From Candidatus Brockarchaeota archaeon (GTDB lineage Archaea; Thermoproteota; EX4484-205; JAAOZP01): DNA of 34,975 nucleotides. The position numbers and the translations under genes are program-made. Below the pieces are notes generated by a model. The model was given only the letters and a program-made list of their open reading frames with translations, ran no database searches and was not told the origin of the DNA. This document shows positions 1-34,975 of this stretch, one piece after another. Location of the stretch: NCBI GenBank assembly GCA_017601345.1, contig JAFNIT010000012.1:1-34975 (forward strand), given 5' to 3'. The stretch's first letter is position 1, and each line of letters begins with the position of its first letter.

Positions 1-1
1 T

Positions 2-136
2 TTCAGCAATAATAAGAAGGTGTTTGTAGTATTCCAGGGCCCGGAAAGCCCTTTTTTCAACTACTACTCTACAAAAATCTTCAGGACGGAAGAGGAATTG
101 ATAAGCTTCTTGAAAGAAGAGGGCGTAGTATCGTGA
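2..136 (+). CDS. C-terminal end of an unidentified protein (partial)
   Basis: An open frame enters from the left edge and ends with TGA at 134-136, giving the last 44 residues of a protein. The visible part has a beta-strand-like stretch (KVFVVFQGP), an aromatic patch (FFNYYSTK) and an acidic helix ending in EEGVVS. I do not recognise the family, and 44 residues are too few to assign a function. Its stop is about 70 nt before a tRNA-Leu gene that has its own TATA-like box, so the two need not share a transcript. The frame could be chance, but the codon use and helix-like end look protein-coding. Confidence 0.5.
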   Translation, partial: FSNNKKVFVVFQGPESPFFNYYSTKIFRTEEELISFLKEEGVVS

Positions 137-158
137 ATAAAGAGATAACTCGCTGACA

Positions 159-168
159 AAATTTATTA
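159..168 (+). promoter_or_regulatory. TATA box for tRNA-Leu
   Basis: The AT-rich stretch AAATTTATTA lies about 40 nt upstream of the mature tRNA 5' end, in an otherwise mixed-composition gap. This fits an archaeal TATA box with a short tRNA 5' leader removed by RNase P. Assignment is by position and composition only. Confidence 0.45.
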
Positions 169-205
169 GATTCGTAATACCAAATATTCTCTACTTCAGA
201 GAATC

Positions 206-290
206 GCGGAGGTCGCCAAGCCTGGTTAAAGGCGCGAGGCTCAGGACCTCGTCCCGCAGGGGTTCGTGGGTTCAAATCCCACCCTCCGCA
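206..290 (+). tRNA. tRNA-Leu (anticodon CAG)
   Basis: A class II cloverleaf can be folded. The acceptor stem GCGGAGG (206-212) pairs with CCTCCGC (283-289) and the discriminator is A290. The anticodon stem CGAGG/CCTCG encloses the 7-nt loop CTCAGGA with anticodon CAG, which reads leucine CUG codons. A long variable arm precedes the T arm (GTGGG-TTCAAAT-CCCAC). The anticodon loop has normal length, so there is no intron at 37/38. CCA is not encoded. Confidence 0.95.
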
Positions 291-309
291 CTTTAATCAA
301 GCTACTGAA

Positions 310-344
310 CTTGTCACCTTATGCGTTATTTTAAAAGTGACAAG
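310..344. repeat. 8-bp perfect inverted repeat
   Basis: CTTGTCAC at 310-317 is the exact reverse complement of GTGACAAG at 337-344, with a 19-nt AT-rich spacer containing TTATTTTAAAA. It lies 20 nt past tRNA-Leu and about 150 nt before the GH3 gene. It could be an RNA hairpin trailing the tRNA or an operator around a cryptic TATA element. No function is established. Confidence 0.4.
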
Positions 345-455
345 GCTATTCGCAGCAAACTTGTAGACGATAAATAAGAAGATTAATCATTTTTGCTAAA
401 AACCTGTGCGTTTTCTTTCATTAAGGTGTCAAACACACTTGTTAAACCGGTCAAT

Positions 456-466
456 AGTTAAATAAT
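456..466 (+). promoter_or_regulatory. TATA box for the GH3 gene
   Basis: AGTTAAATAAT lies about 35 nt before the ATG at 497. That is the spacing expected for an archaeal promoter giving a short or absent leader. No Shine-Dalgarno sequence precedes the ATG, which is consistent. Confidence 0.45.
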
Positions 467-496
467 GGTAGTGCATTCTTCTTCCGGGATGGTTAA

Positions 497-2875
497 ATGA
501 AGGAGTTGAAAAACATTCTAATTCCTATCTTACTGCTGTCATTCACTATCCCATTAGGCTTCCAGACAACATTAAGCTCCACAGGGAATCTCGCAAATAT
601 AGTTGTGAGCAAAATATTCCTTTGGGGATTCTTAATTCCCTTCTTAGCCTCGTCCCAAGAATCAAATAAAAAGAATAGAACTAGGGAAATCGCAGCAGGA
701 GTCATTATTCTGTCTGTAACAGCATTATGCATTTACCTCTGGTTCTCCTCTGTGACTAAGACTCCTCCACCGCCTCCACCTCCTCCTGAAGAAGCACCCT
801 ATCGCAACCCCAGCCTCATGCCCGAGGAGAGGGCTGCCGACCTCCTCTCCCGCATGACTCTTGAAGAGAAAATCGGCCAGATGACTCTTGTAGACCGTCA
901 ATCAATAAGCAGCATTTCAGACATATCAACATACTATTTGGGCGGATTGCTTAGCGGCGGCGGTTCCTGTCCCGATCCGAATGTCCCGTGGAACTGGGCT
1001 AGGATGTACAACGAGTTCCAGAAGCAGGCTGTTGAAAACACACGCCTCGGAATCCCGATTCTGTACGGTATCGATGCCGTCCACGGTCATAACAATGTCT
1101 ACGGTGCAGTAATTTTTCCACATAATGTTGGAATGGGTGCAACTTGGAATCCTGAACTCGTAGAGAAGTGCGCCCATATTACTGCGATAGAAGTGAGGGC
1201 TACTGGCATAAGATGGACTTTCTCACCGTGTATCGACGTGGCTAGGGATGATCGCTGGGGCAGAACCTACGAGTCTTTTAGCGAGGATCCTTACTTGGTT
1301 AAGACGATGGCTATTAGCGCGGTCAAAGGATACCAGGGAGCTGGATTGGACCGGGATGATACTGTTTTGGCCACGGCTAAACACTACATGGGTTCCGGGG
1401 GGACGGAGAACGGTAGGGATCAGGGTGATTGCAAGGCCCCTCTGCGAATAGTCAGAGAGCAACACCTCGAACCCTTCGCAGGAGCTGTTAACGCTGGGGT
1501 GGGGTCGATAATGGCTTCATACTGCAGTATTAACGGTCAGAAAATGCATGGCAGCAAATTCTTCCTAACAGACGTTTTAAGAGGAGAGCTTGGGTTTCAA
1601 GGGCTCTTGGTCTCCGATTGGGAGGCAATAGGCCAGGTCGACCCTTCCTACAGAGAGGCTGTTAAGAAAAGCATAGAGGCCGGGGTAGATATGGCGATGG
1701 TTCCGCAAAGCTGGAGGCAGTTTCAGACAGTGCTTAAAGACCTGGTTAATAGCGGAGAGATCCCGATTAGTAGGATAGACGAGGCTGTTTACAGAATTCT
1801 CGTAACCAAATTCCGCATGGGGCTTTTCGAAAAACCGTATGTTGATGAAAACCTGGCCTCAATTGTAGGCAATACTGTTCACAGAGAGGTCGCTAGACAA
1901 GCGGTTCGCGAAAGCATAGTCTTATTAAAGAATAATGGTGTTCTTCCAATACCTAAGAATGTGAGCACGATTTACGTCGCCGGCCCTAATGCTAACGATA
2001 TTGGAAACCAGTGTGGGGGATGGACAATAACATGGCAGGGAAGTAGCGGGAGCACGACAATTGGTACAACCATACTTGAAGCCATTAGGAGAACAGTTTC
2101 TCCACAAACTAGGATAATATTCGATGAAGATGCTAGCGAGATATCTGGCCCCTACGATGTTGGGATCGTCGTAGTCGGTGAAACTCCTTATGCAGAGTTC
2201 TACGGCGACAGGGGGAGCCTCGACCTGCCCGAGGAACAGCTTAAGATAATAGATAGGGTAGTTGCTTCGGGAACACCTACGGTTGTGATAATGGCTGCGG
2301 GCAGACCTTTGACAGGAATAGAGTCCAGGCTTTCCCAATGGAGCGCGTTCCTCATGGCTTGGCTTCCCGGAACAGAGGGTCAAGGCGTTGCAGACGTATT
2401 GTTTGGAGACTACAACCCTAGCGGAAAGCTTCCACGTTCCTGGCCTCGGTCTACTTCACAAGAACCCATAAACTACGATAGGCGTCTAGGAGAAGAATAT
2501 GACCCCCTCTTCGAATTCGGATACGGTCTCAGCTACACAACGTTCGAATACAGTAACTTGACAGTTAGCCCCGAGCGTCCTACTGTAGGAGATACCATAA
2601 CTATCCAGGTTAGCGTGAAAAACACGGGGCTTCGTAACGGCAGTGAAGTAGTTCAAGTTTATATCAGTGATGTTGAGAGCAGTTTGCCAGTACCGGTTAA
2701 AAAGCTGTATAGGTTCCAGAAGCTAATACTCGAGCCGGGTGAGACGAAGACCGTGCTCTTTACAATACCTGTTTCTGAACTAGGCCTTTACACAGATGGT
2801 CCTGAGAAAATCGTCGAAAAAGGTGTTTTCCTCGTGACAGTAGGCGGGTTGACTGCAAGCTTTACGGTGGGCTGA
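497..2875 (+). CDS. Membrane-anchored glycoside hydrolase family 3 (beta-glucosidase-like)
   Basis: A GH3 exo-acting beta-glycosidase of 792 aa. Three hydrophobic segments occupy residues about 5-23, 32-52 and 65-85, followed by a run of nine prolines (89-97), so the catalytic part is tethered and probably outside the cell. The GH3 barrel starts near residue 105 (ERAADLLSRMTLEEKIGQM) and contains HGHNNVYG and KHYMG. The nucleophile is Asp374 in LLVSDWEA. The second alpha/beta domain carries GETPYAEFYGDR (from about residue 561), the region that supplies the acid/base Glu in barley-exoglucanase-like members. A fibronectin-III-like domain forms the last ~100 residues. ATG at 497 is chosen because the hydrophobic N-terminus follows directly and a TATA box sits at the right distance. 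The substrate is probably a beta-linked gluco- or xylo-oligosaccharide, but linkage cannot be read from the sequence. Confidence 0.93.
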   Translation: MKELKNILIPILLLSFTIPLGFQTTLSSTGNLANIVVSKIFLWGFLIPFLASSQESNKKNRTREIAAGVIILSVTALCIYLWFSSVTKTPPPPPPPPEEAPYRNPSLMPEERAADLLSRMTLEEKIGQMTLVDRQSISSISDISTYYLGGLLSGGGSCPDPNVPWNWARMYNEFQKQAVENTRLGIPILYGIDAVHGHNNVYGAVIFPHNVGMGATWNPELVEKCAHITAIEVRATGIRWTFSPCIDVARDDRWGRTYESFSEDPYLVKTMAISAVKGYQGAGLDRDDTVLATAKHYMGSGGTENGRDQGDCKAPLRIVREQHLEPFAGAVNAGVGSIMASYCSINGQKMHGSKFFLTDVLRGELGFQGLLVSDWEAIGQVDPSYREAVKKSIEAGVDMAMVPQSWRQFQTVLKDLVNSGEIPISRIDEAVYRILVTKFRMGLFEKPYVDENLASIVGNTVHREVARQAVRESIVLLKNNGVLPIPKNVSTIYVAGPNANDIGNQCGGWTITWQGSSGSTTIGTTILEAIRRTVSPQTRIIFDEDASEISGPYDVGIVVVGETPYAEFYGDRGSLDLPEEQLKIIDRVVASGTPTVVIMAAGRPLTGIESRLSQWSAFLMAWLPGTEGQGVADVLFGDYNPSGKLPRSWPRSTSQEPINYDRRLGEEYDPLFEFGYGLSYTTFEYSNLTVSPERPTVGDTITIQVSVKNTGLRNGSEVVQVYISDVESSLPVPVKKLYRFQKLILEPGETKTVLFTIPVSELGLYTDGPEKIVEKGVFLVTVGGLTASFTVG

Positions 2876-2975
2876 CCTAGAACGCATCTATAGCTTTTTC
2901 TAGCATGATTGTTCTTAAAGAATTGGATTCAAATATCCTTAAATAATTTGTCTTCTGTCAATATGCTAAGGAGAA

Positions 2976-4187
2976 TTGGTTGGGGAAGACTTCCTAGAGA
3001 AGCTTAAGAAGCATTTAACTGATGACTTGGGTCTTAGGGACGTCATAACTGAAATGCCACGTGACCGAGGGTTTTTCAACGAGAAGATAGTTTGGAGTGT
3101 AAACGCTGAGACCGATTACGAGCCTTTTGAAGCATATGAGACTACGGATGGTAAAATAGTCGCCGGATATGGTCCTGCTGCGCACGTAGGCAACATGCTC
3201 TGGGATTATCTCCTAGATAAGGAGAAGTATGCAGATATTCTCGACTATAAGGCGCTTGTTAAGGAGAGGGATGATCTCCTACTCTCTCTTCAGGATAAGA
3301 GTAATTGGAGCAAGTATAGGGATGAGCTGAGTGGGGTAATCGAAATCCTTGAAAAAGGCGATGAGATAGCTAGGAATGCAAGCGCTCAGGCGGGTATTGA
3401 AATCAAACACGTTCTTCCCACCCCGCCTGAGAAAAACACTTTCTTTTACGCAAGCTTCGATGGGAGGGGTTTGAGCGATGATGCTAAGATAGAGAAAATA
3501 GGGAAAGCATGGCTCGTCCTCTCTAAAGCATTCGCAGAGATTTCGAAGAATGAGAGTGAAATATTAGAAAAATGGAAGGCTCAGATCCAAGAGAAGCGTA
3601 AGAGAGGAATCCTCCCTGAGGAGGAAGAATTCGCTAAAGCGGTTTCAGAGCTTCTTAAAAGCTGGACTTCAACCTGGTGTTCCTACGAAATCCCCTCAGG
3701 ATTCCCAGGGTTTGAGGGGGGAAGTGCTAAATGGATGGTGCGTACGCGTGGGGAACCATACGTAATGGTCTTTGAAACAGAAGACGGTAAAATCACGGTC
3801 GCATATGAAACCTTCCATGTACATTCTTCAATAAGCATAGATCACAAGCGTGGTGAAGATACTGATAGAATCGTCATGGAGCTTGCTAACAAGGAGAATT
3901 GGCCCAAGTATAAGAGTACAGATCTTAAGGATGTGATAGAAAGATACGAACTGGGTGAGGAGGTTGCTAAAAAGGCGAGAGAAATAACTGGGGTCGAGAC
4001 CAAGTTTTTCATTCCACGTAAACACTGTCACGATGCTGCGCTGTACGCAGTTTTTGACTCTAAGGGAATGAGCGTCGAAAAAAAGATAGAGATGATAAAG
4101 AATCTTGTAGACCTTCTTGGAATAGCCTACGGGGAGTTTAAGAGGGCAGACGAGGAAATAAGGGCGAAATACGGTTTAAAGAAATAG
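2976..4187 (+). CDS. Unknown protein made of two copies of one domain
   Basis: A 403-aa soluble, charged protein with no signal peptide or membrane segment; I do not recognise its family. The two halves are homologous. Residues about 35-190 and 250-395 share NWSKYRDEL.. / NWPKYKSTD.., GDEIARNASAQAG / GEEVAKKAREITG, then FYASFDGRGLSDDAKIEKI / LYAVFDSKGMSVEKKIEMI. A lysine/glutamate-rich helical linker (about 190-230) joins them. The start is TTG at 2976, supported by an AAGGAG ribosome-binding sequence just upstream; the nearby ATG at 2963 is out of frame. The copies are clearly diverged, so the duplication is old. It sits alone between the GH3 and proline genes, and the context gives no function. 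Confidence 0.85.
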   Translation: MVGEDFLEKLKKHLTDDLGLRDVITEMPRDRGFFNEKIVWSVNAETDYEPFEAYETTDGKIVAGYGPAAHVGNMLWDYLLDKEKYADILDYKALVKERDDLLLSLQDKSNWSKYRDELSGVIEILEKGDEIARNASAQAGIEIKHVLPTPPEKNTFFYASFDGRGLSDDAKIEKIGKAWLVLSKAFAEISKNESEILEKWKAQIQEKRKRGILPEEEEFAKAVSELLKSWTSTWCSYEIPSGFPGFEGGSAKWMVRTRGEPYVMVFETEDGKITVAYETFHVHSSISIDHKRGEDTDRIVMELANKENWPKYKSTDLKDVIERYELGEEVAKKAREITGVETKFFIPRKHCHDAALYAVFDSKGMSVEKKIEMIKNLVDLLGIAYGEFKRADEEIRAKYGLKK

Positions 4188-4210
4188 GCTCCTCAGGTTA
4201 AAAGAGTATT

Positions 4211-4222
4211 GCTTAAATATTA
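4211..4222 (+). promoter_or_regulatory. TATA box for proBA
   Basis: GCTTAAATATTA lies about 33 nt before the TTG start of proB, a typical archaeal distance giving a nearly leaderless transcript. It supports TTG 4249 as the true start. Confidence 0.5.
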
Positions 4223-4248
4223 ACGTTAGTTTAATAGCAGTATCTCAA

Positions 4249-5073
4249 TTGACACAGGAGAAACAGAACGTTGTCATTAAGATCGGCACAAGCGTCTTGA
4301 CAAATTCTAGAGGCTGGATTAGCCCAAGTAGGGTGAGGGAAATAGTACGGCAGGTCTCGGAGAACAGGAGTAAAATGAAGTCGGTTATTATGGTGACTTC
4401 AGGAGCAATCGCAACCGGGCTATCAAAGCTTAGAATAAACGCTACACCGGGCTCACTTAAGCTTACGATGAAACAGGTCTGTGCAGCAGTAGGTCAGCCA
4501 AGCCTGATGGCACTATATACTAAGTACTTTAACAAGTATGGAGTAAACGTTGCACAGATACTTCTCACCGAAGAGGATCTTGCAAACCAGTATCGGTACA
4601 AGAACTTTTGGAGGACGCTTTCAGCACTCGTAGAACGCGGCGTAATACCAATCATTAATGAGAACGACGCTATATCCGTCAAGGAGCTTATTCCAGTTAA
4701 CCCATACGTCCCCGACGCAGTGAGGTTTGGGGATAACGATAGGCTTTCAGCAATAATAGCTTCGAAAATAAAGGCCGATCTTCTAATAATGCTTACGGAC
4801 GTGGATGGTTTTATAATGCCTACTAGAAACGGCGTTAAACTGGTGAGAGAGCTGAGAGGGGTAGATAAGAAGATTCTTTCATACGCCGGCTCCCCAAGCG
4901 CTCTAGGGAGGGGGGGAATGCTTTCTAAGCTTCAAGCCGCTGCAATCGCTTCAAGAGCCGGAGTTACAACGGTAATAGCAAACGGTCTTAAAAAGAATAT
5001 TATAACGAAGATACTTAACGGCGAGAACGTCGGAACCGTAATTAAACCGTCACGCAAAAGGTTTAAGTCTTAA
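4249..5073 (+). CDS. proB: Glutamate 5-kinase (ProB), short form without PUA domain
   Basis: Phosphorylates glutamate to gamma-glutamyl phosphate, the first step of proline synthesis. The amino-acid kinase fold is clear: VVIKIGTSVL at the N-terminus (phosphate-binding Lys11 and glycine loop), VTSGAIATG, INENDAIS, FGDNDRLSA and LLIMLTDVDG, and a GRGGMLSKL nucleotide-binding segment near the C-terminus. At 274 aa it lacks the C-terminal PUA domain of the ~367-aa bacterial enzyme, which is a normal variant. TTG at 4249 is used because the TATA box is about 33 nt upstream and the conserved core starts within ten residues. proA follows after 24 nt, so the two are almost certainly co-transcribed and the unstable intermediate is passed to ProA. 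proC is not in the window. Confidence 0.95.
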   Translation: MTQEKQNVVIKIGTSVLTNSRGWISPSRVREIVRQVSENRSKMKSVIMVTSGAIATGLSKLRINATPGSLKLTMKQVCAAVGQPSLMALYTKYFNKYGVNVAQILLTEEDLANQYRYKNFWRTLSALVERGVIPIINENDAISVKELIPVNPYVPDAVRFGDNDRLSAIIASKIKADLLIMLTDVDGFIMPTRNGVKLVRELRGVDKKILSYAGSPSALGRGGMLSKLQAAAIASRAGVTTVIANGLKKNIITKILNGENVGTVIKPSRKRFKS

Positions 5074-5097
5074 AGAAGTTCTCTATATTTACGCGCG

Positions 5098-6354
5098 TTG
5101 AGCATAGAGGACGAGGTTATTGAAAAAGCCAGGAAGGCGAAAGAAGCATCTGTAAAACTTGGTATAACTCCAACTCCAATTAAAAACGCTGCCTTGGAAA
5201 AAATATCTGAGAAAATACAAAATTGCTCTGACGAAATACTGGAGGAAAATAAGAAGGATGTTGAAACTGCAAAAAACAGCGGCGCCTCCCCTGCCTTCAT
5301 AGACCGGCTTCTTTTAAACGAGAAGAGGATTAGAGAAATGGTTGAAGGGCTACGTCAAGTCGCCTCCTTACCTGATCCTATTGGCGAGATTGTAGAAGGG
5401 TGGAGAACTAGACATGGCCTAGAGATAAGGAAGGTCCGAGTCCCTCTGGGAGTAATTGGAATAATATACGAGGCGAGACCAAACGTCACTGTGGATATCA
5501 CTGGACTCGCCCTCAAAGCCGGTAACGCTGTCGTCTTAAGAGGAGGATCCGAAGCGTTGAATTCAAACAAGATTCTTGTAAAACTGATGCGCGAAGCCGT
5601 AGAAGGATTAATCGACCCTGATGCAATACAGTTGATAGAGAACCCCAGCAGGGAGCTAGTCAAGACATTACTTAGGCAGGACAGGTACATAGACGTAGTA
5701 ATACCACGTGGCAGTGCGCAGTTCATTAGGTTCGTCAGGGAGAACTCGCTAATACCGGTTATTGAAACCGGGGCCGGTAACTGCCATATCTTCGTAAATT
5801 GGGATGCTGATTTTGAGATGGCGAATAGGATAATAGTTAATGCTAAGGTCCAGAGACCAGCAGTATGCAACGCAGTCCGAAAAGTCCTGATACATAGTAA
5901 AATAGCTGAGAAATACTTGCCACAACTCGTGAACGTTTTGAAAACATACAACGTTGTAATGAAGGGTTGTGAAAGAAGCAGAAAGATAGTTTCGTCTCTG
6001 TTAGAAGCCACTGAAGAAGACTGGTATGAGGAATACATGGATCTTACTCTTGCAGTAAAGATCGTTGACAGCGTTGAGGAAGCAATAAACCACATAAACA
6101 AGTATGGGTCTAAGCATTCGGATGCCATAATAACAGGCAATTTGAAGGACGCAGAACTCTTTACAAGCCTAGTAGATTCTTCCACAGTCTATGTTAACGC
6201 TTCAACAAGGTTCACAGACGGAGGCCAATTCGGCTTCGGCGCTGAAGTTGGAATAAGTACACAGAAGCTTCATGCGAGAGGACCAATGGGATTAAGAGAG
6301 ATAACTACGACAAAATACATTGTATACGGTTCGGGTCAAGTAAGAGAACTCTAA
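5098..6354 (+). CDS. proA: Gamma-glutamyl phosphate reductase (ProA)
   Basis: Reduces gamma-glutamyl phosphate with NADPH to glutamate 5-semialdehyde, the second step of proline synthesis. The 418-aa length is the normal ProA length. Visible family features are YEARPNVTVDITGLALKAGN (aldehyde dehydrogenase fold), LRGGSEA, VIETGAGNCH, and the catalytic Cys257 in RPAVCNAVRK, followed late by FGFGAEVGISTQKLHARGPM. The start is TTG at 5098, 24 nt after the proB stop. No in-frame ATG gives a better N-terminus, and the protein begins MSIEDEV as expected. It forms a two-gene unit with proB. Confidence 0.96.
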   Translation: MSIEDEVIEKARKAKEASVKLGITPTPIKNAALEKISEKIQNCSDEILEENKKDVETAKNSGASPAFIDRLLLNEKRIREMVEGLRQVASLPDPIGEIVEGWRTRHGLEIRKVRVPLGVIGIIYEARPNVTVDITGLALKAGNAVVLRGGSEALNSNKILVKLMREAVEGLIDPDAIQLIENPSRELVKTLLRQDRYIDVVIPRGSAQFIRFVRENSLIPVIETGAGNCHIFVNWDADFEMANRIIVNAKVQRPAVCNAVRKVLIHSKIAEKYLPQLVNVLKTYNVVMKGCERSRKIVSSLLEATEEDWYEEYMDLTLAVKIVDSVEEAINHINKYGSKHSDAIITGNLKDAELFTSLVDSSTVYVNASTRFTDGGQFGFGAEVGISTQKLHARGPMGLREITTTKYIVYGSGQVREL

Positions 6355-6364
6355 TAGGAGAAAA

Positions 6365-6374
6365 GAATATAAGC
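6365..6374 (+). promoter_or_regulatory. TATA box for tRNA-Val
   Basis: GAATATAAGC is followed about 22 nt later by the first base of tRNA-Val, the usual spacing for an archaeal tRNA promoter. It lies only 11 nt after the proA stop. Confidence 0.45.
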
Positions 6375-6395
6375 TTGAAAACAATTTTTTAACAA

Positions 6396-6484
6396 GGGCC
6401 GATAGTCTAACGGTAGGATGCCGCTCTTACGGCTTGTTGAAGGTAGGAAAGGCGGTGGTCTCGGTTCGAATCCGGGTCGGCCCA
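6396..6484 (+). tRNA. tRNA-Val (anticodon UAC) with an 18-nt intron
   Basis: The acceptor stem GGGCCGA pairs with TCGGCCC (6477-6483), with discriminator A6484 and T arm CTCGG-TTCGAAT-CCGGG. The anticodon arm is interrupted after position 37. The stem CCGCT (6421-6425) pairs with GGCGG (6451-6455). The spliced loop is CTTACGA with anticodon TAC at 6428-6430, reading valine GUA. The intron is 6432-6449. Position 37 is G where A is common in tRNA-Val. CCA is not encoded. Confidence 0.92.
6432..6449 (+). other. tRNA intron with canonical bulge-helix-bulge
   Basis: The precursor folds into a textbook bulge-helix-bulge: outer helix CCGCU/GGCGG, 3' bulge AA|A (cut after 6449), central 4-bp helix CUUA/UAGG (6426-6429 with 6444-6447), 5' bulge CG|G (cut after 6431), inner helix CUU/AGG and loop GUUGA. 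Both cuts fall after the second bulge base, as the archaeal splicing endonuclease requires. This fixes the 18-nt intron between positions 37 and 38. Confidence 0.88.
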
Positions 6485-6589
6485 TTTTTAGGGCATGCCA
6501 AGATGATCAATTGAATCAACGGCCTTTCCTGAACTGGGGTTAGCAATTCTATTAATGAGTAATCTTAGCTTTAGCATGGTTAGAAAGTG

Positions 6590-6663
6590 TGGCGAGGGCC
6601 GGATTTGAACCGACGACACCCCGGTCTTCAGCCGGGCGCTCTCCCAGGCTGAGCTACCTCGCC
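6590..6663 (-). tRNA. tRNA-Phe (anticodon GAA)
   Basis: Reading the minus strand from 6663, GGCGAGG pairs with CCTCGCC and the discriminator A is at 6590. The D arm is GCTC...GAGC, the anticodon stem CCCGG/CCGGG encloses loop CTGAAGA with anticodon GAA, and the T loop is TTCAAAT. There is no intron. It converges with tRNA-Val across a 105-nt gap in which I see nothing else. An AT-rich TATA candidate on this strand lies at 6686-6700. Confidence 0.95.
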
Positions 6664-6766
6664 TTGCGATTGTTTTTTACTTGCTTTTATTTTAATTTTT
6701 CCTCGCTCCAGTTATAGTCTTTCTTTAAATGTGCACTACGGTATGAAAATAAAGCTATCATATGAA

Positions 6767-6777
6767 TTTTTATAAGG
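6767..6777 (+). promoter_or_regulatory. TATA box for alaS
   Basis: TTTTTATAAGG lies about 50 nt upstream of the ATG at 6823, predicting a leader of roughly 25 nt. A purine-rich GGGAAGAGAAA stretch immediately precedes the ATG and could act as a weak ribosome-binding site. Confidence 0.45.
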
Positions 6778-6822
6778 AAGACATAAATTCGTACCTTCTT
6801 CTCAACTCTGAGGGAAGAGAAA

Positions 6823-9561
6823 ATGAAACATGGTTTCAGCGAGGACGAGTACCGACTGGAATTTCTGAAGAAAAGCGGTTTCTATAGGAAAATGTGCGTT
6901 AAATGTGGTAGATTTTTCTGGACTCTTGATCCCTCCAGGGACAATTGCGGCGAATCCCCGTGCTCGCCATATACTTTCGTAGGAAGGAGGGTTGGTAGAA
7001 TCATCGATGAGCTGAGACAGGTTAGAAGCTTGTTTCTAGGGTTTTTTAGAGACAGGGGTCACGAGGTTATCTCTCCTTACCCAGTGGTATGCAGGTGGAG
7101 GAGTGACCTCTACCTTACTGATGCGAGTATTGTTGATTTCCAGCCTTACGTTACTGAGGGCATTATTCCGCCACCGGCTAATCCCTTGGTGATTTCACAG
7201 CCTTGCATAAGGCTCGTTGACGTGGATATGGTTGGTAAGACGATTGGCAGGCACCTTACTATTTTCGAGATGGGTGGCCACCACGCTTTCAACAGCGAGG
7301 GGAATGAGATCTACTGGAAGGAGGACACTGTAAGATACGGTTTCGAATTCTTCACGCATGAAATGGGTCTTAAAGGCGAGGATTTGACTTTCGTAGAGAG
7401 CTCTTGGAGCGGCGGCGGTAACGCTGGACCTTGCTTCGAAGTGATTTCCCATGGCTTGGAAGTTGCGACGCTCGTCTTCATGAGGTATAAGGTTCACCAT
7501 GATGGTTCTCTAACGGAGCTTCCAATACGCACTGTCGACACTGGTTACGGAATGGAGAGGATAACCTGGCTTCTTACAGGTGCTCCAACCGGTTTCCACG
7601 CTTTCTATGGGGAACTCTTACAAAAAGCTTCTCACGTCAGTGCCATAGATCTGCCTCCGGAGCTTCTCAAAGAGTATGCAATTGCTGTTTCCACTTCTAA
7701 AAATAAGTTTTTGAAACTGGAGGAGAAGCTTATGTTCGTTAAGAGGCTCGGTTTTACAGAGGACTTTGTAAACAGGCTCGAAAACATGGAGAACCTTTTC
7801 AAAGCTCTAGACCATGTTAAGAGCCTAGTATTCATTCTCTCGGAAGGGGTGGTCCCCTCTAATACTGGAGTCGGATACTTAGCTAGACTGCTCTTGAGAA
7901 AGACCGCTAGGATTCTGGATAGGTTTGACGCAAACAGCCTGCTGCTCGACCTTGCTTCATGGGAGTTAGAGTACTGGGGTAGGGATTTTCCAAGCCTACT
8001 CAGCCTTAAAGACAGTATTCTCAACCTTATCGAGATAGAGCTTAAGAAGTATAGAAGGAGTGTTGATGAGGGTGTGAAACGGGTTGAGGCGCTTATCAAG
8101 GGAAACAGGCCTGTAAGTGTTGAGAAGCTCGTTGAGATCTACGATTCTCACGGGATTACGCCAGAGCAGGTTGCGGATATCTCGTTTAAAAAAGGGGTTG
8201 AAATCAAGATTCCAGAAGATTTCTACAGTATGATTGCTTCAAGACATAAGCAGCCGAAGGGATTGGAGGAGGAAAGCATTAACCTGGGTTTCGACGAAAA
8301 AGCCTTCCCCGAAACTGTCAAAAAGTACTACGAGGATCCTGCTCTACTCGAATTAGAGGCCAAGGTGCTTGGTGTTTTCAAAGACAAGATTATTTTCGAC
8401 AAGACTATCTTCTACCCTGAGGGAGGAGGCCAGCCTGCTGATAATGGTAAAATTGTTTTCAACGGGAAAGAGGCTTTCGTGAAAGATGTTAAGACGGTGA
8501 GCAATCGGATAATACACTTCATCGAAGGCCCTGTCCCTACTGTAGGTAGTATTGTAAAGATGATTGTTGATGCTGATAGGCGTCTCCAACTTAGAAGGGC
8601 GCATACGGCAACTCATATTATAAATGCTGCAGCCAGAATTGTGCTCGGAAACCATGTTTGGCAGGCAGGTGCACAGAAGGACGTCATAGAGTCTAGGCTG
8701 GATATTACTCATCCCCTTCCACTTACTGAAGAGGAAATCTGGAAGATGGAGCGTAAAGCTAATGAAATCGTTCTAGCTAACATCGATGTTGAAATAAGGG
8801 TTTTACCTAGAACGGTTGCAGAGAGGGAGTATGGTTTCAGAATATACCAAGGCGGCGCTGTACCAGGGAAGGAGCTCAGGATCGTTAAAATAAAAGGTTT
8901 CGATGCTGAAGCATGCGGAGGCCTCCATGTTAATAAGACTGGTGACATAGGGCTTGTGAAGATAGTTAAAGTCGAGAGAATACAAGACGGTGTGGAGAGA
9001 ATAATATTCCGGACAGGGTTGTCTTCACTAGATTACGTAAGGTCTCTTGAAAACCAGCTTTCCCGCTTAGAGAGGATACTGGAAGTGCCGAGTAATAAGG
9101 TTCCGGAGGAGGTGGAGAGGATTAAGACTGAACTGAAAAACCTCAGCAAAAAAATCGAGAAGATTATCGAGGGCCAACTAGATTCCCTTGCCGACCAGTT
9201 GATTTCTAAGGCTTCTGAGGAGGCTGGGGTTAAAGTTGTGTTTCACAGCTCAGATGAGTTAGACATAAGCAAATTGATAACTCTTGGAGAGAAGGCATCT
9301 AAAAAAGAACCTAATGCTGTAATACTGTTAGCAACGAGTATTCCCACAACCCAGTTTGTTATCTTTGCTGGAGAGGCTGTTTTAGAAAGGGGGATTGATT
9401 GCTCCTTGCTGGCACAGCAAATCGTGAAGAATCTTGGAGTCGGTGGGGGAGCCGGCGGTAGGAGAAACTTTGCTAAGGGGGGATTAGCAACCAGGATTGA
9501 TGCTAAAGTCTTCGAGCTACAGGCTTTAAAAACTATAAGAAGAACCCTCCAAATTTATTAA
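6823..9561 (+). CDS. alaS: Alanyl-tRNA synthetase, archaeal type
   Basis: Charges tRNA-Ala and edits mis-attached serine or glycine. The 912-aa protein begins with the archaea-specific zinc-ribbon-like segment (CVKCGRFFW...CGESPC) before the class II catalytic core. The core carries TYVFVG-like, FEMGGHHAF and SSWSGGGNAGPCFEV motifs, and VDTGYGMERITWLL is class II motif 3. The editing domain has the zinc/substrate motif His594-x3-His598 and Cys698-x3-His702 (CGGLH), both complete. The C-terminal C-Ala domain ends in GVGGGAGGRRNFAKGG. Start ATG 6823 fits the family N-terminus. The gene appears to be a single transcription unit, with a new promoter before the downstream antitoxin gene. Confidence 0.97.
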   Translation: MKHGFSEDEYRLEFLKKSGFYRKMCVKCGRFFWTLDPSRDNCGESPCSPYTFVGRRVGRIIDELRQVRSLFLGFFRDRGHEVISPYPVVCRWRSDLYLTDASIVDFQPYVTEGIIPPPANPLVISQPCIRLVDVDMVGKTIGRHLTIFEMGGHHAFNSEGNEIYWKEDTVRYGFEFFTHEMGLKGEDLTFVESSWSGGGNAGPCFEVISHGLEVATLVFMRYKVHHDGSLTELPIRTVDTGYGMERITWLLTGAPTGFHAFYGELLQKASHVSAIDLPPELLKEYAIAVSTSKNKFLKLEEKLMFVKRLGFTEDFVNRLENMENLFKALDHVKSLVFILSEGVVPSNTGVGYLARLLLRKTARILDRFDANSLLLDLASWELEYWGRDFPSLLSLKDSILNLIEIELKKYRRSVDEGVKRVEALIKGNRPVSVEKLVEIYDSHGITPEQVADISFKKGVEIKIPEDFYSMIASRHKQPKGLEEESINLGFDEKAFPETVKKYYEDPALLELEAKVLGVFKDKIIFDKTIFYPEGGGQPADNGKIVFNGKEAFVKDVKTVSNRIIHFIEGPVPTVGSIVKMIVDADRRLQLRRAHTATHIINAAARIVLGNHVWQAGAQKDVIESRLDITHPLPLTEEEIWKMERKANEIVLANIDVEIRVLPRTVAEREYGFRIYQGGAVPGKELRIVKIKGFDAEACGGLHVNKTGDIGLVKIVKVERIQDGVERIIFRTGLSSLDYVRSLENQLSRLERILEVPSNKVPEEVERIKTELKNLSKKIEKIIEGQLDSLADQLISKASEEAGVKVVFHSSDELDISKLITLGEKASKKEPNAVILLATSIPTTQFVIFAGEAVLERGIDCSLLAQQIVKNLGVGGGAGGRRNFAKGGLATRIDAKVFELQALKTIRRTLQIY

Positions 9562-9605
9562 AATCAGCTTTTACATGGCTATCTTCATGAGAATCTTTTT
9601 TAAAG

Positions 9606-9615
9606 CTTAAATATT
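9606..9615 (+). promoter_or_regulatory. TATA box for vapBC
   Basis: CTTAAATATT is centred about 32 nt before the ATG at 9643, predicting transcription start at or next to that ATG. This favours ATG 9643 over the in-frame TTG at 9634. Confidence 0.45.
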
Positions 9616-9642
9616 CAAACTAAAGTATAACTTTTGGAAACC

Positions 9643-9915
9643 ATGGTTGAACTTAAAGTCAAGGTTGGGGAGAAAGGACAAATATTGATTCCTAAAATAT
9701 TCAGGGATAAGTATGGAATAAAGGAGGGGACGAAAGTCTCGATCGAACCTACTGCCGAGGGCATCTTGATAAGAGGTAAACCTTCACCAGAGGAACTAAT
9801 GAAGAGACTTGAAGGACATGTGGAGAAAATCAGGGAACTAGGTGTTTCCGGTCTAAGGCTAGGGGACCTTAGGAAGGCTTATCTGGAAATGGAGTTCGAG
9901 GAGAGTATCGGTTGA
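9643..9915 (+). CDS. vapB: AbrB/MazE-fold antitoxin (VapB type)
   Basis: A 90-aa swapped-hairpin AbrB-type DNA-binding antitoxin. The N-terminal half carries the family pattern VKVGEKGQILIPKIFRDKYGIKEG (split here for length) and the strand ILIRGKP. The acidic C-terminal half (EELMKRLEGH... LEMEFEESIG) is the part that usually wraps the toxin. The gene ends in TTGA, where the toxin TTG start overlaps the TGA stop, so the two proteins are translationally coupled. VapB proteins normally repress their own promoter in complex with VapC. A TTG nine bases upstream would add only MET to the N-terminus. Confidence 0.88.
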   Translation: MVELKVKVGEKGQILIPKIFRDKYGIKEGTKVSIEPTAEGILIRGKPSPEELMKRLEGHVEKIRELGVSGLRLGDLRKAYLEMEFEESIG

Positions 9916-10334
9916 AAGTTTTTCTAGACTCCTGTTTCCTCATATACTTGAACGCAATGGTAGACGAGAAAAGAAGACTAATAGAAGAACTGTTTAGAAG
10001 GCTTATTAAAGAACAGCTTTTCACAAACATGCTCGTAGTAGACGAAGTACTCTACATATCTAGAAAGTATGGAGTAGCCTATGAAACTACACTGGAATTC
10101 TTGAAAAGCATAGTATTACCGTACACTGAGTTGTTGTCAGTTGAGGAGGAAGATTTGAAACCTGCAGAAAGGTACTTGCTAAACTATGGTTTAAAGCCAT
10201 CCGATGCCATACATTTGGCAACGATGGAGAAAGCGGGAATAAGCAATATAGTTTCCGAAGATCAAGAGTTCGACAAGGTTAAGGAAATTAAAAGAATTTG
10301 GATTCCTCCTGACGCTCCTCCCTTGAAACCTTAA
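9912..10334 (+). CDS. vapC: PIN-domain ribonuclease toxin (VapC type)
   Basis: A 140-aa PIN-domain endoribonuclease, presumably neutralised by the preceding antitoxin. The acidic active-site set is intact: Asp6 (VFLDSC), Glu45 (VVDEVLY), Asp98 (KPSDAIHLATM) and Asp117 (VSEDQEFD). The TTG start at 9912 overlaps the antitoxin stop by four bases, the usual VapBC arrangement. The length is normal for the family. The RNA target cannot be inferred. This working pair contrasts with the broken VapC near 32 kb. Confidence 0.92.
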   Translation: MKVFLDSCFLIYLNAMVDEKRRLIEELFRRLIKEQLFTNMLVVDEVLYISRKYGVAYETTLEFLKSIVLPYTELLSVEEEDLKPAERYLLNYGLKPSDAIHLATMEKAGISNIVSEDQEFDKVKEIKRIWIPPDAPPLKP

Positions 10335-10477
10335 TTGGATTTTAGAACTATTAGAAAAAATTTTCATCTGCCACCTTATTCGCATACTAATTTTCTAGAA
10401 AAGTAGCAATTAGATAGGAGTGATGGTCCCAATATTGGACACGAGGGCAAGGTTAATAGCTTGAGGCAACTCCTCCC

Positions 10478-10492
10478 TAAATCTTTAAGTAT
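10478..10492 (+). promoter_or_regulatory. TATA region for the LeuRS gene
   Basis: AAATCTTTAAGTATC lies about 33 nt before the TTG at 10519, the right position for a leaderless archaeal transcript. The remainder of the 184-nt gap shows no other feature I can support. Confidence 0.4.
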
Positions 10493-10518
10493 CTTCCAAA
10501 GCTTTAAGAAGCAAAACC

Positions 10519-13410
10519 TTGGAGAGGCTTCAATACTCTTTCTCAGAAGTTGAGAAGAAGTGGCAGAGGAAGTATGAAGAAGAGAGGGTTTTCGAGGCTG
10601 AGCCAGATCCTTCTAGACCAAAGTTCTTCGTAACCTTTCCTTTTCCCTATATGTCAGGTCCGGTCCATTTAGGGACTGCATACACTTTAACCCGCTTGGA
10701 TGTAATTGCAAGGTATAAGCGTAAGAGAGGGTTCAACGTACTTTTCCCCTTCGCATTTCACTGGACCGGGACAACGATAGCGGGTATTTCAGATAGGATA
10801 AGAAGAGGAGATCAGAAGACTATTGAAATACTTGAGAAGATGGATGGTGTACCTAGGGAGGAGATAGAGCGTTTTAAAGACCCCGTCTACTTGGCTAGGT
10901 ACTATACTGAGAAGAATCGTGCCGTCCTTAAGGATTACGGCTTAGCAATAGACTGGCGTAGGGAGTTTCATACTACGAGTCTAAACCCTGGTTTCAGCAC
11001 CTTTGTTAGATGGCAGTACTTGAAGCTGCTTAAAAATGGGTACATCATTAAAGGGGTTCACCCTGTCGTTTGGTGTCCTAGAGATAGGAGTCCTACTGGC
11101 GATCATGATAGGCTTAGTGGCGAAGGGGTTTTCCCAGAGGAGTTTTATCTCGTGAAATTCAGGCTTGACGATTCCCATCTAGTGGCGGCAACCTTCAGAC
11201 CTGAGACTGTGTTCGGAGTTACTAACGTCTGGGTTAACCCTGAAGCTACTTATGCTGAGGCTTATGTAGACGGCGAGAAATGGATCGTAAGCTTAGAGAC
11301 TTTAGAGAAGCTTGCAGACCAGTTGAGAAGTGTTTCTAAAATAAGGGAGTTTAAGGGAAGGGAACTAGTGGGCAAAAGAGTCGTAGCCATATTCACTGGA
11401 GTAAGCGTCCCAGTTCTACCTGCTTCGTTCGTCGACCCTTCTATCGGCACTGGCGTTGTGTACAGTGTTCCTGCTCATGCTCCCTACGATTACATGGGGC
11501 TTGAAGACCTGAAGCGCAATGAAAATCTTCTCAGAGAATACGGCCTAGACCCGGATGAAATACGGTCAATAAAGCCGATACCGATGATAACTACAGAGAA
11601 GTATGGCTCTAACCCCTCGGAGAAGATTGTTAGAGAACTCGGCATAAGAGACCAGTCTGATCCTAAGCTTGAAGAAGCCACTAGCCTCGTCTATAAGGAG
11701 GAGTTTCACAAAGGAATTACGCTCAACAATTGTGGAAGGTTCTCAAACCTCCCTGTTCAAAAGGCTAAGGAGCTTGTGATTGAAGAGATGAAGAGGAACG
11801 GCGCAGGGGACGAGATGCTTGAACTCCCCTCCCCAGTAGTATGCAGGTGTGGAACAAGATGCCGCGTTAAGATACTCCGCGACCAGTATCTCTTAGCATA
11901 CTCTTCTCCAGAGTGGAAGGCTAAGGCTTTGAAAGCTTTGGATATTATGAAAATATATCCGAAGGAAGCTAGGGAGAACTTCGTGTACTTCATAAACTGG
12001 TACGCAGACTGGGCTTTTACAAGAACCTCTGGGCTGGGCACGCCAGTACCGTGGCTCCCCGACCAAATGATAGAGACTTTAAGCGACTCCACGGTATACA
12101 TGGCTTACTACATAGTTTCGAAATACGTTAACAACGGCATTTTAAAGCCTGAGAATCTTACGGAGGAGTTCTACGACTACGTGATGCTGGGGAACGGGAC
12201 TCCGGAGGATGTTGAGAAGAAGACGGGGGTTTCTTCAGAGCTGTTGAAAAGGCTCAGGTATGAATTTGACTATTGGTATCCTGTTGACCTAAGGGTTTCT
12301 GGAAAGGACCTTATTGCAAACCATCTGACCTTCTACATTTTCCATCACGTAGCCATATTCCCAGAGGAGAAATGGCCCAGGCAAATAGCGGTTAACGGTT
12401 TCCTGAGAATAGAAGGGCAACCAATGCACAAGTCTAAGGGGATATTCATCTCCCTGAGGGACGCGATTGAGAAATACGGCTCCGACGCTACTAGGATAAC
12501 CCTAATCCTAGCGGCAGAAGGCCTTGAGGATCCGAATTGGGAGAGTGAGAAGGCGAGTAAAAACATCGAGTTGCTAGCAAACATATACAGGCAGGTTATC
12601 TCACTGCTTGAGGAAAAAGGTTCAGGCGGAAACGGTCACATGGAGGAGTGGTTAAGAAACTCTGTTAGAAAACGCGTCAACAGGATCACTGAAGCATTGG
12701 AGAACGTGGAAATAAGGGAAGCAACGAGTGAGACGCTATACGGCTTGAGGAATGATTTAAGATGGTACTTGAGAAGAGTCTCCAAACCGGATTCTAAAAC
12801 GCTCAGGGAGGCTGTTGAAACATGGCTCAACCTACTCTATCCCTTCACACCGCACTTGGCTGAGGAACTATGGAGTAGGCTGGGTAAGGACACGCTCCTA
12901 GCAAACCATCCATGGCCTCAGGCGGGTGAGGTGGATGAGAAACCGCTGTTGCTAGAGAAGTACTTGGAGAACCTTGTAGAGGACACATATCAGATACTGA
13001 AAGCCATGGGCAAGACTTCTATCACAAAGCTGAGGATCATAACTGCTGCGGAATGGAAGAACAAAGCCTTCAAGGAGATTATTGAGAGTGCTCAAATTGA
13101 ACCAAAGAGGATAAGAGAGACAATAACTCTACACGGTGCTGCTTTAAGCAGGGAGGAGCTTGGGGAATTCATAGGACAGGTTGTGAAGAATATTCCCAAC
13201 ATAACTGGAGAATACGGGATGGTTTTGAAACAGGTTTTGAATATTGGAGAACGTAAAATACTGGAAGAAGCACACGACTTCTTGGAGAAGGAGTTCAAAT
13301 GCAGGGTTGAAGTGCTCAGTGAAGACGACATTCCTAAAGAAGAGTTGAAAAAAACAGTTGGGAAGAAACCGCCAGCCCAGCCGGGTAGACCAATGCTATT
13401 AATAGAATAG
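10519..13410 (+). CDS. leuS: Leucyl-tRNA synthetase, archaeal type, with altered signature motifs
   Basis: A class I synthetase of 963 aa that aligns throughout with archaeal LeuRS: the N-terminal catalytic fold, a CP1 editing domain (ATFRPETVFGVTNVWVNPEA, VPAHAPYDYMGLEDLKR), and the conserved NHLTFYIFHHVAIFPEE, LRWYLRR and PFTPHLAEELW blocks. Both ATP-binding signatures differ from the norm. HIGH reads His50-Leu-Gly-Thr53 instead of HVGH. KMSKS reads Pro-Met-His-Lys-Ser (635-639), losing the first Lys and first Ser. The KSKG lysines remain. The start is TTG, with a TATA box about 33 nt upstream. It could be the only LeuRS with tolerated changes, or a diverged second copy like those reported in Sulfolobales. 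Its identity as LeuRS family is certain; its catalytic competence is not. Confidence 0.93.
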   Translation: MERLQYSFSEVEKKWQRKYEEERVFEAEPDPSRPKFFVTFPFPYMSGPVHLGTAYTLTRLDVIARYKRKRGFNVLFPFAFHWTGTTIAGISDRIRRGDQKTIEILEKMDGVPREEIERFKDPVYLARYYTEKNRAVLKDYGLAIDWRREFHTTSLNPGFSTFVRWQYLKLLKNGYIIKGVHPVVWCPRDRSPTGDHDRLSGEGVFPEEFYLVKFRLDDSHLVAATFRPETVFGVTNVWVNPEATYAEAYVDGEKWIVSLETLEKLADQLRSVSKIREFKGRELVGKRVVAIFTGVSVPVLPASFVDPSIGTGVVYSVPAHAPYDYMGLEDLKRNENLLREYGLDPDEIRSIKPIPMITTEKYGSNPSEKIVRELGIRDQSDPKLEEATSLVYKEEFHKGITLNNCGRFSNLPVQKAKELVIEEMKRNGAGDEMLELPSPVVCRCGTRCRVKILRDQYLLAYSSPEWKAKALKALDIMKIYPKEARENFVYFINWYADWAFTRTSGLGTPVPWLPDQMIETLSDSTVYMAYYIVSKYVNNGILKPENLTEEFYDYVMLGNGTPEDVEKKTGVSSELLKRLRYEFDYWYPVDLRVSGKDLIANHLTFYIFHHVAIFPEEKWPRQIAVNGFLRIEGQPMHKSKGIFISLRDAIEKYGSDATRITLILAAEGLEDPNWESEKASKNIELLANIYRQVISLLEEKGSGGNGHMEEWLRNSVRKRVNRITEALENVEIREATSETLYGLRNDLRWYLRRVSKPDSKTLREAVETWLNLLYPFTPHLAEELWSRLGKDTLLANHPWPQAGEVDEKPLLLEKYLENLVEDTYQILKAMGKTSITKLRIITAAEWKNKAFKEIIESAQIEPKRIRETITLHGAALSREELGEFIGQVVKNIPNITGEYGMVLKQVLNIGERKILEEAHDFLEKEFKCRVEVLSEDDIPKEELKKTVGKKPPAQPGRPMLLIE

Positions 13411-13505
13411 AGATAGAGTAAGATAAGAAAAGAATAATGTTGCCCCAGTGATTACAGAGGTCATGTTCCCCCAAAAGAATGCGTAGGCCTTAGATAAAAA
13501 CGGGC

Positions 13506-13526
13506 TTCAGCCTTCCGGAAGCTGAA
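13506..13526. repeat. Near-palindrome abutting the tRNA-Arg promoter
   Basis: TTCAGC(C)TTCC followed by GGAAGCTGAA gives 10-bp complementary arms with one bulged C and no spacer. Its right end touches the TATA-like AAAATTTTAATA, exactly where TFB/BRE binding would occur. It is also about 100 nt past the LeuRS stop. It may be an operator, or an RNA hairpin from LeuRS read-through. Confidence 0.4.
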
Positions 13527-13536
13527 AATTTTAATA
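13527..13536 (+). promoter_or_regulatory. TATA box for tRNA-Arg
   Basis: AATTTTAATA lies 24 nt before the first base of the tRNA, a standard spacing for archaeal tRNA genes. Confidence 0.45.
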
Positions 13537-13559
13537 CCTCGCGAAGATGCTAATACCCC

Positions 13560-13647
13560 GGGCCCGTCGCCTAACCTGGATATGGCGGCAGAACAGTGCC
13601 GAACCCTCTAAGCTGTAATAATCTGGGTTCAAATCCCAGCGGGCCCG
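13560..13647 (+). tRNA. Probable tRNA-Arg (UCU) with a 12-nt non-canonical intron
   Basis: The acceptor stem GGGCCCG pairs with CGGGCCC (13640-13646), the discriminator is G13647, the D arm is GCC...GGC, and the T arm is CTGGG-TTCAAAT-CCCAG. At 88 nt it is about 12 nt too long, and no normal anticodon arm forms without splicing. Removing 13592-13603 restores stem GCAGC/GCTGT and loop CCTCTAA with anticodon TCT (13607-13609). That intron has a 4-bp central helix CGGC/GCCG (13586-13589 with 13598-13601) and cuts two bases past it on each side, placing it at position 30/31. The mature loop would have C33 instead of the near-universal U33. The GGGCCCG acceptor and G73 fit archaeal tRNA-Arg. The tRNA itself is certain; identity and splice sites are inferred. 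Confidence 0.72.
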
Positions 13648-13740
13648 TTTATCATAATCTTTCACGTACTCCTGTTCCTTAGAATTCAGACTTCTGCAAA
13701 GCTCATTAGGTGTCAAGCGGCACGTTAAGTGTGTTCATTA

Positions 13741-14187
13741 TTGAGTAAAAACCCTAGGGAACTAGTGGGTTATTGCGGTCTGTACCGTGGGAGCTTGTGG
13801 AATATATCAAGGGCGGATAAAGCTGGCTGTCAAAAACCTTAGAAAGGTCATGGGTTCCTATGGTTTTGACAAGATTGCACCGGAGCTGGCGAAAATGGGA
13901 CCCTGCCTTCAAGAATTATGCGGAGTTTGAAAGGGTTCTAGATGGTTTCGTTAGGCTTTTCGGAGAACTCCCAGAGTGTGTCGCTGACGGGAGAACTCGG
14001 ATTGCGCTCTCCGTCAATGTTATAGACAAAAAGGTTACGTAATCTGTGCAGAATGCACTGAAAGAACGGTTGCAAAGAGCTGCAACATAGGGCCTCGTTA
14101 GAAGGCTTGAAACGAATCGAAGCTGTAGGAGTCGGCAACTGGACAGAGGAATGCAGGAGAAAATGGATACAGGCTACTGTCAACTAG
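13741..14187 (+). pseudogene. Decayed DUF3795 (cysteine-rich) gene
   Basis: No single frame codes for a protein, but reading across frames recovers one: TTG 13741, KNPRELVGYCGLY, then NLRKVMGSYGFDKIAPELA, WDPAFKNYAEFERVLDGF, DCALRQCYRQKGYVICAECT, and finally LEGLKRIEAVGVGNWTEE with stop TAG 14185-14187. CGLYCG, the RxCxxxKG..xCxxC block and LKRI...GxxxW are the layout of DUF3795 proteins. Frame changes are needed near 13794, 13893, 14000 and 14062. One signature Cys is lost (CGT at 13786-13788, Arg). The reading is unusually clear, so decay is recent. DUF3795 function is unknown; its cysteines suggest metal or Fe-S binding. Confidence 0.82.
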
Positions 14188-14325
14188 ATGAACAAGCTGG
14201 GCTTTTCTAATTCTTAGAGGCATGGTCCACCTTGCTATAAACTAGTCATGTTTAAAATACATTGTCTAAATGGCGTAGTAAGGTTTTTAACGTCTTACCG
14301 TATTTTTCTTGCATAGACGTGATGC

Positions 14326-15168
14326 ATGAAGTGTTTGATTTCTGTTTCCAGCGCTCCGATCGCTAGGCTTGGAGATAAGGAGTATTACGATTTAATAGGC
14401 ACTATAGGCGTGATGAAGAAGATTCTATCCGAGTCGGTTGTGGATGGCTTTGAGCTGCAGCTTGAGCCGGAATGGGATGGTGATAATCCTCCTTTAACTG
14501 ACAGGTATCTTGCAGATTGGACCAGGACACCTAAGTATACTGCTAGGGAAATAGTAGATGTTTTGGAAAGGGAGGCGCTGCCCATATTATCTGTACATGC
14601 GAGCAGAGATATTGGCAGTTATCTCTGCTCAAGCCGGGAGCGCGATTGGGAGAAAGGGAAACAGGCTGCATACGATGCTTTACTTATTGCCAGCGAGCTG
14701 GGAGCGAACGTCTGCGTATTCCATCTATGGGATACTTGGGCCACTAGTTTCGACCTAAGTCGTATAGTAAAAATTTTCTGTGAAATTACACGTGAATTCC
14801 CTAGTGTGAAGGCTTCGGTAGAGAATATTCCAACGCATTTAGAGGGTTACACGCCCTTTGCTTTAGTCAAGCTTTTCGACTACGTGACGCTTGACCTTCG
14901 GTGGGCAGCCCTCTACAATGAGCTGAATCGTTTTGAGACGCTTATTGATAAAGTAGTGAATGTCCATTTACGTGGAAAGCTTTTTCAGGGAGAATGGTTC
15001 TTGGATCATCTAAACACTGATTTCTATGAGGCTTTGAAAAGGATAAGGGACGACTGGGGATATGGAGGATTGTTGACCATGGAGCCCGACGGCGCGGTCG
15101 ACGGTCCGTTTGACAGTTCACGCTTCGAAAGCTTTATTAAAGCAATGAGAACACTGCGTACCACGTAG
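14326..15168 (+). CDS. Sugar phosphate isomerase/epimerase-like TIM-barrel protein
   Basis: A 280-aa protein of the xylose-isomerase-like / endonuclease IV-like TIM-barrel superfamily. The barrel-strand motifs appear in order: DGFELQLEPE, LSVHASRD, NVCVFHLWDT, SVENIPTH (metal-binding Glu), VTLDLRW (Asp), NVHLRGK (His) and LTMEPDG (Glu). These match the divalent-metal ligands of the family. No signal peptide is present, so it is cytoplasmic. The ATG at 14326 directly precedes the first barrel strand. An overlapping ATG at 14322 is out of frame. AT-rich promoter candidates lie at 14250-14260 and 14282-14292. The actual sugar is unknown, and the flanking genes are a decayed DUF3795 gene and the CDP-alcohol transferase remnant, so context does not help. 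Confidence 0.85.
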   Translation: MKCLISVSSAPIARLGDKEYYDLIGTIGVMKKILSESVVDGFELQLEPEWDGDNPPLTDRYLADWTRTPKYTAREIVDVLEREALPILSVHASRDIGSYLCSSRERDWEKGKQAAYDALLIASELGANVCVFHLWDTWATSFDLSRIVKIFCEITREFPSVKASVENIPTHLEGYTPFALVKLFDYVTLDLRWAALYNELNRFETLIDKVVNVHLRGKLFQGEWFLDHLNTDFYEALKRIRDDWGYGGLLTMEPDGAVDGPFDSSRFESFIKAMRTLRTT

Positions 15169-15248
15169 AAGCTTCATTTTTACTCAATAAGCAACGTCCC
15201 TTGAACCTAACTATTTACAGGCAACATTGTTTTAATAGTTATTATAAT

Positions 15249-15359
15249 ATGGCGCGCTTATTGTTCTCATTGTTAGACAGACCCTTATACGCTATGTGGG
15301 CAATGCCGATGTATTCATCGGTCACAGCCGCGCACGCTTTTAATACTTCTAGATTTTAA
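15249..15359 (+). pseudogene. Remnant of a CDP-alcohol phosphotransferase gene (C-terminal piece)
   Basis: A 36-codon frame contains RPLYAMWAMPMYSSVTAA, matching KPLYAMYAMLTHSSVTAV near the end of the protein encoded at 17467-18747. At the DNA level 39 of 50 bases at 15281-15330 match 18603-18652. The similarity stops abruptly on both sides. The fragment is far too small to function, so it is a fossil of a former paralogue upstream of the present tandem pair. The rest of the 342-nt gap (15169-15510) holds only a TATA candidate near 15472-15483 for the next gene. Confidence 0.75.
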
Positions 15360-15510
15360 TTTAGAAACAAGAGGATCATAAACTCCCTAATCAATAGAGA
15401 ATTACTGCAAGAATTTCAACTCGTGTACTTCCCGTATTTTTTAAGCTCCAGCAGGTATGTACTCTCATAATAAGGTTTAATACGGCAGGGCATTATAATA
15501 AAGATAAGAA

Positions 15511-17415
15511 GTGACACTCCCCGTTGTAATCATTGCTGCAGGGGTGGCCTCTAGGCTAAGACCCTACTCAGAGGAGATACCTAAGTGCCTCATGGAGTTG
15601 GAACCAGATGTGACAATACTGGACTTTATATTGAGCAGGTTGGAAGATGCTAATCCTCCCCGCATCTTTATCGTTACAAGACCACAGTTTAGAAGAGTAC
15701 TTGAGGAGAAGCTGAAAGGTAAGGCGGATCTAGTGGAGACTGATAAGGAGAAGTTTGGGAACCTCTACAGTGTTAGCCTAGCTTTAAAAGGGTTAGATGC
15801 AGATAGTTTCCTCATCCTCATGTCTGATCATATTTACGAGAAAGCAGTGGTCGAAGAAGTTTTATCTTCAGGGAGTAAAGCAGCGTTCACTGTTTGTCTC
15901 GACAGGAAGCCTTCACGGACTGAGGCGGAGGAAGGTTTGAAAATCGTTTTGAATGAACAGGGAGTAGCCTACGTAGACAAGGAGGCTCTGCCTAGACATG
16001 GAATAGATACTGGCGTGATATTGTGTAGAGAAAAGTCTAGAAAATATATAGAGAGAGCAATAGAACAGTTTGGCCCTAGTGCAACGATAGCTGACGCGTT
16101 GAAGCTTGCTTCTGTAGACAATGAAGTGGATTACGTGGACGTTACTGGAAGGCTTTGGAAAGACATAGATACGCCTGATGACCTAATTAAGGGTAGAGAG
16201 GTTTACTGGCAAATATTAAGGAAAGAAAAGGAGAATGAGGGGGGATTAATTTCAAGATACCTCATTAAGCCTATATCAACGCGTATTTCAATCTCGATTT
16301 ATCGGAGTCTTGATGCGGAGCCTCTGGCGATAACATTGGTTTCACTAATCCTTGCCCTGTCTGCAGGTTTCCTTCTGATGATAAGAAGACCCTTATGGGG
16401 GGGATTGATTATCGGACTCGTATCTCTAATTGGTGAAGTAGGCAACGAACTAGTAAGCCTCTGTAACGGGAGGGCTTCTTGGAGGCTTCATATAAGCTCA
16501 TTGCTGGATCGCTTTTCAGATATTGCGATAGTAGGCGGGTTTTCAATGCCTCTACTATCAGTTGGAGACAGCAGCATCTTCGTTTTTACTATTCTTGCAA
16601 CTTCTAACATAATACTGGTGAGTTATACGGCTCAGATTTTGAACAGTATTGGTATAAAAGCAAGGAATTTAAGAAACATACCTGCAACTAGAGATGTACT
16701 CCTGTTTGTTGTTTTCATTACTTCATTGATTTCACTTCCACTGTATGGATTATACTACTTATCTATAGTCCCAATTTTCTACATATCGTACTCCATTATT
16801 CTGGCTCTGAGAAGTAGGAGAGAAAAAGCTAAGCCGAAGAAATTCAAGAATCTGCCTAAGCCTGAAATCGTAATAGAGAGGGGGGAAGTGGGTAGAAAGA
16901 TTGAAAGCCTTGTCTCCAATTCACTTAAACTGGCGTTATCACTCATATTCCTACATATGACAACGCCAGTGGTTTCAGACATAACGTTGATAAGCCTCGA
17001 CGACCTGGTTTTGAAGTCAGACCACTTGTTATCGTTCTTATCTCTAGCCATATCCATATACTTCGGGTACCGAATACTTATGGCTTTGAAATTCCTTATA
17101 GACGTTGTGACTAAACGCTTAGTATTGGTTCTTAGAATCTCGGAGTTCACGCTCAGACACATTTTGATTGATTCGTTATACATCTTGCTGGCCGTGGTGC
17201 TTTGGATTTATCTTCCTCCTCAGCTTAAACTCGTCCCCTATATCGGTGAAAGCCTTGCAAGGCTAGGAGCTTTAGCGATATTTGTCTTCTTCATACTAAT
17301 ACTTTATGATATGGCGAAGATTCTCTACAAGACTTTTGGAGACCTTTACAGGAGGATGATAGAGAAGATCACGGAGAAGATTCACGAAAGCATGAAGGCT
17401 TCTGAAAATGTTTAG
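15511..17415 (+). CDS. Fused nucleotidyltransferase / CDP-alcohol phosphotransferase-like membrane protein, transferase motif degenerate
   Basis: A 634-aa protein with the architecture of archaeal bifunctional inositol-1-phosphate cytidylyltransferase / di-myo-inositol phosphate phosphate synthase (IPCT-DIPPS). Residues 4-230 are an intact sugar nucleotidyltransferase: IAAGVASRLRPYSEEIPKCL, metal Asp106 (LMSDHIY) and WKDIDTPDDL (216-225). A membrane domain follows from about 270. Its CDP-alcohol phosphotransferase motif D-x2-DG-x2-AR..G-x3-D-x3-D is mostly lost: GEVGNELVS (308-316) stands where DxxDGxxAR should be, and only Asp333 and Asp337 of the later acidic residues persist. An extra membrane region with several more segments (about 455-620) extends the C-terminus. 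The start is GTG 15511. The next gene, 51 nt on, is a paralogue. Substrate identity is inferred, not shown. Confidence 0.85.
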   Translation: MTLPVVIIAAGVASRLRPYSEEIPKCLMELEPDVTILDFILSRLEDANPPRIFIVTRPQFRRVLEEKLKGKADLVETDKEKFGNLYSVSLALKGLDADSFLILMSDHIYEKAVVEEVLSSGSKAAFTVCLDRKPSRTEAEEGLKIVLNEQGVAYVDKEALPRHGIDTGVILCREKSRKYIERAIEQFGPSATIADALKLASVDNEVDYVDVTGRLWKDIDTPDDLIKGREVYWQILRKEKENEGGLISRYLIKPISTRISISIYRSLDAEPLAITLVSLILALSAGFLLMIRRPLWGGLIIGLVSLIGEVGNELVSLCNGRASWRLHISSLLDRFSDIAIVGGFSMPLLSVGDSSIFVFTILATSNIILVSYTAQILNSIGIKARNLRNIPATRDVLLFVVFITSLISLPLYGLYYLSIVPIFYISYSIILALRSRREKAKPKKFKNLPKPEIVIERGEVGRKIESLVSNSLKLALSLIFLHMTTPVVSDITLISLDDLVLKSDHLLSFLSLAISIYFGYRILMALKFLIDVVTKRLVLVLRISEFTLRHILIDSLYILLAVVLWIYLPPQLKLVPYIGESLARLGALAIFVFFILILYDMAKILYKTFGDLYRRMIEKITEKIHESMKASENV

Positions 17416-17466
17416 ATTTTTATTTGCGGGAAGAACTAATTAATAACGATCTCGGTGAGATGATAG

Positions 17467-18747
17467 ATGAGAGCTATAATACTAGCTACTGAGAAGGATT
17501 TCATATTTGATGAGGATAGGCCGCTTGCCCTAGTTAAGGTGTGTAGTATCCCTCTTATAGCTAGAATCTTGAATTCCATTAGAGCTGCAGGAATCAGAGA
17601 AGCTCTCATAGTTTTAGGATTCAAAGGGGAGGAGATACGGAAAATGCTTAAGGATGGTGAGGAAATAGGTCTGAGACTATTTTATCTTCAAGCAGGGGGA
17701 TATGAGGTTCCCGTGTTAAAGGAGTTTCTGGATGACGATTTACTGGTAATAAGTGCAGACCTCGTTATAGATACGGAGTTTGTAACTGAAATCATGAAGA
17801 TAGAAGGGAATGTTGCTTGCTATCTTAACGATAGGGCTATTGGAGTCTACAAGCTGGACAGGGAATACTCGAGACTTTTTCAATACGATTTTACTTCCAA
17901 TCTTAGTAAAATACTAGAAGAGATTGAGGCCGAGTCCATTAAACTAGACGTAGCTAAGATGGAGATGGAACATGTTGAGTTAAAACGTAAGGTTTCCCCA
18001 ATCTGTGTCAAGATAGATAGTAGGAATTCAATCGAGCTTGCTAAGAGGAAACTTGTTTTCAGAACTCAAAAAGGCCTTCACTTCACATCCTATATAAACA
18101 AGTCTATAGAGGACCACCTCATCTATCGTATAGCCGAAGTATCTTGGATAACTCCTAACAGGATAACAATCCTTACAAACTTGCTGGCTTATACCGTGGC
18201 AACATTATTCCTCTCAGGATGCATGAGGATAGCGGTGATCCTGGCTTACATAGTTGGAATATTGGACGGACTTGACGGAAAACTAGCTAGGGTGAGGGGG
18301 ATTTTAACGAAGCTTGGATATATTGAGCATACTTTCGACATGCTTTACGAGCAAACATGGTACGTGTGTTTCGCCTTAAGCCTATACTTTCTTGAAAGCA
18401 GTTATCTGCCGCTAGTTCTAGGACTATGCATGCTTCTCGTAGACAGTTTTGTGAGGCATTGCTATATGCAGTTTAAAGAGACTATGGGGAAGGCTTTAAC
18501 AGCATACACGAATTTCGACAGGGCCTTCGCCAAGGTTGACGGAAGAAGAAACGTATACGTCCTGTACATGGTGCTTTTCTCATGGATACCTTGGTTAGGT
18601 AAACCCTTGTATGCTATGTATGCAATGTTGACGCACTCGTCAGTCACAGCCGTAATATATGTGATAAGAGCTATTCAACACATGAGTGCCGTAGACAAGG
18701 CAGAAGGGCTGAAAGGGTTTCTTAAACTTGTTGGAAAGCCCGATTAA
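17467..18747 (+). CDS. Fused nucleotidyltransferase-like / CDP-alcohol phosphotransferase, nucleotidyltransferase motif degenerate
   Basis: A 426-aa paralogue of the preceding protein with the opposite pattern of conservation. The N-terminal domain keeps the nucleotidyltransferase fold (LVKVCSIPLIARIL, LLVISADLVID) but has lost the nucleotide-binding GxGxR loop: ILATEKDFIFDEDRPL replaces LAAGxGxRLxP. The C-terminal membrane domain keeps Asp267, Asp270, Gly271, Ala274 and Arg275 (DGLDGKLAR), then Gly284 and Asp291. The third acidic ligand is Glu287 rather than Asp, with one residue less spacing than in Archaeoglobus DIPPS. It probably joins a CDP-activated polyol phosphate to a second alcohol in the membrane, using a CDP-substrate made elsewhere, perhaps by its neighbour. 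ATG 17467 is preceded by a GGTGAGATG context. Probably co-transcribed with the upstream gene. Confidence 0.85.
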   Translation: MRAIILATEKDFIFDEDRPLALVKVCSIPLIARILNSIRAAGIREALIVLGFKGEEIRKMLKDGEEIGLRLFYLQAGGYEVPVLKEFLDDDLLVISADLVIDTEFVTEIMKIEGNVACYLNDRAIGVYKLDREYSRLFQYDFTSNLSKILEEIEAESIKLDVAKMEMEHVELKRKVSPICVKIDSRNSIELAKRKLVFRTQKGLHFTSYINKSIEDHLIYRIAEVSWITPNRITILTNLLAYTVATLFLSGCMRIAVILAYIVGILDGLDGKLARVRGILTKLGYIEHTFDMLYEQTWYVCFALSLYFLESSYLPLVLGLCMLLVDSFVRHCYMQFKETMGKALTAYTNFDRAFAKVDGRRNVYVLYMVLFSWIPWLGKPLYAMYAMLTHSSVTAVIYVIRAIQHMSAVDKAEGLKGFLKLVGKPD

Positions 18748-18766
18748 TTTCTTCAAACACTAGTTC

Positions 18767-19051
18767 CTACTGTTGTTTATTACTATACTTCTCCCTTAGA
18801 GCCCTTAACATTTGTCTCAATTCTTCCCTGGAGGGGAAGCTTATGGCTCCAGCTGGACACCTATATTTACATGCTTCGCAGCCTACGACACAATTGTACG
18901 GTTTGGAAACCACGACCTTGTCTCCCTGCCTTGAATACACTCCACGCATGCAGAACTCGACGCAAGACCCGCATTTAATGCACAGATCCTGGTTTATCCT
19001 AGGGTACCATTCTATTTCTTCCCTCGGCAGCCATAGGTTTGCCTTACTCAT
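18767..19051 (-). CDS. 2x[4Fe-4S] ferredoxin-type protein
   Basis: A 94-aa electron-transfer protein with two [4Fe-4S] motifs: Cys24-x2-Cys27-x2-Cys30-x3-Cys34 and Cys54-x3-Cys58-x2-Cys61-x3-Cys65-Pro. The spacing of the second motif (x3 instead of x2 at the start) is typical of subunit-like ferredoxins rather than free clostridial ferredoxin. The charged C-terminal helix may bind a partner. ATG 19051 is preceded by a GGAGGT ribosome-binding sequence and follows the HdrA-like gene by 20 nt, so the two are co-transcribed and probably work together. The gene converges with the CDP-alcohol transferase gene. Confidence 0.92.
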   Translation of the reverse strand: MSKANLWLPREEIEWYPRINQDLCIKCGSCVEFCMRGVYSRQGDKVVVSKPYNCVVGCEACKYRCPAGAISFPSREELRQMLRALREKYSNKQQ

Positions 19052-19071
19052 TCTCGTAAACCTCCATTATT

Positions 19072-19455
19072 TCAACTAGCCGTTAGTTTTTCAATGGTTT
19101 CAGCAACTTTCTTCATGGCTTCCGGAGTCTCCATGTTTCTAAGGTCTAGCGAAACCACTTGCTTGTCGAAGTCGAGACCTTTCTCAGTGAAAACGTCCTT
19201 GAACATTTTCCTCTGCATCCTTGGATCGCATCCACCGATCACGTAGATCTTATCCTTACCCCCGTCTTTTAAGAGGTCTCTCAGGAAGTTGTCCCCATCC
19301 GTGACGCAGAGCTGCGGGTGGATAACAGCGTACTCAACGTCAAGCTCGTTTCTAACGAAGTTCACCAGTTTCCAGAGCTCTAGTTTCGCGAATCCGGGGC
19401 ATTCTCCGGTGCAGAAGCACATTATGAACCTGGGACGATTCTTAGCGTTCTTCAT
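19072..19455 (-). CDS. Small HdrA-N-like cysteine protein
   Basis: A 127-aa protein resembling the N-terminal domain of heterodisulfide reductase subunit A standing alone. The family-like segment VIGGCDPRMQRKMF matches the xACSPRxHExxF region of HdrA, and a cysteine cluster near the start (Cys13, Cys15, Cys19) plus Cys50 and Cys76 could hold an Fe-S cluster, as in HdrA. FAD-binding and the remaining HdrA domains are absent. It precedes the ferredoxin by 20 nt, suggesting a small electron-transfer pair. A TATA candidate on this strand (19484-19495) lies about 35 nt upstream of ATG 19455. The HdrA link is by motif only. Confidence 0.7.
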   Translation of the reverse strand: MKNAKNRPRFIMCFCTGECPGFAKLELWKLVNFVRNELDVEYAVIHPQLCVTDGDNFLRDLLKDGGKDKIYVIGGCDPRMQRKMFKDVFTEKGLDFDKQVVSLDLRNMETPEAMKKVAETIEKLTAS

Positions 19456-19602
19456 CTTGAAAACCTCACGTTGTCTATTGCCTTTTTAAATTTTTCCAGG
19501 GTCTGTTTCTAAGCCAACTATACTAATCATCAATCCAGAATACGTAGAACGCCGGAGCTTACTATTTCTTAGGATTTAAATCCACGACGGTCTACCCAAG
19601 CT

Positions 19603-20010
19603 TCAAAGCTTTGCTTCATCAATGATTATCTGAGCTATTTTCTGAACATCTCCCTCATATATATCGAGAGTCGGTATTTTCCGTAGGTACTTAGATATGT
19701 CGATCTCGTAGTCGATCTTTTTCCCAGCGTTTTCCAAGACTTTAGAGGCACACCTGTTGCCACACCCGTTTATAACTATGTTTCTCTTAGCTCTTCCAGC
19801 TATGTCTAGGTGCGGCTTCGAGCCTGCTGCGAGCGCTGTCGTGCAGCACATTCTGGCTTTGCCCAAGTTTGTGAGTAAAACTCCTATCTCATGTCCTATT
19901 TGCCCAACGTTCGCAGCCCCGTCGCAGACCCAGACCATGTTCTCCTGTTCAGCAACCTGGTGGCAGGGGTGTAGAATCCTGGGTTGGACAGCTTCCTTCT
20001 CACTAGGCAT
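19603..20010 (-). CDS. DGC-domain putative metal-binding protein
   Basis: A 135-aa protein with the layout of the DGC family: WVCDGAANVGQIGHE (Cys29), ARMCCTTALAAG (Cys55-Cys56), and INGCGNRCASKVLENAG (Cys83, Cys87). These cysteines are thought to bind zinc or another metal in the family. No enzymatic activity is established. It overlaps the upstream Mrp gene by one base (TAATG), so translation is coupled, and it is followed after a gap by the HdrA-like and ferredoxin genes. The pairing with an Fe-S carrier ATPase suggests a role in metal or cluster handling. Confidence 0.85.
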   Translation of the reverse strand: MPSEKEAVQPRILHPCHQVAEQENMVWVCDGAANVGQIGHEIGVLLTNLGKARMCCTTALAAGSKPHLDIAGRAKRNIVINGCGNRCASKVLENAGKKIDYEIDISKYLRKIPTLDIYEGDVQKIAQIIIDEAKL

Positions 20011-20963
20011 TAAGCATTCACCTCCTTGTTATCCGCCTCCCGTCTTAACCCATTTTTATCCATATTCCGAACATGTTCGGGATGCGTCTCCGTTTCAACA
20101 CTGCCTTTTTCAGAGAGAAACCCCCGTATTTTCTCAGCTATTTCAGCGAAGGATTTGGCTGCAGGCGAATCCTCCTGAACCATTATGAAAGGCATACCTT
20201 CGTCGGACGCTTCGCATATACGCGGGTCCAAAGGGATCCTCCCTAGGAAGGGAACCCCCAGCTCTCTAGACATAGCCTCCCCTCCCCCCTTTTTGAAAAC
20301 GTCTATCCTCGTCCCGCAGTTCGGACATATTAAGCCACTCATGTTTTCAACCACGCCTATGACCGGTATGTTAAGCTCCTTCGCGAACATCACTGCCTTC
20401 TTAACCACATCCTGAGAAACCTCTGACGGTATTGTGACGATGACCACGCCATCCATCTCCGGCAATAGCTGCATGACGCTTAGCGCCTCGTCACCGGTAC
20501 CCGGAGGCAGGTCGATGAGGAGGAGGTCGAGGTCTCCCCAAGTAATGTCGGACAGGAATTGCCTGATCGCCGACATCTTAATGGGGCCGCGCCATATGAC
20601 AGGTGTCTCCTGACTAGGCAGTAGGAAATCTATTGAGACAACTTTGATTCCTAAGGGGCCTGTTGCAGGGAAGGCTCCGATTGGGCTTATTTTGAGAATA
20701 TCTCCCTTCATGCCGAGCATCCTAGGTACGCATGGGCCATGAATATCTGCATCCAGAATACCTATCTTACCCGAAGTACTTTTTTTGGCGAAAGCCACCG
20801 CCAGGTTCACCGTCACCATCGTTTTACCTACTCCACCCTTGCCGCTGATCACTGCAATCTTATGTTTCACTCTGCTCATTCTCTCTCTGAGTCTTCTCTC
20901 TTGTTCTTCAATAGTTTTCATCCTGTGCCCACACGACGCGTTTTCAGCGTAATACTCTGTCAT
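20010..20963 (-). CDS. Mrp/NBP35 family P-loop ATPase (Fe-S cluster carrier)
   Basis: A 317-aa cytosolic ATPase of the Mrp/NBP35/ApbC family that carries and delivers Fe-S clusters. Visible motifs are the deviant Walker A with two lysines (AVISGKGGVGKT, about residues 37-48), LDADIHGPCVPRMLG, LLIDLPPGTGDE, and the C-terminal CxxC (ICPNCGT) that bridges a cluster between subunits. A ~35-residue N-terminal extension with one Cys and a charged C-terminal tail flank the core. ATG 20963 is supported by a TATA box on this strand at 20989-20998, about 30 nt upstream. Its stop overlaps the DGC gene start. Confidence 0.95.
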   Translation of the reverse strand: MTEYYAENASCGHRMKTIEEQERRLRERMSRVKHKIAVISGKGGVGKTMVTVNLAVAFAKKSTSGKIGILDADIHGPCVPRMLGMKGDILKISPIGAFPATGPLGIKVVSIDFLLPSQETPVIWRGPIKMSAIRQFLSDITWGDLDLLLIDLPPGTGDEALSVMQLLPEMDGVVIVTIPSEVSQDVVKKAVMFAKELNIPVIGVVENMSGLICPNCGTRIDVFKKGGGEAMSRELGVPFLGRIPLDPRICEASDEGMPFIMVQEDSPAAKSFAEIAEKIRGFLSEKGSVETETHPEHVRNMDKNGLRREADNKEVNA

Positions 20964-20988
20964 TTTCCTATATCGTTTAGCCCCGATG

Positions 20989-20998
20989 TTTTATATTC
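20989..20998 (-). promoter_or_regulatory. TATA box for the Mrp-DGC unit
   Basis: On the minus strand GAATATAAAA is centred about 30 nt before the Mrp ATG, separating this unit from the ABC transporter operon that ends 46 nt further on. Confidence 0.5.
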
Positions 20999-21043
20999 TT
21001 TCGCTTACAAAAAGAAACCTAATAAACACTGCCAGGATTGTCT

Positions 21044-21958
21044 TTAGCTTTCCCTCCTGTAAGGTTTGCCTAAGGCTGCGGGTGCGCCAAGCCTTTTCCT
21101 CATGAAACCTATCGAACCTGTTGTTAAAACAAGTATAGTAGTAAAGTAGGGCAGCGTTCTTAGCAGGCTTGCAGGAACCCTGTATTCCTGGAGGTAAAAC
21201 TGCAGAACTTCGACTCCACCGAAGAGATATGCTCCAATAATGCTCCCGAGGGGGTTCCACAGAGAGAATATTGTTAGTGATAGAGCTATCCAGCCCCTGC
21301 CCCTGATTATCCCCTCCTTCCAGAAGGGAGTATAGAATAGAGTTACGTAGGCACCACCAAGGCCTCCTAAGAATCCTCCCGAGAGAACGCACAGATATCT
21401 AACTAAGTGCACGTTAACCCCTGCAGCATCTGCAGCCTCAGGTTTCTCGCCAATTGTCCTTATGATTATTCCAATCCTCGTTTTGAAGAGAATAAACCAC
21501 ATCATTATTGAGAGCACTATGCTAAAGTATACTATTGGATCGTGAACGAAAAAACCGCCTGCTAAAGGTATTTCTGACAACACCGGTATTTGGAATATCT
21601 GAAGTCTTTCTGGAAGAGGCTGCCCCACGTATTTTCCTCCAATAAGGCTACTGACTCCTGTCCCAAGCATTGTAAGCGCTAATCCTGAAACAGTTTGGTT
21701 AGCTCCCAGGCTTATGCTTGTGAAAGCATGTATAAGAGAAAACAGGCCACCGGCAATCATTGCTGAAAAAACACCTATCCAAACAGATCCCGTGGCTAAT
21801 GTTGCAACGAAGCCCGCTAAGGCCCCGATTGTCATCACGCCCTCTAATCCAAGGTTTAGGACACCTGATCTCTCACAGTATATCTCTCCCAGTGTTGCCA
21901 ACAACAATGGTGTTCCAGATCTAATAGCCTCGGCCAGTATTGAAGCAGCTATATCCAA
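21044..21958 (-). CDS. BMP-type nucleoside ABC transporter, permease 2
   Basis: A 304-aa integral membrane permease of the BMP (basic membrane protein) transporter family. The N-terminus LGEIYCERSGVLNLGLEGVM is the hallmark of the NupQ/BmpC-like permease, followed by hydrophobic segments and IGEKPEAADAAGVNV, the cytoplasmic coupling region. It starts at TTG 21958 and overlaps the end of the first permease by 10 nt, a tight operon. Together with that permease it forms the transmembrane pore. Families of this type import purine nucleosides or related compounds; the exact substrate is not visible. Confidence 0.92.
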   Translation of the reverse strand: MDIAASILAEAIRSGTPLLLATLGEIYCERSGVLNLGLEGVMTIGALAGFVATLATGSVWIGVFSAMIAGGLFSLIHAFTSISLGANQTVSGLALTMLGTGVSSLIGGKYVGQPLPERLQIFQIPVLSEIPLAGGFFVHDPIVYFSIVLSIMMWFILFKTRIGIIIRTIGEKPEAADAAGVNVHLVRYLCVLSGGFLGGLGGAYVTLFYTPFWKEGIIRGRGWIALSLTIFSLWNPLGSIIGAYLFGGVEVLQFYLQEYRVPASLLRTLPYFTTILVLTTGSIGFMRKRLGAPAALGKPYRRES

Positions 21959-23028
21959 ATTTTCCTCCCTCTTGCCTCTATTAAAATCCTGTATCTGGTT
22001 AAAATTTCGCTGCCGATGAAGAAGAGAAGAATCATTCCATTAAACACGTCTACAAAGCTAGCTCTTAACCTGAGTGAAACCTGTACAGAATCACTGCCAA
22101 CCATCAAGCCGCTTATGAAGAAAGAAGCCAGTAGTGCCGCTAGCGGGTTTAAGCCTCCAAGCCAAGCAGGAATGATCGCCGTATAACCGTACCCAGGAGA
22201 GATGTTTTCTATCAGCCTACCTTGTACACCAGCAACTTCCCCTACTCCAGCTATTCCAGCAAGGCCTCCGCTTATCAACATGACGGTTAGAATATTTTTA
22301 GACACGTTTATTCCAGCATACCTAGCAGCTTCAGGATTACTTCCAACAATCTTAATCTCATAACCTATTCTCGTCCTACTCATAAACACATAAAGAATTA
22401 TCGCTAATACTAAAAGTAAAATGAGAGTATAGTAATGTATCCTAGTTCCTCCTATTAATGGAAATCTCGCATAACTTGGAAATGGGTCTGTCAGAGGGAA
22501 GCCTCTTTGAGAAGGCCCTTTCCATGGACCTGTTAAAACGTAATCTAATAATTCTAACGAGATATAGTTCATCATAAGAGTCGTAATAACCTCGTTAACA
22601 TTCAGCTTTATTTTCAATACAGCGGGAATCGCCGCCCATAGAGCCCCGGCTGCGAAACCTGCAAGCAACATCACAGCACCAACCAAGCTTGAAGGGATAT
22701 TCGAGTATAATGCAATCCATGTAGCAGCCATGGCTCCGAGTATAAGCTGTCCTTCTGCACCTATGTTAAGCACTCTAGCCTTATACGCTATTGCAAGACC
22801 CGTTGCACATAATCCTATGGGCAGCATTTTCACAATTGTTTCAGATAAGCCGAATTCGCTTCCAAAGGCGTTCATGAAAATCCTAGCATATGCTTCAAGC
22901 GGGTTAATGCCGTAGATAGCAAACAGGATTCCAACGAGTACTAGGGAGAGAAGTAGAGTAAATATTCTTATTGATGCATTAAACCCTTTGGATACGACTA
23001 TTCTTTTCTCCACTCTTATTTGCATCAT
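21949..23028 (-). CDS. BMP-type nucleoside ABC transporter, permease 1
   Basis: A 359-aa permease of the NupP/BmpB type, with many hydrophobic segments, YKARVLNIGAEGQLILGAMA near residue 85 and IVGSNPEAARYAGINV as the coupling helix. Its ATG overlaps the stop of the ATPase gene (ATGA), so its translation is coupled. The first ~15 residues are basic and cytoplasmic. It is the heterodimer partner of the permease encoded next. Confidence 0.93.
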   Translation of the reverse strand: MMQIRVEKRIVVSKGFNASIRIFTLLLSLVLVGILFAIYGINPLEAYARIFMNAFGSEFGLSETIVKMLPIGLCATGLAIAYKARVLNIGAEGQLILGAMAATWIALYSNIPSSLVGAVMLLAGFAAGALWAAIPAVLKIKLNVNEVITTLMMNYISLELLDYVLTGPWKGPSQRGFPLTDPFPSYARFPLIGGTRIHYYTLILLLVLAIILYVFMSRTRIGYEIKIVGSNPEAARYAGINVSKNILTVMLISGGLAGIAGVGEVAGVQGRLIENISPGYGYTAIIPAWLGGLNPLAALLASFFISGLMVGSDSVQVSLRLRASFVDVFNGMILLFFIGSEILTRYRILIEARGRKIWI

Positions 23029-24572
23029 GCCCCTGACACTTTGTTCCGCATTCTTTCGTCGTATGCTTCCCCTGCAGCCATCGCAAGCCCGATTTCATTG
23101 ACAGTTACATTTCTATCAAATTCTTTGACTATTCTTCCATTCTTCATAACGATTATCCTGTTACTTAACGATAGTATTTCATCTAAGTCTTCAGAAACAA
23201 GCAAGATACTACTGCCTGAGGCCCTAAGTCTGTGGAAAACCCAATGCACGTAATTCGTTGAAGCAACGTCTAATCCTGAAGTAGGATTACTTGCAATAAG
23301 TATCTTGGGCTTTATTGAGAGCTCCCTAGCTATTATTAATTTCTGAATGTTTCCGCCAGAAATCATGTTTACAGGAGCATTCGCACTGGGAGTAACTATT
23401 TCGAATTCTTGAATAAGCCTCTCTGCTTCCTTTCCGATAGCTTTATTATCCATAAAGACCCCTCTGGAAAACCTTTTGTGAAGTTTCATTATCAGGTTGT
23501 CGGAGACACTTAACTCTGTAGCTACTCCGTACCTAAGCCTGTCCTCAGGAATGTGTGCAACACTCATCTTGATAATTTTATTTGGAGGACTGTTTGTGAC
23601 ATCTACTCCAAACATTTTAATAGAACCACCTGCCACCTTTCTCAGCCCCGTTATCGCTTCCACAAGCTCCCTCTGACCATTACCAGCAACCCCTGCAACA
23701 CCCAGTATTTCACCCTCCCTGAGGACAAACGATACGCCGTCTACTGCAACAATTCCCCTATCGTCTAAGACTCTTAAATCATCTACTTCTAATACTGGCT
23801 TAGCCTCCTTTATCACTTCCCCAGCCTTAGGCTTGAATTCGAGGACTTTACCAACTATCATGCTAACCAGGTCAATTCTGCTGGCTTCACTCGGCTTAAT
23901 GTCTGCCGCTACAACTCTTCCTTTTCTGAGAATCGTTATGGAATCACTAGCCTTAAGAGCCTCGTCAAGCCTATGCGTTATCAGAATTATAGACTTGCCT
24001 GTATTAGCCATCTTCTTTATGGATTTGAAAAGATCCTCCGATTCTAACGGTGTTAAAACAGAAGTAGGTTCGTCCAGAATGAGAATTCTGACATCTCTGT
24101 AAAGCGTTTTAAGTATTTCAACTCTCTGCTGCTCCCCTATGGAGAGCTGCCATATTTTTGCATCGAGATTAATCTTCAACCCATAAGTTTCTGACAATTC
24201 CATTATTTTATTTCTGATTTCGTTGAAAGGAATTCTTAAACCACCCTCTAGAAAAAGAGCGATGTTTTCCAAAACTGTGAGCCTATCGACGAGCATAAAG
24301 TGCTGGTGAACCATTCCAATTCCCATTCTTAACGCGTCTCTTGGCGAGCCTATGCTGACTTTACGCCCTTCTATAAATATCTCACCGGCATCAGGCCTAT
24401 ACATGCCGTAGAGTATTCTCATCAAAGTCGTCTTACCTGCACCGTTCTCACCGAGGAGTGCATGGATCTCTCCCACTCTTACCTTAAAGTCGACACTATC
24501 CAATGCAGTAACGGTGGGAAACCTCTTTACGATCCCACGCATTTCAACGAGATAGTTCTCGTTAGTAGTCAA
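23025..24572 (-). CDS. BMP-type nucleoside ABC transporter, duplicated ATPase
   Basis: A 515-aa ATPase with two fused ABC domains that powers the permeases. Domain 1 has a full Walker A (LLGENGAGKTTLMR), signature LSIGEQQRVEIL and Walker B ILILDEPTSVLT. Domain 2 has the degenerate Walker A GVAGNGQRELVEAI, signature ISGGNIQKLIIARE and ILIASNPTSGLD, as usual for NupO/RbsA-like proteins where only one site hydrolyses well. It starts at ATG 24572, 54 nt after the binding-protein gene. Confidence 0.96.
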   Translation of the reverse strand: MTTNENYLVEMRGIVKRFPTVTALDSVDFKVRVGEIHALLGENGAGKTTLMRILYGMYRPDAGEIFIEGRKVSIGSPRDALRMGIGMVHQHFMLVDRLTVLENIALFLEGGLRIPFNEIRNKIMELSETYGLKINLDAKIWQLSIGEQQRVEILKTLYRDVRILILDEPTSVLTPLESEDLFKSIKKMANTGKSIILITHRLDEALKASDSITILRKGRVVAADIKPSEASRIDLVSMIVGKVLEFKPKAGEVIKEAKPVLEVDDLRVLDDRGIVAVDGVSFVLREGEILGVAGVAGNGQRELVEAITGLRKVAGGSIKMFGVDVTNSPPNKIIKMSVAHIPEDRLRYGVATELSVSDNLIMKLHKRFSRGVFMDNKAIGKEAERLIQEFEIVTPSANAPVNMISGGNIQKLIIARELSIKPKILIASNPTSGLDVASTNYVHWVFHRLRASGSSILLVSEDLDEILSLSNRIIVMKNGRIVKEFDRNVTVNEIGLAMAAGEAYDERMRNKVSGA

Positions 24573-24626
24573 ATTCGTAAAAACCTTGGGAGAAATAAAA
24601 AGCGACGTATCTTAACCTTGCTGAAG

Positions 24627-25847
24627 TCATCCCGATGGAGAACCTATTATATTATCTACAAACCAGTTCATTTGCTCCGTGAAGAGTTGTTCAATAGTAG
24701 CCCTCTGCCCCGCTTGGATCTTTATGTTTCCATTTTGGTCCATAATTGGCCCCGTAAAAGGATCGAAAGGCACGTTAGCTTCCTTCATTAAAGCTAGTCT
24801 GTTCATAACAGCATCGTAAGCACTTATCGATTTTCCTGGCAAATACTTGTTTTTCAGCTCATCGATAAATTTCGGGTTAACTGGTACGCCTGGCTTACCT
24901 CCTAACTCTACCGCACCTTCCTTAAGCATCCATAGATAATCTACATTCTCCAAATTAGTATTGTTGTAAACGTTTAATGCAACCTTCATAAGAATATCCG
25001 CATATATAACTTCCCAATGTACTAATTGACCGCTGACGACAACATCTGGACCAACGTTCTGCATGGGACTGTAATGCGAGAAGACATAGAGCTGCTTACC
25101 CTGCTCATACTGCTGCTGAGCAAATTCAACAATCGCCGTCGAGTCTTCTGTGAAAGCAAGAGTATCTACACCTATGCTTACAAGAGCTTGCGCAGCCTCC
25201 CTCGCCAATTCAGGAGCATACCATTCATGAAGCCACCTTACATAGACTTTCGCCTCAGGATTAGCCTCCTTAACGCCTAGAGCAAAGGCATTGATGTGTC
25301 TTATGACTTCAGGAATGGGGTGGGCAGCTACATAACCTACTTTACCTGTCTTGGTTAATGCTCCTGCCATTAAGCCGTTTAGATAATACACTTGGTAGAA
25401 GTCTACAAAGTATGTCCCAGAGTTAGGGCGCCTCTTAAAACCGCTACAATGGAAAAACAGTTTGTCAGGATATCTTTGAGCAACATCTATAGTTGGATCC
25501 ATGAATCCATAGCTGGTTGTAAAAACAATGTCAGCACCCTCCTCTCTTACAAGCCTTTCAATATACCTAGCGGCCTCCGCTTCTTCTACACTTTCTACGT
25601 ATACTGTTTCAAGCCAGGGGAAGAGCTTTTCAACATGCTTCCTAGCTTGGTCGTGGGCAGCAGTCCATCCAAAATCCTCGACGGGGCCGACATAGATGAA
25701 CCCTGCCTTAAGCTTTTTCACCGGCATACCGTATTCGTATCCAGGGACTTTACCCCACCCTCCTGCCACATAGCCTATTGCTACACCTACCGCGAAGAAA
25801 ATCGCTATTAGGAGAACCATTATTCCACTAATCTTGGGAATACTCAT
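24627..25847 (-). CDS. BMP-family substrate-binding protein, membrane anchored
   Basis: The extracellular solute receptor of the ABC transporter, 406 aa. An N-terminal hydrophobic segment (about residues 9-30) anchors it. There is no lipobox cysteine, so it is held as a transmembrane anchor, unlike bacterial BMP lipoproteins. The family pattern KAGFIYVGPVEDFGWTAAHD appears at about residue 47, with DIVFTTSYGFMD and VGYVAAHPIPEV later. It is the first gene of the operon binding protein-ATPase-permease-permease, all on the minus strand. A TATA candidate lies about 40 nt upstream (25882-25895). The ligand is probably a nucleoside, by family only. Confidence 0.94.
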   Translation of the reverse strand: MSIPKISGIMVLLIAIFFAVGVAIGYVAGGWGKVPGYEYGMPVKKLKAGFIYVGPVEDFGWTAAHDQARKHVEKLFPWLETVYVESVEEAEAARYIERLVREEGADIVFTTSYGFMDPTIDVAQRYPDKLFFHCSGFKRRPNSGTYFVDFYQVYYLNGLMAGALTKTGKVGYVAAHPIPEVIRHINAFALGVKEANPEAKVYVRWLHEWYAPELAREAAQALVSIGVDTLAFTEDSTAIVEFAQQQYEQGKQLYVFSHYSPMQNVGPDVVVSGQLVHWEVIYADILMKVALNVYNNTNLENVDYLWMLKEGAVELGGKPGVPVNPKFIDELKNKYLPGKSISAYDAVMNRLALMKEANVPFDPFTGPIMDQNGNIKIQAGQRATIEQLFTEQMNWFVDNIIGSPSG

Positions 25848-26167
25848 CTTTCAACCCCGTCCACTGAGGTAGGACACAGGAATTTAAGTTTTAAAATTAG
25901 AGGGACAGTTTTTAAACAGGGTTAACGCAAAATAAAATATATCAGATTCATACTCTATCTGGATCGTGCAGCTTGCATCCTTCAAATCATGAAAGAACCT
26001 AAGATTGCAAATTGACAGAGCATTATTTTTCGATCTTCGAATAATCTTCTCCATGATATTCCCATCTTTACGTGTTACAATTACCGTATTCAGAAATAGA
26101 ATTACAGGGCAGATCGGATATAGTAAAACAAAGTTTATATTTCACATAGCGCCCGATAGAGCTTGAG
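25848..26167. promoter_or_regulatory. Divergent intergenic region with promoters for the ABC operon and the FtsX gene
   Basis: This 320-nt gap separates divergent genes. On the minus side an AATTTAAG/TTTTAAAATT stretch (25881-25899) is the likely TATA region for the transporter. On the plus side GTTTATATTT (26133-26142) lies about 30 nt before ATG 26168. The middle is AT-rich, and I see no ORF, tRNA or clear operator repeat in it. Confidence 0.5.
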
Positions 26168-29122
26168 ATGAGTACTAATCCCTATAGTAGCTTCTGTAAA
26201 ATCGTATTAATCCTAATTACGATAGTTCTCCTCTTGGGAACAGTTTCAGTTTCCGGTTCAGTTACAACCTCTATGGAGATCGTTCTCCAAGGAAGGCTTG
26301 AACTTGGAAGCATTACGGACGGGGTTATCGTCATAACCTCGGGTACAGTGAAGATTGGCAACGTGGCGTTCCATGTTTCAACAATCCCTCCAAGAGGATT
26401 CAACGATTCGTTAAATTACGTGAGAATAGAATCGGGAAAACTGTATTCTGGAGCAATAGGTCTTGAGAGAGACCATTTGATGGGTTTGTCAGCAACTTAC
26501 ACCAGTATTAACGAAAACACGCTTTCCCTGGCCTTTGGCTATGGAGAAGCCTATTATCCAAGTTCAACATTCATCAGTGTTTACGGGAGACCCGGTATTT
26601 TCATTAATGCCACGGGTATTCTAATCCTTTCGGAAGACCGTGTAACGATATCTGCTAAGGGCGGTGCATTTCTACCCGTTGGAGAAAGAGAAGTATTGCA
26701 AGAAGGGTGTTTCATAGCGGTAGCGAAGAAACCCCAAATCTTAGGTGAAACCCTCGGTTTCTCCCGTTGGGAAATGTGGTGGATGGGGATCATCGAAGAC
26801 GATGAATACTACTATGTTGCAGTGCCCACGGGAGAAGTTACGCCCTTTTTCATCTATGTAAGTCCCACCAGTAGGCTTGCTGGTTTAATGAGTACTTTTG
26901 GCGCCTTGTCTTCAGAACGGGGAGTGGGAATACGGGTTAACGTTTCCTGCAGTACCGGTAATACTAGCTTAGCATACTTGTTAACTAGAAGCCTAAGAAG
27001 GTCGTTAGAGGGATTCACATATCAAGAACATGCCTTTTTAACGAAAACAGGCTTTGACACAGAGAAATACCTGAAGGAGGTTAAGTACGCGGGAGTACTT
27101 CTTGCAGAAAGCGAGCATGCATTTGAGAAGGGCGATTTCGAAGTCGGAGTAGGCTTGTTGGAAAAAGCCCTTGTGAAAACCAATATTGCAATGGAAGCTT
27201 TGAGCCAGGCTAAGACTGACTGCGTAGGCATGTTCCTATTCCTAATAACTTTCACGTTTTTCCTATCGTCTCTCGTGGGTGCGATGATTGAAAAGAAAAA
27301 GGCGTTTGTGAGCATAGCATTGTTCACAGCACTTGTCCCAGTAGAAATTGCACTTATTCCGCAAGCTAGGATGGCAATCTTCCTTCTCAACCCAGAAGCC
27401 TTATCCCGACTAACCTCGACTTCACTTGCTCTATCACTGTTCGTAGCCGCCGTAACCCTATTGATAGTGGTGATGCTCATATTAGAGGCAAAAGGAACTC
27501 TGCTAAGCGACCTATTCTGGTACTCGGTTAAGAGCATTCGGAAGAGAATACTGAGGGCAGTGCTAACCATAGTTACAATAGCGGTGGTTTCTGCAGTCTC
27601 CGGAAGCCTCCTAGCAGTCGGTACAATCATATCAGTAAGAGAAGAAACCCATCCTTCAGTATTCCGCGGATTAAGCGTGAGCTCTCACGTGACCACAGTA
27701 ACCTATATTTTCAGGGGGCTGGACCAGGCTAATGAGTTTATAGTTAATGAGTTTTTTGAACCAATACCCGAATTCCAAGTCAAGTGGCTATCGGGAATCG
27801 AAGGCGTGAGGAAAACATATATCGTCGCAATATCGCCAGTATTTGTTTCTAAGAGCGGTGAGAGAACCAGCGCATTCCTAGTAGCCACGGATGCTCCATT
27901 GTTTAACGGGACTTCATTAAAAGGAACAATGGTTTCAGCAAGCCTGGCAGAAAAACTCAAAATACAAGCAGGGGACACTATAATGATTATCGGAAAAGAG
28001 GTTGTGATTAGCACGGTAGATAGCGTATTAGAAGAGCCGGTAAAACTGGTGGACGGCGTTCCTCTAGACGAGGTTGAAGGTCCCTTAGTTCTAACAAGCT
28101 TGGAATATGTTTCCCCACCTCTAACAGTCTACAGGGTTATATTAGAAGGCGATTTTTCAAATGATTTGGTTAAAAGACTTGTTGAAATAAGCTACGAGAA
28201 GAATTCGACTTTCACCGTTCTTGGAGGCACGCAAATAACCCAGCGGACATTCAGATCTTTCAGAACGTGTCTAGGCATTGGCAGCGATACGAAAAGCCTA
28301 CTCATATCGGGAGAGTTCGAAAAGCTCGTAGGCGCTCCCGAGCTTCTAGTTCTAATGGGTCTCTCATCTTTAATGATAGTAATTGCCCTCCTAGGCTCGT
28401 TGTACGAACGTCAAAAAGAGTATTCGACGATCAGCGCGCTCGGCGCCAGTCCAGGTCGCGTATCTCTCTTAATGTTTGTAGAGGGGTTAAGCTATGGTTT
28501 AATAGGCGGCGTCTTAGGATATGTCTTAAGCCAGTTCCTTCAAGCATATGTTTCCAATCCGGTAAACCCGATACAACAGTATACATTTAGCTCCATGCTA
28601 GCCAGTTTCATAATAGCAATAGTCTCATCCATAGTAGGAAGTCTCATACCGGCTAGAAAGGTCATATTAAAAGTTGTGCCAAGCCGTTTCCTTTTCAAGA
28701 AGATAGAGGATGTTAAGTTATTTGAGGACCATGCTGAAGCAACGATCCCGTTGAGAATAGTGGGAGACAGCAGTGATTTCATGACCTACGTTTCTTCATT
28801 CACTAAAAGGCCTCCGCCGATGAGCTGGGGCCCAATATACATGCAGGTTTCGCCACGCAAAGAAAAGGAGGGGCGCAACATGGTTGAAATGGTTTTAAGC
28901 TACAGGGGGGAAAGAGTTGCGAGTTATAGGATTCAACTACTATTACCCGAGAACCCCGGCAGCACTATAAAAGCAGTAGCCTACGCGGTCGCTGGAAAAT
29001 GGGGTATTGATCACAAGTATTGCGCTAGAGAAATGCTGACAGCTCTCAGAGAAGACCTATTGCAATACGTAGAATGGAAGAAACAGCTTAGTAAGAAAAA
29101 CAGTCGAGATTCGCCCAGGTAA
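26168..29122 (+). CDS. Orphan FtsX/MacB-type permease with a large ectodomain
   Basis: A 984-aa membrane protein. A signal-like hydrophobic segment (residues 10-30) leads into a ~320-residue extracellular domain rich in beta-strand patterns. Three membrane segments follow (about 352-374, 379-399, 417-440), and then an FtsX-type unit: a segment at about 462-487, a second ectodomain (about 488-720) and three segments from 723 to 832 with the FtsX-like ALGASPGRVSLLMFVEGL. A charged cytoplasmic tail (840-984) ends the protein. FtsX permeases normally work with a LolD/MacB-like ATPase, but none is next to it here. Roles of the family include lipoprotein release, efflux and mechanotransmission; which applies is unknown. 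The TATA box 30 nt upstream supports the ATG. Confidence 0.82.
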   Translation: MSTNPYSSFCKIVLILITIVLLLGTVSVSGSVTTSMEIVLQGRLELGSITDGVIVITSGTVKIGNVAFHVSTIPPRGFNDSLNYVRIESGKLYSGAIGLERDHLMGLSATYTSINENTLSLAFGYGEAYYPSSTFISVYGRPGIFINATGILILSEDRVTISAKGGAFLPVGEREVLQEGCFIAVAKKPQILGETLGFSRWEMWWMGIIEDDEYYYVAVPTGEVTPFFIYVSPTSRLAGLMSTFGALSSERGVGIRVNVSCSTGNTSLAYLLTRSLRRSLEGFTYQEHAFLTKTGFDTEKYLKEVKYAGVLLAESEHAFEKGDFEVGVGLLEKALVKTNIAMEALSQAKTDCVGMFLFLITFTFFLSSLVGAMIEKKKAFVSIALFTALVPVEIALIPQARMAIFLLNPEALSRLTSTSLALSLFVAAVTLLIVVMLILEAKGTLLSDLFWYSVKSIRKRILRAVLTIVTIAVVSAVSGSLLAVGTIISVREETHPSVFRGLSVSSHVTTVTYIFRGLDQANEFIVNEFFEPIPEFQVKWLSGIEGVRKTYIVAISPVFVSKSGERTSAFLVATDAPLFNGTSLKGTMVSASLAEKLKIQAGDTIMIIGKEVVISTVDSVLEEPVKLVDGVPLDEVEGPLVLTSLEYVSPPLTVYRVILEGDFSNDLVKRLVEISYEKNSTFTVLGGTQITQRTFRSFRTCLGIGSDTKSLLISGEFEKLVGAPELLVLMGLSSLMIVIALLGSLYERQKEYSTISALGASPGRVSLLMFVEGLSYGLIGGVLGYVLSQFLQAYVSNPVNPIQQYTFSSMLASFIIAIVSSIVGSLIPARKVILKVVPSRFLFKKIEDVKLFEDHAEATIPLRIVGDSSDFMTYVSSFTKRPPPMSWGPIYMQVSPRKEKEGRNMVEMVLSYRGERVASYRIQLLLPENPGSTIKAVAYAVAGKWGIDHKYCAREMLTALREDLLQYVEWKKQLSKKNSRDSPR

Positions 29123-29222
29123 GTTAACAAAACTCTTTACTGGAGCACATTTGACTATTTGTTTAATAATTTTACTCTCATCTTAGAGTGCAAGCATCTA
29201 TCGAATAACCTGACTTCTAACA

Positions 29223-29545
29223 TTAGCCTCCAAACTCAATTTTCTTTTCCTTAACCCATCTGACCCATTTCGTCTCCTATCCTTTTCCTCAAAGCTAGAA
29301 ACCCCCTCCCCCTTAAGGATGTAACTATACCCTTAGCCGGGGCATACCAGTTTAAGAATTCGCTACAGTTTCCGCAGTGCTCCACTCATGCTTCTCCACA
29401 CACTGCCAAACTGGGCAGACATCCAGCCCCATTCCCTTCAGGAAAAAGGGTTTTCCATCGGTCTCTATACAGTCAGCGCATTTTCTCACATTACTCTTAC
29501 AAGCTTCGCAGCAAGCACCGCATGGAGGAATGCTTATTTTCCCAT
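29223..29545 (-). pseudogene. Second decayed DUF3795-like gene
   Basis: Read from ATG 29545 on the minus strand and across frames, a cysteine-rich protein appears: SIPPCGACCEACKSNVRKCADC, then IETDGKPFFPEGNGAGCL, VWQCVEKH, VEHCGNCSEF, WYAPAKG, ALRKRIGDE and WVRWVKEKKIEFGG with stop at 29223. This is the DUF3795 order (CGxCC..C, CxxC, xWxCxxxxG, CxxC, RIGxxxW). Frame changes are needed near the start (TAA after three codons), near 29420, 29388 and 29260. A TATA-like stretch at 29569-29583 on this strand indicates a once-expressed gene. Nothing else is seen in the 29123-29675 gap. Confidence 0.8.
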
Positions 29546-29675
29546 AATAATCCTAGCTCTTCCACCAGTATTTATTACTTAGGCACGAAGAGAAAGCAGG
29601 TAAATGTCTTCATAGTATTAAGCTTCTAAGCATAAAAGCTTAAACCAGATATCTGAAATTGAATAAATAACAAAT

Positions 29676-30122
29676 ATGAAGAAAGAAGAGGCTGAAACTG
29701 TTTACGAGCAGTTGAGGCAGGAACTAGGGGACGAAGAGGCTAAAAAAGAAGTCGAAAATGCTCGCAAATATCTTGAGAGGCATACTCGAGGCTTGGGCAT
29801 AAGCGTATCTTGGGAGGATGCAATCCTATACTTAATAGCGGAAAAAGCGAAGATAAAGAAGGAGGTGAAAACAGGTATTGATATTTTTGTCAAACATTCT
29901 GGAAAACATTGGAAGATCTACTACTACCCTATAGGATCCTTTGAAGATGACTTGCCTATGTTTGGCAAATTTCTAGAGGAAGTTAGAGAAAGAGGCGAGG
30001 AGGTTTCAGCCATAATTCCGAACATGGGATGGGTCCCCGCAAGCATTTTACTAGGGACTAGTTTCCAAGGGGTTAAGGGATTTGCAGTAATAACTAGGAT
30101 GACTGAAGAGGCTGAAGGGTGA
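29676..30122 (+). CDS. Unknown protein coupled to a radical SAM enzyme
   Basis: A 148-aa soluble protein with no recognised family. Residues 1-40 are a charged helix (KKEEAETVYEQLRQELGDEE), and the remainder alternates strands and helices with a conserved-looking aromatic patch (HWKIYYYPIGSFEDD) and a hydrophobic end (GFAVITRM). Its last bases GTGA contain the GTG start of the next gene, so the two are translationally coupled and probably functionally linked. It may be a substrate or partner of the radical SAM enzyme. AAAAGCTTAAA near 29634 is a plausible TATA region about 35-40 nt upstream. Confidence 0.8.
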   Translation: MKKEEAETVYEQLRQELGDEEAKKEVENARKYLERHTRGLGISVSWEDAILYLIAEKAKIKKEVKTGIDIFVKHSGKHWKIYYYPIGSFEDDLPMFGKFLEEVRERGEEVSAIIPNMGWVPASILLGTSFQGVKGFAVITRMTEEAEG

Positions 30123-31303
30123 GTCAGCGATTTGGGATTCCTAAGTTTAAGATAAATACCTCCTTCAGAGAATATTTTAGGGAAAGGCTGTTGGGAAGAT
30201 GTTTGATTTGCGGAGACGAGTCTCCTCTAATAGCCGGCCAGCTGGGTGTTTGTTTAAAATGCACAAGAAGAACGCCGGAGAAGGCTGTCGAGATAGCTAA
30301 GCGTGTTCACGCCGATACGAGGAGGGCTTTCGGGCTTCCCCCAGTCCCTCCTAAGGATTCTGATGGTTTACCCTGCGGGATATGCGCCAACGATTGTGAA
30401 ATAGGGCAGGGGGAGAAAGGTTTCTGCGGCCTAGTTTCAAATTCAAACGGCAATTTAAACAGACTCGGCGGGACTCCGGAGAAAGGTGTCTTAGAATGGT
30501 ATTATGATCCTCTTCCAACTAACTGTGTTGCAGAATGGTTCTGCCCCGGTTGCACTGGTGCAGGGTATCCTAAGTATGCTTACAAGCCTACTGTTGAAAA
30601 AGGATATGTGAATCTGGCTGTTTTCTACGGGAGTTGCAGTTTCGACTGCCTTTTCTGCCAGAACTGGCATTTCAGACAGATGTCACAAAGCCTTAAGCCT
30701 ATAGTAAGTGCTGAAGAGCTTGCTTATAAAGTTGACCAGAATGTTTCATGCATATGCTTTTTCGGGGGGGATCCTTCCACACAGATGATGCATGCTCTTG
30801 AAACAAGTCGTATTGCTCTTCAGAAGGCTGAGGAAGAAAAACGAATACTGAGGATTTGCTGGGAGACTAATGGTAATATGTTAAGAAGCCTGGCTTTAAA
30901 GGCTGCTGAATTATCTCTTAAAAGTGGAGGTATTGTTAAGTTCGACCTTAAGGTTTGGGACGAGAACCTTAGCAAAGTACTATGCGGGGTTTCAAACAAA
31001 GCCGCGTTAGATAATTTTAGAGAAATAGGAGAGAAGTTTTTCAAGCAGCGTCCAGAGGTCCCTGTTTTAACCGCAAGCACATTGCTCATCCCGGGTTATG
31101 TTGACAAAGTCGAGGTCGAAAACATTGCAAGGTTCATAGCGGAAATTGACCCTGATATTCCGTATACGCTCTTAGCATTTTATCCGCAATATGTTATGGA
31201 TGATCTGCCAACGACTAGTTGGAAACAGGCTAAGGAATGCTATGACGTTGCTAAAAATCACTTGAAGAAAGTTAGAATAGGAAATATACATTTACTATCT
31301 TAG
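30119..31303 (+). CDS. Radical SAM protein (pyruvate-formate-lyase-activating-enzyme-like)
   Basis: A 394-aa radical SAM enzyme. The cluster-binding motif is Cys173-x3-Cys177-x2-Cys180 (GSCSFDCLFCQNW), followed by FFGGDPSTQ as the SAM-binding GGE-like loop. Two N-terminal cysteine regions precede it: Cys28-x2-Cys31...Cys45-x2-Cys48 (zinc-ribbon-like) and CGICANDCEIGQGEKGFCG (86-104), as seen in the PflA-like/AmrS branch. The GTG start overlaps the previous gene by four bases. The target is unknown; enzymes of this branch often activate glycyl-radical or related proteins, and no such partner is in the window. Confidence 0.92.
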   Translation: MSQRFGIPKFKINTSFREYFRERLLGRCLICGDESPLIAGQLGVCLKCTRRTPEKAVEIAKRVHADTRRAFGLPPVPPKDSDGLPCGICANDCEIGQGEKGFCGLVSNSNGNLNRLGGTPEKGVLEWYYDPLPTNCVAEWFCPGCTGAGYPKYAYKPTVEKGYVNLAVFYGSCSFDCLFCQNWHFRQMSQSLKPIVSAEELAYKVDQNVSCICFFGGDPSTQMMHALETSRIALQKAEEEKRILRICWETNGNMLRSLALKAAELSLKSGGIVKFDLKVWDENLSKVLCGVSNKAALDNFREIGEKFFKQRPEVPVLTASTLLIPGYVDKVEVENIARFIAEIDPDIPYTLLAFYPQYVMDDLPTTSWKQAKECYDVAKNHLKKVRIGNIHLLS

Positions 31304-31331
31304 CACACGCTTATGTTTCGATGAGACAGAT

Positions 31332-31640
31332 ATGAATAGATTCCTTTTCTTGAGAACCAACATCGAGGAAATAAGCTTAAGCAACGTAAGACTACCAAGA
31401 AGTCTTTTGAAGGCTCATGAGTTTCTGAGAAAAGGCCTCTTAGGGATCATGTTTGACGATGCCATCGAGACCTATGGAAGGCTCAGGGTAAGGTGCTTCG
31501 AGACTGATCAGAGCGGGGTGACTGACTTTAACGGCAGAGTTAGCTTCAGGATGGCCGGCTCAGGATTTGAGGTCACTATTTACCCCGCCAAGGGAAAGAA
31601 CGGGATAACCGCCTACGAAAAAGCCAGGGTGAGGCTATGA
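31332..31640 (+). CDS. Unknown small protein
   Basis: A 102-aa hypothetical protein starting 28 nt after the radical SAM gene, possibly in the same transcript. It has a basic N-terminal half (RLPRSLLKAHEFLRKG) and a strand-rich C-terminal half (GRVSFRMAGSGFEVTIYPAKG). No membrane segment or motif is recognised. A further frame begins in the last codons (ATGA), but it runs antisense through a dead toxin gene and is not counted as real. Confidence 0.5.
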   Translation: MNRFLFLRTNIEEISLSNVRLPRSLLKAHEFLRKGLLGIMFDDAIETYGRLRVRCFETDQSGVTDFNGRVSFRMAGSGFEVTIYPAKGKNGITAYEKARVRL

Positions 31641-31741
31641 CCAGGCGTAACCTTCTCGGTGGTTTTCTGAGTCTCGCTAAAGCCTGGCCATTATGCTTGG
31701 CTAGTGCTATGATAGCGTACTTCACCGTAGTCGGCATGCTC

Positions 31742-32166
31742 CTACTCCTCTCTCCGGATATCGCTGAGTTTATCGTCAACGGGGCGCGCGCATACCATTG
31801 GAAGCATCGTCGCCACTTGTTGAGCATCGAAGACCTTCTGTCCCTTAAGATTATACTTTTCCAGAAGCTCGATTGTTCTCTGAAGAGTGTCTTCTTTGGG
31901 ATAGATCTTGAGAATATTCTTCGAAACCAAGTATTTCCCATCTCCTCTATTGCCTCCTTGGGCTCCCTCGGATTCTCGACTCTTTTTGGATTAGTAATGA
32001 TGGCAAAAAACTACATTAAAAACTGAGGACAGATGCAAAGGGAAATCTGACCGCTCAAACCTCTATTCCTTAAATCCCTTGATTTCTGGTTGAAAGGGGA
32101 AGTCTCATCTGCAGCGTAAACCAGAACATTAGTATCTAGAAGGACAATAATGTCAGAGGTGGCCAT
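31742..32166 (-). pseudogene. Broken VapC (PIN-domain toxin)
   Basis: Starting from ATG 32166 the frame reads DIIVLLDTNVLVYAADETSP, an unmistakable PIN-domain N-terminus. It then meets a TAG at 32013-32011 within QFLM-stop-FFAIITNPKRV, where family members have Glu (a GAG to TAG change). Downstream it shifts frame near 31942 (KYLVSKNILKIYPKED... ELLEKYNLKGQKVFDAQ) and again near the QVATML segment. The toxin cannot be made. The start overlaps the antitoxin gene by 14 nt. The 3' limit is approximate. Confidence 0.82.
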
Positions 32167-32347
32167 AGATTTCCTCTCTCGTAAGCCTACCCTTGACTTT
32201 TAAAGGCCAGCTTTTGAATGCTATTCTCTTGCTCTCCCTCGGCTTCTCAACCCTTCTAGCTTTGAGTAGATCGATAAATTCTTTCACGATCTTAATCTCC
32301 TCCGTTAAACATTCGACCTCCAGCTTCTCCATTAACATCTTTTTCAT
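32153..32347 (-). CDS. vapB: Orphaned VapB-type antitoxin
   Basis: A 64-aa intact frame upstream of, and overlapping, the broken toxin, in the normal antitoxin position. It is helical and charged (ECLTEEIKIVKEFIDLLKAR) with a basic segment and the end LTREEIYGHL. No DNA-binding fold can be identified by eye, so the role rests on position and size. A TATA candidate on this strand (about 32353-32362) is so close to ATG 32347 that an internal Met (MLMEKL or MEKLEVE) may be the true start. The 263 nt upstream (32348-32610) hold no other gene. Confidence 0.6.
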   Translation of the reverse strand: MKKMLMEKLEVECLTEEIKIVKEFIDLLKARRVEKPRESKRIAFKSWPLKVKGRLTREEIYGHL

Positions 32348-32610
32348 TAAAACTGATATTTATCCTTTTGCAGGGAGAATTTTAAAACAGACTTGCAAAT
32401 CAAATCCGTGCAGGAAACTCATATACTGATAGGCTCGTTTTAAAATCCTCCTCATCCATTAAAGCTTTTTCGTAGCGTGCACTCCAGCTTAAAAACGGGA
32501 GATAGTAGTCAAGAAAAGGTAAAAGATGAAGATGATGAGTGAAGCGCGGGCTTGAAGAAACTAAAAGAGTATTTACTCAACTAGCGTACTATGGTGACGC
32601 ACGCTTATAG

Positions 32611-33501
32611 TTACGGTAGAGTTATCGAAGTTAGGATGTCTTCTCCACTTGCTGTATGAAGAACTATGTTTAAAGTAGTTCCGGATTTTAATGTGGTTGG
32701 GCCTATCTTATCACCGTTTTTTAGATCTATTGTGAAAACAACCGTTCCCCCAGCTGGTAGAGGCACGCCTCTGCCTAATGAAAAAACAGTGCTATCGTTC
32801 ACTTTTAGTATCTTGCTGCTACTGGTCCATGCACCATTTAGATTGCAAGCAACCCCGTTTATCATGACTGAGGTAATCGCAGTATCGGTGGAACCTGTAC
32901 CCTTTGCTGTGACGTTAACCGTCCATCCCTCCGGCTCGGGCTTAGGTTTAGGCTTGAATACAAGAACCGCGACTCCAGCCACTATTACAGTGATGAAGCC
33001 TAAGATAGCGAGGAATAAGCCGAGCAGGAAGGCTCCGGCTGAAGTCGAGTAGTCAACTATCTTCTTCTCGTAACTTATCCTTGCTCGAAGAACCACAGTC
33101 TCATTATAGTTGCTCGCATTCTCAATAACAAAATATATGTTGCTTTTAGCCTGGTCCTTGGTGAGAGGAAATATGAAAGAGTCGCCCATTATTCCCTTCT
33201 TCTCATAGTAAGCTGAATAGGGTTTGCCTAAATAGAGGTTGCGGAAATTCTCATCGTTAAAAACGTAGAAGTTGAAGTTGTTGCCACTGCTCTCTCTAAC
33301 ATTACCCTCAAGCACAATGTTTCTAACCTCGCTCATGTTTAAAAAGAAAAGCGGAGCAAGCCATGCATAATAGCTCGTGTACTCGGACCATGACCTTTCA
33401 ATAACCTCAACATAGCTTATTGTAGCACTAACTATAACCACTCGACTCAATGCTTCAGAAGGAGCCTGCGGGTTAAGCTCAGATTTAGGAACTTCAGCCA
33501 A
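32611..33501 (-). CDS. C-terminal part of a frameshifted membrane protein with repeated ectodomain
   Basis: Downstream part of a gene split by a single-base frameshift near 33500 (see the next entry). It encodes the end of ectodomain repeat 1 (SEALSRVVIVSATISYVEV), a full repeat 2 (NIVLEGNVRESS... FNFYVFNDENFRN... GKPYSAYYEKKG... SNIYFVIEN... TVVLRARISYEKK), one transmembrane segment (AFLLGLFLAILGF...), a KPKPKPEPEG linker, and a ~100-residue strand-rich domain ending LKSGTTLNIVLHTASGEDIL that resembles the C-terminal beta domains of archaeal pilin-like proteins. TTG 33501 could start it independently, but without a signal peptide. An ATG at 33687 in this frame would translate the wrong frame of the upstream part, so it is not used. 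Confidence 0.7.
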   Translation of the reverse strand: MAEVPKSELNPQAPSEALSRVVIVSATISYVEVIERSWSEYTSYYAWLAPLFFLNMSEVRNIVLEGNVRESSGNNFNFYVFNDENFRNLYLGKPYSAYYEKKGIMGDSFIFPLTKDQAKSNIYFVIENASNYNETVVLRARISYEKKIVDYSTSAGAFLLGLFLAILGFITVIVAGVAVLVFKPKPKPEPEGWTVNVTAKGTGSTDTAITSVMINGVACNLNGAWTSSSKILKVNDSTVFSLGRGVPLPAGGTVVFTIDLKNGDKIGPTTLKSGTTLNIVLHTASGEDILTSITLP

Positions 33502-33991
33502 AATAGAAAAGAGAGGGAAGCTCTTCTTTACTGTTAAAAGCTTTTGCGAAGCTGTAGGAAGAGGCTCCTGAGCCCTTGTAGTAAGCTTCTGAAGCCAAAC
33601 CATTCCTCCAGATTTCAAAGTTCGAAGAGTCAAAAACATAGAAGTCAAAAACTCTTGTGGGAGAATGCTGCTCAACTGCGGTTCCACTTACAACAATGTT
33701 CTTAGCGTCGCCAAGAATTAGTGGAGAGAGTGCAAAATAGAACCAGTAAGTTCCACTCCAGTTATTCAGGTACTCCCAGTAAGTAGGCCTTACTGAAATA
33801 GCATCCTCAACAAGGCTTACACTTTTCGCCTCTTCTTTCAGTCTCGCTAAGATTCCAAGCGTTTTTTCCACAGAGATGCTACTCGGCTCCCAGGCAACCT
33901 TGACAAGACTTGGAGAGATAAATACCATAATAATCCCTAGGATAAGAAGAACTAAACCTAAAACGAAAAGTATCTTTGGGACTTTCCTCAT
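33494..33991 (-). CDS. N-terminal part of the frameshifted membrane protein
   Basis: Starts at ATG 33991 (MRKVPKILFVLGLVLLILG, a signal-anchor) and contains ectodomain repeat 1: YWEYLNNWSGTYWFYFALSP, NIVVSGTAVEQ, DFYVFDSSNFEIWRNG and ASEAYYKGSG. It stops at TGA 33494 just where repeat 2 in the downstream part continues with strand YFVIEN. Removing one T from the TTTT run (plus-strand AAAA 33500-33503) joins the two parts into one protein of about 459 aa. ATG 33991 is preferred over 34084 because a TATA box (34014-34024, minus strand) lies about 25-30 nt upstream. Function unknown; the layout suggests a surface protein. Confidence 0.7.
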   Translation of the reverse strand: MRKVPKILFVLGLVLLILGIIMVFISPSLVKVAWEPSSISVEKTLGILARLKEEAKSVSLVEDAISVRPTYWEYLNNWSGTYWFYFALSPLILGDAKNIVVSGTAVEQHSPTRVFDFYVFDSSNFEIWRNGLASEAYYKGSGASSYSFAKAFNSKEELPSLFYFG

Positions 33992-34138
33992 ACAACTTTT
34001 TATAATGAACACTAAATTATAAGCTTTATGTGCATAAGAATTCCTTTTTAATAAGCCGAATCCTCTATTTCGAATCTCATGCATACTAGAAAATGTTGCA
34101 TTTATAAATTCCGATTAACGTGTCTCAAAGACTACGGG

Positions 34139-34279
34139 ATGAGTATGGCGATAGACTATGGTAGAACAAAGGGCATAGTCAGGGAGATCAGGGAGGAGCA
34201 GCCTGGAGTGGTAGCAGTAAGCTATGTTGACAGCGAGGACAGGGTTTTCGGGCATAAGATAAAGCCTGTGGAGGATTAA
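34139..34279 (+). CDS. Small unknown protein, 46 aa
   Basis: ATG 34139 begins MSMAIDYGRTKGIVREIREE and ends VFGHKIKPVED. A TATA box (TTTATAAATT, 34101-34110) is about 35 nt upstream, which is the archaeal promoter distance, so the short frame is probably real. The sequence suggests a small beta-rich fold. It is divergent from the frameshifted membrane protein. An upstream in-frame ATG at 34079 would place the TATA box inside the gene and is not favoured. Confidence 0.45.
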   Translation: MSMAIDYGRTKGIVREIREEQPGVVAVSYVDSEDRVFGHKIKPVED

Positions 34280-34423
34280 GCTTATTTGCAATATTGGTAG
34301 AAGGACCGTTCCCTTTTTCTCTGTATGTCCTTTCAGCATCACCGAAGAGTTTTTAACTTCTCCACAAATTATTATTCACCATGGATATTTCCGAAAGAGA
34401 AGCAAAAAAATCGCGCGCGATGA

Positions 34424-34975
34424 TTAGGCCTTCTGAAAGATATAGGGTAATAATTTTTTAACAACCTGCTCGACTTTAAGCTCCTCCTGACTTCCAGTAC
34501 TCATATCTTTCAAAGTAATTATGTTATTCTCAACTTCTCTACTACCGATTATCGCAACATATTTCATACCCATTTTAGAAGCATATGAGAGAGCTTTGCT
34601 CACATCCCTTCTCATTGGATCGACCATCGTTGGTATGCCTCTTGCTCTCAGCATGCTCGCAAGCTTAGTTGCTAGAAGATCACCTTTTTCAACCATGCTT
34701 ATTACTAAGCATGTTATATTATCCTTTGGAACAGCATTCTCATCCAATACTAAGCTTAAACGGTCTATCCCTGGTGCGCAACCGACGGCGGGAATATCCC
34801 ATCCTAAGAGGCTTGCAAGCTTATCATACCTTCCTCCACCGTTGACAGCTATCCTCAAATCCTTAGCATATACTTCGAAAATCATCCCCGTATAGTAATC
34901 TAATCCTCTTGCAAAACCCATGTCAACAACTAATTCGCCAACTCCACTTGCCTGAGCGAGTTCTATTATCTCCTT
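34424..34975 (-). CDS. hisS: Histidyl-tRNA synthetase, C-terminal part (runs off the right edge)
   Basis: The frame is open to the window edge and ends at 34424. It carries HisRS motifs: MGFARGLDYYTGMIFEVYA (histidine-binding, containing GLDYYTG), NGGGRYDKLASLLG, and VGCAPGIDRL (class II motif 3). The C-terminal anticodon-binding domain follows (VISMVEKGDLLATKLASMLR... YVAIIGSREVENNIITLKDM). About 184 residues are visible, so the first half and the start lie outside. The enzyme charges tRNA-His. Confidence 0.95.
   Translation of the reverse strand, partial: KEIIELAQASGVGELVVDMGFARGLDYYTGMIFEVYAKDLRIAVNGGGRYDKLASLLGWDIPAVGCAPGIDRLSLVLDENAVPKDNITCLVISMVEKGDLLATKLASMLRARGIPTMVDPMRRDVSKALSYASKMGMKYVAIIGSREVENNIITLKDMSTGSQEELKVEQVVKKLLPYIFQKA

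Follow-up and report, generated by a model that had tools for sequence, protein, structure and literature searches.

Two adjacent genes of a Candidatus Brockarchaeota contig (the window, i.e., the whole stretch of DNA analysed, comprises 34,975 nucleotides) probably encode a two-protein inositol-phosphodiester synthase, which works in trans and which arose by displacement of a transferase. Both products, ORF1 and ORF2, combine a nucleotidyltransferase (NT) domain with a CDP-alcohol transferase (CDP-AP) domain, and the active sites have been lost in a complementary manner: the NT site is intact in ORF1 and the CDP-AP signature is present, in a modified form, in ORF2. A preliminary description of this DNA, made from the sequence alone, had given the position of the two ORFs, the two-domain layout of bifunctional IPCT-DIPPS and the complementary losses, all of which were borne out by profile matches, structural models and a conserved tandem pair; the mechanism it proposed, in which one ancestral bifunctional enzyme was divided between paralogues, is right in outline as to the division of labour and wrong as to the origin.

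Domain architecture and active sites

Coordinates of the features are listed in Table 1. ORF1 covers the full length of the IPCT-DIPPS model NF041135 (4e-43; ORF1 residues 1–434 aligned) and matches PDB 4mnd at 1e-24; its score on NF041135 (147.9 bits) lies below the curated 580-bit cut-off, its score on the archaetidylinositol phosphate synthase model NF040950 (22.5 bits) lies below the 180-bit cut-off, and the PF01066 profile search gave no match in ORF1. All Brockarchaeota copies of ORF1 retain the NT residues AAGVASRL, K25, MSDH (D106), GIDTG and WKDIDTP, and in every ORF1-type copy the alignment shows intact NT catalytic residues next to a transferase signature that is wholly or almost wholly lost. 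In ORF1, GEVGNELVS replaces DxxDGxxAR and seven of the eight CDP-AP signature residues are gone, so that a polypeptide carrying both an intact NT and an intact CDP-AP, as in NF041135-type proteins, is not what ORF1 represents; the sole survivor, in all six copies from the Brockarchaeota genus g1, is D4 (D333). The PNxxT cytidine motif upstream of the signature is also missing. Relocation of the transferase residues within the domain, which the preliminary description had considered as contrary evidence, is ruled out, as no D..DG..AR occurs anywhere in ORF1 and the alignment of the Brockarchaeota sequences with intact sisters is unambiguous. The best structural match of the AlphaFold2 model of ORF1 is 4mnd (model pLDDT 72, with an unreliable C-terminal part).

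Table 1. Features of the tandem pair and of its upstream neighbour, in window coordinates.
Feature	Position	Strand	Size or residues	Observations and evidence
TIM-barrel (AP_endonuc_2-like) ORF, neighbour	14326..15168	+		complete in G003 and G005, where it lies upstream of the pair; shortened or disrupted in G002 and G007
ORF1: NT, pseudo-CDP-AP and C-terminal membrane domain	15511..17415	+	634 aa	GTG start; orthologues in five g1 and seven f28 genomes
ORF1 NT domain	15511..16230	+	aa 1-240	catalytic residues intact; PF12804 2.7e-11, PF00483 5.3e-11, motif alignment
ORF1 pseudo-CDP-AP	16243..16815	+	aa 245-435	signature lost, 6-helix fold kept; Foldseek best match 4mnd, TM 0.80 by target; alignment; omega 0.16-0.32
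ORF1 lost-signature site	16432..16509	+	aa 308-333	GEVGNELVS...D333, D4 alone left; alignment
ORF1 C-terminal membrane extension	16846..17385	+	aa 446-625	shares homology with stand-alone proteins of ~180 aa and with the extension found in intact fusions
ORF2: degenerate NT and EH-type CDP-AP	17467..18747	+	426 aa	ORF list, profile and structure matches, alignment
ORF2 degenerate NT	17467..18051	+	aa 1-195	nucleotide loop absent, fold kept; AF2 pLDDT mostly 73-96 per 10-residue block; AF2299 and 4mnd matches
ORF2 EH-type CDP-AP	18052..18744	+	aa 196-426	PF01066 1.9e-8; alignment
ORF2 signature	18265..18339	+	D267-D291	DGLDGKLAR...G-YI-E287-H288-TF-D291; alignment

ORF2 follows on the same strand after 51 nt. 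It passes the PF01066 gathering threshold (35.3 bits against 22) and matches 4mnd weakly over its whole length (4e-9), with scores of 78.3 bits on NF041135 and 39.3 bits on NF040950, below the respective cut-offs of 580 and 180 bits. The nucleotide loop of its NT domain is absent in all aligned orthologues, as the preliminary description had noted for ORF2 itself. That description had also reported the motif DGLDGKLAR, which is present, but the signature as a whole is not standard: using the form D1xxD2G1xxAR...G2xxxD3xxxD4 and the role of each aspartate given in PMC4634129, ORF2 keeps D1, D2, G1, A, R, G and D4, has Glu287 followed by His288 in the place of D3, and is one residue shorter in the spacing after G2. 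The Glu, His and D4 of this subfamily, referred to here as EH, show no variation in two alignments of 11 and 31 rows, the shorter spacing is likewise constant in the subfamily, and the PNxxT CDP-binding motif of ORF2 is intact. Replacement of D3 by Glu has no precedent among characterised CDP-APs in the literature covered; the invariance of the residues suggests that ORF2 may be an active transferase. The AlphaFold2 model of ORF2 (pLDDT 89, pTM 0.83) contains six membrane-length helices and matches 4mnd and AF2299; the models of both proteins match the six-helix CDP-AP fold of 4mnd.

The bifunctional IPCT-DIPPS of Archaeoglobus fulgidus (4mnd) and of Thermococcales (NF041135) have the same order of NT and CDP-AP domains and the same folds, and ORF1 aligns with them over their full length; there, however, each protein has two working sites, whereas here each has one, and ORF2 comes from another CDP-AP subfamily. 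AF2299 (PDB 4o6m/4o6n/4q7c), the second-best fold match of ORF2 (TM 0.82 by target), likewise joins an NT-like cytosolic domain to an active CDP-AP, but its CDP-AP is canonical in the CDP-AP tree (DGCDGEIAR...GAWLDGVLD) and it is described as a single protein. We know of no partner of AF2299 with the inverse defect.

Distribution of the pair and selection on its domains

The preliminary description had proposed looking for the same pair in related genomes. It was found in tandem in five genomes of genus g1 (66–72% identity) and also in f28, a distant family of Thermoproteota, seven genomes of which carry it with the two genes overlapping. One of these seven is Thermofilum pendens Hrk 5, whose 31,504-base contig is identical to plasmid NC_008696.1 over the 8,000 bases tested; its two genes lie at 1186233-1188059 and 1188056-1189300 of the chromosome. 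In f28, even D4 is gone from most copies of the pseudo-domain. The pair is the only neighbourhood common to f28 and the window: nothing else around it is clearly conserved, and the genes upstream and downstream of the window pair were not found around the f28 pair. The TIM-barrel neighbour is probably not essential to the pair. A separate IPCT-DIPPS, which the preliminary description had regarded as evidence against its reading, was not found in genus g1. A published account of such a pair, or of a CDP-AP pseudoenzyme, was not found in the papers searched.

Both dead domains are under purifying selection and therefore appear to have a structural job, the omega values being ~0.16–0.32 for the pseudo-transferase of ORF1 and 0.13–0.18 for the degenerate NT of ORF2; the values for the live domains are 0.07–0.19 (NT) and, in the better-resolved pairs, 0.06–0.10 (EH transferase). 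Chance is excluded by this selection together with the conservation of the pair. A pseudogene reading is ruled out by purifying selection and by full-length conservation across distant genomes, yet one Brockarchaeota genome (G004), in which a flanking gene is 96% identical, has no ORF1 and only a broken remnant of ORF2; judging from this remnant, it has lost the pair as a unit, both genes having decayed together.

Proposed reactions, partners and product

The most likely assignment gives the synthesis of CDP-inositol to ORF1 and its transfer to ORF2. In the first step, the NT domain of ORF1, with its intact motifs and fold, would make CDP-inositol from CTP and inositol-1-phosphate; in the second, the EH domain of ORF2 would move phosphoinositol from CDP-inositol to an acceptor alcohol. 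A single inositol-linking pathway is probably divided between the two proteins. The dead transferase of ORF1 may be kept as a structural part, providing a membrane anchor and a dimerisation surface, and the dead NT of ORF2 as a docking or scaffold domain. By analogy, a heterodimer of ORF1 and ORF2 formed via their two CDP-AP folds is plausible, since CDP-APs are homodimers (PMC4634129). Separate IPCT and DIPPS-like genes (e.g., L079 and L234, with an inositol-phosphate synthase gene, IPS) likewise encode two polypeptides, but these are single-domain proteins with no dead second domain.

It is quite conceivable, if not the reading we prefer, that displacement took place and no complex is formed, ORF1 being a membrane-anchored cytidylyltransferase, ORF2 an independent transferase, and the dead domains an anchor and a relic. 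The NT partner indeed changes across the EH clade with degenerate NT domains, where it is an adjacent stand-alone protein (L143, L144, L148), an unlinked one (Baldrarchaeota L216 and L217) or an ORF1-type protein, and in one genome (G237) the ORF1-type and EH genes are unlinked; the fact that both dead domains persist at full length under purifying selection, and the tight tandem linkage in two distant families, argue in the other direction.

With regard to the acceptor, the chances of an inositol phosphate, giving a soluble phosphodiester, and of a lipid alcohol are about even. The soluble product is suggested by the DIPPS-like nature of the displaced domain. The other candidate product, an inositol ether lipid made from CDP-inositol and a lipid alcohol by a Kennedy-type route, is a tenable possibility that falls short of being the favoured one. 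The EH family is found in groups that are generally considered mesophilic and in which DIP would not be expected, and remote EH relatives in Verrucomicrobia adjoin genes resembling those of serine palmitoyltransferase, ketosphinganine reductase and sphingolipid desaturase. The Glu-His pair of EH also resembles the D3-His of choline phosphotransferases, where this His has been proposed as the residue that deprotonates diacylglycerol (PMC10182977, PMC10156783); the motif proposed there is G2ExxD3HxxD4, with His133 as the base for the lipid hydroxyl (PMC10182977). Eukaryotic CHPT1 and CEPT1 share with ORF2 an acidic residue and then His before D4, but have ten helices, no NT and Glu after G2, where ORF2 has Tyr (Tyr or another residue in the subfamily). 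CDP-inositol is the donor for inositol lipids in Rhodothermus marinus (Jorge et al. 2015, as cited in PMC9246714), and a CDP-inositol route to inositol lipids was proposed for a Bacteroides vulgatus cluster (PMC9246714); in this route, an NT makes CDP-inositol and a CDP-AP uses it as donor, but the systems are bacterial. Against the lipid stand the archaetidylinositol-phosphate-synthase-like gene already present in these genomes, the six, not ten, membrane helices of the EH domain, the DIPPS type of the transferase replaced and the remoteness of the Verrucomicrobia branch. The combined proposal seems unlikely: in it, two reciprocally dead enzymes, brought together on at least two occasions by EH displacement, form an obligate heteromer and use CDP-inositol in a Kennedy-type route to an archaeal inositol ether lipid, beside the normal archaetidylinositol pathway.

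Another polyol or sugar phosphate in place of inositol-1-phosphate as the alcohol that is activated is also improbable. NT families switch substrate easily, CpgD, a relative of IPCT, uses phosphoglycerate (PMC12275187), and the IPS gene is not adjacent to the pair in g1 and f28; the structures closest to ORF1, however, are IPCTs, IPS is present in every genome tested, and in many relatives it adjoins the NT and EH genes in IPS-NT-EH operons.

It is very unlikely that the change of D3 to Glu has made ORF2 a dead transferase too, leaving both proteins as regulators or scaffolds: its signature departs from the eight-residue form, but the Glu, His and D4 do not vary in either alignment, the omega of the EH domain is low, and EH is the only non-housekeeping CDP-AP in f28.

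Origin by transferase displacement

In the NT tree (115 sequences), ORF1 belongs to a clade (100/99) that consists of 35 long NT-CDP-AP fusions, 20 with intact and 15 with dead transferase signatures. The dead transferases require at least three changes on this tree, and a forced single clade, corresponding to one loss, was rejected (p=0.0037); on this evidence, the ORF1-type transferase was lost on at least three branches, namely Brockarchaeota, the Thermofilum family and a third branch. As sister to the Brockarchaeota ORF1, the tree places an intact protein of 633 aa (L250/L291), which shares 58% identity with it over 626 residues and stands outside any pair. Since this sister has the same C-terminal extension, the extension is old; it is common to intact relatives, also occurs as stand-alone proteins of ~180 aa, and does not represent membrane segments gained by ORF1, as had been supposed in the preliminary description. 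The f28 pseudo-domain is too diverged for placement in the CDP-AP tree (end branch 6.1), and its descent therefore rests on the NT tree and the full-length alignment.

The EH CDP-AP domains form one clade (100/100) apart from the ORF1 domain, and joining the latter to them was rejected (AU p=0.007). Within EH, a 22-row clade (100/97) unites ORF2, its f28 counterparts and relatives from Baldrarchaeota, Njordarchaeota and Latescibacterota, in all of which the NT domain is degenerate or absent; the NT partner of this clade varies. On its own, the subfamily as a whole has a wide distribution in both archaea and bacteria, where a separate NT often lies next to it. The origin proposed initially, in which a bifunctional IPCT-DIPPS was duplicated and each copy then lost the activity kept by the other, accounts for the shared two-domain layout and is nonetheless extremely improbable in view of the different CDP-AP subfamilies, the intact unpaired sister of ORF1 and the wide occurrence of EH alone.

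Among 398 Thermoproteota genomes sampled, an EH transferase was present in 13 of the 14 whose ORF1-type transferase is dead and absent from all 19 that carry an intact long fusion (Fisher p 2e-8, kinship ignored; with three independent pairs only, the sign test gives p 0.25–0.5, and the pairs that differ agree in direction), which therefore indicates displacement and not the division of one bifunctional enzyme. The exception is a genome (G299) in which an EH gene was not detected and the copy of the dead ORF1-type gene is cut by the contig end. Besides the archaetidylinositol-phosphate-synthase-like gene, which is separate from the pair (144–190 bits on NF040950, cut-off 180), the f28 genomes and most of those in g1 contain a single further transferase, either EH or an intact fusion, and such a one-slot pattern would be expected if one enzyme had displaced another. 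According to the trees, the ancestor of ORF1 was a long fusion whose DIPPS-type transferase worked; that transferase died, and a foreign EH transferase has evidently displaced ORF1's own.

The pair offers a natural case of complementary pseudo-domains, in which one and the same active site was lost on three or more branches, in genomes where a replacement from another subfamily is present. EH constitutes a large, apparently undescribed CDP-AP subfamily with an altered metal-binding signature, found in archaea and bacteria and often sharing an operon with IPS, and Thermofilum pendens is a cultivated, heat-loving organism in which to ask what a second inositol-phosphodiester pathway makes.

Distribution of the pair and its relatives

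The locus of the Brockarchaeota genome G004 that is syntenic with the window lacks ORF1 and retains ORF2 as a broken remnant, which is adjoined by a flanking gene with 96% identity. In a second genome of the genus, G002, an additional copy of ORF1 was found on a small contig; it shares 78% identity with ORF1 of the window, versus 70% for the copy at the main G002 locus, and possibly comes from a different population. Four loci (L032, L082, L083 and L084) encode separate membrane proteins, each roughly 180 aa long, that share homology with ORF1's C-terminal extension; no Pfam match was obtained for the two that were scanned.

Baldrarchaeota MAGs (loci L136 and L140) contain ORF2 orthologues without ORF1, with the nucleotidyltransferase (NT) located elsewhere (L216, L217); the transferase domains of these orthologues share up to 80% identity with the Brockarchaeota counterparts, and either transfer or MAG misassignment would account for these Brockarchaeota-like genes. 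G237 represents a third lineage with an ORF1-type protein that has lost the transferase signature; its EH transferase (Glu replacing D3, then His) is unlinked to that gene and lacks an NT domain altogether.

Other genes of the window

The regulator and PIN-domain genes likely constitute a toxin-antitoxin pair. The block of Fer4 to ATPase genes adjoins the ORF1-ORF2 pair, as it does in other genomes of the genus. Two ORFs had no Pfam match at the thresholds used.

Coordinates of the features discussed
Feature	Location	Positions
ORF, 403 aa	window	2976-4187
AbrB/MazE-like regulator overlapping PIN-domain gene	window	9634-10334
Fer4, DGC-domain, small redox-type, Mrp/NBP35-type ATPase genes	window	18767-20963
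PnrA/BMP-type ABC importer operon (two permeases, double ATPase, binding protein)	window	21044-25847
ORF, 358 aa	window	32611-33687
Syntenic locus with ORF2 remnant	L081 (G004)	8879-9301
Additional ORF1 copy	L068 (G002:C49)	1-1773
Dead ORF1-type gene	L304 (G237)	11656-13635
EH transferase	L339 (G237)	2591-3313
Interrupted NT-EH gene	L074 (G012)	8496-9951
Bathyarchaeal operon	L153	1784-3143
Bathyarchaeal operon	L155	5986-7258

EH transferases in other gene contexts

In G012, a fused NT-EH gene contains both an in-frame TGA and a change of reading frame that interrupt it, and a second copy (L075) lies 20 kb away. Verrucomicrobial EH relatives (L209-L213) are clustered with serine-palmitoyltransferase-like, ketosphinganine-reductase-like, GNAT and sphingolipid-desaturase-like genes, together with a second CDP-alcohol phosphotransferase (CDP-AP). 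The bathyarchaeal operons have the order inositol-phosphate synthase, NT, EH transferase and canonical CDP-AP; a single cytidylyltransferase apparently supplies two transferases there.
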